Positions 1-64,000 of a stretch of 64,000 nucleotides of DNA are shown piece by piece. Below the pieces are notes generated by a model. The model saw only the letters and a list, made by a program, of their open reading frames with translations. It had not been told where the DNA came from and made no database searches. The stretch is taken from the NCBI RefSeq assembly GCF_051622035.1, contig NC_135362.1, forward strand, positions 7,009,501 through 7,073,500, given 5' to 3'. Source of the stretch: Arctopsyche grandis (lineage: Eukaryota; Arthropoda; Insecta; Trichoptera; Hydropsychidae). A program made the translations under genes and the position numbers. Position 1 is the stretch's first letter; each line of letters starts with the position of its first letter.

Positions 1-15
1 TTTTTTCACAAATAT

Positions 16-361
16 ATAGTAGTGGTTTTATCCGGCTTTGCTCGGTATTTGTAATATAAACCGCTTAAACATCACTAATCTAATTGTAAACAATTTATTT
101 CAATAGATTTATTTTATATAAATTTATTTGAATACTCATTTGTTTTTTTTATTAAATTGACTGTCACGAACAAACAAACTCTCTTTCGAAATTATATGTA
201 CATATACCAGAATCTGGCGCTTGCGCCCTCACGGATGCGCCCCTGCGGCTGCGCCCCCTTGGGCTTCGAATCCTTTGAATTGAAAAAAATCGAATCGGCG
301 CCTATGAATCGAAAAAAATATAAATCGAATGGTTTGTTTTCGTTTCCCAATGAACAATACT

Positions 362-439
<78 letters not shown>

Positions 440-468
440 CAAAGTCTCTTTCAAAATTATATATTAGA
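16..468 (-). mobile_element. Helitron-like element, family H1, near the window edge
   Basis: The 5' end (TCTAATATATAATTTTG on the minus strand) is at 468. The 3' hairpin region is recognisable at about 34-50 (CCGGCTTTGCTCGG), but the CTAG terminus near 16-20 is mutated. Contains a GC-rich core (220-275) and a long (AT)n tract. Confidence 0.65.
369..435. repeat. (AT)n microsatellite
   Basis: About 67 bases of uninterrupted AT, inside the H1 element. Confidence 0.95.
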
Positions 469-674
469 TTCTGATATAAAGGCCATTAATTTTAATTTTA
501 AAATTTCAACAGAAGAATTTCATATTTAGCTTTAGATTTAAAATAAACTATAATCTGATTGTACGTATACCATGGTATTAAACTTATACATATAAATTCA
601 CAGATTATAAATTTCAAATTATATTCAAATAGTGTATCGGATCGTTTTTGTAAAATTGATGAGGAGCCATTTCA

Positions 675-780
675 ATAATAAAATCAGAAAAATTGGCAAA
701 CTCTGGTAGAAAACGATTGATTTGGAGACACATATGTATGTATGTATATCCAAGTCTGATCAGCAGCACTACAGAAATAC
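675..780 (-). mobile_element. SINE fragment, inverted
   Basis: AATCAGAAAAATTGGCAAAC, AAACGATTGATTTGGAGACA and GTCTGATCAGCAGCACTAC of the SINE core and head. The open frame here is incidental. Confidence 0.5.
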
Positions 781-1104
781 TCGAAATAAATTATTTTCAA
801 TTGGTGGTAAACATCAACGCAACCACTAAGCTATGTTTCTGGTTATATTTATGGAATAAGCAAAATATTTTTTGCATAATTCGTGAAAAAACTTTGCATA
901 ATTCGTGGCAGGGTTTTTAATAAAATGAGCAATTTAGCGAGTTCAAAATGAACATTCATTTTTATATAGATATTTTGAATTTTTGAAAATAATGATATTG
1001 TATTTTTAAAATAGGTTGCTTCAGAAATGCGAAACTATAATATAATAATACTATGAAAAGTTTTGTATTGCTTTCGACCATTTTCCGCATAAATTTCATA
1101 TACA

Positions 1105-1535
1105 TATGCAGCATAGCTCGGACGTTAAGCTTCTGCTTACCGTCAAGAAGGTGCCGGGTTCTATCCCTGAATGAAAATGAATTTTTCAGAGTATGCTGTT
1201 GGTCAGACCTGGATTTGTGACTCCAGGTTGATCGTTTCCTTATCAGAGTTTGCCAATTTTCTCTGATTTCATTGTTGAAACGGTTCCCGGAAAAAAAAAT
1301 TGGCTAAAAATCCTTCCTACCTACTATGTCACCACTATTTGAAAAATTTGATTGATGTACAATAAAAATTTATGTACAATTCATAGATGTCTCGTTAATT
1401 TGCGAGTTTTTTCAGTGTCTCGCAATTCAACGACTTATAATAAAAATGCTGTATTTGTATTTGTAATTGGCCAGGAAGGCGCATTGGGATTTACCTGTAA
1501 GGCCTTCCTGGTATATATGTAAAATAAAAATAAAA
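1105..1535 (+). mobile_element. tRNA-derived SINE
   Basis: Pol III A box around 1111-1122 (CATAGCTCGGACG) and B box at 1156-1167 (GGGTTCTATCCC), then the family body with GACTCCAGGTTGATCG and TTGAAACGGTTCCCG. The 3' end has a 10-bp inverted pair CCAGGAAGGC (1471-1480) / GCCTTCCTGG (1502-1511) and an A-rich tail. Confidence 0.8.
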
Positions 1536-2444
1536 AATAAAAAAATAAAAATAACAAATAAATACATATAATACATATAAATTGCTTTCTGAAATGCGAT
1601 CCGTAGTTAAATTTTTCACTTCCTGTTAGCGAATCGAGGTAATGTCGGTCAAAGCCGTATTTTAATTTAAACTTTTTCCACCCCAAGTCAAATACAACCG
1701 TCTATAATAAAATCTGGGATTTATTGTCGAGATTTGCAAAACCCGCTTTCCTTCCCCTATCTCACTTTCGGATAAGTATGAGCGAGGATACGCACATGAG
1801 AGAGGACATTTTTACTATAAAAAAATTGTCTGTATATCCAGATAAGTTACCAGAGAGCATATGAAGTGGACAAGATTGAGGAAAAATCCACCAAGTGTTA
1901 TTTTAAAAATGTTTCCAAAGCATTTCTGCCATTTTCGAGGATCACCAGACAAACGACCGGAATTGGAAAATACTAGTGAGAATTTGGGGATCTTCAAACA
2001 TAATAGTTCCAATAATGCTCGGTTTTTTGTCGTACATTTTGTTTAGGCGATAACAGCCATTCTTCCAACGAGGCTATTGAAATTCTCGTTTCGCAATACA
2101 CTCGGAAAAGCGCTCGGAAAATGTCCTACGCTTTATAGGTAAATGCATACATATTGTATATTGGAAATACATACCCATTTTACCTTCAATTCATATAATA
2201 ATATTTAGGTCAATGGCGCAATAACAGATAAAACACACTGTTTATGGAGGAAAAAGGCATTATCACATTCGACGAGTTAATGTTATGTAAATCTTTGTAA
2301 TATTTAAGTCTATTCCATTGTAAGAAAGTTAAAATTGTATTATAAAAGAAGCAAACCTTAATATTTTAACAACTGAACAGAAGCTGACAATACATTATAT
2401 GTATTGCATTATTATATATTCATTTTATTATTTTATTTTATTCA

Positions 2445-2840
2445 ATAAATCATGCACACTCGTCTAACAGATTGTTTATAGATTAACAGATTGTCTACAG
2501 ATTAAGAATCATTTTTTTTATTAATTATTTAAATAGATGTACACAAATTTATTATAAACGACATCTATGCTCAAACGATTAACAGCCCCACAGACATCTA
2601 TGGACAAAATTTTGCAGTATTTTTATAATCAGTGAAAATCGAGATGCACAACTCTATTTTTTGCAAAAGGGGTAGCACAGGGATGTTAATTTTTTGGAAC
2701 CGTGTCAATGAAATCAGATAAATTGGCAAACTCTGATAGGAAACGATCGACCTTGGAGTCACATATCCAAGAACTGGCCAGCAGCATATGGGGTAGAACC
2801 CGTGTGTAAATGAAGCCATGTGTAAATGAAGGTGTATGCA
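2445..2840 (-). mobile_element. SINE, inverted
   Basis: CAATGAAATCAGATAAATTG, GGAAACGATCGACCTTGGAG, TCACATATCC, GGCCAGCAGCATATGGGGTA and AGAACCCG (inverted B box); the 3' side has ACACTCGTCTAACAGATTG. The borders are approximate. Confidence 0.65.
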
Positions 2841-3191
2841 AGTATGTTTATCAACTATGGAACATTTTCAGTTTATAATTCAAAATCATAAAATTGGTAT
2901 ACAATTTCAAGGTTATCTAAGCTAAGGCCATAGATGACAACATTTTCTGAATGCGTTCCTTTTTTTCAACCGTTACTCGCCCAAGCTACGCCGGAAAATT
3001 CAGCCAGTATGATATACATATGTATATAAGTATAGCTTACAATAATTTTCTAGTAATGTGAAAGAAACGTTTTTCTTTAACGTGAAAGAAAACGTTTCTT
3101 TTTTGCAAGTTTATTTTGATGGATGATTGAACAAAGTTTTACGTCAGCACTGCACAACCTTCTTTCACTTCGCGATAATAATGGTCATATT

Positions 3192-4697
3192 GGTTACACG
3201 ACAATTGGTGCAAGGACAAAATGTTCAACGACAAAATGTACCCGAAAATTAGTGCACTGACAAAATGTACCCGCGACAAAATGTACCCGCGACAAAATGT
3301 ACCCGCGACAAAATGTTTAAGCGACAAAATGTTCAAAAATGTTCAAAATGTTCAACCGTATCCAATATTTACGTATTTAAATTGAAAAAAAAACTTTCCG
3401 AGCGTATGAACTGCAGATTACATTGCATTAGTTTATATGGCAGGGCTTCTCAACCGTCTCCAAAATTTTCTTTATTTCAAATGAATAATTTACTTTTTAT
3501 CGTACACATCGCGGGCGTTATTAAATTAGTATAAATGACAGGGGTTCCCAACCGTATCCAATATTTACGTATTTAAATTGAAAAAAAAAACTTTCCGAGC
3601 GTATGAACTGCAGATTACATTGCATTAGTTTATATGGCAGGGCTTCTCAACCGTCTCCAAAATTTTCTTTATTTCAAATGAATAATTTACTTTTTATCGT
3701 ACACATCGCGGGCGTTATTAAATTAGTATAAATGACAGGGGTTCTCAACCGTATCCAATATTTACGTATTTAAATTGAAAAAAAAAACTTTCCGAGCGTA
3801 TGAACTGCAGATTACATTGCATTAGTTTATATGGCAGGGCTTCTCAACCGTAATATAAAATCTTATAATGAAAATAAATAAATAAAAGCCAAAATTACAA
3901 ATCTTTTCTTCATATGAAATAAGTTGTATTCAGTTGAAAACAAAACAAAAATCATTTAAACATAATATGAGCATACAAAATAGATAAAGAAAAAAGATCA
4001 TCATTTGACATGTATTTTTAAAATCATTTTTAAATTTATTACTTAATTTTTTAATTAATCTGCAGTTCATACGCTCGGAAAGTTTTTTTTTTTCAATTTA
4101 AATACGTAAATATTGGATACGGTTGAGAACCCCTGTCATTTATACTAATTTAATAACGCCCGCGATGTGTACGATAAAAAGTAAATTATTCATTTGAAAT
4201 AAAGAAAATTTTGGAGACGGTTGAGAAGCCCTGCCATATAAACTAATGCAATGTAATCTGGAGTTCATACGCTCGGAAAGTTTTTTTTTTCAATTTAAAT
4301 ACGTAAATATTGGATACGGTTGAGAACCCCTGTCATTTATACTAATTCAATGACATCTTAAAATGATATTCAATGAGTCACAATGACATTCGCTTAAAAT
4401 GTAATTGTTCAATTTAAATAAGTATATGTTGGTACGGTTGAGAACACCTTTAATTTATAATAATTTAATAACATCCGCGATCTATACGATAAAAAGTACC
4501 ATATACATCGATAAATATAATACAATAAAAAGTTACTTTTGCCATTAAAATAGGATAATTTAGGATTTTTGAACATTTTGTCGCGGGTACATTTTGTCGC
4601 GGGTACATTTTGTCGCGGGTACATTTTGTCAGTGCACTAATTTTCGGGTACATTTTGTCGTTGAACATTTTGTCCTTGCACCAATTGTCGCGTCCCC
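3192..4697. mobile_element. MULE-like foldback element with 9-bp target duplication
   Basis: The element is 1506 bp, flanked by GGTCATATT on both sides (3183-3191 and 4698-4706). Inverted termini begin GGTTACACGACAATTGG and GGGGACGCGACAATTGG and run on for more than 100 bp; they contain short tandem GACAAAATGTACCCGC units. Inside the left arm a unit of about 196 bp is repeated roughly 2.5 times (starts 3354, 3550, 3747); the right arm holds inverted copies (about 4063-4445). No transposase is visible. A 9-bp duplication with long inverted arms fits the Mutator (MULE) superfamily; the superfamily call is inference. Confidence 0.75.
3354..3850 (+). repeat. Tandem repeat of about 196 bp inside the foldback arm
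   Basis: Starts AACCGTATCCAATATTTACG at 3354, 3550 and 3747, giving periods of 196 and 197 bases; the last unit is partial. The same unit recurs inverted at about 4063-4445. Confidence 0.85.
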
Positions 4698-5059
4698 GGT
4701 CATATTTGCGATGATTAATTAACCGTCTAGACTTAGTATATCAACTATTGCAATGTGAAAACCACCAGAACCTACACGTGTCAGGATAAAATCTAACTGT
4801 TCGCTATAAATGCCAGCATACGAAATATTTACATACGTATTATATATGTAAGAATATTAAAGCAAAAGCTTGACTTAAATCGATTTAGGAAAGCTCACTA
4901 AAACCATACAAATTTTCTTGAGAATGTAGTTAAATATTGAAATATCGCTTAATGTTTATTTCATTGTATAAAATGATTTTAAATTATGTATATATCATTT
5001 CTCAATTTTTTTTCTGATGTAAAATTTAATATTCAAGGTATGTGAGAATACATTATTGA

Positions 5060-5460
5060 ACTTCTGTAAAATAAAAATATAAGGTTATAAAATCATATGA
5101 AAGAAAATTTCAGTCCAATTCAATTAGCGGCTTGGGAGATAATTGAATTCAAAAACTTAAAAAAAGGGGACACCTACATGTATAAGGAGAGGTACCATTT
5201 CCGGTCAACTAACTTCGTGTCGATAAGAATTTCAGTAACCAATACTAAGTTTCAGTTCGATAGGATTAACGGTGTTCAAAAAATTCCCAAAATACACAGA
5301 CACACACAGGCATACACACACACACACACATTTTTTTCTAGACCATGAAAACGTGATTAGTGTTCGATTCCGAGCTCGAATCAGTCAAAATCTCGTTTGA
5401 ATTTTCGCATGATCACAAAACTTCATCTATTGTTACTGCATACATCGATAAAGTAAAAAG
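5060..5460 (+). repeat. Interspersed copy of the 30.5-30.9 kb repeat
   Basis: Shares GAGAGGTACCATTTCCGGTC, the CA tract, TTTTTTCTAGA and GATCACAAAACTTCATCTAT with 30540-30880. A short relic of the last segment is at about 34445 in inverted order. Confidence 0.7.
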
Positions 5461-5536
5461 GTTAGCCTGGAAAACAAATTAAAGGAAAAATCACCCATCA
5501 GTTCCACTTCAAAATATATATATAAATATTTTTTCA

Positions 5537-6316
5537 ATGAATAAGCAATCAATTCTAATTTTTTATTTATATTTTCCTTACCTTCTCTTTTATGTGATAA
5601 TTATATTTACCGATCCTGTTATTCTCTTCTCTATATTTTATATCTACATTTCTTACTTTATTTTTTACTGTATTTTCCACCATATTTTTTACTATATTTT
5701 CACTTTTATTAATAATAATTATTTGAATATAAATATTATTATCAAAGAATATACACTAACTAATTCCATATTTTATTTTACTAATACTTATTTCAATTCA
5801 ATTGCTATCATCAATAATTGTTGTTTGATAATTGATTCTATATCTTCATTTATAATTACATATACTTGTACATGCAATTACATTTTTTACTGTAATTTCT
5901 TCCATACTTTTTGCTCTATTTATAACTATAGTTTCACTTCTATTATTGATTATTGTCTTAATATTAATATTATTGTTAAAGAATATAAACTGGTTAATTC
6001 CATATTTCACTTTGTTAATATATGTTCAGATTCATTTACTACCATCAATGATTATTATTTAAACAATAGTTCTATATCTTTGTTTATAATTATTGATGCA
6101 TGTTCATTTGTATACATATGTCTATGCTTACCTACGCATGTAGGCTTATACGTCTATCTTTACGCACTCTATCAATTCTGCCCATATATTATGGTTTTTG
6201 TTTTCATTATTAATTATTGGTTCTTTCTTATATTTCTAAACGCACTTTATTTTCAACTAGTGTTGGACCCGTTGATTTCAACGGGTGGTTTCGAAAAGGA
6301 ATTGAAACTCGAATAA
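5537..6316 (+). other. 259-codon low-complexity ORF with an internal duplication; probably T-rich 5' region of the LINE
   Basis: The frame is rich in Y, F, I and N and is long for such AT-rich DNA. It contains an imperfect twofold repeat: LNINIIIKEYTLTNSIF in the first half and LNINIIVKEYKLVNSIF in the second, spaced about 80 residues apart. Its last 20 codons lie inside the Helitron-like element that starts at 6257, so the natural reading frame is broken there. I recognise no domain. The strong T-bias resembles 7370-7880 and the 3' UTR of the LINE at 10790-11120, so it may be the upstream part of that element, even a relic ORF1. I would not call it a host gene. Confidence 0.3.
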
Positions 6317-6424
6317 AAATAAAGTTAAAGATATTGAATCGACTGGTTTCGGAAAGAAATTGATGCACGAATTACGAAGTGATTACGAATTACGAACTAC
6401 GTTTTGTGCATCGCCGACCTCCTG

Positions 6425-6992
6425 ACGCCTTTGCCCCCGATGCCTCCGTCGCTCCGGGGCCTTCGGCCCCAGCGCCGTCGACGCCTCCGGCGCCCCCGAC
6501 GCCTCCGGCGCCCCCGACGCCTTCGGCACCCCGGGGGCTTCGCCCCCGGCGCCGCCGACGCCTCCGGCGCCCCCAGCACCCCCGATGCCTTCGGCACCCC
6601 GGGGGCTTCGCCCCCAGCGCCGCCGACGCCTCCGGCGCCCCCAGCCCCCCCGATGCCTTCGGCACCCCGGGGGCTTCGCCCCCAGCGTCCCCGATGCCTT
6701 CGGCACCCCGGGGGCTTCGCCCCCAGCGCCGCCGACGCCTCCGGCGCCCCCAGCCCCCCCGATGCCTTGGGCACCCCGGGGGCTTCGCCCCCAGCGTCCC
6801 CGATGCCTTCGGCATCCCGTCGCCCGCAGCCCCCCCGATGCCTTCGGTACCCCGGGGGCTTCGCCCCCAGCGTCCCCGATGCCTTCGGCATCCCGGGGGC
6901 TTCGCCCCCAGCGCCGCCGACGCCTCCGGCGCCCCCAGCGCCCCGATGCCTTCGGCACCCCGGGGGCTTCGCCCCCAGCGCCGCTGACGCCT
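6425..6992 (+). repeat. GC-rich minisatellite of hairpin units
   Basis: Eight copies of GGGGGCTTCGCCCCC (6-bp stem, 3-base loop), each in a longer unit with GATGCCTTCGGCA and often a GCCGACGCCTCCGGC insert; spacing alternates between about 42 and about 66-77 bases. The long open frames seen on both strands here are a by-product of the missing stop codons in GC-rich DNA, not genes. Confidence 0.9.
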
Positions 6993-6999
6993 TGAAAAT

Positions 7000-7273
7000 G
7001 AAAAAACTGAAAAAATGAAAAAAATGAAAAAACTGAAAAAATGAAAAAAATGAAAATTATGAAAAAAATTAAAAAAACTGAAAAAACCTGAAAAAAACTG
7101 AAAAATATGAAAAAACTGAAAAAAATGAAAAAACTGAAAAAATGAAAAAAATGAAAAAACTGAAAAAATGAAAAAAATGAAAATTATGAAAAAAATTAAA
7201 AAAACTGAAAAAACCTGAAAAAAACTGAAAAATATGAAAAAACTGAAAAATATGAAAAATATGAAAAAAAAAA
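7000..7273 (+). repeat. Purine-rich GAAAAAACTG/GAAAAAATG repeat
   Basis: Irregular short units with a higher-order direct repeat of about 128 bases (TGAAAATTAT at 7051 and 7179). The same kind of tract is in the sister element at 37761-37930. Confidence 0.85.
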
Positions 7274-7366
7274 AAATTTTGTTCCCCATACTGGTTGACG
7301 GTTGATCGTCCGTCACATATATACAAATATACAAATATATTTAGCGACAGTCCGTTTTTATATACA

Positions 7367-10300
7367 TTATTCTATCCTCAATTGTCATCTAAATCATTGT
7401 TTATTATTATATTATGAACAAATACTTGCCAAAAAACTATATAATTCGCTTTATTAATTTTATTTTAACTCAATTGGTATCACGAGTGATGGTTTGCTCG
7501 GTAATTCCGTATCGCTTCTATGGATGCAAGTATGTATGTGTATATTTATATTCATATACACATAACTGCTGATATTTTTGCTTCTGGATATCTACACGTC
7601 TATCACTACGTACTCATCAATTGCCAATTCTATTTACGTTTTACAATTTATCTTATTTTCATTACATTGCTATATTTTATTCTGTGTACTTTCCATGTTC
7701 CTTATTTCCATGTGCTTTATTTTCCTACTCTATTAATACGTTTCATTTTTATGTTTGCATACATATTGACATGTGTATTTTCGTGTATAATTGTATGTAC
7801 ATATGTGTGTATGTGTTTATATGCATTTGTATATGCACATATATATATGTGTGTGTACCTTTTTATTATTTTTCTGAGACCACTTAATGGATTCTATTAA
7901 TTTATATTATCAAAATGTACGTGGTCTCCGTACAAAAACTGATATTTTTTTACGAAATATAAACATGTCCAATTATGATATTATTTTGCTTACTGAAACT
8001 TGGTTGATGGACACTATAAGTGATCAGGAACTCTTTGATGAAAGATATATAGTGTGGCGAAGAGATCGTAATTATGTTAGCTTAAACCAAAAACGTGGTG
8101 GTGGTTGCCTTGTGGCAACTAAGCGTGAACTTGGAGTTGTTTCACGTCCAGAGTGGCACTCTTCTGCGGAGGATATCTGGATATCTCTCACTTTACGCAG
8201 CACCACTAATCATCGCAACCTTCTCAAATTTCATATATGTGTATTGTATTTATGTTCTGAGAACATAGGTAATTCTTTTAATACTCAACTTACTAATTTT
8301 CTTGAAAACATGTCTACTATTTCAACTAACTACCCGGATGATAGATTTTTAATCGTTGGAGATTTCAATCTAAGTAACATCCAATGGTCCCAGGATATCT
8401 CCAGAGGAGGACTTATACCTATCAATTCGTTAAGAAGCACCGAAATGACTCTTATTGATGCATTACATTTTTGTAATTTTAAACAATATAATGGAGTACT
8501 TAACTTATTCGGCCGTATTCTTGATCTAGTTTTATCAAATGAACATTTGGTAGTAGATGCCTGTTTAGATCCTCTCGTTCCTGAGGATCCTTATCATAAA
8601 TCTCTTTTAATTACTGCTGATCTAACTTTTTATCGATCACTTAGATCTAAACCTTATACTAGATTCCTTTTTGATCTTGGTAACTATAACGAGATTCAAA
8701 ATGAATTAAACTCTGTTTCTTGGTCTTATTTACATACTGTTTCTCTTGATGATGCTGTAAATTCATTTTATAATCTTATATATAATTTAAGGGATAAATA
8801 TATCCCACAGAAACATGTTCAAAGTAGAAAATTTCCCGCTTGGTATACTGCACCCCTAAAAAAAGTCCTGAAGGAAAAGTACAAATTTTTTAAGAAATTC
8901 AAAAATTATAACAACCTGGCTGACCATCATACCTTTGTACTATTACGCAATCGGGCAAAAACTTTAGAGAAAGAATGTTTCAAAAATTATATGACTATAG
9001 TAGAAAACGACATTTCCTTGAATCCCAAAGCATTCTGGTCCTACATTAAATCAAGGAACAAAAACAACGTCCTACCTGATATTCTGTATCATGGTGACAT
9101 TACTGCCGATACGGGGGTGGACATTTGTAATTTGTTTTCTTCCTTCTTTTACTCGACGTTCCTTAAACCGGTCTCTAATCAATCGACTTCCTCTTATCCC
9201 TTACCAACCAACGTCTGTTCTGTCACATCTTCCTCTGAAATTGGATCAATTGAAATTCGAAGTGAAAAAGTATTAAATATTTTGAAATCAACTGATATTC
9301 ATAAATCAGCAGGCCCAGATTTAATTTCTCCAATTTTTATCTCAAAATGTGCTGAAAGCCTAACTTTACCACTAACCATTATCTATAAAAGATCTATTAG
9401 TGAGGGCCTTGTACCTTGTATCTGGAAATCAGCATTCATATCTCCTGTACATAAGAAAGGAAAAAAAAACGAAATTTCCAATTACAGGCCTATATCAAAG
9501 CTATGTATATTTGCTAAGATATTAGAAAAATTAGTGTACGACCAACTTTTTCCAGCTATCTCGCAATCTCTTAGTATGCAACAACATGGTTTTCAGAAAG
9601 GACGCTCAGTTACAACAAATTTACTACTATTTAATGATTTCGTTACTAATGCCATGAACGATCGGTCTCAGGTTGATACTATATATACAGATTATAGTAA
9701 GGCATTTGACAGGATTGATCACGATATTCTCCTTGAAAAACTTTTACAGATCGGTATTCATGGTGATCTCTATAGATGGTTCACCTCATACATTACACGT
9801 CGATCACAGGCTGTCTCATTAAATGGATTTATATCGAAATGGATGAATATTCCTTCTGGTGTTCCACAAGGCTCCCTCTTGGGACCTCTATTATTCAATA
9901 TTTTCATCTTCGATATTGAAAAATGTTTTCAGAATTCAAATGTACTATTATTTGCTGATGATATGAAGATTTTCAAGAGAATAGACAACCGAAATGATGC
10001 TTTGGCCCTACAAGATGATTTGTTCAGGCTAGAGGCTTATTGCAGCATAAATAAGTTGGAAATTAATGTAGCAAAATGCTCCTGCATAACCTTCACCAGA
10101 AAACTATGTCCAGTTGACTTTCCTCATTCAATCAACGGACATAGACTCACAAGGGTATCGGAAATTAGGGATTTGGGAGTCTTTTTAAACTCTGATCTAT
10201 CCTTTAGTAAACATATTGACAATGTTGTAGCTCGAGCGTCGAAGGCCCTCGGGTTCGTCATCCGGTCCTCCAAATGCTTTACTTCTATAAAATCATACAA

Positions 10301-11141
10301 AATACTATATTGTGCATACGTAAGAAGTATTGTTGAGTTTGCATCCCAAGTTTGGAACCCAGAGTACTCTGGTGCAAGAGACAGATTGGAGCGCATTCAG
10401 AAGAGATTCTTGAGGTACGTCAGTAGCCGTTTTGGATTAACCTATACTTCCTATGAAGATGCTTGTAGGTGTCAGCATCTACTTCCTCTTGTCAAAAGAA
10501 GGGAGATAGCTGACATCTCAACAATTTTGAACATCCTTAACGGCTCGATCGACTGTCCTCAATTATTGAGCAGACTATCATTGCGTGTACCAAATAGAAT
10601 GACTAGATGTAATGAGCTCCTTTACATACCTAATACTTTTTCTAATTATGGAAGAAGCTCATTCATCTGGCGTGCAAGCTCCACCGTCAACACACTAATC
10701 TTAACAATTTCTATGTTTGACTTATTTAATATTAATGCTATACAAGCTAGAGTAATTATTGCAAATTTGTTTTTCGATGATTAATTTTAATGAAAACTTA
10801 CGATTGTGATTATGAATTTTTATTTTGATGTATTTATTTTGTCTTTTTGTTTTTTGTTATATATTATATTTTTTTTATTATTTCATAATTTTTATCATTT
10901 TATTATTCTTATTATTTTGATATTTTTATTATACTGTTATTTCTATTTTTTTTTTTTTTTTTGTTTTCTTTAACTATCTTACTCTATTATCATTTTTGTT
11001 TCTTATTTTAAATGTTTGAGCTTTTCTTTTTTTTACCTATATGTGAAAATTATTAATGGTTTACTTAACATAATTATATTTTTTTTACTATCAATCTATG
11101 TAACTTAATAAAGTGTAAATTTTCCAAATAAATAAATAAAT
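7367..11141 (+). mobile_element. Non-LTR retrotransposon (LINE, jockey/CR1 group), apparently intact ORF2
   Basis: T-rich leader, one long ORF (7887-10784), T-rich 3' UTR and a terminal AATAAATAAATAAATG tail (about 11126-11141), typical of CR1/jockey-type LINEs that end in short repeats and not in poly(A). The leader may begin near 5537 if the H3 element at 6257-7366 is an insertion into it. I could not find target duplications. Confidence 0.8.
7887..10784 (+). CDS. LINE ORF2: AP-endonuclease and reverse transcriptase, 965 aa
   Basis: Drives target-primed reverse transcription of the element. The N-terminal endonuclease shows YYQNVRG (about 7-13), TETW (36-39) and VGDFNL (about 157-162). The reverse transcriptase spans about 470-735: SAGPDLISP, YRPIS, TDYSKAFDRIDH, SGVPQGSLLGPLLF and the catalytic box FADD (689-692), a common variant of YADD. 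The C-terminal part (about 750-900) has the ALGFVIRSSK / YVRSIVEFASQVWNP block of jockey/CR1-type elements; no RNase H is visible. The ATG follows a long T-rich leader. There is no stop or frameshift over 965 codons, so this copy is young or recently active. The exact clade needs a tree. Confidence 0.9.
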   Translation: MDSINLYYQNVRGLRTKTDIFLRNINMSNYDIILLTETWLMDTISDQELFDERYIVWRRDRNYVSLNQKRGGGCLVATKRELGVVSRPEWHSSAEDIWISLTLRSTTNHRNLLKFHICVLYLCSENIGNSFNTQLTNFLENMSTISTNYPDDRFLIVGDFNLSNIQWSQDISRGGLIPINSLRSTEMTLIDALHFCNFKQYNGVLNLFGRILDLVLSNEHLVVDACLDPLVPEDPYHKSLLITADLTFYRSLRSKPYTRFLFDLGNYNEIQNELNSVSWSYLHTVSLDDAVNSFYNLIYNLRDKYIPQKHVQSRKFPAWYTAPLKKVLKEKYKFFKKFKNYNNLADHHTFVLLRNRAKTLEKECFKNYMTIVENDISLNPKAFWSYIKSRNKNNVLPDILYHGDITADTGVDICNLFSSFFYSTFLKPVSNQSTSSYPLPTNVCSVTSSSEIGSIEIRSEKVLNILKSTDIHKSAGPDLISPIFISKCAESLTLPLTIIYKRSISEGLVPCIWKSAFISPVHKKGKKNEISNYRPISKLCIFAKILEKLVYDQLFPAISQSLSMQQHGFQKGRSVTTNLLLFNDFVTNAMNDRSQVDTIYTDYSKAFDRIDHDILLEKLLQIGIHGDLYRWFTSYITRRSQAVSLNGFISKWMNIPSGVPQGSLLGPLLFNIFIFDIEKCFQNSNVLLFADDMKIFKRIDNRNDALALQDDLFRLEAYCSINKLEINVAKCSCITFTRKLCPVDFPHSINGHRLTRVSEIRDLGVFLNSDLSFSKHIDNVVARASKALGFVIRSSKCFTSIKSYKILYCAYVRSIVEFASQVWNPEYSGARDRLERIQKRFLRYVSSRFGLTYTSYEDACRCQHLLPLVKRREIADISTILNILNGSIDCPQLLSRLSLRVPNRMTRCNELLYIPNTFSNYGRSSFIWRASSTVNTLILTISMFDLFNINAIQARVIIANLFFDD

Positions 11142-11149
11142 GTATTTTT

Positions 11150-14100
11150 ATGTTCTATCAAGAGTGTTTTGAAGTGATTTAGATTCCTCTTAGAGAGCTT
11201 GAAAGGTTTGAGAAACGTCAAAGTTTGACGTTTGATTTACCGGGCGAAAGCTGATTCTGTCGTGCGAGCTATTTCCTAGATGTTAATTTGACAAAAAATG
11301 TCCTTTTGACATTTCTCGTGTAATATATTTTACATCCGTGCCAAAAATATTATCCCTTTACAAAATACATACATATAATCGACGGCCAAGCGATTGGAAA
11401 TGCTTTCAAATATATTCCACGACACAAAAGAATGTCTTGCATTTATTTTTTGCAAAAAGGAAGCTAATTTGCTTTTAAGCCGCCCAGAAGAGAAAATTAT
11501 TCCGGGACAAAAAATAGCAGAACGAGATAAAAAAAAACTTTCAGGCCTAAGCGAGAGAAACTTGTCGAGTCACGAGTTTTCCATTTCCTTCTCGTGTACG
11601 ACTCATACATATGTACATACGAGAGGAAAATGATAGCAATAAGTGCTGACTGAATATTGACTGGCTCATCCGACATTTTAAGGAATATTTGGGAAATTCG
11701 TCTTGGATTTTCCTCGTAACATTTCGCCTGTCAACTCGCCTTTCAATACAATACGGTCTCCAATCCCACCCTACAAATAATATCCTATCACTTCGTATGT
11801 GTGTATAATATTATATAGGTATATATATAAAATTACACGCCATTTTGCGGCTTTATCGAGTTGGGTTATGTCAAAAGAGTGAGAGCGAGCTTAATTAACT
11901 GTGTGTGAAGCGCATTAACAATGTCTAAGTTTTGGCAGTTAAGGGCCAATTTTCGAAGTTTAATCTCGCAGTTAAACTCGCATAGGTATAATAAAACAAA
12001 GAGATGCCGAAGATTCCCACCAAGTATTATTTCCACGGCGAATTTAATATGGTATTGCATTCAAGCACTCTGTGTCTGAAATATTGTTAAAAAGGTGTAC
12101 ATGTGTACGTACATATTTACATATATATCATACTTTGCCTGAGTGGAAGCAATGAACTTACAGAGTCTGAGAGCAATTAAGGTAAATTTTATATATATAA
12201 TATGAAACACGAACGACGCGATTATTTTCAGAAAACCCTAATGAAGCATTAAAATAACTCACGTTAAATATAATAATACCACTATGCAATATTCAATGTG
12301 GTAGCTGAGACTAAACGTCAAATTAAATGTTTTAATAAATTGGTTTACATACATTTTATTTTATTTTAAAAATCAATTCGTTTATTTGACGTATAAACTA
12401 ATATTATATTACCAGGGCTGGAACAAAGATGCAGCAGACTAGGCACATGCCTAGGACGCTATAGACAAGGGGCGCTGCGAGGCGCCCCCATTTTTCTTTT
12501 ACTGATTATTACATTGAAAAAAAAAATTCTTTGAACATATAAAACATTCTATATTGAAATTAATTTTTCTACTCGAAGCAGCAGTACTGATTGTAAAATA
12601 CTGTTACGTATACTAAAATATAATAAGAGGGTAGTAAAGAGCCGCCGGTTAAGGACAATCGGATTAAGTCAAGGCGTCGAGGCTCTGCAACCGTGATAAT
12701 TGTGGCTAAACAATGATTGCAATTCTCAGAAGTGACCCATACCGTGGGACCGAATGTCGTGGGAATACATATCCGAATACGTGACATAACAATAGGCAAA
12801 CAAATTAGACGTCGAAGATGTCCTGAGAGATCTATCCCTTATAAGGCGATACTTAGGCGATATCAAGTCATTCTGGACTGAGCACTGCCTCCTTAATCAT
12901 CAATAAATGCTGTGAGACGACTTTGGCCTTTTACTTGGATCCTCCACCCACCCCTACGCAACAATACTATAATTTACGAGGAACGCAGGAAGTTGACTGT
13001 CAAATATCAACGACTCACGAATAAAACTTGTAAAACAGCTCTCGTCATTCTGTATTCAACTTAATTTTTCTACTAGAAGTAACAATACTGATTGTAAAAT
13101 ATTATAATTTTTATTATTCGCTACTATTTTAATGCTTTATTGTTTTTAATGACCGTGTTGAATGTATTTTTGTTTTTGTCATCTCCAATTTCCATAGTTA
13201 TTATTTTGTTTCTTTCCTGCTATATTTTTGACCATTGTGGCGAATTAAGAATTCCTGTAATGCTACAATGGTCCAAACTTTAAATAAACAAATAAATTAT
13301 TTACGACGAACGTAGGAAGATGACTGTTAAATGTCAACGTCTCACAAATGAAACTTGTAAAACAGCAAACTGTCGTCGGTACAAATGGTAATTTGGAATT
13401 GTATTTTATATAAAACTAGCTGAACCCGGCATGCGTTGCAATGCCACAATAACGCATGCAATTCCCGTTCACGTTCCCATCCTCGTTCCCGTTTCCCGGT
13501 GTGTTTTGATAATTGAATGTTTCAGTTTCAAATTAATGCTTAATAATCAAATTAAATTACAGTAATGATAATTTGTCAGAAAAACACATTTGAAATTATT
13601 CAATTGTTTGTTTATTTTACCCTAACAACGCAGGTGGCGACTCATTGCAATTGCAATTCCACTCATTCCTGTTTTACCGTTCCCGTTCCCGTTTATGGGG
13701 GTTTTTTTTTACCGAAATTTTTTACCGAATTTATTCGCAGTTATCCGTATTTTGTTTTATTTTATTTATTTTTATACATACAACGTGCCTATTTTGAATA
13801 AAAATTTTTCTTCAACATAAAATCTCAAGAACTTTTATGAAATTTAGTGTTTAAAAATTTAAGGGTGGGGGCCCTTAACATAATCTGCCTCGGGGCGCCA
13901 TATACTACGAACAATGAAATGCTTTTTAGTCGAAAACACGTGAAAGACTTTTTTGTGAAAATTTTATAAAATCAAAATTTCGATGACTCTTTGGAAAAAG
14001 ATTTTACTAACCTAACTGATAACTTTACCGACACAATTCGTATATAATCAATAACTGATCGAAATTTTGTAACCAAATAAAATCAATACTAAATTATGTA

Positions 14101-15967
14101 AAACTGTACAAGATTACGGTTTAATTATTTAGTGGATAAATGAGTCTAATGGAAGTTTGAAGCTTTAATTATTTATTAATAATAATAATAATTTATTAAT
14201 ACTTTTCAACTGTCAGTTTAAGAAAACCGTGAATCTATCTTATAGAGAAGGTTTATATGGGAGTGTTATTTGATTAAAAATAAATATATTCATATATAGT
14301 CGTACATAAAGGGCGATAGAAATGAATTTGTATCGCACTATTTTGAGGCAAATGAGGTCCAGTTTAATTTGCGAAAATTGCACGCAGCTATACACCATAA
14401 GATCGATTGTGTAGTTATAAATCAAGCGAAAACATTAACATTAATTGCCTTTGACCAATCATACATACATATATATATATACATTTTGTAATGTAATTTG
14501 ATGAAATCGTGTTGGGGCGAAGTCCGCAAAATTATGTAATTTTTTCATTATGTAATATAATACTCTACTTCTCTTTTTTTTAATTTTATTAATCCAAACT
14601 TGTCGCGTATCTAATTTTCGTTTCATATAACGACAAAATATGCTTTGTCGTGACGAAACTATTTGTTGTATATTTATTTTTCAATATTTATAAGGTGACA
14701 TGATAAAAAACGCTTGATCCTCCTGGTCCAGTCTTATTTTTTGTATTTTAAAGACATTAAAATGACGACTTGATATTGAATATCGTTGAATATAGATATT
14801 GCAATATTTCCATATGATTACAGAAACTATGTACTATATATTTATGATAATAAATTGAAAACCTACGATCATGTAAATATTTTATTTAGAGATAGTTCAA
14901 ACATGAATTACCTGAAAATTTATGAAAGTTAATTCTAAATATTAAGCAAGGCAAATGTCTAAGTATCAAAATGTATTCAATTTCAAGTTAAAATAATGTT
15001 GTAGTCACTTTCGTCATTATATTCACTTTCGGTTCAACTTTTTCTAGCATTTCCAATAATATTAAATATACATATGTATGTACATGCATACTACATAAAG
15101 ATTTACACTTGAAATCTCCAACTTTTTGTATATAAATTTTGCAAACGCCGTATAAATTATAATAATAATATTAATTTAAATTATGTTTAATTTTCATTCG
15201 TGCCAACGGTTTACTGAACGATCAAACATGGAGCGTCAGATTGAATTCGATCACGACGAATTATCTTCATGTCTCAGACGTGCAATTAAATATCAAATTC
15301 AAATTGGCAAAGTGAAACTATCTATATAATTGAAAATCAGCATTGATTTTATAAGAAAACATTTTTTATGAATCGCAAAAACAATAATCTCAACACATTT
15401 GGAGAATACAATTCGATTATTCCTGTCACGTTTTAGGTATAAAAAAATATGTATTTTACTTTCACATATAAAAAAAAGTACTTTTTCCCATCGAAAAAAA
15501 AACGGTAAAACAAAACTAAACATAATACACTATAATAGCTTTAGTCACGAATCGTATTTCTATTATTCGTATACAAGATTCCAGCCCATAAAACAGAATC
15601 CTATTATACTTACTTGATATAAAAATTTATATCAATATAATACAATACATTATATAAGAATCGTATGTGGCAGTGTACACACGTTAGTGGAAAATCCAAT
15701 TATATTTTGTTTGTGTACAGACAGGCCTAATTTAAAATGATTATTATATAATTACGGATCCCAAAGTTGTGTGTACGAAAGATTTTGGATAAATTTTGGG
15801 TACAACTTTGCATTTGTGATTATATGTAGACTAGTACATATTTGTGTTATTCATTTTGCGGAAATTTTCGAAAGTTCATTTTTGATAGGTTCCCATTAAA
15901 ACTATTTATCAAAATGTAGTACACATGCGTCAAAATATACGCTCAAATTGTGCGTATACTATAATTT
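11150..15967. other. Repeat-rich DNA without a defensible gene
   Basis: Contains a LINE-like 3' end (about 13090-13300, ending AAATAAACAAATAAAT), an H2 Helitron end (13416), and GGGGCGCC-containing segments near 12470 and 13890 that recall hAT-type ends but do not pair. Open frames are short and without recognisable domains. Confidence 0.5.
13416..13560 (-). mobile_element. Helitron-like 3' end, family H2
   Basis: CTAG at 13416-13419 next to an A, then CTGAACCCGGCATGCGTTGC (plus strand) and GTTCCCGTT-type repeats. The 5' end is not identified; the right border is approximate. Confidence 0.6.
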
Positions 15968-15981
15968 ATGAACTATTAGTA

Positions 15982-16552
15982 CTTAACCTATGCTTCACCT
16001 GTATGGAATAACGCCTCGAATACTAATCTTTCCAAGCTCCAAGTAATACAAAATAAATCCCAAAAAATAATTTATAATACACCCATATATACTAACTTGA
16101 AAAAACTGCATGCCATATATAATATTCCGTTTGTTACAGATATTACTAACAAACTAACCAGTAGATTCTATGACAGAATCACTAATAACCATACTAACAC
16201 ACTTGTGAATAGTCTCGGTGATTACAACAAAATGTCTATACCCTTCAGGTATAACACACAGATTACCTAAACACAATCTGCTTTAAGTCATCGACTTTAG
16301 AGAGTCTTTAATTAATATTATGTATTAGATGTATTATGAACATTTATGAGGATTGTAAATAGGTTTTTGAGCTATTTTTCCTATTATGCTGTAGATTAAC
16401 ATTAGAATAATATAATACTATGATTACTAACCAAATTAAATTAAATTGTAAAATAGAAAATGATCAGTAGATCAGTAGCTATTAAAATAGATATAAGATG
16501 TATTGTGAACATAATTTCGTAATAATAAAAAGCATTTAAAAATCAAAATCAA
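15982..16552 (+). mobile_element. 5'-truncated jockey-type LINE with 14-bp target duplication
   Basis: Flanked by ATGAACTATTAGTA at 15968-15981 and 16553-16566. The insert starts inside the RT C-terminus (LTYASPVWNNASNTNLSKLQ) and stays readable to a stop near 16268, followed by a 3' UTR ending in AATAATAAAAAGCATTTAAA. It is a typical incomplete reverse-transcription product, with no function of its own. Confidence 0.9.
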
Positions 16553-16566
16553 ATGAACTATTAGTA

Positions 16567-18640
16567 TACATAATGAATATGGAAAAATGGTTAATGATTC
16601 ATATGTGTAAAATGAAATTTGTTTTTGAACCATTTAGTTAGAAGTTTTTGGTGAAAAGGATGTTCAACTTATTGAAGATTATAGGAATGGTTGCGAAGTA
16701 TGAGTAATTAATTGCCAAAGATGAAAGCATACATTTAATTTTCTATATTGTGCGAAACAAACACTAATAACTATTAGAAAATCGTTAGTTTATCTCGTTA
16801 CGACATGTTAGTTTATCTCGTTACGACATATGTACATAGATAGATATTATATATGATATAGACAGTCTGGCAACAGTGAGGAAGAAAACGATACTAGCCG
16901 ATTTAATAATAGTCAATTATTTTTCGTCGATGAAAACGGAAAAATATTGAATTTCAGGTCCATGTTTATCATGTCATGTCAACTATGAATAGCATGAAGT
17001 GACATTTACATTAGCACACATTCATCGAAGCGGAGAGAACATCTCAAACGTGTCATATGTACACTTTCCCCTCCTTACATATAATATCTTCGAAAGCTTG
17101 TCACTTTACATTCGATCAAGTCATGTACATATTGCAATAAAAAAACCTTATAATAATATTTTGAGATTCGATTTAATTTCAATCTTCGAATATACGATAT
17201 TTGAAATGGATATCGATGGTTCAAATGACGAGAGACACGATTTTCAAGAATAAATAAATGAATGGGATATTTGTTATGGATTTCAGTGATGAGTTGCAAT
17301 TTATAAAATTATTTGAATTTACTGTTTACAAGGCAAAGAATAACAAAGAACAATGTATGTAGGTTTTCGTAAAGAAAACGTTCGCCATGTATATTTTCTT
17401 AATATAATTGGCTTTAAAATTATTACAATGTGAGAATTTCAAATTATTTGATTGATTTTTGTCTGAGCATGTTTTGTGAAGGTTTTGTAATTTATTTGAA
17501 ATTGAATTTTAATATTTAATTGAAAAATTAATATTGTACTCGGATAATAATAGTGGAATGATTTTGAAAAGAGCTTTATTTTGTACGTGATATTTTATAT
17601 TAATATACACACGATGAATTTAAAATAAAAATATATATTTTGCATCACGACCAATATATTTTGCAAAAGAGATAAAAATATCCGATTCGTATGCAATTTA
17701 GATGTCCTTAGTTAAGATATTCCGGCCAATTAAGATGTTCTGAGCCGTAAGGATCGCGATTTTTAAGGTTTGCGTATGTTCAAGGTTTATAATAAAGTTT
17801 TTCGACCAATTATAATAATAAGTTTATATTTTGTCTACTGCTAAAAAGACTGGATTGAAATATAGCAAAATAATTTGAGCTGAAAATAAATTGCATAAAA
17901 GCCAATATTACTAATATTCTGCAAAAATGTCATATTTTATGTTTCAATATTTCACCGGATAATCTATCCGTATTTTTACTGTTTTTTACTTTTAATTCAA
18001 TTTAAACTATATATTTTTTATTATTTTCAATTTTTTAATTTTTAATTCTCAATTTTTCAATTTTTAATTTTCTATTTTTATGTACAATTTTTTTAATGTT
18101 TTATTCTTATTGGTTTTTTTTTTTAAATTATTATTTTATTTTTTCTTATGTGTTTATATCTTTTATTTATTTTCTGGTCATATTGGGGTGACCTTGAAGA
18201 CACTGTGGTATACATACCTGTGTGTTAAAAATAAATAAAATAAATATGTATATTTAAAAATAAAATAAATATGTTACACCGAATCTGTGAAATTGCCTAT
18301 TGCGTGAAATCGGCAAAAAATTGCAGAATTCATGAAAAATGCAAGCCCGTTGCTTTATCCATCAAATGGGCAAGTTAGCTGCCGAATGCCTGCATTGAGC
18401 ACAAATATTCTTGCTGTTTTAATGCATTGTGAAAAGTACGTTTTCCACTAAGTAAAGGCTAAATCCATTGATGGTGCGCCGTTCGATGGCGACACCATCG
18501 ACTGGTCACGTGGGTGCATCACTCGTTTCGGTGCAGTGTTGTGTCTCTAGCCTCAATATCATCAAAAGTTGAAAAAAAATAAAAGTTCACATAAAACATA
18601 TAAATATAATGAGAAAAATTGAGAATGTCTTGCATCAATA
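16567..18640. other. AT-rich DNA, no gene seen
   Basis: Short frames only. A LINE-like 3' end (TTAAAAATAAATAAAATAAA) is at about 18170-18250, with a shorter direct repeat of its tail. Confidence 0.5.
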
Positions 18641-18649
18641 GTCAGCACC

Positions 18650-19075
18650 AATATACGGGTCTACCTCACGGGATCGAAAGTGAAAAGCCCGAAAAAGCAA
18701 ATATCGGAAGGCAAAGATCGAAAATCGAAAGATCTTAAGTCGAAAGATCAAAAAAAAAGGTGTATGGTAAAGAGTACTATGTATATATAATATATACATA
18801 TGAGTGGCATGCGGTGAAATTATCTCTCTTTTTGTCATAAAGCCTTGTTTAATGTGCGTGCGCAGGATACGGGAGAAAAAGCCTGTTCCTCTTGTTTCTG
18901 TTGTATCCTGCTCGCGCAAATTAAGTGAGAATATACGACGGGGGGAGAGAGAGTTTTATCGCACGCCATTGATATACATATATCTATACTAACCGTTTTT
19001 AATACATATGTATGCATGGTAAACGAACATTTTCGACTTTTTAACATTCGGTGCGGTGACGGTCACCCCACAAAC
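18650..19075. mobile_element. Degraded relative of the 21955 foldback element
   Basis: Shares GCAAATATCGGAAGGCAAAG, GGTGTATGGTAAA and TTGTATCCTGCTCGCGCAAA with the foldback element at 21955, but the right arm is mostly lost. Confidence 0.6.
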
Positions 19076-19106
19076 ACACAGTGGATGGCCCACGTCAACA
19101 AATATA

Positions 19107-19199
19107 TCTATACCTATATATAAAATTGAATGTCTGTGGAACGGGAACGGGAATCGCACGCGTTATTGTGGCATTGCAACGCATGCCGGGTTCAGCTAA
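19107..19199 (+). mobile_element. 93-bp Helitron-like element, family H2
   Basis: Begins TCTATACCTATATATAAAAT after an A, and ends with an imperfect hairpin (GGCATTGCAACGCATGCC), GGGTTCAG, CTAA and T. Both ends fit the Helitron rules (5'-TC, 3'-CTRR, insertion between A and T) at minimal length; only the termini and a short GGAACGGGAACGGG stretch are left. Confidence 0.65.
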
Positions 19200-19277
19200 T
19201 AACAATTATATAAAAGAAGATAATTATAATATAATTTTTTAAACTTATATTGGATGTTTTAATTTCTCGTCCCATCT

Positions 19278-19725
19278 AGCCAGCAGCATAGCTTGGTCGT
19301 TAAACTTCTGCTTAACACCGAGAAGCACCGGGTTCGATCCCATGAGCTGACTTCGATTGGAAAAGAATTTTTCTGAGTACATCTGTAGTGCTGCTGGTAG
19401 GACTTGGATATTGTGACTCCAGGTCGATCGTTTCCTATCAGAGTTTGCCAATTTCTCTGATTTCTTTGTTGAAACGGTTCCCGTTTCAAAATTGGCTGTA
19501 AATCCTTCACACTTACATACTATGTCACCACTATTTGAAGTATGATTAATGTACAATAAAATTTATGTACGATTCATAGATGTCTCGTTAATTTGCGAGT
19601 TTTTTAGTGTCTCGTAATTCAACGACTTGTAATAAAAATGCTGCATTGTAATTGTAATTTGTAATTGACCAGGAAGGCGCATTGGGGTTTACCTGTAAGG
19701 CCTTCCTGGTATATACATATGTAAA

Positions 19726-19735
<10 letters not shown>
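19278..19735 (+). mobile_element. tRNA-derived SINE, same subfamily as 1105
   Basis: A box about 19288-19299 (TAGCTTGGTCGT), B box 19331-19341 (GGTTCGATCCC), same body and the same hairpin 3' end (19669-19678 / 19700-19709), followed by an (AT)n tract. Confidence 0.85.

Positions 19736-19740
<5 letters not shown>

Positions 19741-19777
<37 letters not shown>
19741..19777. repeat. (AT)n microsatellite
   Basis: Follows the 3' tail of the SINE at 19278. Confidence 0.95.
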
Positions 19778-19779
<2 letters not shown>

Positions 19780-19782
<3 letters not shown>

Positions 19783-21950
19783 ACTATACGACTCGTTTAC
19801 TGCATTACTATATAATAAAATATTTATTTTATTTAGTTTGTTCAACTTTGAAATGAAATATTTTTATGAGGAAAAATCACATAACAGGGAGTTAAATTAA
19901 GATATATTTTTTTGTTCATTTTTGAATTAAATTAACTTTTTATGGAAATTAACAGATTAATATACAATTCTCATCAGATTGAGTGTGTTATTAATTTAGC
20001 GCTCGAACAGTACGAAGCATAAACAATAATGTAGGTGGAAAATATTGGCGGAAAAGTACCATCGTGACTGGAATAATATCATTTCCCGATCTTCTTTCGT
20101 GCTGTACAAAAACGAAACTAAACATCCACCTCACACTCGACGCGAATCATTTTGATTGTTCCGGAATCGCAAGACGAAACAAGATTATTTTCTCCTTTTT
20201 CATCTTTTTTGTTTTTTTCCCCGTTCTTTTTTTGTTATTGTATATCTCACCCGGTCAAGTCCATTTAGACATAGTTAGGTGATAATTTCCTAATAAATAA
20301 TGAATTACTTGGATATAATCCGGCTTGTTTCTTGTATATTTATCGAAGGAATATGTATCTACATATTTACATACATATTAAATATCTAGAATGTTATTTT
20401 CATTGTATGGAATTCGAAAAAGGGGAAGGAAAACGGGAATTGATCGCCTGATACACTTACACTTTTTCGTTTTAAGCATATCATATAAATATTGTACAAT
20501 ATTTTGTAGTAGTAATGGAATATTCCGGTTCATTTTTTTCCATATGTAAAATCTACATATATATGTATGTATATATAAAACTCAATTTAAAAATCCAAGA
20601 ATTCATTTAAAGTCTAATCAACTTTGTTCGATTGAACTGAAAATATGTACATACATACATAAGAATAAAATTAAAGAAAAATTAATTTTCGAATTTCGAA
20701 TATGTAAAAGTCATGATAAGTTAATTTAATGTTCATAATTTTATTAATAGTCAACAGCTATGTAATTTAAATTTTAACTTCTTTTACGTTCGTAAATTTC
20801 ATTGGTTTTTTTGACATTTCAATAAATATTTATAATACAAACCCTGCAGTAAGTGTTATATAATAGTATGTATTTTTTATAAGAATCCTTTCTTAGAGAT
20901 ATACATATGTACATACGGTTAACGGACACCAGGCTGACGGAATTTTGGCCGAACGGACATTTGGCCGAATGAGATTTTTAATTGTTTAAATTTATCAGAA
21001 ACATTTTAATGATACGTCGAAGCGATTTCTGAATAATGTATCTACTTTTAGTGAGTTTTGAATAATTCATTTAAATAATTATTAGTTTTAACCGTTTTAT
21101 ATAAAAAAACCGTTTCTTTCAAAATTGATCAAAATACAAAATTATTTGAATATAATATTTATGTTTATTAAATAGTAGACGATAAAAAATATATATGAGA
21201 GATAATGAGAAACACAAACGCAAATTTTATAAAATATAGAGTGAAAAAAAAGAGTTAATAGGCGTTTAAACAATTAAAATCTGACATAGCGAGATGGCGG
21301 CGAAAAGGGATATAAAGTAAGAAGAGGCTAAAACAACAGTCTAAACGATCAATTCGGACGATAAACGCCAAGAAGAAATATAACGGAGTATTTTCAAACG
21401 TGTCTATTACGATATTTTTTCACCATCGTAATGGCGGACGTCATTTCCACTTATATTGATGACCAAACCGAGCAAAATGGCAAAGTATGAAAACGATCGG
21501 ATAAGAGTCCGAACATTTTTTGACTAGTGATCGTAAGTGAAAGTAAGAAGAGGTTTGTAAAAACGATGCTTAAGGCACTGGCGTCACCTAACAAAAGTAT
21601 GTGTGCGTTATTATTAAATTTTGTTTTATTATTTTCCACAAAGCAATTACAATATAATCAAATAATTAAAAAAATTATCTACAACGACATTTTATTTTTA
21701 TTTCATTTATCCCCTTTTTACTATCATTGTCATCATCAGATTTCACAGCCATCAGCCATTTAACTACTGATGCTGCTAAATTAAAGCAAGTTTAAATTTA
21801 AATCGGCCAAATGACAATTCGGCCAAAAATCCGCGCACGACACATACATACATACAAACGTATGTACATAGAATAAGCACAAACAAGTTGAGAAATAGCT
21901 ACCACACAGGGAGGCGATAATTTGTTTTTCTTTTTAAAATATTACTTAAA
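19780..21950. other. AT-rich DNA, no gene seen
   Basis: A GGCCGAATGAGA / GGCCAAATGACA pair (about 20950 and 21805) suggests the ends of an old element between them; otherwise featureless. Confidence 0.45.
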
Positions 21951-21954
21951 AAAA

Positions 21955-22374
21955 TATGTATTATACGGGTCTAAGTGACGAGACAGAATGTTAAACGACA
22001 GAAAATGCAAATATCGGAAGGCAAAGATCGAAAATCTAAAGATCGTAAGTCGAAAAATCAAAAAAAAATGGTGCATGGTAAACGGTACATACTCACTTAA
22101 TTTGCACGAGCAGGATACAACAGGAACAAGTGGAACATGCTTTTCCTCCAGTATTCTGCGCGCGCACATTAATACGGGAGGAAAAGCCTGTTCTTCTTGT
22201 TCCTGTTGTATCCTGCTCGCGCAAATTAAGTGAGTATGTACCGTTTACCATACACCATTTTTTTTTTGATCTTTCGACTTAAGATCTTTCGATTTTTGAT
22301 CTTTGCCTTCCGATATTTGCGTTTTCTGTCGTTTAACATTCCGTCTCGTCACGGAGACCGGTATTATACATATA
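21955..22374. mobile_element. Foldback element: near-perfect inverted repeat of about 175-bp arms
   Basis: Left arm from TATGTATTATACGGGTC to TACAACAGGAACAAG, right arm its complement ending at CCGGTATTATACATA, with a spacer of about 40-60 bases that is itself partly palindromic (CTTTTCCTCC / GGAGGAAAAG). A-rich and T-rich tracts lie symmetrically in the arms. No ORF. Confidence 0.75.
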
Positions 22375-22408
22375 CAAATGTATTTGAAAGAATGTATATT
22401 ATAAAAGA

Positions 22409-22680
22409 CTAGCTTTATTACCCAGCTTCGCTCGGTATTTGTGATATAAAACACTAAAAAATGACTAATCTAATAGTAAACATTTATTAAATTTATTGGA
22501 ATAGTTTTATTTTATCTAAATTTATTTGAATACTCATTTGTTTTTTTTATTAAATTGACTGTCACGAACAAACAAAAATATGTACATTTATAGTAAGTCT
22601 CTTTTAAACAATTATATATACACCCCCAGGGTCTGCGCTCCCTAGGGCTCCGCCCTCGGGAACATTAAATCCTTTGAATC
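22409..22680 (-). mobile_element. Helitron-like element, family H1, 3' part
   Basis: CTAG at 22409-22412 next to an A, then the hairpin segment CCCAGCTTCGCTCGG and the family body with a GC-rich core (22623-22665). The 5' terminus is not found; the right border is approximate. Confidence 0.65.
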
Positions 22681-22699
22681 CGGAAAAAGCGACTGTTGA

Positions 22700-23830
22700 C
22701 GAAAAATACGTAGGTACATACATACGAACATACATAAATACGAACAAACTTTAGTGTTTTATATGTAAGATAAATATGTTTTTTTAAAACGATTATAAAT
22801 GCACCTGAAGCAAACGAGTACGATGGTTAGTACATACGTATTTTGAACAAAAAATTCATGACACATACATATATCAATTGTATTTACATACATATATATA
22901 TATATATCCATATGTGTATACATTATAATGAAAAATTGGACAATATTTTATCGATACGATTTATTTCGATTTCACTCTCGCATATGCATTTACAATACAC
23001 ACTGGAAACATGTGCACGTGGTAAATTTTCCCATTTGTTGTGTTTAATATGTTTTTTCACCCTCGCAGCCGTTCGTAGAAAATAATATAATGTAACGAAT
23101 GATACGACGGGGTAGCCAAGAAGGGAAAAATCGGAAAGGAAACATACCCTCGGGCAAGAAATGTGCAAAACGGAAGTCGTTTCAGATTTCCCGATACCCC
23201 CCCCCCCACCACATGGGGAATCCCAAACCCGAAAATTGTTACGGCAATCAATCACACAGTTCACCGGTGGCCACATAATTTAACAGACACGTGCCCGAAG
23301 CACACACGAAAACATTATGCGAAACGTGTATAGTTTGCGATCGTTTCAAGGGTGATTGTGATGTTTGCAAATTGGAAAAATCCTTGGAAATCGTAACTGC
23401 GAAACTTTGGCAAACATGTCCATATGAAAGTTTCGACATGGGTTGGTGTGGGGATATGTGTGTATGTATGTAAATATAATAGTATAACATTGCGGTGTTT
23501 TGTCTGATATATTATCGTACATCCTACAGGTGGTGAAATATGTATATGTATGTATGTATGTGTGTAGATACTGCTTTGAACTAAGTAAATATTAAATCGC
23601 AGGTATACATACATATAATGAAAATTTATTGTTTTCTCGAACAATGTTTGTGGTATTGTAATTTTTTTTAAAAATAATGAGTTTTGGAGAATATTTAATC
23701 TCATCAATACAACACATATCGAATTTTTATTTTATTTTATTTATTTATTTTACCATTTTTTCATTATGGAATTATAATTTTATAATATAATATAATTATA
23801 AATTTGAAATTAAATTTAAATAATGGTGAC
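22700..23830. other. No gene supported
   Basis: Contains a C-tract (23191-23207) and short frames; one 60-codon Cys-rich frame (23291-23473) starts with GTG and has no support. Confidence 0.45.
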
Positions 23831-23834
23831 AAAT

Positions 23835-24400
23835 GAGGGTAGGTGGCCAATTTGTTAGGAAGCGCTTCAACAATGAAATTGGAAAACTCTAACAGGAAAC
23901 GATCAACATGGAGTAGCATCTAATATATAATTTCAAAAGAGACTTTGTATGTATGTATGTAACCTTCGTTCGTTGGTTCGTAGACGACATGTCATTCGAT
24001 TCATAGGCACCGATTCGAAGTCCCCGGGGGCGCAGCCACGGGGTCACAGCCGTCGGGGGCGCAGGCACCGGATTCTGGTATATATATATAATTTTGAAAG
24101 AGACTTACTATATACATATATTTGTTCGTGACGGTCAATTTAATAACAAAAACAAATGAGTATTCAAATTAATTTATATAAAATAAAACTATTCGAATAA
24201 ATTTAATAAAATGTTTACTATTAGATTAGTCTTGTTTAAGCGGTTTATATTACAAATACCGAGCGAAGCCCGATAATACAGCTAGTATACCTATACATGC
24301 GTGTCTATAGAGGGTTTGGTCAGCAGCACTGGATCTGAGCTAGAACCCGTAACCCCTCAGTTGTTAAGCATATGTATAAGCACTGAGATATTTGTTGGTT
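23835..24400 (-). mobile_element. SINE in inverted orientation, split by a Helitron-like element
   Basis: Body GCTTCAACAATGAAATTGGA and GGAAACGATCAACATGGAG to 23918; after the H1 element the head continues at 24286 (TATACC... GTCAGCAGCACT, GAGCTAGAACCCGTAAC). On the minus strand the B box reads GGGTTCTAGCTC. Confidence 0.75.
23919..24285 (+). mobile_element. Complete non-autonomous Helitron-like element, family H1
   Basis: 367 bp. Starts TCTAATATATAATTTC after an A, and ends with a GC-rich hairpin (CCGAGCGAAGCCCG), then ATAATACAG, CTAG and T. No target duplication. The core holds GC-rich segments (GGGGGCGCAGCC). It lies inside a SINE, and removing it restores the SINE sequence, which proves the borders. 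Confidence 0.85.
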
Positions 24401-26910
24401 ATATATAATGAATAAATATTATATTTTAGGGTAAACATCGACTTTTATGGATACAAATGATGCTTTCAGGATGTAAAATTTAAGACGGCTTCTAATTTAT
24501 TCTGCAAGAATTCGTAAAATAATAAATATATGCGACTAAATCATGACTTTCTATGTAGTAGCTAAAGATCAATCAATATTCAAGAATCAAGCTTAAAGTC
24601 TTACAAAAAGCGACAAAATAGGCTGAAATTCAAATTCGTGGTAATCTACAGGGTAATTTAATTTATAAAAATAAAATTTGTCAACTTAATGAAATATAAT
24701 AAAATAAAAAATGATTAACTAAATAAGCCATTACATTATATGTGCATTCATATACACCACCAATTATAAATGTTTTGACGGAAGTATCATTTTTTTTCTT
24801 TTAAGGATTTAGAAAGTGGATAAAAAGTTATGAACCGTAAAAGAGGTAAATTTCCCTTTTTTTATTAAAAATTTGAGTTCAATATACATATAATATGTAT
24901 GTACATATATGGATATATCATGGGTTAGATGTTTCGATTTTGTAATTAAATTTAATCACAGTCAATTGAAAATATTAATTAATGAATAGCGCAATACAAT
25001 TTTACAGTATTTGGAAAGATCATATTTCACCGATGACAAAAAAAAAAATTGAAACGTATAGTATATGTACATACATACATATGTTTATTAAATAGTGGCG
25101 TGCAATTAATCACCTGAAAGAGTGTTCCTTTTGAAAATCATAAGGATTCCTTTTTCATCTTGTATTTATTTTCATCCGTTCGGAAAATTCAACCGAAAAC
25201 AATACACGAGTTGAATATGAACATTTTTTTTTATTATTATTTCAATATATGCTCTGCGTTTCTGTATTCGCACGAGTCGAGCATTAGAGAGGCTTGTCTA
25301 ATAAATCGTGGATTATGAGTCTCGTGCACTGAGAAAAGGTTATCGATTTTTTGAAAAATGTGGCCTTTTCACGGCAAGGTTGCTTTTTTATTGTTGTTGA
25401 AAAGACTAAGCAACCTATTTGACCTATCCCAATAGTGTTGGCCTTTACGATCGGTCAAAAGCCAAGGACCCGTTGATTTTCTTAATTTAATTTTTTAGTA
25501 TTTTACCATCGAAAATAGTAATGAATTCGAATTCGAAGTCTGCTCGGCGACGCGCTTAATGCATTCCAGTTAGAAAAATTACCGAGGCACTTGAGATTTT
25601 CTTTCATACTGTGAGTTTGATGCGTAAATTGAAGACCAATTTCACCTAAACAAATTGCGATCATTGAAGAGAGGACTAGTCTGCGAAATTGGAGAAAAAG
25701 TTCTATCAAAAATAAAATACGTACATTTATAACGAGAGTTATTGAAGTTAATTTGAATATCGAAATGATTTATTTTTGGGAATATTAAGTGTATTAATAT
25801 ATTAAATATTAATATAACCTCTATAATTACAACGTTAGAGTTATCAGAGTCGTATTCATTATTGGCATCTTCAGTGCTTTCTTCATAATTTTCCTCATCA
25901 TCATCATCATCAGTATCTTCTTTATATAAATAACTTTTAAAACTGCTTAATGTTTGTATGGACAAGGCACTGGGGTCCAGCCCTCTTAACATATAAGTAC
26001 GTATACCATTAAAAATTAAATTCGGATTGCTAATTGCTAATCATTTTGAGCTAATTTTTAAAGTTTTCAAAATATTTACTACATATTATTATGCTATAGT
26101 GACTTCTAAAATCTTGCATTAATTGCTGCATTATTTATTGCAATAAAAGTGAATAGAGATTCAATGAGGGAGAAAATAAAATTCTTGAAAAGTAATTATT
26201 TGAAAAAATAGCTTATGTGTATCGATTCAATGAGAGTTATAACATATTTACAAAATTATAGAAGGCAAATTCGAAAACATTTAACAATAAATAATTCATA
26301 TATGAATGAAATTATATATGAACACAGTTTAAATGCACAAAACTGCTTCAAAACTAATTATAAAAATGGACGATACTCACTATTCAGGGAACTTTATATA
26401 TATCAAATGCAAAATTACATTGAATAAAAACTTGTAAATAGACAAAATCAATTTGTCTACATAGGTAGAGTTTGTTGTCAAAACAGTTTGGGAACTGCTT
26501 TCCTTAATCGTCGGTGACGTTTAATATGAAAACGAATTAAATCAATTAAAAAATAATTCACAGCATATAAAACTCGAATGTACAATTCGGAGAATCTATT
26601 GATACGCGGCAAACAATCGAGAGTAGATGACTTGGAACTCGATCGGTTATTTCCGTCGTAAATTTATTGTTATTGATTTTATTTATTGTGCGAAACGTTG
26701 CCATTAGCAGTAAGCAATTACGCAATAAATCCAAAATAATACCATTTCGTACGAGAGAGAGAGACTATGATCAAAATCACGAATTGTTCGGGAACTGAAC
26801 GAGCTCTGATTACGTTTTCTAATCATCGTTTTTGTATAAGAAATCGCACCGATGCGACGTGATATTAAGTGCAATTCACAAAACAATTAACAACAATATA
26901 GTAAATAAGT
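24400..26910. other. AT-rich DNA, no gene beyond the acidic fragment at 25829
   Basis: Scattered ACATATGTAC-type microsatellites; no domains recognised in any frame. Confidence 0.45.
25829..25992 (-). other. Possible acidic exon or ORF fragment
   Basis: ATG at 25992 opens a frame with SSFKSYLYKE, then DTDDDDDEEN and ESTEDANNEYDSDNS, ending near an AG|GTTATA that could be a splice donor. It may be an exon of an unrecognised gene or a transposase N-terminus; acidic starts occur in several transposase families. I found no partner exon and do not assign a function. Confidence 0.2.
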
Positions 26911-26914
26911 GATT

Positions 26915-27060
26915 TTACCCGACTTTGGTCGGTATTCGTAATATAAACCGCTTAAACATGGCTAATCTAATAGTAAACATTAATTTTTTTTATTAAATTT
27001 ATTTAAATCGAAAAAAAATTAACGACACACAATCAGAAATTACACACACTCAATGAATGT
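26915..27060 (-). mobile_element. Helitron-like fragment, family H1
   Basis: CCCGACTTTGGTCGGTATTC followed by ATATAAACCGCTTAAACATG and the next part of the family body. The CTAG terminus and the 5' end are missing. Confidence 0.55.
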
Positions 27061-27524
27061 TTTTTTGTATAGTTTTTATTGTTTTATTTTTATTTTTTTC
27101 TTAAATTTTTATCAGGAAGGTCTAAAAGGTAACCCAAATGCTTTGTAACAAAAATGATTAGTTGACTTAACCCAATCTATGAAATTTCGCATAAAAGTTC
27201 ACATTTTTTAAATTAAATTGAAATTGAAAACTACATATAAAATTACTAAAATTTTGCCTTCGACGTTATTACATTTAAGTATTTTTTTTTCTAATATTTT
27301 ATTTATATTTTTTACATATTTTTGCAACAGTGACATAACATAATACGTCAATGTGACCAAACATATAAATATAATACAAATACTATACATGTACATATAT
27401 AATAAAACAGAAATATAAGCATAATATAAATGCTATACATATGTACATATGTACATATATAAGAATTAGCGAGACATCTATGTTATAGATAATAAATATT
27501 TGAAATCATTCAATCATTCAAATA

Positions 27525-27670
27525 GTTGTGACATAGAGGGTAGGATGGTTTTTGCCAATTTGACGGAGGAACCGCTTCAACAATGAAATCAGATAAATTG
27601 ACAAACTCTGATAGGAAACGATCGACTTGGAGTCACAAAATTCCATTCTGACCAGTAGCATTTATAAATT
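27525..27670 (-). mobile_element. SINE fragment, inverted
   Basis: GAACCGCTTCAACAATGAAA and GGAAACGATCGACTTGGAGT of the SINE core; head truncated. Confidence 0.6.
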
Positions 27671-27907
27671 ACTCGGAATAAATTGATACAATGTAAAGCG
27701 ATTGATACTTAAGCGTTGATACTAAAGCCATGCTGTTGGCTTATAATTTTATAAAATCTTTTACATGAGATTACATAAAAATGAGATTATTTTTTTCTTA
27801 TCTATTTCGTATATCAAAAACTTCAGCGGCGCAACTTTAAAATATTACAGTTGTTTGTTTTTAATGTATGTAAAAATATACTATATCTTAAATATATGTA
27901 CATATTA

Positions 27908-28610
27908 CTAGAAAGCATAAGCCAAGTTCAGATCTGAAAATCCCCTCTGGGGAAATTTGAAATGGCAATCAGTAATAAAATATTTAGGAGTAACGTTCGA
28001 TAAAATAATGAGATGGGCACCTCACAATGAGGCAGCGAAATGCAAGGCGATGCGGGGTATGTCCTCAATATACCCAATATTTAATCGCCATAGTTCTTTA
28101 TCAACTCAAAATAAAATAAAATTATATCGCGCGCTCATATTACCATTATTAACCTTAACTTGAAAAAACTGCATGCCATAAACAATATTCCGTTAGTTAC
28201 AGACATTAATAACAAACTAACAAGTATAATTCTATGACAGAATCACTAATAACCATAATAACACACTTGTGAAGAGTCTCGGTGATTACAACAAAATGTC
28301 TATACCCTTCAGGTATAAACACAGATTACCTTAACACAATCTGCCTCAGATCATTGACTTAAGGGAATCTTTAATTAATATTATGTATTAGATGTATTAT
28401 GAGAATTTATAAGAATTGGAAATAGGTTTATGAGCTCTTTTTCCTATTATGCTGAACATTAACATTATAATAATATAATACTATGATTACTAACAAAATT
28501 AAATTAAAATTGTAAAATAGAAAATTATCATTAGCTATTAAAATAGATATAAGATGTATTGTGAACATAATTTCGTAATAATAAAAAGCATTTAAAAATA
28601 AAAAATCAAA
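27908..28610 (+). mobile_element. Second copy of the same jockey-type LINE, truncated, 12-bp target duplication
   Basis: Flanked by ATGTACATATTA at 27896-27907 and 28611-28622. It starts slightly further upstream than the 15982 copy (WGNLKWQSVIKYLGVTFDK, RT C-terminal region), then lacks the segment with ASPVWNN through an internal deletion near 28160. The 3' UTR matches the other copy closely. Confidence 0.88.
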
Positions 28611-28867
28611 ATGTACATATTATATGACACATATTTGTATATTTTATATATACAAATATGCGTATATATTTAATTTATAATTGTTTTATAACTTCTGTAT
28701 TGTTTGTATATTTTTAATAATACCTAGTAATAGTATGCCACGAGTCCAGGTGTGTAATGGGTAAAAAAAAAGTATTGGAGCACAGTCGTCATAAGGGAAA
28801 TGTACACGTGGTGACAACAATGATATAAATCAACAAAACGTGGTGACAAAAATGATAAAAAAAATTT

Positions 28868-29345
28868 AGCCAGCAGTTTGGCTTAATGGTAGCGTATATA
28901 ATTAGCACCACTGAGACCGAAGGTTTGAGTCGTCAATCTGCTGGTTAGATTTGGGGGTTTTGTGACTCCAAATCGATCGTTTCTCTATCAGAGTTTGCCA
29001 ATTTTATCTGATCATTGCTGAAACGGTTCCTGAAAAATTGGTATTAGATCATTACCTGTTGTCACAAAAATCTGTCTGTGTATAATTTGTAATAATTATG
29101 CACAGTAATCTGAAATCTATATATATCTCTATAGACATCTCTATAATTTCGTATTTATTATACAATGTATAAAAAATTGTACACAAAATCTAAAAATAAT
29201 TCATAGATGTCTCTATGATGATTATTTCTGATTAATTGTTATATAATTAATTGTTAAATGCTATGTATTCTGTATTTCGTTATCGTACACCCGTCGCATT
29301 GGAGCGATCTGTAATGACGAGTGTATATTGATTGTAACAATAAAA
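28868..29345 (+). mobile_element. tRNA-derived SINE with a different 3' end
   Basis: GCCAGCAGTTTGGCTTAATG (A box region), B-box-like GGTTTGAGTCG (28922-28932), core GACTCCAAATCGATCGTTTC, and a tail ending GCGATCTGTAATGACGAGTG plus A-rich sequence, without the CCAGGAAGGC hairpin. Confidence 0.75.
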
Positions 29346-29370
29346 AAATACTACTTCCATTTAAGTTTAA

Positions 29371-30190
29371 ATATTGTTTTTAAAAAAAATACTACTTCCG
29401 GTTTACGAATTCTGACCAAAACGTTACAAAATCTAAGTTAGTACATAAACAACACATATATAAATATTCAGCTTAATACGTTCAGGGGCGTGGACAGGAT
29501 CCAGGCGACAACATTTTTGACCTTTCTAATAGGAGAAAATCCCACTTCCGGTTCATTAATCTTGATGGTTTTATTTTTTATTTTTACTTAAAATCACTAT
29601 CTTTATTATACACAATAAATATCAAGACGCTTAAAATAATTTAAAAGGTCAAAATAAAATAATGAAAAAATAATGAAATATTGTTTTTAAAAAAAATACT
29701 ACTTCCGGTTTACGAATTCTGACTAAAACGTTACCAAATCTAAGTTAGTACATAAACAACACAAATATAAATTTTCAGCTTAATACGTTCAGGGGTGTGG
29801 ACAGGATCCAGGCGACAACATTTTTGACCTTTCTAATAGGAGAAAATCCCACTTCCGGTTCATTAAATTTGATGGTTTTATTTTTTATTTTTACTTAAAA
29901 TCACTATTTCTATTATACACAATAAATATCAAGAAGCTTAAAATAATTTAAAAGGTCAAAATCAAATAATGAAAAAATAATGAAATATTGTTTTTAAAAA
30001 AAATACTACTTCCGGTTTACGAATTCTGACCAAAACGTTACCAAATCTAAGTTAGTACATAAAGAATATAAATATAAATTTTCAGCTTAATACGTTCAGG
30101 GGTGTGGTCAGGATCCAGGCAACAACATTTTTGACCTTCCTTCCGGATGCTTCCGGAAGGGAAAAAATCCCACTTCCGGTTTATTAAATT
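29371..30190 (+). repeat. Tandem 307-bp repeat with ACTTCCGGTT motifs
   Basis: ATATTGTTTTTAAAAAAAAT starts at 29371, 29678 and 29985, an exact 307-base period over two full units and most of a third; unit-to-unit differences are few. Each unit has two ACTTCCGGTT motifs and CAGGATCCAGGC. Confidence 0.9.
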
Positions 30191-30930
30191 TAGTGATTTT
30201 TTTTTATTTTAATCACATTGATACAAGAATTATACTTGAATTTTTTCGTGAAGACCACACATGTTTAAGAGGTCGAAAAAAACAGTGGAAGACAAATCGA
30301 ACAAGAGTAAACTGCCACTTTCGGTCGACGGACGCTTACCAAATTTTATACATAACTTAGTATTGAGCTTAAACTGATCGATATGAAATTTCAGTTCGAT
30401 AAATCAAAAGGCTTTTGAGAAAAACATAAAAAACCTCGATTCTCTAGAGTAAAAGTACTACTTCCGGTTCAGATAAAAATATTTAAAAAATATAAAATTA
30501 TAAAATTATTATTTCTAGTACGTGTAAAAAAAAATCAGTCCGATTCAGTTAGTAGTTTGGGAGAAAATCGAATTCAAAAACTTAAAAAAAAGAGTACACC
30601 TATAAGGGGAGGTACCATTTCCGGTCAACTTAAAAATTTGAAAAAAATTTACGTAGTGTCTATAAGAATTTCATTAACCGATACTAAGTTTCGGTTCGAT
30701 AGGACTAACGGTGTTGAAAAAATCCCCAAAGTACACAGACACACACACAGCCACACACACACACATTTTTTCTAGATCATTAAAACGTGATCAGTAATCG
30801 ATTCTGAGTTCGAATCAGTCAAAATCTCGAGTTCGAATTTTCGCATGATCACAAAACTTCATCTATTGTTACTACGTACATAGATAAAGTAAAAATAAAT
30901 GAAACATATACATTTCTGCAAGAATCCTAA
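30191..30930 (+). repeat. Diverged continuation of the ACTTCCGGTT repeat family
   Basis: More distant units (CCACTTTCGGTCGACGG, ACTACTTCCGGTTCAG, ACCATTTCCGGTCAACTTA) followed by a CA microsatellite and GATCACAAAACTTCATCTAT. The last part matches 5060-5460. Confidence 0.6.
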
Positions 30931-32170
30931 GCTAAGGTGTACGTAGTACGCAGCCTAGTTTACTTTTTTTTTACAAAAATATATATAAATATTGCACAAA
31001 AATTGGATTGTTTCTAAACGGGGGCAAAAAGGAGAGTATACGCTTACGCCTTCTACGAACGAAATACGGTTTCCCTGCGCGGGTTTCTGGGAACGACACT
31101 CAAAAAGATCAAAAGCTCGCGTTCAATTTCTACAGCATAAGTCACAAATTAAAGGGAAGGCCTTGTTTATGATGCTGAAACGTCAAAATGAACGTATTTT
31201 TGCACAAAAGGCAAACATTTCGCCCGTAGAAGCGAGAGCGTACGGTTTTAGATACGTAAATATTTCGTCACGTGTCTCACGGGTGCGCTATAAACGCGAA
31301 TAACAACAACAGACGAGGGTCTAGGAAAATCTGATTTATAGTACCCTTGAAAATTTGATGTATTGTAATACAAGGCAGTAGATTTTCTTCACACAGTGTG
31401 ACCTTGCCACTAGCCGTGAAGGCGTTGTTAATTGGATTTTCCGACAATCGCAATTCAACACGACCAAATACATGATTTGCCTACCAACTGAGAATTTTAT
31501 GGAATGTAATTTTTATACATATATGTATAAAATTTCATTCTAGAAGATGTCGCATCAACGAGTCAATCGTCGGCCTTGATGAAATTTTCCTATACGCAAT
31601 TTATAACGGGAAAATTCGCACAGCATCTGCGTTTGAAGTGTTGTCTAAAGAAACCCGTAACGCGTTAAATAAAGATAAATGGGCGAAAGTTGCCTTCGTA
31701 CAATTTTCATGGTTTTCCAAGTTTGTCGTTCAAAAACTTAGTATACTAAAATATCGATTTTTTATTATTTAGTATCTCTATTAACAGATTCATTTTATAT
31801 AAGTCCAAATATTGCGAAGTTTTTTACTTGTTTTGTTGCGACACTCTTCATTTAAGTTGTTCTATAAAACCATGTTAAATGTTGGTTTACATATTTCATT
31901 GATAAAAGCTTTCTATTTCAAAAGTTTTCATTACCTGAGCAAAATTTACTTAAATCTACTGTACAAATGAACAGTAACTATTCAGTAGACTGACACAATT
32001 TGCAACGCTAGAGAAATAACGAGCACGATTTAAATTGTTACTTCAGAAGAAATCTCAATAAAAGGTATTTAATAGTTAAAAAATAAGAAGCACTGTAGTC
32101 CTTGCAGTGATGGAGATATAACCTTTTTATTAAATACTTAAATGTTAAATAAATGTGAACGTTCACTCCC
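30931..32170. other. No recognised gene
   Basis: A 103-codon frame (30992-31303) has no ATG near its start and no recognisable domain. The stretch 31000-31700 is less AT-rich than its neighbours and may be an old element or exon. Confidence 0.35.
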
Positions 32171-32174
32171 CCCT

Positions 32175-32312
32175 CCCCTACTTCCCCACTACCACGCTTC
32201 CCAGCGTCTCGATTATTCGGCTGTGATTGGTTTCCCATACTGGTTGATTGTCCGAAACATACAACCATACATACACATATATTTAGCGACAGTCGGTTTT
32301 TATATATATTAT
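32175..32312 (-). mobile_element. Helitron-like 5' fragment, family H3
   Basis: Shares TTCCCATACTGGTTGA and TTTAGCGACAGTCGGTTTTT with the 7280-7366 end of the first H3 element. Only the 5' part is left. Confidence 0.5.
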
Positions 32313-32499
32313 ACTAGTGGTGCTACTTAGCTTAGCTCGATAAATGGAAATCAAATGAAAACCGCGAAAAAGATCTACATTTGTTTTTTATGAAATTTAT
32401 TTGAATCGAAAAAGATTAACATTATTTAATGACTGACCAATCACAGATGTCTTTGACGAATCCAGCCAATCAGAAACGTCGTTTCGTTTTTTTTTAAGA

Positions 32500-32834
32500 C
32501 TAGCTGAACTCGGCATACGTTGCAATGCCACAATAACGCCTGCAATTCTCGTTCCCGTTCCCGTTTCGATAAGTGAAATTTTCAGTTTCAAATTAATACT
32601 TAATAATCAAATTAAATTATAGTAAAGTATAGGAGCGCATAAGTGACAGACAGACAAACAATGATTTTTATATAACATATATGTATGTAGGATTGTTATG
32701 AGTGGTACGTAATGTAAAGGTTGGCATTCCAGTTTTTTTTCATAGTAATCTTTCCGGACATGCATACAACAAATCCTGAAATTGGTTCCATCGTAATCGG
32801 TTCAGTGATTTAGGATCCTATTCGAGACAGACAG

Positions 32835-32924
<90 letters not shown>

Positions 32925-32940
32925 CATATGTATATGTAGA
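32500..32940 (-). mobile_element. Helitron-like element, family H2, with AT microsatellite
   Basis: CTAG at 32500-32503 preceded by A, then CTGAACTCGGCATACGTTGC. Further right are AGTGACAGACAGACAAAC, ATCGGTTCAGTGATTTAGGA, a second ACAGACAGACAA and a long (AT)n tract. The 5' border is unclear. Confidence 0.55.
32838..32919. repeat. (AT)n microsatellite
   Basis: About 82 bases, downstream of a GACAGACAGACA stretch in the H2 element. Confidence 0.95.
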
Positions 32941-33681
32941 TAATCAAAAGAAATAAACGCATTTAAATAAATAGCATCTCAAATGTTCATACATACGTGT
33001 ATTTGAATTTAATAAATTTAACTCACTTGTTTATTTTTCATTAATTTCAGTCGTTGAATAATGGACGCGCCTCATACTAGTCAAAACTCATACGCTCAAT
33101 TTGAAATCAATCAATTCAATGAAATCGTTTGCGAATGAAGGTGTAAATTTTTGAGAAAATTAATCTCCATTCATGCGTCGATTGAATAATATATGTAGTT
33201 TACAAATCGGTACCTTGAACGCAGTATCCGTGTAATTTGTACTGATCATTGTGTTGAAATTTTCTTACGCGACTGAAAAAAAAAATCTTTTGTTTTTGTA
33301 TAAAGTGGATTTAAATTTTGAAATAATTAATAATATTTTAAATGGTATCAAAAATCAATATCAGTGTAGATTAAAATGTGAGCAATCTTTTAAAATGTGC
33401 ACATATTGAAGAAGATGATTGGCAAAGGAGCTTTAACTATTACAATGGCGACTACATATAGCTGGTGAATTTTCACGATATTTTATATTGCTGAGCAATT
33501 TTTTTTATACTGTATGATTGTTTTAAATATTATTTTTAACTTTTTAGGCTGCAGCAAACGCAAGAGACTTACTTTTTTTAACTCGTGGAGATGACTTACC
33601 TGTAAGTATATTGTATTGAATTTCATAGAACATGAACACTCGCCTTTACAGATCGCGTCAAAACGACGAGTGTACTTATAC

Positions 33682-33729
33682 ATAAAATGCTTATGTATAT
33701 TTATAAATAAATATACATAAGCATTTTAT
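33682..33729. repeat. Perfect 22-bp inverted repeat with TAAA loop
   Basis: The left arm at 33682-33703 starts ATAAAATGCTTATGTATA, and the right arm at 33708-33729 is its exact complement. AT-rich; next to a SINE fragment. Confidence 0.9.
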
Positions 33730-33759
33730 ACAATGAAAATTCATACAAATATCCACAGT

Positions 33760-33910
33760 GACATCTATGGAAAAAATTTTGCCACATTTCATAATCAAAT
33801 TGAGATTAGCAAGAGAGATAGGAAAGGGGATGCCAATTTTACAATGAAAATCAGAAAAATTGGCAAACTCTGTTAAGAAACGATTGACCTGGAGTCATAA
33901 ACCAAGGTCT
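33760..33910 (-). mobile_element. SINE fragment, inverted
   Basis: ATCAGAAAAATTGGCAAACT, AAACGATTGACCTGGAGTCA of the SINE core, head missing. Confidence 0.6.
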
Positions 33911-34587
33911 ATAAATTGATTTATTTTTAGGATGAAAGGTGTAAATTCGAATAGCCGCTAAACAATCATTGCGTAAAATTTTAGAATGCAAATAAAACGC
34001 TTATCGGATTTTGATCTATTCGTTGGTACGTTATTACTAGTATATAAATTCTGCCAAATATATTCTATTGTGCAATTTGTGGGAAAAATTCACGCGCACA
34101 TACATACCAAATAAGGTTTAATTAACTGAATCATGTTGAATAAAATTTGATCATAAATTTTTTCAGAGAAATTTCGGCCGGGTGAAAATTTGGAAAACCA
34201 CTTTCCGCGAATGTAGGTCAACCGTCGTCGATCATCAATATTTATATAGAATTTTTCGCAAATCACAAGCGCTCACAGTTTATATCCAGAGAGGAAAATT
34301 TTTAAGTGAAAGTGAAAATGATATATGTATATAAGAAATATTGATTTTGATTTTTAAAAGCTTTTCATTGTTATTTTCAAAACTAGTAATATTATCATAG
34401 CTATTCTTTCGGTGATAATTATCTATGTATTTATTTAGTAACTACAATAGATGAAGTTTTGTGGTCTTAATTTTTGCTTTTAAGTACATTTTTAAAATTT
34501 ATTTTAATGAATAATATAAAAAAAGTTCAAAAACTAGTTTATAATTCTCATTGAATTTTATTTGTTATTTCAAGATAATATAAATTA

Positions 34588-34912
34588 AACCAGCAACATA
34601 TGTAGATCAGTGGTTGGCGTGTAATGTTTTCAACTGAGGGTACACGGGTTCAGTTCCTGGTCCGATGCTGCTGGCCAAATCTTGAAAATGTGACTCTAGG
34701 TCGATCTTTTCCTTTCAGAATTTGCTTATTTATCTGATTTCATTGAAAAGGTTCAAATAAATTGGCAGCCTTGTACTATTTTTCACAAAATTCGAGTTTT
34801 TAGCATTTTGAAATTGCTGATTTATAAAATATGTTTGTCAAATACATCCATAGATGTCTCTATCATGTTAAATAAATTGTTTATCGTCATTGGCAAATAA
34901 AATACAAAATCA
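34588..34912 (+). mobile_element. tRNA-derived SINE
   Basis: CCAGCAACATATGTAGATCA head, B-box-like GGGTTCAGTTCC (34646-34657), family core GTGACTCTAGGTCGATC, A-rich end. Directly followed by another SINE. Confidence 0.7.
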
Positions 34913-35200
34913 AACCAGCAGCGTAGCTCAGTGGTTGCACTAATGTTAACAACCCAGAGGTTCCCACGTTCAAGCTCTGGGTTGACCTCCACTGAAAATA
35001 ATTTTCTATAGTGTTATTGTACTGTAATATTTCTATAGTGCACATAATGTGATATTTCTATCGGTTAGACTTATTTGTGACTCCAAGTTGATCATTTCTA
35101 ATTAGAGTTTGCAAATTTATCTGGTTTCATTGTTGAAACAGTTCCTCATCAAATTTGTAAAACCATTCTACCCATTATTTGAATATGATTTAAAATTTAT
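34913..35200 (+). mobile_element. tRNA-derived SINE, adjacent to the previous one
   Basis: AACCAGCAGCGTAGCTCAGT head (a good A box), GTTCAAGCTCTGGG (B box region), core GTGACTCCAAGTTGATCA and GTTGAAACAGTTCC. The right end is approximate. Confidence 0.7.
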
Positions 35201-37640
35201 AATATAATGGTTTATATATATGTATATATACATATGAACAAGTTTAATACGCTCAGGTGCAACCCATAATGGGAAATCATGGGAAAATATGTATAACAAT
35301 TAAAAAACATCAAACTGTGCTTTGGTAATCTGTTGAAGGGAGGAGACATCTCGATGGTGATTCTGTCATGTAATTAACTGGTTAATTTGCATGTATTTTA
35401 TTATTTTAAATGTTATACCCACCTTTTTAGTGAAATTACCCGGATTAAGTCTCGAGAAAAATTTGCGTAGTTTTTCCGGGCCTTTATCTCCATTGTTATT
35501 GCCATTTGTATAGATGCAAAAAATAATGAGATACACTCGATCTCAACGAAGGTTACCAGGTAGCTACCGTTGATATGCATGTTGACGTGGAAAAACGACG
35601 AGAAAATGGGAATCTCGCTTACTTCTCATGAGAAATGACCCACCTCAGGAGACAAGAGGAAATTTCTCATGGGTATTAACTACACGTCACGTGAACCAAA
35701 ACGCAAGATTTCCCCTCCGCAAAATTGATGAGCCATTTGCCCCAAAAGTATCCCTTAATTACAACCCTTGTCTCAGTAAAATGGTAATTTGAAAAATTTG
35801 AGCCTTCTCCGACCTTGAAATCGATTCCGTACGCGAGCATCAAAATTCTCCGTAGAAACACGTAAATCAATTCCGGTATAGAAGAATGAAAATGGTGGGG
35901 TTTACGAATATTATGGCGATGAAATTACTAAATGTTATTTATGAGGAGTATGAAATTGAGTAGAGGAGCGACAATGCTTACGAACGTTATGTAAATTTAA
36001 TTTAATTTTTGTCAGCACTCATATACGAGTTGTACGTGAGGACGAATGTTATTTAATTTTGCTAACTAAAATGCGAAATCATGTTAATAAACCGCGGAAA
36101 ATTTCGCCGGATTCACAAAATCCACATTATTTTATAAATATTCAATTACTTTTTAGGTTACGCAATGTAATTATACGTATACTTTTATATAAAGCATAAT
36201 ATTAAATAGGAAGTAGCAATTTATTTTTCAACCTCACGCAAGCTTGATTTCGCAATGTATAGAAATATAAAATAAATTTCAAGATATTTTTCAATATAAA
36301 TTTTCAAATGAAATGCTAGGGGTGACTTTGTTCAATTAGACCAGTTTTATAACTTGTAAAATAAGGATCAGAAGGTGTTAATTTTGTAATAAATACAATT
36401 ACTGATTATGTATGTACATATACTAATTAGTTTATGATTACAAAACAACTAATAAGAATAGTATTAATGTTAGGACTTATATGAAGTAGGAAAATGCAGA
36501 ATTTCTAAATATTTTTTTCGAATTAGAATTAGTAGCTTAGCTTCTAAATGTGAAATAAATGCTTAAAATCAATGTTTTGTTTTTGTCATAATAGTTCAAT
36601 TGATACAACATTCTTCTGAATATTTACTGTCAGATAAATTAACCCAAACGTTTCGTCAATATCAAGATGTACTTTTTTGATTTTTTTGTTTTGTTTAAAA
36701 TTAACCCATAATATTAATGTTGACTATAACATTATTAACCACTTGAAATTCATACTTCGCAAACATTGCAATATGTATTTGAAACAAACAAGTAATAATT
36801 CTTGGATCGATGTCCAATGGTTTCGATTACGAAAAATTTCTCCGAACAATTGTGAAATTTTCACACATGAATATATGTGTGTATTCAAAGTGCTTTGAAT
36901 CACGTGGTCACATTGAACTGCTTGGCTTGTGACCACAATTTTCAACACTAAATTTATATGTTGAATTGATTTCATTCACAAACGGAATTGAGCGAAGTAG
37001 ATCAATCACGGTTGGAATTGTTTGATAATTTATTAAACGTCGAACGATGTATCGAACTTAACACGCGGTTCAAAAAGATGTCCTCACAACCCTTTCGGAA
37101 ATTGTGTTATAGTTTAACGATTGCGCATTTCAATTTCAGTTCACTCCCTCTTTTTTGCTAAATGAAAATGGCCTGAAAAAAAAGCCGCAATGAATGCCGG
37201 TGAAGATCCCACCATCTCGTTAATCCGAAACTTTTTCAAAAGAGTCGGAAAATGCTCATTTATGTGAGCGTATTTTAAAACGAACCCCATTCAAATGGTA
37301 AATATCGTGGGTGAAAAAAAATGTTTCGCCATACACTTTAACGATCGCAAAAAGCTGCATATATTTTATTTTTGATGTGGTTTACGGTTCGCTTTCGGGA
37401 TTTGTATATTTTCGACGAGTTTAAAAATATTCCGATTTTTTTTATATTTTATTGTTTCAGAAAAAGAATTTCAATATTAGACGAAAACTTTAGACTATTT
37501 AAGTAATAAATATTGTATTCTGAACCTTTCCATACCAGTTTTATTGAATTTAACTGACGTAAAGTAACATTTTTACGGTAAGGTAATATTTTTGAATCAT
37601 TTATCCATGATATTTTCAGTTCCAATAAAACGATAATTAT
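35200..37640. other. AT-rich DNA, no gene seen
   Basis: Only short frames. Segments at 35540-35900 and 36990-37310 are richer in GC than average but show no family match. Confidence 0.4.
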
Positions 37641-37648
37641 ATGTATAA

Positions 37649-38050
37649 CTAGTGTAGGGCCCGTTGATTTCAACGGGTGGTTTCGAAAAGAAATTGAAAC
37701 TGGAATAAAAATAAAGTTAAAGATATGGAATTGACTGGTTTCGGAAAGACAAAGGCAGAAAAAAATGAAAATTATGAAAAAAATGAAAAATATGAAAATA
37801 ATGAAAAATATGAAAAAAATGAAAAATATGAAAAAAATGAAAAAAACTGAAAAAAACTGTAAAAACTGAAAATAATGAAAAATATGAAAATAATGAAAAA
37901 TATGAAAAATATGAAAAAAATGAAAAAAAAAAAATTTTTCGATTGTCGACGAAAGCCGAAGTCGATTGTCGATTGTCGACGAAAGCCGAAGTCGATTGTC
38001 GATTGTCGACGAAAGCCGAAGATACGCGAATGATTGGTTCCCCATACTTG
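37649..38050 (-). mobile_element. Helitron-like element, family H3, second copy
   Basis: CTAG at 37649-37652 next to an A, hairpin CCCGTTGATTTCAACGGG, then the family body and the A-rich tract. In place of the GC-rich minisatellite of the 6257 copy it has a threefold GTCGATTGTCGACGAAAGCC repeat (37937-38020). The right border is approximate. Confidence 0.6.
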
Positions 38051-38089
38051 TAAAGGGTAATCGAATATTATGTACGTAATTTAGAGCAT

Positions 38090-38180
38090 TTTTTCTATCG
38101 AGACGGCAGTGTAGTGGTTAGCGTGAATGTTCTGAACGCGGGGACCCCAGCTCGATCCCGCGTTTTGGAATTAATTTTAT
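38090..38180 (+). mobile_element. tRNA-like SINE head
   Basis: GTGTAGTGGTTAGCGTG (A box type) and CAGCTCGATCCCGCG (B box type) spaced as in a tRNA. It does not form a convincing cloverleaf and is followed by AT-rich repeat-like DNA, so a SINE head is more likely than a tRNA gene. Confidence 0.5.
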
Positions 38181-38508
38181 TTTTCAAATATCGCTAAAAT
38201 ATAAATTAATTTCAATAATTTCAATTAAAAATATATATTTAATTGTATTATATGAAAAGAAAAAAAAATGGTTCAAAACCTCGCCAAATGAAATTATTAA
38301 AATTACGTATTTTTATATGGCGAGAAGGAATATTTCAATTAATGTTAAAAAAAAAAAGGCGAAATGAAAAATTGGATTTGGCACGATGTCCGAGACCATT
38401 ACCTCATTAGACCCATATTCAGGCTATTTGGGGTGATCGGTTCGAGTCGCGACAAAAATGAATTAATCGATTTTTATCGATTCGTTCATTATGTTCGGCG
38501 AGAGTTAG

Positions 38509-38571
38509 GACACACACACACACCCACACACACACCCACACACCCACACACACACCCACACACACACAGAT
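38509..38571. repeat. (CACACCCA)n microsatellite
   Basis: CA units with regular CCC interruptions. Confidence 0.9.
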
Positions 38572-39062
38572 TACCGTCGTTATATATATGATATACTACA
38601 TAGTGTTGTGTCCGATGTAATATCATCGCATGGGTTGTGGCATATTAAGCTATTAATTTAAAAAAAATAAAAGAAATGTGTTGGTCCTGTGTTCAATCCG
38701 CACGCGTTAGTATTTTTTTCAAATACCTTTTAATATATTTAATTTAATATTTATATTTAAGTGTATAATATGAAAAAAAATGATAGAATCTACCTAACAA
38801 CCTACATATAAACCACCAATAGAAAAAATAATTAATTAAATAAATTTTCAATAGATGGCGCTAAATGCTGAGATAATTATTAACCTAGAGAAAACATTGG
38901 AAGCAAACAGTATATGTAGAAGTTTTTTGTTGATCTGTTATTATGTTCGTTTTATATTCGTACGTTTTGTTGGCAGTGTTTTTATTATATGTACATATAC
39001 ATACGTATATTATACATATAATATGTTGAATCGAAACGACTATTATAGTACAGCGAGCATTA

Positions 39063-39205
<143 letters not shown>

Positions 39206-39695
39206 CTGATAAATCTATAAAATCAAATTTTTCATGGCCACGTTTTAAAGATCAAGCGATTGAATTAAAAAAAGGTAATTTTTTTAAAACTCATTCCAGT
39301 TTTTAATAACATCTTTTCTTTTCCACCAGTGTTTATATGGTAGGTGGTTTGGTAAAGGAATTTATAAATAAAATGTAAAACGTACTTTTACCAAAAATTC
39401 CTCGAAGAGCAATAAAAATAATTAAACTCCTCCGTATTCGATTAAAATTAAGAGCTCACGTTGAAAACGGGCATTATTACGACAATAAAATTCATATACA
39501 CATAATAATTTAATACAATATAATTCTAGCACGCATTGGGAAGATAAAAGCAAGTACTCCCATTTAATTTTACATATATTCGGTAGAATATATTTACATA
39601 TATTATCATTACACAGGAAGATTTTAAAGTTTATATATTTTGGTACATGTGCAATTAAATGGCGTAGCCAGCTCGTATATATTATATTATTGATA

Positions 39696-39914
39696 TCTAA
39701 TATATAATTTCGAAAGAGACTTTGTATATACATACATATGTAAGTATGTATTTTTGGTTGATAACTGTTGGGAAAGTTTCTAATACGACGATTCGATTTT
39801 TTTTTTCGATTCAAATAAATTTAATAAAAAAACAAATGAATATTTACTACTAGATTCAACACGCTTAAGCTGTTTATATTAAAAATACTGAGTGAAGCCG
39901 TGTAAAACAACTAG
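39696..39914 (+). mobile_element. Complete short Helitron-like element, family H1
   Basis: 219 bp, with A before TCTAATATATAATTTCG and CTAG followed by T at the end; hairpin remnant ACTGAGTGAAGCC near the 3' end. Internally shorter than the copy at 23919 and lacking its GC-rich core. Confidence 0.75.
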
Positions 39915-41363
39915 TACATATATTTATATGTATAAATATATAAGAAAGTAACGTGAAATTTATTATCACTATGCTTTTATGTAATACGGCTGTTTAATTC
40001 AAGCAACAGTTTAAACATTAAAAAATGATTTTTTCACGAAAGAAATTCGCGACAATTTATTAGGGACGACCTTTGCATTTATCATTTTTGTTGGAAATTT
40101 TACGATACATATATAATAAACATTATATTTTATAATTTTTCATCCACAAGCGAAAGCTATGTGTATCGAAAAACACTTTGGTAATATACTACGTGTCGTT
40201 CAAAGCGATTTAATAGATCTTTTTGAATAAGTTGCTGTTTCGTTTAATCCAATCGTGTCATTTTACTGTTGCATTTAAAAGTTCGAGCATAGTGTCAATT
40301 TTAGATAAACTCTTTTTCGAATGTCATTTAATTCACAATGATCGATTGTTGTGGTTAACAATGGAAACTAGTATGAAATCGGTTGAAATGTGCTTTTTCA
40401 AGCGACGAGGAAAATTAAAGCTTGAAAAATACTTATTATAATATGTTATATTATAATAAGCTGTGGAGACAAAGTCTGTTTGATATTTAATTGTAATTTT
40501 TTTTATTAAATAAATATTTTCTTTGAAATATTTAAAATTTTAATGCAATTAAATTGAAATCCGTTTTAAATTGTTTGCGCTTGTTTGGGTCTACAATTTC
40601 GCGTTTCATTATACGTACATACATATGTACATATTGATACAAAGCGTTCATTTTAATTAAAGACGAAATTTCATCCAGCTAATTCTATGTATTATTATTA
40701 CGGAAAATAGCCTCAAAAAGAATATGAACATACATATTGCAGTTTAATAACAATTTTTCATTTTGTACAAAATTTGCATTTGTATGTGCATTTTGCCGAA
40801 TAAAATTTATTATTTCGTTACGTAAAAAATGCTTTGTAATCAAAATATTTTGGCATATTTTTCAAAATTATTAATTGTAGAATAAGAAAAAAAATATTTT
40901 AATTACATATCAACTCTAAACGAGTCATTGAAAAATTGCGTCCCTTTAGGGCTAAAATACATTTTTAAGTTTTTACCATTATTTTAGAATATTTCTACAA
41001 TGTGCAGTTTTAATATAACAGTTGAGCTTTGAATGCTTTAGAATTCATTAATGCGTTAATATTCGCTCGGTATATACGAATAAAGGTAATGAGTACTGTA
41101 TTACGATAACTGTGTTAAGAATGTGTTCAAAATAAGAATGTGACTTTCCAACTTAATTTACTAGAACAGTGACGTTTTGACGTGAACTTAACCTTTTAAT
41201 CTAACCGGTTAACAACTTGAATTATAGTTGAAATGTATTTTCTGTTGTAATACATACATTTTAACCAGTTGAAGTGTAATTAGCCATATTAATTGACTTA
41301 GACGGAATATATTCTATGTAACTAGTCAAAATATATCACAATTGGAATATACGCTTCAACTGT

Positions 41364-41462
<99 letters not shown>

Positions 41463-44152
41463 AATTTATTATATAAATAATAGTTTTCGATTGTGTGACT
41501 TGCACCATGACGTTTTAAAACACCAAAAAGCATTATTATCAGAAGAGAATCACTATTTTGATATTTGATATCTTTGAATCACATTTTTGAAAATGTTTTG
41601 GTGTCGATTTCATTTTGTTTATAATAACTGGATGTTCGATTATTTTTATTAATAAAAATAACATATCATTTCGGGTTTACATATATCCGGAGTTTTATTA
41701 TTAATTCATGCATTTCTCATTTCTCATTTGGCAATAATATGCAAAAAACCCTTATAAATTACAAATCATGTGCGTATATGCATACATACATAAATAGCGT
41801 GCAGAGTCAATTTTTTTTCTATCCGTACCTCCTATGTTATTCGTTTGATCCAATATGTAAAGACGGATTTGTGTTCCATCTTCTGTTTTTATATTATATT
41901 TTTCGTTTGGCATCTCAGAGCACATTGTGAGGTCGATACGAAGAATCTCGTATTAATAAATCCTAAGGTATTCCATTGTACATATGTACACATTTATACG
42001 TATGTACATATGTACATATCTGTCTTGACCGGATCTCAGTAATGCTTTCTTAATATTTATTTATTGTTTTGGATTCGGAGATGACAGCGGTGTATTCATA
42101 ACTTAGGTGGAAATAGTTAATGTTGTGATAAATATTGTTTTACGAAGGATATAACATTGCATTTATTTTATTTATGAAAAGATGAATATAATTGTGTACA
42201 TATTACATGTACATACATACATATATGTATATACATACATATATATCTTTTGAAGATCGATTTTTTCTATTTAATAATTTAAATTCACTTCGTCTTTGTA
42301 TATGTATATTATAAAATATCTGAGAGGTAAATATTCTGAATTATATATACATTTATTTAATCCAAGAAAAAAGCCGAAATAAATGATTTGCAATGTCGTA
42401 TCGATTCAAAAATAGAATGAAAATACACATAAATACATGTCGAGTTAATAAATGATAATTTTGAATCTAGATCTCGTGCAAAATGATAAATTAAAACAGT
42501 TTTAAAATGATGGATGAATATAATTTTTAAATTATTATTAGATCCATAAGTTGAAAAGCATTTTAGTAAACTATTTTTAATTAGCAAGATAAAAACCATA
42601 AAAAAGTACAAGAAAAAGTTAAGACTGTAATTATTAAAATTTCCATTTTTGCGTAAATTTTGACGATAGAGACTGAAAAATGGTGAAAATTTTAATACTT
42701 TTTTTCGTCTAAGTGAAAGTTTTGAAACGTGGTTTCAAAATTTGATTTTTTTTTCAATAAAGCACACAACTCTAAAACGTAAATTCGCGTTTTTGTAGAT
42801 TTTGAATGGATAAAAACGATATGACGATGTAATTTCTTGACAGAAAATAAATCTATCGTTACCTCATCAGATAACTTTTCGTCGAAGTAATATATCCCTA
42901 TATTATTATCCCATTTACTACACATGTTACGAGCATACGTACACAAATCCTTTTATTCTATATGTTGTATATGTAATAAATAGGTACTAATGAACGTGAA
43001 TGTTAGTTTATACGTAATTGGCTTCGTTTCTTTCGGCAAAAGATGTATCAAATTCAACACGTGCCCTATTATGCTTCATTTGGAGAAATCTCGGCTAAGA
43101 GAAATTTATACGAATATTGAAATATCAACACACTTCAAATAGGTCGATAGTAGGAATCTCTTTTGCGATACGCAAATCGATTTCGACATTATTACATCGT
43201 TGAACGAACGACGTATCGTTGAAGATGCGTCCATTTACGATTTTAATGTATATATGTATGTATGTCTGTATGTATAATATGTATGTAGATGAGTATCTAC
43301 TATGTAAATACGTAAAACATATCATCAATGTTAGCCATTTATTATATAAGAATTTATTGATGGATGAAAACCTCTCTATTATGTTTTTTTTTACCTAATT
43401 TGGGTTATATTCATCCATCTGATTACACCGTCCCCACCCATTGTGATGAAATTTTCGCCAAATTGAAGATTTGGGATTAAAGTGTTCACTGACAAGAGAC
43501 AGTGAATTGGACCGCGTAAAAAGATTATCATTTCATTTGATAGCTTTGTTCACTTTGATTATGCATGCATCTGGTGTAATTTCATTACAAATAAATATTC
43601 TCTACAGTATATTTGCTATCAACCACAGAACCAATTCCTGTTTGTGAAAAACAAACTCGTGTTTCATTATTATAATAATAGCTATCTTTAACTTTAACTT
43701 GATTGTGGAACCACAGTATTTTTCGATGTCATAGTAATTTATCTTATACATGCTTGATATGAATATTTTCATATTATATCGATATAAGGTAATTACGATG
43801 GCACAACTATGGATATTGGCTGAAAATTGACCTACCATCAGTTTTATAAATTTAGTTAGTTTGTATTATGAAGTAAATTAATAAAGTCTACAAAACAATC
43901 CTTCTGAGTTTCGTGGATTATTTTATAAACTGCAATACGGCGAAAGTCCAAGTCTTTCATAGTAAAAAAAGTAAGTACTTGTAAATGTAAATTTAAATAA
44001 AGGCGGGTATAATGATGACATGATTCAAATATTATATTTCAAATGAAAGCATTTTATTTTATATAAATTATAATATATACATACATAGTATAATATGTAC
44101 ATATATAATGTATGATTATCATCTGAAATGTTTTTATGTCTCGTCTGTTTTC
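39915..44152. other. AT-rich DNA downstream of the KLHL array, no gene seen
   Basis: Frames under 90 codons, microsatellites, and no repeat family I can delimit. The 3' UTR of KLHL gene A should lie at the right edge (about 44040-44152). Confidence 0.45.
41367..41458. repeat. (AT)n microsatellite
   Basis: About 92 bases of AT. Confidence 0.95.
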
Positions 44153-46591
44153 TTAATTCAATGATAATTTCCGATCGAGCCATGAAGTCGGCACAGAAAA
44201 TATGTATGAATTTTCACGTTTTTCACGCACAGACGGCAAAGAACTCCACTTGTTCAGATTTTTACTATATTTTTCCACACCTTTCCTTTTCCAATCGCTG
44301 GTAGCTCCACCTTTGAAGATTTGAATTTCAGTTTAATCAACAAATTTTAGATTTTTTAATAAATGATTATAAATGTTTGTACTTACCAATGATTACCAAA
44401 TTATTTCCCAATACGCCAGAAGCCACTCCATAGCCGGAAGTGCTCATGTCTGCTATGAAAGACCAACTGTCGGTACTTTTATTATAGCATTCTACACTTT
44501 TGAGCTTTTGAGAGTCTACTTCACCTTTTTGACGACCGCCAAATACGTAAATCTTCCCATCATATGTTGTTGCCTGTTAGTGAGAAGAATTTAGAATCAT
44601 CAATCATGATGTGAAGCATTTGCGAAGTATGGACGCTGTACTCACTGAAATCCAATGTCGCGATTCGTTCATTGGCGCACAAGTCCTCCATTTTTCAGAA
44701 CATGGACAAAAGACTTCTACATTCTTATAACCGAAGTCATCAATTGCCGATTCATTCCATCCACCTATTACATAAATTTCGTTGTCGAGAACGGTTATTC
44801 CACATCCGCGCCGACCGGTTATCATCGGTGTTGTGAACGACCATTTTCTGGTTACGGGATCCCATCTGTGATACGAGTTTTTGGATTAAAATTCATTTTC
44901 ACGAAAAAATACGATTTTCAGTAGGTATAAGGATATACTTTTCTGCTGAATTGACAGTCGTGGATCCATCATTTCCTCCAAATACGTAAATCACATTTCC
45001 TATAGCAGCAGCAACAGACCCAACTCTGCCTATTTGTAGTGATGGCAAGTTTATCTTTTTACCAGTTTTTAAATCGATACTTTCTACCTAAAAAGCGGTA
45101 CAATTTATATCGCATATTTATCTAAATTTAAATCCATCATTGGAAATACTTACAGTGTTGCGTATTTTATTGTCTTCTCCTCCTATTGCTATCAACTCAT
45201 CACCAACTAGTACATAATTGGCATTTTTCCTAGCGATATTCGTATCTAAGAATTCCAACCAGGCGTTGTCGTTCGGATTGAAAATTTCCACTTTTGAAAC
45301 ACCCTTAAATAAATGCAAAAATAAGTTGTTAGGAAAAATGTCCTTACAAAACAGTTATTCATTAAAAATTTTGAATTCTGAAACTGACCTCATCTGTTAA
45401 GCTTCCGGCTAATATAATTGTGCTTATGCGTGTTCGCGATTTGTTCCAATTTACATCCGAATTTATTATGGTATGCGGTGAGTGTTTCCATTGCAGTGCA
45501 CTAATAATAAGGTTCGGACAATTCTGCACACCTTCACACAGAGTTGTAACTTCACCGTACAGTAACTAAAATAAGTAATTTTAAGATTTGTTTGGATTCA
45601 GATTATTGAATTAATTAAAATAATTAAATAGTATATGTACATTGTCAGGTAGCATTGGTAAATTGATCAATTTCAGCAATGAAGGTAGATGGATTTTACG
45701 ATTTGGCATGTCGTGAGAAACCCAAGTTTTCACACTATCGAATATTTCAATTTCAGATGAAACGTTCAAATTCATCCGTAAAAGACGCTGCAATTTATCG
45801 ACAGAAATATCCAGAAATTGATTAGTTTGTGCTATCTATAACAGAATAGTAAATTTTTCATTACTACTATCGGAAATGAAGTCATATTTATTTTACGATG
45901 AATTAAAAATACCATTTTGTAATTTCGGAGTATGAAATTGATTACTTTATCACCCAAGGCCGTACATCCATATAAATTGGCAGTTTCATGGAATTCTAAA
46001 CAGTTTGTCGTATCGATTATATCAGACATGAAATTGCAACAAGCTTCCACGAGTGATTCTAATTGAAATAGGCCAGCTACTGTTAAAACTTTGAGGACAG
46101 TCTCGTATGAAAATTCTATGAGAAAGATGCGATTATAATTCAGAAATAATGGGATATGTACATATGAATGCGGAACTTAATCATATTTGAAAAAAAAAAT
46201 ATATATATTGCCTATTTCTCCTGTATAACAATATTCTATAGCACGTTGAGTAGCATCATTGTCCAAGTTGTTGATTGGGATCACTTTGAGTGATGGTGTT
46301 CCCACATTGTCGAATAGTTTCAAATTGAGGTATTCGCTTACTGCAGATATGACAACACTGTGCACTTGATATCTTAAAAATTATTTATCATAATTAAAAA
46401 AAATTCAAACTATGATGTTTATTACCTTTGAAATATTACATATATGTACATACATATTACCTTTGATCATTTAAAACTATTTCAACGTCATAGTATCGAC
46501 GCTGTTCGTACAGTTTGTAAATGCGATCCAAAGTGTTTGATTTATGATCAGGATTACGAAAAACGCGTGAGTTTTTTGGTAAGTCGCACAT
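44153..46591 (-). CDS. KLHL gene A: BTB-BACK-Kelch protein, 10 exons, 576 aa, apparently intact
   Basis: Predicted Cullin-3 adaptor of the kelch-like family. Exons, 5' to 3': 46591-46461, 46372-46212, 46115-45913, 45835-45641, 45565-45389, 45303-45154, 45087-44939, 44865-44646, 44573-44387, 44310-44153 (TAA). Joined they give 1731 nt with no internal stop. BTB is about residues 20-125, BACK about 130-235, and six kelch blades about 275-570 with IAIGG, YVFGG, YVIGG, YVFGG and VIIGG motifs. All introns are GT-AG except intron 2, whose donor is GC (ATAG|GCAA). The ATG starts a conserved MCDxP N-terminus and has A at -3. The BTB has YYDVEI where sisters have (L/F)CDVEI. It is the last copy of the array. 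The domains are known to bind CUL3 (BTB/BACK) and substrate (kelch); the target here is unknown. Exon borders are by reading and comparison, without transcripts. Confidence 0.9.
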
Positions 46592-46693
46592 TTTGATACC
46601 TGAGAATGTTGAGTGTGCACTGTTTGCTTTGTTAGTCTTCAATGCAATGAAACGATAATGGTAATTTATTCTTTTTATCTTGTTTTTATTATG

Positions 46694-46700
<7 letters not shown>

Positions 46701-46764
<64 letters not shown>
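46701..46764. repeat. (AT)n microsatellite upstream of KLHL gene A
   Basis: Lies between the gene A ATG and the shared upstream motif and accounts for most of their extra distance. Confidence 0.95.
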
Positions 46765-46770
<6 letters not shown>

Positions 46771-46793
46771 GTATTTTCTAAAAAATGCAATCT

Positions 46794-46808
46794 TAACCGC
46801 AAGCCATT
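46794..46808 (-). promoter_or_regulatory. Shared upstream motif, gene A
   Basis: TAACCGCAAGCCATT on the plus strand, 203 bases upstream of the gene A ATG. In the other copies the motif is 105-113 bases away; here an (AT)n tract of about 64 bases lies between motif and ATG. Contains AACCGCA, which fits the RUNX/Lozenge consensus RACCRCA. The regulatory role is inferred. Confidence 0.4.
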
Positions 46809-47019
46809 GTTTTTTAATCCGAATTATATACATATATTTGTATGTATGTATGTATGTACGTATGTATATACATATTTTTCTTTTATAAAACCATGCATTA
46901 TAAATTATCTTTTCTAGTTATAAATTATATCATTTTAAACATCTTCCTCTGCCGCAAAAAAAATTATAGTTGATATAATGATATTAAACTTATTGAATTA
47001 TGTATAATTTATATAATAG

Positions 47020-47469
47020 CACTGAGCAACAAAACATATGTTCGAAGTGGAAACTAATCAATCTTTATTAGGTTCAACTCACTAAATTCGAATATGACAC
47101 TGATTTTTGTTGGCTTGCTCTCTATTTAGAGATATGAGCGTTTAAAAAAATTGGAAATTTTACAGATTTTTGGCTTTTGCAGTCTTTAATTCAAAATAAA
47201 GTATTTCTGTGCCAATAGTGAGTATTGGAATCGATAGTTACATAGATGTTTTCCTATTGATTGTAATTTTTAGTGCTATATTTTGATTTAAGGACTGCTA
47301 AATTCAAAAATATGTAAAAATCGCACGTGTTTAAACGCTCATATCCATTAAATGAGAGCTAGTCAGCAAAAATGATTGTCACATTCGAATTAAATAGTTC
47401 AAACATAGTACAGTTATACACACGAGTCTCCGTTTCGAAACAAAAAACGTGATTTTTTGTTGCTCAGTG
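47020..47469. mobile_element. CACTG-ended element, second copy
   Basis: 450 bp between KLHL genes A and B. Starts CACTGAGCAACAAAA and ends TTTTTTGTTGCTCAGTG; flanks TAG and TAA (one mismatch). Interior shared with the 58541 copy (GAGATATGARCGTTTAAA, TTGGCTTTTGC), and partly inverted within itself. Confidence 0.6.
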
Positions 47470-48004
47470 TAATTCTCCAAAAACCCGTGGCAGATATAAC
47501 ATTTTGAGGAAGAGATTTAAAAATGTTTATTATATACATATGTCTTGCATGTCTATATATGTATGTATGTATGTAAGTACTCGACTATCCCCCCACAGAA
47601 TCTCTAACGATCCCGATAAAGATTTTCCGGGTTCATTTCTTGATAGGATCGTAGATTTGATACGCATCTTGTCCAGAAATCGGAAAAAAATATTTATCAA
47701 TTTTTCAAATGTGAATCGTATTTCTTTTAGATATTAAAAAAAATTGTGTTTTTTTGTATTAAGTAAAAATTATTTTTTGTCAAATAAGCATTTTTTTCCC
47801 ATGGTATTTAAAAAAGTATTGTTATACGAAAATATAAATGTAATACGATTATTAAAACAAAAACATATATATTTCAATCGAGACCATTTATTTATAAACA
47901 CATAATTATACATATGTACATATATACATCTATATGTAGGGTTATGGGCGTAAGCAATATGGAACACATGCGTGCTATCATTTGAAATATTTTTCTGCCT
48001 TTTT

Positions 48005-50514
48005 TCAATTCAATGATATTTTTCGATTAAGCCATGAAACTGGCACGGAAAATATATGAGAATTTTCACGCTTGTCGAGCGTGAAAGACAACGATTTCCA
48101 CTTGTTCAGATGTGCATCATATTTTTCCACAGCGTTAATATCCCAATTTACAAAGTCTGACCCGCCTATAAATGTTTTAATTGCATATGATTGAACAGTC
48201 AAAGTATTCATGTTTTATTATATTAAATGTAATATACTCACCGACAATAACTAAATCGTTTCCCAATACACCAGCAGCCACTCCATAACGAGAGCTGTTC
48301 ATGTCTGCTATGAAAGTCCAACTGTCGGTTTTCTTATGGTAGCACTCTACACTTTTGTATTTATCAGATGCCGGATTAGCCTGTTTTCTGCCACCCAAAA
48401 CGTATATCTTGTCACCAACTGATGTTGCCTGTCGAACAACATAATCATCAACACACGCATCATATTATTTACGTATGTAAAAAGTATTGCTTATTGTACT
48501 CACTGAAACCCAATGTCTAATCTCGATCAAGGGTGCACAAGTCCTCCACTTACCAGTGAGTGGACAAAAGGCTTCGACTGTCCTTACTCCGGTGTTATCT
48601 ACTGCCAAGTGCTTAGTCCATCCACCTACTATGTAAATCTCATTATCGAGAACTGCTATTCCACATCCTTCCCTACCGGTTGTCATCGGAGTTGAATACG
48701 ACCAAATTTTAGTTACAGGATCCCATCTGCAACACAAATCAACATTAAAAACTTGTATCGACAATGAAAGCATATTTCTAGTATAAAGTCATACTTTTCA
48801 ACGGAATTAATGGTACCCGAACCATTATTTCCTCCGAATATGTAAATCACATCTCCAACAGCGGCAGCAACTGATGCAACTCGAGCTTCTTGTAATGATG
48901 GCAATGTTTCCTTTTTACCTGTCTTTAAATTCACACTTTCTACCTGAAAAATTATAAATTTAAAATTAAACGAATCAAGATTAGTTAAACACGCAAGATT
49001 AGTTTGGCTGCCAAAATATATGTACATATATGGTTATAATATATGCTTATAATATTATACAAGTAAAATAAATTGTATTCACACTGTCAAAATATTATAT
49101 TTACGGTATTGTGGATCACAGTATCTTGTCCACCCAATGCTATTAATTCGTCACCAATTAGAACATAATTGGCATTTTTTCTAGTGATGTTCGTATCCAG
49201 CAATTCCGACCAGGTGTCATCGTTCGGATTGTAAATGTCCACTTTTGAAACACTCTAAAACATATGCAGAAATATTGAAACGATTTTTATGAACTTCCGC
49301 TGCATTGTTTCACCAGATTAAATTTAAAATTTTGAAACTAACTTCAGGCCACCAGCTTCCGGCCACTATAATAGTTCTAACAGGTGTTCGAGATTTGTCC
49401 CAATTCACACCCGCATTTAATCTGGCATTTGGTGAGTGTTTCCATTGCAATGCACTAATAATAAGGTTCGGACAATTTGGCACATCGTCACATAGAGGTG
49501 TTACTTCGCCGTACAGTACCTAAAATAGTATTAGGATGTGTTTATATTCAGATGAATGTATTAATTTAAATAATTAAATAGTATTTGTACATTGTCTGGC
49601 AGCATTGGTAATTTGATCAATTGTAGTAATGAAGTTAGATGTCTTTTACGATTTGGCATGTCGTGAGATACCCAAGCTTTCACACTATCGAATATTTCAA
49701 TTTCAGATGAAACGCTCAAACTCATCCGTAAAAGACGCTGCAATTTATCGGCAGAAATATCCAAGAATTGCTTGGTTTGTGCTACCTTAAATAAAATAGT
49801 AAATTTAGTCTATGTTAATATCAGAAATGAAATCATATTTATTTTACGACGAATTAAAAATACCTTTTTATAATTTCCGAGTATGAAATTGACAACTTTA
49901 TCACCCAAGGCCGTACATCCATACAAATTGACATTTTCGTGGAATTCTAAACAGTTTTTCGTGTCGATTATATTGGACATGTAATCGCAGCAAGCTTTCA
50001 CAACTGGTTGCAATTGAAATAGACCTGCTACTGATAACACTTTGAGGACAGTCTCGTATGAAAACTCTATAGGAAATTTACGATTGTCATTTAAAAGGAT
50101 TAGACATATATTTGAAATTTATTCGTATATGATAAAATTAAAAAAAAAATGCCTATTTCTCCTGTATAACAATAGTCTATCGCACGTTGAGTAGCATCAT
50201 TGTCCAAGTTGTTGAGTGGGATCTCTTTGAGTGATGGCATTCCCAGATTATCAACAAGTTTCAAATTGAAATATTCACTGACTGCTGATAAAACAACACT
50301 GTGCACTTGATATCTTTAAAATTAAGAGTATTTTATTTATTTAAAATAATAATATTTAGGAAAATGTGTTTTTGCGATATTACCTTTGATTATTTAAAAC
50401 TATTTCTACATCACATAATCGATTCTGTTGGTACAGGGTGTAAATCTGATCCAATGTGCTTGCCTTGTGTTCGGGATTTCGAAAAATGTGCACACCTTCG
50501 GGTTGGTCGCACAT
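48005..50514 (-). CDS. KLHL gene B: BTB-BACK-Kelch protein, 10 exons, 578 aa, apparently intact
   Basis: Second copy from the left in the array. Exons: 50514-50384, 50313-50153, 50066-49864, 49785-49591, 49519-49343, 49254-49105, 48943-48795, 48726-48504, 48428-48242, 48165-48005 (TGA). The total is 1737 nt, open throughout. Exon lengths and phases match gene A; exon 8 is one codon longer (WTKHLAVDNTG region) and exon 10 one codon longer. BTB core CDVEIVLNNQR, YCYTGEIE at the BTB end, a BACK domain in exons 3-4, and kelch GG doublets in exons 6-9. Intron 2 has a GC donor (ATAG|GCAT). The other donors are GT. An open in-frame stretch upstream (SKTNGTNKPISNLK) resembles those of C and D, so an upstream ATG at 50562 is a possible alternative start; MCD is preferred because all copies share it. 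The likely role is a CUL3 substrate adaptor. Confidence 0.9.
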
Positions 50515-50626
50515 TTTTAGATTTGAGATTGGCTTGTTCGTTCCGTTTGTCTTGGAGGCCAAGTTTATTGTGATGTAAATTACTATTTATATATTCATTA
50601 TATTAAAATTAAATTATAAGTCATTC

Positions 50627-50641
50627 TAACCGCAAACCATT
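50627..50641 (-). promoter_or_regulatory. Shared upstream motif, gene B
   Basis: TAACCGCAAACCATT, 113 bases upstream of the ATG. It carries AACCGCA, a RACCRCA match. It is conserved in position with C, D and E. Common ancestry alone could explain the conservation, but the surrounding upstream DNA is less alike than the motif. Confidence 0.45.
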
Positions 50642-50819
50642 TCCTTGTTTTTTTAATTAGAAATATATTTGTTGAAAACAGCTGTTGTTTTTATTGTTTT
50701 ATCTGTGTGGATATGTATATTTATTTTGAAATGGGGTCATAAAAAATTAGGTCAATAACACATAAGACAAGAATAACAACAAATTGGAATTTTTTTTTAA
50801 TTTCAACATACATACATAA

Positions 50820-51180
50820 CACTGTTCGAGACGAAAAATGGTTCAGAGACGAGATATGACTTTTCTTATAGATCTATGCCCAGTAAATACGAATCTGGTG
50901 ATAAAAAAAGTTGATTGGCTCGAGGTTCGGAGATATATGTATGTATTTTTTAAATCGTGCGATTTTTCTATATCTTCATGTTGTTCGGTCGATTACTCAA
51001 AATCTGTCAATTTCCTGTTCAAAATGAATATTGGAATCTATAGTCGGGTATTTTATCTTTCATTTGTAGTACTTTTCAGCTTTGAAATCTCTCTAAGTAG
51101 TCGTCCAGTTCAAATCAAAAGTCAAAAGTACGTATTTTTACTTGGGATTTTTTCCACTGTTAATACTATTTTATATTGAA
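50820..51180. mobile_element. Repeat starting CACTGTTCGA after TAA
   Basis: Shares about 85 bases (GGTTCAGAGACGAGATATGA, TTCTTATA, TAGATCTATGCCCAGT) with 63376-63490. Both copies lie just upstream of a KLHL gene (B and E). The right border is not defined and no terminal inverted repeat is visible. Confidence 0.45.
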
Positions 51181-51753
51181 TATTTTCCATTGAAAGATGT
51201 TTATTGGGATAGTTGAAAGTTGAAAAACAAAACTCCCCATTCCAAATGCATATCTACATTAAACTTTCGTTATAATATTCCTGTATCTGTCCTTAATTCG
51301 CCAAAAAATCGTTTCCGGTAATTACCAAAGGTGCTTTTTTGCAACCTCTAACTACACCCATCGAAAATCTTTACGCAATGTTTTAGAAGAAAAGAACAGT
51401 CCTAGATTTCACTGGGATATAACTATATATGTAATTGTCTTATTTGATTTTGAGAAATACTTTTAAACAAGCTTTTTATTTTCACATGTTTCAGAAGATT
51501 TAAACGAGGCCAAATTATCCATATAATAAATACAGAAACATTAATATTACTACGTAGCATCGATTATGGCATGTAGGTAAAAGAAAGGTAAACGATATGT
51601 AAAAAAAATGTATTTCAAACACATATACGTATGTTTATTAAAAACTATTTATTTATGCATAGTACAGTTTTTTAAAGTATGTTTATGATTTTCAAAAGCA
51701 TAGAATATTTATTATATGTATATTGAAATATGTCTCTTTGAATTTATATATTT

Positions 51754-54187
51754 TTAATTCAATGATATTTTCCGATCGAGCCATGAAATCGGAACGGATA
51801 ATACAATAGCATTGTCTCGATTTAAAGATAAGGATTTCAACGATTTCCATTTGTTCAGGTTTGCATCATACTTCTCCACGGTCGTAAATTTCCAAGTTGT
51901 CAAGTCAGCTCCACCTATTAAAATTCGAATTTTAAAATGATCAGCAAAAATTACGTCATTTTAAAAACAATATACTAACCAACAGCAACCAAATCATTCC
52001 CCAGGATCCCAGCAGCCACTCCATGACGAGGACTATTGAGGTCTGATACGAAAGACCACGAGTTTGTTTTTTTATTGTAGCATTCAACACTTTTGTATTT
52101 GTGCGACGATTCGAAATCATTTTCTCTTCGACCGCCCAAAACATAAATCTTGTCATCGACCGTTGCTGCCTGTTGATCAGAATAATCATTAAAGCCCGTA
52201 TCGGATTTGTGATGCACAAATAATAATATTATATTATGTGTAATTTACTTACAGCAACCCAAAGTCTCGCTTCATTCGTCGGTGCACAAGTTCTCCACTT
52301 TCCAGAAGTTGGACAGAAGGCCTCAACAATATTAAACCCAATGTCATTTACTGTATCCTTGTAATTCCAACCACCTATTATGTAAATTTCATTATCGAGA
52401 ACTGCTATTCCACATGCCTCCCGAGCGATTTTCATAGGGGTTGTAAATGACCATTTTCTAGTTACAGGATCCCACCTATGTACAACACAAATGAACAATA
52501 AAGGCTTATATTAATGAAAAAAAATTAAAGGTAGTGTAAAATCATACATACATTTCAACGGAGTCAATTGCTTTGGATCCGTTGTATCCTCCGAATATAT
52601 AAATCACATCTCCTATAACGGTTGCGACTGCTGAAACTCGCGCTTCTTGTAACGGTGGCAAGGTTACCTTTTTACCCGTTTTTAAATTGACACTTTCTAC
52701 CTAAAAGGATAAACATTTCATGCTATGAATTTCTACTTGTATTATTTGTGCAAAATAATTTACTTACAGTATTGCGGATTTGATCGTCTTGTCCACCTAT
52801 TGCTATCAATTCATCACCAATTAGCACATAGCTGGTATTTTTCCTAGTGATATTTGTATCCAAGAATTCCGACCAGGTGTTGTTGTTCGGATTGTAAATG
52901 TCCACTTTTGAAACAGTCTAAGAATATATATGTATTATCAAAATGTATTTATTACACATACCTTTCCAAACATTGTAGAATAGGTATGTATGTAAATGTA
53001 TTATCCAATCTTAGAACAAACCTCAGGCCACCAGCATCCGACTACTATGATAGTACTTATGGGTGTTCGAGATTTGTCCCAATTCACATCCGAATTTAAT
53101 CTACTGGTGGGCGAGTGTTTCCATTGTAGTGCACTCAGAATAAGTTGTTGACAAGTTGGAACACCTTCGCATAGAGGTTGAACTTCGTCGAAGATTACCT
53201 GAAATTTTGACTTTGTTTAGATTTTTATAGCTACATTAATATTTTGATTTAAAAATGATAGATACTTCATTTGGTAGCGATGGTAATTTGATCAATTTCA
53301 GAAACGAAGGTAGATGTTGTTTTCGATTTGGCATGTCGTATAATATCCAAGTTTTAACACTATAGAAAATTTCTGTCTCGGACGAAACGTTCAAATTCAT
53401 ATGTAAAAGGTGTTGCAATCGCTCAACAGAAATTTTTAGGAATTTCTCAGATTTCGTAACCTTAAACGAAATATGCAAATGTGATCAGTATTTGTACGAA
53501 AAAAAATTATCATTATTTAACGAGGAGTTATATATACTTTTTTATAATTTCTGATAATGAAATCAGTGACTTTATCACCTAAAGATGTACATCCATACAA
53601 ATTGACAATTTCATGGATTTCTAAGCAGTTTGTCGTATCGATTATACCTGACATGAAATCACAACAGGCATTCACGACTGGTTCCAATTGAAACAGACCA
53701 GCTGCTGTTAAAACTTTGAGGACAGTATCGTATGAAAATTCTACGGAAAGAATTGTTATATATTAATGTTTATATTATGTTTTATTAAATTTGTTAAAAT
53801 ATATGTTGGAAAAAAAAACATGCCGATTTCTCCTGTATAACAATAGTCTATAGCACGTTGAGTAGCGTCATAGTCCAAATTGTCGATTTTGATCTCTTTG
53901 AGTGATAGTGTTCCCAAATTATCGACAAGTTTCAAATTGAAGTATTCGCTGGCTGCTGATAGAACGTTACTGTGAACGTAATATCTTAAAAAAGCATGGA
54001 ATTTTTATTATTGAAAAACTAGAGCAATGATTTTAAAATGGTCTTTGGAATATTACCTCTGATTGTTCAAAACTATTTCTACGTCGCAGAATCGTTGCTG
54101 TTGATAGAGTGTGTAAATACGATCCAAAGTGTTTTTCTTGTGATCGGGGCTACGGAAAATATGAACAATTTTCGGTTTGTCGCACAT
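51754..54187 (-). CDS. KLHL gene C: BTB-BACK-Kelch protein, 10 exons, 579 aa, apparently intact
   Basis: Exons: 54187-54057, 53984-53824, 53740-53538, 53460-53266, 53198-53022, 52917-52768, 52700-52552, 52475-52253, 52169-51980, 51914-51754 (TAA); 1740 nt, no internal stop. The domain order is BTB (about 20-125), BACK (about 130-235), six kelch blades (about 275-572). Intron 2 again starts with GC (ATCG|GCAT). The exon 7/8 junction codes VEMWDP where the other copies have (V/A)EKWDP. Exon 9 is one codon longer than in A and B (RRENDFESSHK), a trait shared with D, so C and D look like the closest pair. The open frame runs upstream of MCD to 54343 with a segment like those of B and D. As for its sisters, a CUL3-adaptor role follows from the family; the substrate is unknown. 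Confidence 0.9.
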
Positions 54188-54291
54188 TTTGAGATCTGAG
54201 ATTATGTTGCGTGTTCCGTTTGTCTTGGAAGGCAGGTTCAATGTGGTGTAACATTTAATTATTGTATTCTTAGATTTATTTCGAAATATCC

Positions 54292-54306
54292 TAACCACAA
54301 ACCATT
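54292..54306 (-). promoter_or_regulatory. Shared upstream motif, gene C
   Basis: TAACCACAAACCATT, 105 bases upstream of the ATG. The one difference from B and D (G to A) keeps the match to RACCRCA. Confidence 0.45.
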
Positions 54307-54796
54307 GTTTGTTTGTTTTTACGCTGTTTCTTGTTCGAAACATCTATGCACTGTTGCATTGTTTTATCTAGACATAATTATCTTCTCTCGTTACAAAAAG
54401 CTACTTTATATCATTGAAGACTTCCTCAGATACATTAGGTTGATAATTCTTGTATCATATTCATATTATTAGTACATATGTATTTATATACATATATTTT
54501 TTATAAAATGTCAACCGCAAACCATATTCTTTTTTATTTTTAAACAGAATTAGATATATTCATCATTATACTTTATGTAAATCTCTTATTCCTCAAAAGT
54601 ATCACAAAAGGCCAACTTCCTTATTGTGAATATAAAACTTACTTTTTATGAGAATTGGAATATTTGGATTGTGATTTGAAGAGTGGATGGGTTGATGAGC
54701 AAATAATATTTTAGATGGCAGATTTATTTAAAAATAATACCCAAAAATATGTATAATATATAATTCAGTTGTAGATCAAAGTGCACATGTTCATTA

Positions 54797-55018
54797 CACT
54801 TACTGCAAGAGAATATCTAGCTTCGTTTAACGGTTTACAAATTTTAAATTTTTTAGAAAGGGTCAGAAGGCTTCATCGGTTTTAAAACTAGTTTCAACAA
54901 CTGCTATTTTTTTATTTAATCCACCTTTTATGTAATTTTAATTACTGAGAACGGCTAATCCCCACCAATTTTCATATTAGTTAAAAATGACAATTTTTTA
55001 TTTATAACATCCTAAGCA
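54797..55018 (-). pseudogene. KLHL relic G: worn-down exon 8
   Basis: Between genes C and D. On the minus strand the stretch can be aligned by eye with kelch exon 8 of C and D: TTACTGCAAGAGAATATCTA matches the exon 8 end, CAGAAGGCTTCATC the FCP segment, ATTTAATCCACCTTTTATGT the GGW segment and ACTGAGAACGGCTAATCC the VLDNE segment. Many substitutions and indels destroy the frame. A copy of the upstream motif (CAACCGCAAACCATATT, 54512-54528) lies left of it. Together they suggest an old, mostly deleted gene copy. Confidence 0.6.
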
Positions 55019-55247
55019 ATACTTATAGATTTTTATTTGAAAACTAAATGGTTAGTAAGCAAATAGTAATATTCAGTAGCAGATGTAATGTTCATCGAAA
55101 CAAAAAATGTTTTTGAAAACCATTTATTTTATAATAATACCCAACAATACGTATACATAATACATGTCTAAATGAAAGTTTATGGATTTAAAAACATACA
55201 TTAGATATTCTATTTATTATCTAAAATATTTTAAAGGCGTATTTTTT

Positions 55248-57691
55248 TTAATTCAATGTTATTTTTCGCTCTAGCCATGAAATAGGCACCGATAATATGT
55301 AAGCATTTTCACGATTTTCCGACAAGGACGCCAGCGATTTCCATTTGTTAAGATTTGCATCATATTTCTCCACGACTGTAAATTTCCATGTCGCCAAATC
55401 AACTCCACCTGTAAACATTCGAATATAAAAAAAAATATCTAAAAATATTATTTCATTTTATTAGAAATATACTTGCCAACAGCAACCAAATCATTTCCCA
55501 GGATCCCAGCAGTCACTCCATGACGAGGACTATTTAGGTCCGATATAAAAGACCAAGAATTGGTTTTTTTATTGTAGCATTCGACGCTTTTGTATTTGTG
55601 GGATGAAAATAAATCACTTTCTCTTTGACCACCCAAAACATAAATCTTGTCACCAACTGTTGCTGCCTGTTGAACGGAATAATTATTAGCAGACGTATCA
55701 GACCATATCCATGCAAATTAAAATATATCCTCACTGAAAACCAAAGTCTCGCTTCGTTCATTGGTGCACAAGATCTCCACTTTCCAGTTAGTGGACAGAA
55801 AGCATCAACATTATTATAGCCAGTGCTATTTGCTTCCAACTGGTTATTCCATCCACCCATTATGTAAATTTCATTATCGATTTCTGCTAATGCAAATGCT
55901 TGTCGACCAATTTTCATAGGAGTTGCAAACGACCATTCTCTTGTTACAGGATCCCACCTGCAACACGAATTAACAATATAAACTTGTATTATTGATATAA
56001 AGGTACGGGTAGTTTAAAATTATACTTTTCAACGGAATTTGTCGTTATTGATCCGTTGTATCCTCCGAATATGTAAATCACATCTCCTATAAGGGTTGCG
56101 GCTGCTGAAACCCGGGCTTCTTGTAATGATGGCTGGGTTACCTTTTTACCTGTTTTTAAATTGACACTTTCTACCTTAAAAAAAACACAATTGCGCGTTT
56201 TAAATTTTCCTCATATTTTTCGTGCAAAATATAATACTTGATACTTACAGTAGTACGGATTTGATCATCTTGTCCACCTATTGCTATCAATTCATCACCA
56301 ATTAGCACATAACCGGCGTTTCTTCTACGGATATTTGTATCCAAAAATAACGACCAAGTATCTTCAGTCGGATTGTAAATTTCCATTTTTGAGACAGTCT
56401 AAAACATGCATAATTTTTAAAACTGATTATGTATTATCTTCCAAAAAAGAGATTCTGGTTAAGCAATTATCGGATTATTAAAATCACTTCATCTTTCCAA
56501 CTTCCGACTGCTATAATAGTACTCATGGGTGATCGAGAAATATTCCAATTCACAGCTGCATTTAATCTTATATTTGGTAAGTGTTTCCATTGTAGTGCAC
56601 TCAGAATAAGTTGTTGACAGTTTGGGACGCCTTCGCATAGAGGTTGAACTTCCCCGAAGATTACCTGAAAAAAAGTAAAAACTGTTCATATCTTCAAAGT
56701 CGTATGAATTTATTTTAACTAAATATTTTTTTTAAAGATACATCATCAGGCAGCGATGGTAATTTTATCAATCTTAGTAATGAAATAAGATGGGTTTTAC
56801 GATTTGGCATGTCGTGAGATACCCAAGCTTTAACACTGTTGAAAATTTCGTCCTCAGATGAAACGCTCAAATTCATCTGTAAAAGACGCTGAAGTCGCTC
56901 TGCGGAAATTTTTAGAAATTCCTCAGATTGTGATATCTGAAATAAAATATGAAAATTTAATCAGTGTCGGTATTGAAAATAAAACTTTAATTATTTTACA
57001 ATTAATTAAATGTACCTTTTTGTAATTTATGAGAATGAAATTGTTGACCTTATCACCTAAAGATGTACATCCATACAAATTGACAGTCTCGTGAAATCCT
57101 AAGCAGTTTTTCGTATCGATTATACCAGACATATAATCGCAACAAGCTTTTACGACTGGATCTAATTGAAACTCACCGGCCACTCTTAAGACTTTGAGAA
57201 CAGTATCATATGAAAATTCTGTAGAAAGTATTAGATTTATACATATGTACCTTGTTATGACTAAAAATTAATTAAATTAGATAATATTTTGAAAAACATG
57301 CCAATTTCTCCAGTATAACAATAGTCAATAACACGTTGAGTAGCATCATTGTCCAAGTTGTTTATTGGGATCTCTTTGATTGACGATGTTCTCACATTAT
57401 CAACGAGCTTTAAATATAAGTATTCGCTGAGTGCTGATAAAACGACACTGTGCGCTTGATATCTTAAAAATTGATGCAATTAAAAATAAAAATAATTACA
57501 TTATACTATACATTATAGAATATATCATGACATTATATGTACGTGCTATTGTGATATTACCTTTGGTTATTCAAAACTATTTCTACGTCGCATAGTCGAT
57601 GCTGTTGGTACAGGGTGTAAATTCGATCCAAAGTGTTTGCCTTGTGATTGGGATTACGAAAAATGTGTACACTCTCCGGCTTTTCACACAT
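55248..57691 (-). CDS. KLHL gene D: BTB-BACK-Kelch protein, 10 exons, 579 aa, apparently intact
   Basis: Exons: 57691-57561, 57462-57302, 57218-57016, 56936-56742, 56664-56488, 56398-56249, 56174-56026, 55957-55735, 55666-55477, 55408-55248 (TAA); 1740 nt, open throughout. The N-terminus is MCEKPES; BTB, BACK and six kelch blades follow as in its sisters. It has two non-canonical donors: intron 2 is ATTG|GCATGT, and intron 9 is G|GCAAGT, the textbook GC-donor context, where A, B and C have GT. Using the nearby GT in the intron 2 region would add 4 nt and lead straight into a stop, so GC is required for an intact frame. Exon 5 ends WKDE where B and C have WWPE. The region just left holds a decayed exon 8 relic. 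Confidence 0.9.
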
Positions 57692-57798
57692 TTTGAGATA
57701 TGATATTATGTTTTGTGTTCCGCTTACCTTGAAAGTCTAGTTCAATGTGGTGACAATTTCAATTATTGTATCCTCAGATTTATTCCAAGAGGTCATCC

Positions 57799-57813
57799 TA
57801 ACCGCAAACCATT
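57799..57813 (-). promoter_or_regulatory. Shared upstream motif, gene D
   Basis: TAACCGCAAACCATT, 108 bases upstream of the ATG and identical to the gene B copy. Confidence 0.45.
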
Positions 57814-57966
57814 ACTTGTTTATCAACATGTAATGTTGGTTTCTATTCAAAACATATACTGTGTCTTTGTTTTATCAATAGAATATCATGTATTATATGC
57901 TAGTATTCCCAGTGGAAATTATATTGTTAAGATTTTAAAATCATCTAACAGCATCTGTCTTTAATA

Positions 57967-59541
57967 CAGTACACTCTCGATTATCCGGGCTAATGCCGGG
58001 GAGGGAGGGCACGGAAAATTGAAAAACAAGGATAATCCGAATCATAAAATTTTGACTTGGTTTCGAGTATAATATCATATTAACAACACAAATTTTTGTT
58101 TCATAATTTTAATACTCATTATTTATTAAAAAAAAAGCTTATTTAATAGTTAAGTAGATGTGTGGCCGTTAGTATCTCTAGTAATACCTCTAAAAAAAAT
58201 CTAGTCAACCAGCCAGACGAAGCATTGAAGTTGTCTACTTATCCTAATTTTTCATGGAAAAACTTGGCTGTTTCCATACACATTTGACCGCTAATTGGTA
58301 TTCCTTCTGCTCATTTTTGATTTAAACTATGTATATGAGTATAGTTGCAACCAAATCGTCGTATCTTTACATTTTCATACTTTTTCGTTTTGAAGGACCT
58401 GCAGAACTATCATAATCTCTTGCGAACGACTCTAATTTTTTTTTTTAACTATATTTTGAACAGGTATGTTAATCTGAAATATTTTCGAGCTAATCGCAAA
58501 GAAAATAATTTCACACACAAAATATTATAATTGATAATAACACTGAGCAACAAAAAATCACGTTTTTCAGTTACCGGAGCAGAGGCTAACCAATCTTTAC
58601 TAAATTTGACCCATTGAATTCGAATATGATAATAATTTTTGTTGTTTGGGTCTCTTTTCCGAGATATGAACGTTTAAACAAATGCGCAATTTTTACAGTT
58701 TTTTTGGCTTTTGCGGTCTTTAATCCAAAATATAGTATTGCTGTGCACAAAGTGAGTATTGAAATCAATAGTCAGATATTTTTTATATTGATTTTGATTT
58801 TTTATTCTTATAAAATACTTATAATTAATTTTCTAGCGAATTTTAAAAGTCAAAAATATATTTTTTTACGGATTTTTTCTCTGTGCTATTTTGCATTTGT
58901 TTGGTCAGTTTTTTATTTCAACACGTTCATAAGGATTGGTTTTCTATGTCATTATTTTTTTATTTTTATCTAAACGTACTAACTCGAGCGGTAACTGCGT
59001 TAGAAAGACTTTCATTCAGTTTCCATGAGCGTACATCAGAAGCGTTGGTGCAAGCGAAACGGCAAGCAAGAGTCCACCACTTAAGTTCAAGTGGCAGACT
59101 CTCACTTGCCATCTATATGCCACCTATCTTGCCATATATCTCGTAAAGGAGCCCCAGCCAACAAAAGTCATTATCATTTCAAATTCAGTCGGTCAAACTT
59201 AGTACAGATTGGTTAGTCTCCGCTCTGGTAATTTTTTTTGTTGCTCAGTGTAATTAAACATACGTACATATGCTTGAAAAAATTTGCTCTGAATACATGC
59301 ACTTGATCAAAAGCGACTGAAAGAATTGACGCAATAGTAAAATACATTTAAAAAGGGAACGAAAACCATTTCTGTGTGACATAATTTGTTTCAAATAACA
59401 CGCATGTTTACGGTCGCAATCAATCGGTGCGTCTCCTTATCATAATATAAGAACAAAGATTAATTAATTAAAAAAAATAATAATAATATTTTTCAATCCG
59501 CAAACCAGATAATCCGCACCCGGATAATCGAGAGAATACTG
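57967..59541. mobile_element. pogo/Tigger-like element with TA target duplication
   Basis: Terminal inverted repeats CAGTACACTCTCGATTATCC and CAGTATTCTCTCGATTATCC (right end, reverse complement), flanked by TA on both sides; 1575 bp. TIR sequence and TA target fit the pogo branch of Tc1/mariner. The interior holds a nested CACTG-ended element and no intact transposase. Confidence 0.8.
58541..59250. mobile_element. CACTG-ended element nested in the pogo-like element
   Basis: 710 bp, ends CACTGAGCAACAAAAAATCA and its inverted form TTTTTTTGTTGCTCAGTG, flanked by TAA on both sides. CACTG ends with a 3-bp duplication recall CACTA/EnSpm; the family call is inference. A related copy is at 47020. 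Confidence 0.65.
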
Positions 59542-59543
59542 TA

Positions 59544-59935
59544 TATCAGAATTAATTCAGTGACGTTACACTAAGGGACGTACATTCATATATAATGACA
59601 GAAAAATAGCCTATTTCTACATTGTAGCAAAAGTCTTAATTGTAAATAAGGATCTCTTTTGGTGATTGCGTATCAATCTTGTATTGAAGGTTACTTGCAG
59701 ATAATAAGTAATTTGAAGGTAATTTACTTGCAGATAATAAGACCGTAAATTCGATATCTTTAAAATTAAAATTTAGTAACAATTTCAAAATATTTATTAT
59801 GATTTAAATATAAATATACCATTGATTTTTCAAAACAACTTATAAGTCGATGCTGTAAATTCGGTGTGTAAATTCCATCCAAAGCGTTTGTTTTGTGATC
59901 AAAAATGTGTTCACACTTATTGTTAAGTCGTAAAT
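59544..59935 (-). pseudogene. KLHL relic F: decayed exons 1-3
   Basis: Exon 1 remains at 59935-59820, with the ATG changed to ATT and about 15 nt missing. Exon 2 is at 59757-59611 and contains a short tandem duplication around AATTTACTTGCAGATAATAA. A fragment of exon 3 (GTACATCC-like segment in the BACK start) is at about 59597-59544. Exon 2 still ends AAATAG|GC, the GC donor seen in A-D. Exons 4-10 are absent. The right end of a pogo-like element abuts at 59541. This is a truncated paralogue that has lost coding capacity. Confidence 0.75.
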
Positions 59936-60889
59936 TTTAAGATGTGTTTGTGTATAGTGTACATATGTATATAGATATTTGTAATATTAGTAAAAAAAGT
60001 GTGGTCGTCTATTGAATATTTTATTTGAATATATTACTGGAATATAATGTATTAATTTAAATAATTTAGAACACGTGCAACTTAAGATTTTTATAGTTAA
60101 TTCAATGTGATCTTTCGTTCAAGCCATGAAATCGGCACGGAAAACACGTAAGAATTTTCACGTTTTTCATGTACTGGAGCTAATGATGTCCACCTGTTCA
60201 GATTTGCATTATATTTCTCCACAGCATTAAAATTCCAATTTGCCAAGTCAGCTCCACCTGTCATAATACAAATTTAAATGATCGTTGAATTTAAAGCCCA
60301 GATATTTTATATTTATTCTCAAATGCTCACCAACAAATACTAAATCAATTCCCAATATGCCAGAAGCCACTCCATACCGGGAATTGCTTATGTCTGCTAT
60401 GAAAGACCAACTGTCAGTATGTTTATTGTAGCATTCTACACTATTGTATCTGTGAGACACTGGACTCATTTTTTTTCGACCACCTAGAACGTATATCTTG
60501 TTGCCGTGCGTTGTAGCCTGGTGAATAGAATTATTTTTAAATTCTCTCATCATATTATTTACATTCAAAATATGCTAAATTTACTTACTGATATCCAAAG
60601 CCTAATCTCGTTCATAGGTGCGCAAGTTTTCCATTTACCAGACAATGGACAATAGGCTTCTACCGTTTTTACTCCAGTCTCTTCATCCAACTCTTTAGAC
60701 CATCCACCAATTATGTAAATTTCGTTATCGAGAACTGCTATTCCACAAGCTTCTCTACCGATTGTCATCGGAGTTGAAAACGACCAAGTTTTAGTCATAG
60801 GATCCCATCTTCAATCATATAGTTAGGAATAGAGATATACATAATTATAAAACGAGAAATAGGAATAAATTAATTATGGTAGAGTTAAG

Positions 60890-61115
60890 AAAGCTAAAAC
60901 TGCAGGAGGTGTTTTTCACAGAGGTGTTCAAATGTACGAACTTCTAATGCCTTCCTGAAGGCATTAGAAGTTCTAATAACATTGCTGCTTTCTTGAAGGG
61001 TGTTAATGGATACCTTTGTGGAAGATGATTTATAATTTTTTGTTGTTATTTTGTTATTTTGTATTGTATGTATTAGCAGTTTTGCTATTTGAATAAATAA
61101 ATAAATAAATCTTCA
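60890..61115 (+). mobile_element. LINE- or SINE-type 3' end with (AAAT)n tail, in intron 7 of pseudogene E
   Basis: Ends GAATAAATAAATAAATAAAT, as LINEs of the CR1/jockey type do. It contains the perfect hairpin at 60938-60973. It makes intron 7 of gene E much longer than in A-D. Confidence 0.55.
60938..60973. repeat. Perfect 17-bp inverted repeat with 2-base loop
   Basis: GAACTTCTAATGCCTTC, CT, then the exact complement. Confidence 0.9.
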
Positions 61116-61611
61116 ACATTAATCAAGGGTACAGGATTGTAATTATGATAAAAAATATTGGTATTATAATGTCATACTTTTCAACGGAATTGATGGTTTT
61201 TGATCCATTGCTTCCTCCGAAAACGTAAATCACATCTCCCAAAACGTAATGGTGGCAAGGTCACTTTTTTACCTGTCTTTAAATTGACACTTTCCACCTA
61301 AAATATCAAATTTACATACATATATGTACGTATTATAATATAAAATAAGAGGTTAGTATTCATTCAGAGGTTAGTTAGTTTCATATATTGTATATAAGTA
61401 CTAAATTGAATATATTTTAGTTATTTCATTCCGAATTTATAATAAGTTGATATGGATTTAAAGAAATTGTGATTTTTTTAAAAAGCAGACCAAAAACGCG
61501 ATTGTCGTACGATGAATGCTTTTAAAACAACGCTGATCATGTTTGTGTTGTAAGATAAAGCAATTATATTATACATAGTTGCCCATAAAAAGTAATTTGG
61601 AATATTATTAT

Positions 61612-61615
<4 letters not shown>

Positions 61616-61694
<79 letters not shown>
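61616..61694. repeat. (AT)n microsatellite at the intron 6 donor of pseudogene E
   Basis: Runs up to the GT donor of exon 6 (61695-61694 on the minus strand), so the intron starts GTATATAT. Confidence 0.95.
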
Positions 61695-61696
<2 letters not shown>

Positions 61697-63229
61697 GCAG
61701 AAAAGATTTTATCTTCCTGTCAACCTATAGCTATCAATTCATCGTCGATGAGCACATAATTGGCGTTTGATCTAGTGATACTCGTATCCAAATATCTCAT
61801 CCAGGTGTCGTTATTCGGATTGTAAATTTCCACTTTTGAATTACTCTTGAAACATAAATATAAGAATATATTATATGTACGTCATAAACACCATAGATAA
61901 CTTTAATTCATTCAATATATTTATTTAAATCTGGATTCCTTGACAAACCTCAGTCTGCAAACCTCCAGCTACAATGATTGTACTTATGGACGTTCGAATT
62001 TTGTCCAAATCCACATCCGCATTTATATGTTTATTTGGCGAGTTTTTCCATTGCAGTGCACTCAAAATAAGTTGTTCACAATTTGGAACATCTTTGCATA
62101 GAGGTTGAACATCATCAAAGATTTCCTGAAATGCAGCTTCATAGTCGCTTTGATAATTTTGATTTAAGAATGTAAAAATATTTTTATACCGTTTGAGTGA
62201 GTGATGGTAATTTAATCAACGTTAATAATGACGTTAAATGGTTTTTGCGATTCGGCATGTCATGGGATACCCATGTTTTGACACTATCAAAAACTTCGCG
62301 TTCGGATGAAATATTCAAATTCATCTGTAAAAGACGCTGTAGTCGCTCGACAGAAATTTCTACGAATTCTTTGGATTTGCATACCTAAGGAAAATATTTC
62401 ATTTGATTTGTATTCATTTTTAAATATGTATTAAAATATTTTATGTGAAATTAAAAGTACCTGTCTGTAATTTATCGAGATGAAATCGGTGACTTTATTA
62501 CCTAGGGAGGAACAGCCGAATAAATCGACGATTTCGTTGAATTTGAGGCAGTTTTCGGTGTTGATTATACTCGCCATAAAATCGCAACAGGACTTCACGA
62601 CAGGTTCCAATTGAAATAGTCCAGCTACATTCAATACTTTGAGAACAGTATCAGATGAAATTTCTGTAGAGAGAAATGAAATCAGCATTGCATTAAATGT
62701 TGTATTGTATAAAAAATTTGAATAAAATAACCTATTTCTCCAGTGTAGCAATAGTCTATCACACGATTGGTAGCTCCATTGTCTACATTGTTGATTAGGA
62801 TCTTCTTTGGTGATTCGGTTCCATCATTATCGTTTAGTTTATATTGGAAATATTCGCTGACAGACGATAAGACGAGACTGTGGACTTGATATCTTGAAAA
62901 TTTAAATTAAGATTATCATTTAACAATTTAACAGATTGCTTAAAAACATATGGAATAGTTTAAATATATGTGTATATACCGATACATACCTTTGATTATT
63001 TACAATAATTACAACGTCGCAGAGCCGATGTTGTAGATACAGGTTGTAGATGCGATCCAAAGTGATCCCTTTATGATCAGGGTTACGAAAAATGTATGTA
63101 TTTTTGGTTGAGTCGCACATTTTAAGAAATGTTTTGTACAGCGTTTGCCTCTGAAATCTAATTCAATATGATTATGATTTAACAAAATATATCTACACAC
63201 GTTTGTTTTTTTACTATAAAATATTATCC

Positions 63230-63246
63230 TAGCCGCAAAACCACTG
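63230..63246 (-). promoter_or_regulatory. Shared upstream motif, pseudogene E
   Basis: TAGCCGCAAAACCACTG, 110 bases upstream of the ATG. It is the most divergent copy; AGCCGCA no longer fits RACCRCA at its second base, though ACCAC follows. This agrees with the decayed state of gene E. Confidence 0.35.
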
Positions 63247-63375
63247 CCTTGTGTTTGAAGTTATCAGTATACATACATATATGTATGTATGTATATACAT
63301 ATATGTACATGTTGTACACTGAAAACAACTACTTATTTTTTCTATTCATTTATGATAATCTTGCGGTTTTGATAA

Positions 63376-63490
63376 CACTGTTCGACAAATGACGACTGTT
63401 TTCTGGTTCAGAGACGAGATATGACTTTTCTTATACATATGTAGATCTATGCCCAGTGAACACGAATCTGGTTATAAAAAATGTTGAAGT
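63376..63490. mobile_element. Repeat starting CACTGTTCGA, second copy
   Basis: Same start and preceding TAA as the copy at 50820; similarity ends at about 63490, where another repeat family begins. Confidence 0.45.
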
Positions 63491-64000
63491 AAAATTATTA
63501 ATTTTATACCCCAATATTTTTAAAATATTTTTTCCTAAACCGAAAGTACATAGTACTTTTATTATAGAGAATCAATGTTTTTTATGTTTTTTTCAGAAAC
63601 CCTTTGGTTTATTTAACTGAAATTTCATGTCTAGAATTTTAAGTTTAATACTAAGTTACATATGTATAAATTTTGTTTGATAAGCATCCGTCAACCGGAA
63701 GTGGCAGTTTACTCTTGTTCGATTTTTATTCCACAATTTTTTTCGACATACATATGTGATGTTTATTTGTTCAAGTATATTGTTGTATCAATATGATGAA
63801 AAAAAAAATACTAAATATAATAAACCATAAGTGGGATTTATTCTCTTAGAAAAGTCAAAAATGTTGTGACCACCATTTTTTCCGCACCCCTGAACATATT
63901 AAACTGAAAATTCATATTTGTATTCTTTTTGTAGAGTTGATTTATGTATGTAGGTTTTGGTCAGAATTCGTAAGCCGGAAGTAGAACTTTTATCTTGTTT
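63491..64000 (-). repeat. Inverted copy of the 29.4-30.4 kb repeat family, running off the window
   Basis: The reverse complement contains ACTTCCGGCTTACGAATTCT, AATATGTTCAGGGGTG, ACTGCCACTTCCGGTTGACG, in the same order as 29371-30420. It continues past the window end. Confidence 0.7.

Follow-up and report, generated by a model that had tools for sequence, protein, structure and literature searches.

The minus strand of one locus in Arctopsyche grandis (Trichoptera; Hydropsychidae) carries a tandem series of BTB-BACK-Kelch genes, which raises the question of how old the copies are, whether they are constrained and whether their proteins still hold Cul3 as KLHL adaptors do. We analysed a stretch of 64,000 nucleotides, called the window here (GCF_051622035.1, contig NC_135362.1, positions 7,009,501 to 7,073,500), together with further members of the array to its right and kelch-type genes elsewhere in the genome.

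Structure of the array

The array runs along the minus strand throughout 44,153-63,120 of the window, where it comprises the intact BTB-BACK-Kelch genes A-D, the disabled copy E and two relics, as seen in Table 1. This agrees with the original prediction that tandem duplication had acted locally on one strand, leaving four intact copies, one disabled copy and two relics, but its total of seven applies to the window only, since the full array has nine gene copies (A-I) and two relics. Following its suggestion to look right of 64 kb, we found that F adjoins the window and that G-I lie about 125 kb further on. An end of the array at the window edge is therefore ruled out. About 75 kb of the gap between F and G-I was read, and by their sequence the longest open frames in it resemble transposable elements. 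At least five of the nine copies (A-D and F) are apparently intact, and E is clearly broken.

Table 1. Array copies, relics and similarity tract (window coordinates, or Mb where marked)
Feature	Position	Strand	Description	Evidence
Copy A	46591-44153	-	10 exons, 576 aa, intact BTB-BACK-Kelch	Splice model, Pfam, splice sites
Copy B	50514-48005	-	10 exons, 578 aa, intact	Splice model, Pfam, splice sites
Copy C	54187-51754	-	10 exons, 579 aa, intact	Splice model, Pfam, splice sites
Copy D	57691-55248	-	10 exons, 579 aa, intact	Splice model, Pfam, splice sites
Copy E	63120-60100	-	Disabled	Exon 6 with in-frame TGA; 120-nt exon 7
Relic 1	55011-54789	-	Worn exon-8 fragment with stops, D/C interval	E 8.5e-5 with copy C
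Relic 2	59918-59787	-	Worn exon-1 fragment, E/D interval	Weak match, best E 0.042
Copy F	+65048..67861		Just right of window, intact	Ten-exon model
Copies G, H, I	C8:7.2004-7.2133 Mb		Array members
A-B similarity tract	49520..50066	-	Exon 3 to intron 4 of B	Identity comparison of A vs B

The splice models of A-D share the ten-exon plan that had been foreseen, including the exon lengths (131, 161, 203, 195, 177, 150, 149, 220/223, 187/190 and 158/161). Their splice sites are GT-AG, with the exception of a GC donor in intron 2 of all four genes and another in intron 9 of D. Compared to the 149 nt of exon 7 in F, copy E is missing 29 bases, which causes a frameshift; matches to its other exons are stop-free.

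An N-terminal BTB domain (PF00651) and a BACK domain (PF07707) scored above cut-off in all four proteins scanned (A-D), and each of the four also contained four to five Kelch_1 (PF01344) stretches. Six kelch repeats per protein were read from the protein alignment. Chance resemblance is excluded by these Pfam matches, all above cut-off, and by the full-length matches of A-D to one another at 65-77% protein identity. The closest solved structure for the BTB-BACK part was human KLHL3 (2e-32), and a KEAP1 chain ranked first among solved structures for full-length copy B (3.7e-72). The architecture is common to KLHL2/KLHL3 and the Drosophila kelch group, from which the array differs by its own long-stemmed clade and its lack of the phi-x-E motif.

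Size and phylogeny of the kelch family

A BACK search of the genome gave 340 candidates, at least 150 of them above cut-off among the matches listed, and further kelch-like places were found beyond these. KLHL genes had been expected to be mostly single-copy, which does not hold in this genome. The array makes up a single subfamily within this very large group of kelch-like genes. Outside the locus, the best identity was at most 51% among the matches listed. In a tree with other KLHL proteins (29 rows, 135 columns), the nine copies formed one separate clade with support of 100/100, and the fork with KLHL3 and KEAP1 was drawn open (80/83).

Expansion of the kelch family in an insect is of a kind already published. 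About 200 paralogs of Drosophila kelch are specific to the pea aphid lineage (PMC2826372), and another count gives 286 additional Kelch genes (PMC4561433), a massive lineage-specific multiplication of kelch-type genes as in A. grandis. A piece on contig C1 of the A. grandis genome has frames for nad2, cox1 and cox2 in insect order, with no tRNA found in it by ARAGORN, and its COX1-like sequence does not look like that of an aphid. The excerpt of the second report ranks Kelch as the largest lineage-specific expansion counted and gives it no settled function (PMC4561433). Four kelch-annotated pea aphid genes appear in a table on the bacteriocyte response to amino-acid lack, which is a lead only (PMC6209921). 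Among termites, Zootermopsis has 37 BTB-BACK-Kelch genes compared to 10 in Macrotermes, a KLHL10-type expansion that its authors tied to male fertility (PMC4348803). It is another insect multiplication of the same architecture, and the likeness to the array lies in that architecture.

Age and constraint of the copies

A local burst had also been predicted, and a recent one was mostly not borne out. Pairwise dS among A-D and F was 0.50-0.81, which rules out a recent burst for these five copies; only E, F and G are mutually close, with dS of 0.12-0.20 (0.20 for E vs F on exons 1-5). The dN/dS ratio lay at 0.26-0.33 in each of the 10 pairwise comparisons among A-D and F. When dN/dS was estimated by domain, as had been advised, the same 10 pairs gave 0.15-0.31 for BTB and 0.23-0.40 for BACK, and the ratio was below 1 in all domains and pairs counted. 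A-D and F are old and constrained, and E, F and G are younger relatives.

These values bear on two other explanations. The copies could be mostly drifting duplicates heading to decay without a selected function, as the disabled copy among the five in the window and the two relics would suggest, but this is improbable given such dN/dS at such dS and the open ten-exon frames of A-D and F. An assembly artefact, in which haplotypes were falsely duplicated, is hardly credible: nothing found speaks for it, E, F and G are the sole copies near enough to be considered, and the dS of A-D and F argues against it, as does the intron identity of 60-87% in six pairwise comparisons among A-D and F.

Copies A and B are 83-90% identical in exon 3 through intron 4, in the introns as well as the exons, compared to 67-80% outside this tract, except in exon 2 (89%). 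Its identity profile suggests that this is probably a gene-conversion tract. It is a single tract, and the neighbouring intron 2 is not raised (71%).

Divergence of the propeller loops

The BC loops make up the face that KLHL proteins usually turn to the target, and they are variable in general. With loop and domain borders set by hand from sequence, not structure, the BC loops of the array had 1.70 extra residues per column compared to 0.72 in the remaining propeller, and 0 of 20,000 permutations gave a value as high. Pooled dN/dS was 0.40 for the BC loops, 0.25 for the DA loops and 0.31 for the remaining propeller. Positive selection on the binding face is not supported by the pooled BC-loop value. 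Since these loops are generally variable and show that dN/dS, high dS (1.2) and indels, relaxed constraint accounts equally well for their divergence.

The Cul3 contact

KLHL3 holds Cul3 through the phi-x-E motif (M83-S84-E85, after BTB helix 3), and the E85A and M78V changes severely disrupted Cul3 binding, according to the excerpted report (PMC3616122). The strict motif was found in none of the nine array copies (A-I), with copy I read by eye from the alignment. At the places of KLHL3 E85 and M78, the array has T, M or I, and K. The absence of phi-x-E throughout a nine-copy array is the new element of this locus.

The array is not alone in lacking the motif. Among 22 other loci scored, phi-x-E was present in 9, a D variant in 4 and neither in 9. 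Five of the six relatives read at C1:25.2 Mb and C11 were without phi-x-E and the sixth had V-D-D; L001 (C3:24.08 Mb) is a motif-bearing paralogue in the same genome. Among the controls, the motif rule recognised KLHL3, KBTBD2 and KEAP1 and failed for human gigaxonin. Gigaxonin is a reported Cul3 binder and, therefore, absence of the strict motif is no proof of lost Cul3 binding.

It may thus be that the array copies are kelch adaptors whose docking to Cul3 has changed or been lost. One explanation, which we regard as quite possible if somewhat short of probable, is that they are ordinary Cul3 substrate adaptors that multiply the substrate range and use a divergent surface to bind Cul3. The intact KLHL architecture, the low dN/dS of BTB and BACK and the example of gigaxonin are in keeping with this, and the same excerpt describes lower similarity among KLHL proteins in the Cul3-contacting regions besides alpha3/alpha3.1 (PMC3616122). 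Against it, all nine copies lack the motif and differ from KLHL3 at both places where single changes severely disrupted binding.

Another explanation, doubtful but worth stating, is that the proteins are Cul3-uncoupled dimers that would bind actin or other partners, or would compete with ligase-competent paralogues. Low dN/dS together with the lack of phi-x-E in the nine copies and in five of the six C1 and C11 relatives would fit such a role, but gigaxonin again shows that motif loss does not establish it.

Judged from the missing motif at this contact, weakened, altered or partner-dependent docking is more likely than the textbook kind.

Discussion

The explanation that we favour, with reasonable though limited confidence, is a tandem KLHL-type array whose intact proteins are BTB dimers with kelch target binding, several specificities and a Cul3 docking that is likely non-textbook. 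The nine paralogues probably arose at a single chromosomal site by rounds of unequal crossing-over, and occasional gene conversion and decay would act within the array. The intact proteins most likely dimerise through BTB, and the predicted six-bladed kelch propeller most likely holds the target. Divergence between copies is greatest in the BC loops, the usual target face, from which a number of related binding specificities would probably result. Since none of the nine copies has phi-x-E, the chief Cul3 contact, delivery of targets to Cul3-Rbx1 is uncertain, and with it a role in ubiquitination. A special role had been called speculation from the outset, and rightly, as no such role is provable; any tissue of action would be one that we infer.

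The gene structures, domains, clade, constraint, loop divergence and missing motif seen directly at this locus make the array a compact, well-resolved nine-copy subfamily that spans a range of ages. They also provide a testable clue, a Cul3 contact that is missing in all copies and kept by paralogues in the same genome. A bolder proposal, and an unlikely one at present, is that the whole subfamily is under purifying selection and uncoupled from Cul3, that it still dimerises while its binding face diversifies, and that it acts as non-ligase binders or competitors. If Cul3 uncoupling were true, large insect kelch families would not necessarily be ubiquitin-ligase expansions, and ligase adaptors would have been turned by the insect into a group of kelch binders or competitors outside the ligase role.

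Structure and extent of the array

The array copies within the window, together with the other features located in this analysis, are listed in the table. One of the two relics was a weak match only. The original prediction of a ten-exon plan shared by the copies agreed exactly with the gene models. Introns of copies A to F are 64-104 nt long, apart from intron 6 of B (161 nt), introns 6 and 7 of E (398 and 369 nt) and intron 6 of F (454 nt). Intron 2 starts with GC, not GT, in A-D and with GT in E, F, G and H; in copy I, the exon end is ambiguous between GT sites. The GC start and a fork of 87/95 in the tree, drawn open by the program, mark A-D as a probable subgroup. AT dinucleotide runs, read as frames of repeated I-Y, adjoin copies A and E, and a putative LINE-type frame lies elsewhere in the window.

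Eight 10-kb stretches, seven to the right of the window and one to the left, were examined, and copy F was the sole additional gene in them. Its exons (131, 161, 203, 195, 177, 150, 149, 223, 187 and 161 nt) follow the plan common to the array. The genome was then searched with exons 3-4 of copy B (150 of 321 candidates scored, 155 matches). The best 18 of the 155 matches all fell on contig C8, where the window occupies 7,009,501-7,073,500, between 7.055 and 7.212 Mb, and were exons of A-F and of three more copies, G, H and I; the other matches listed were elsewhere in the genome, at 22-51% identity. In the pieces examined, G was traced as far as exon 6 and H as far as exon 10, with exons 1-5 open in both, and I has exons 1-8 and, at some distance, a probable exon 9-10. 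The 70 kb that follow the window on its right contain a tandem repeat, and their longest open frames are putatively of transposable-element type, as judged by reading.

Coordinates of the array and of other features
Feature	Coordinates	Description
Copies A, B, C, D and E; two relics	window 44,153-63,120, minus strand	A-D intact; E disabled
Copy F	window coordinates 67,861-65,048	intact, 578 aa
AT dinucleotide runs	window ~46613-46777	just upstream of copy A exon 1
AT dinucleotide runs	window ~61579-61770	beside copy E exon 6
Open frame	window 7878-10784	968 aa; putative LINE-type endonuclease/reverse transcriptase, by reading of the sequence
L061 repeat regions	C188:3914-111527; C41:704709-981147; C2:31207-117337	repeated BACK exon of a KLHL gene
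Spaced BACK exons	C2:26038234-26231738	nine exons among the matches listed
Mitochondrial-like piece (L009)	C1:36082829-36087169	bears COX1
Listed BACK matches toward contig ends (examples)	C10:1.0-2.4 Mb; C6:1.8-4.3 Mb; C8:1.5-3.0 Mb	

Age and divergence of the copies

Synonymous divergence and dN/dS were calculated from Nei-Gojobori counts. Across the whole protein, the 10 pairs among A, B, C, D and F gave dS of 0.50-0.81 and dN/dS of 0.26-0.33 (BTB, 0.15-0.31; BACK, 0.23-0.40; Kelch, 0.28-0.37). For E, F and G, compared over exons 1-5, dS was 0.12-0.20 and dN/dS 0.37-0.53. These two ranges of dS indicate that the array grew stepwise and, for the most part, not recently. From exon 3 through intron 4, copies A and B share 83-90% identity; they share 89% in exon 2 and 67-80% in the remaining exons and introns, including intron 2 at 71%. 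The tract from exon 3 to intron 4 is read as probable gene conversion.

In the kelch propeller of A, B, C, D and F, the BC loops, assigned from sequence, had 1.70 extra residues per column, compared with 0.88 in the DA loops and 0.72 in the remainder; in 20,000 random samplings of the propeller, with the DA loops excluded, the BC value was never reached. Since dN/dS in the BC loops is below 1, the pattern is one of divergence rather than of selection for change.

The Cul3-docking motif

According to the KLHL3-Cul3 study (PMC3616122), A77, M78 and E85 of KLHL3, the last of them belonging to phi-x-E, are in contact with Cul3, and mutants A77E, M78V and E85A severely disrupt Cul3 binding. The array copies have K at the M78 position. 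At M83-S84-E85 they have V-G-T (A, F and G), L-G-T (C and H), L-G-M (B), V-R-T (D), D-G-T (E) and S-E-I (I, read by eye from the alignment), and by rule phi-x-E was found in 0 of the 9.

The same motif was searched for in 28 rows of other loci, with exon 2 obtained in 26 (all except L021 and L028). L053 (motif "none") was left out as a duplicate row for the gene at L030, and L030, L023 and L057 because no anchor was found in them. The remaining 22 loci were scored, L003 with a shifted anchor: 9 were strict, 4 loose and 9 without the motif. L023 and L057, outside this count, have M-R-E by eye. Gigaxonin also fails the rule and has K at the M78 position, and L022 has this K yet keeps the motif. 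Because of these two proteins and the 9 of 22 loci without phi-x-E, a loss of Cul3 docking in the array is put forward as a hypothesis, not a result. No discussion of an absent Cul3 motif in a constrained kelch subfamily was found in a literature search on kelch expansions, which was not aimed at the motif itself.

The array within the KLHL family

The array proteins are KLHL-type by domain content. Their closest solved BTB-BACK structure is human KLHL3, and a KEAP1 chain scored highest for full-length B. The nine array copies form one clade (100/100, stem 0.64) in a 29-row tree, built after 4 duplicates and 9 rows with fewer than 50 residues of exon 3 were removed from the 42 extracted.

A search of the genome (475.7 Mb, 189 contigs) for the BACK family scored 150 of 340 candidates and gave 151 matches, with 150 rows listed. 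Every row among the matches listed was above the cut-off, at least 150 in all, and KLHL loci are thus very numerous in this genome. The listed matches lean toward contig ends. Among the 140 of 150 rows on ten contigs of known length, 95 were within 5 Mb of an end, compared to a length share of 0.287; when these rows were grouped into 47 clusters, the number was 21.

Elsewhere, locus L061 is a KLHL gene inside a 7,443-bp tandem unit on contig C188, where two adjoining units were identical across the 1,158 bp compared. There are 23 perfect copies of its BACK exon (100% identity, 252 bases): 13 on C188, 4 on C41 and 6 on C2. Nine further BACK exons on C2 are spaced ~21-29 kb apart, and eight of these show two scores in alternation, a pattern suggestive of a repeated two-gene block. 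The mitochondrial-like piece at L009, inside chromosome C1, has frames resembling nad2, cox1 and cox2 and is either nuclear mitochondrial DNA or an insertion introduced during assembly.

We judge the L061 kelch macrosatellite more surprising than the array in the window. Large kelch expansions are published for the pea aphid (PMC2826372, PMC4561433) and a smaller one for a termite (PMC4348803), and the array is a further instance of such insect expansions.
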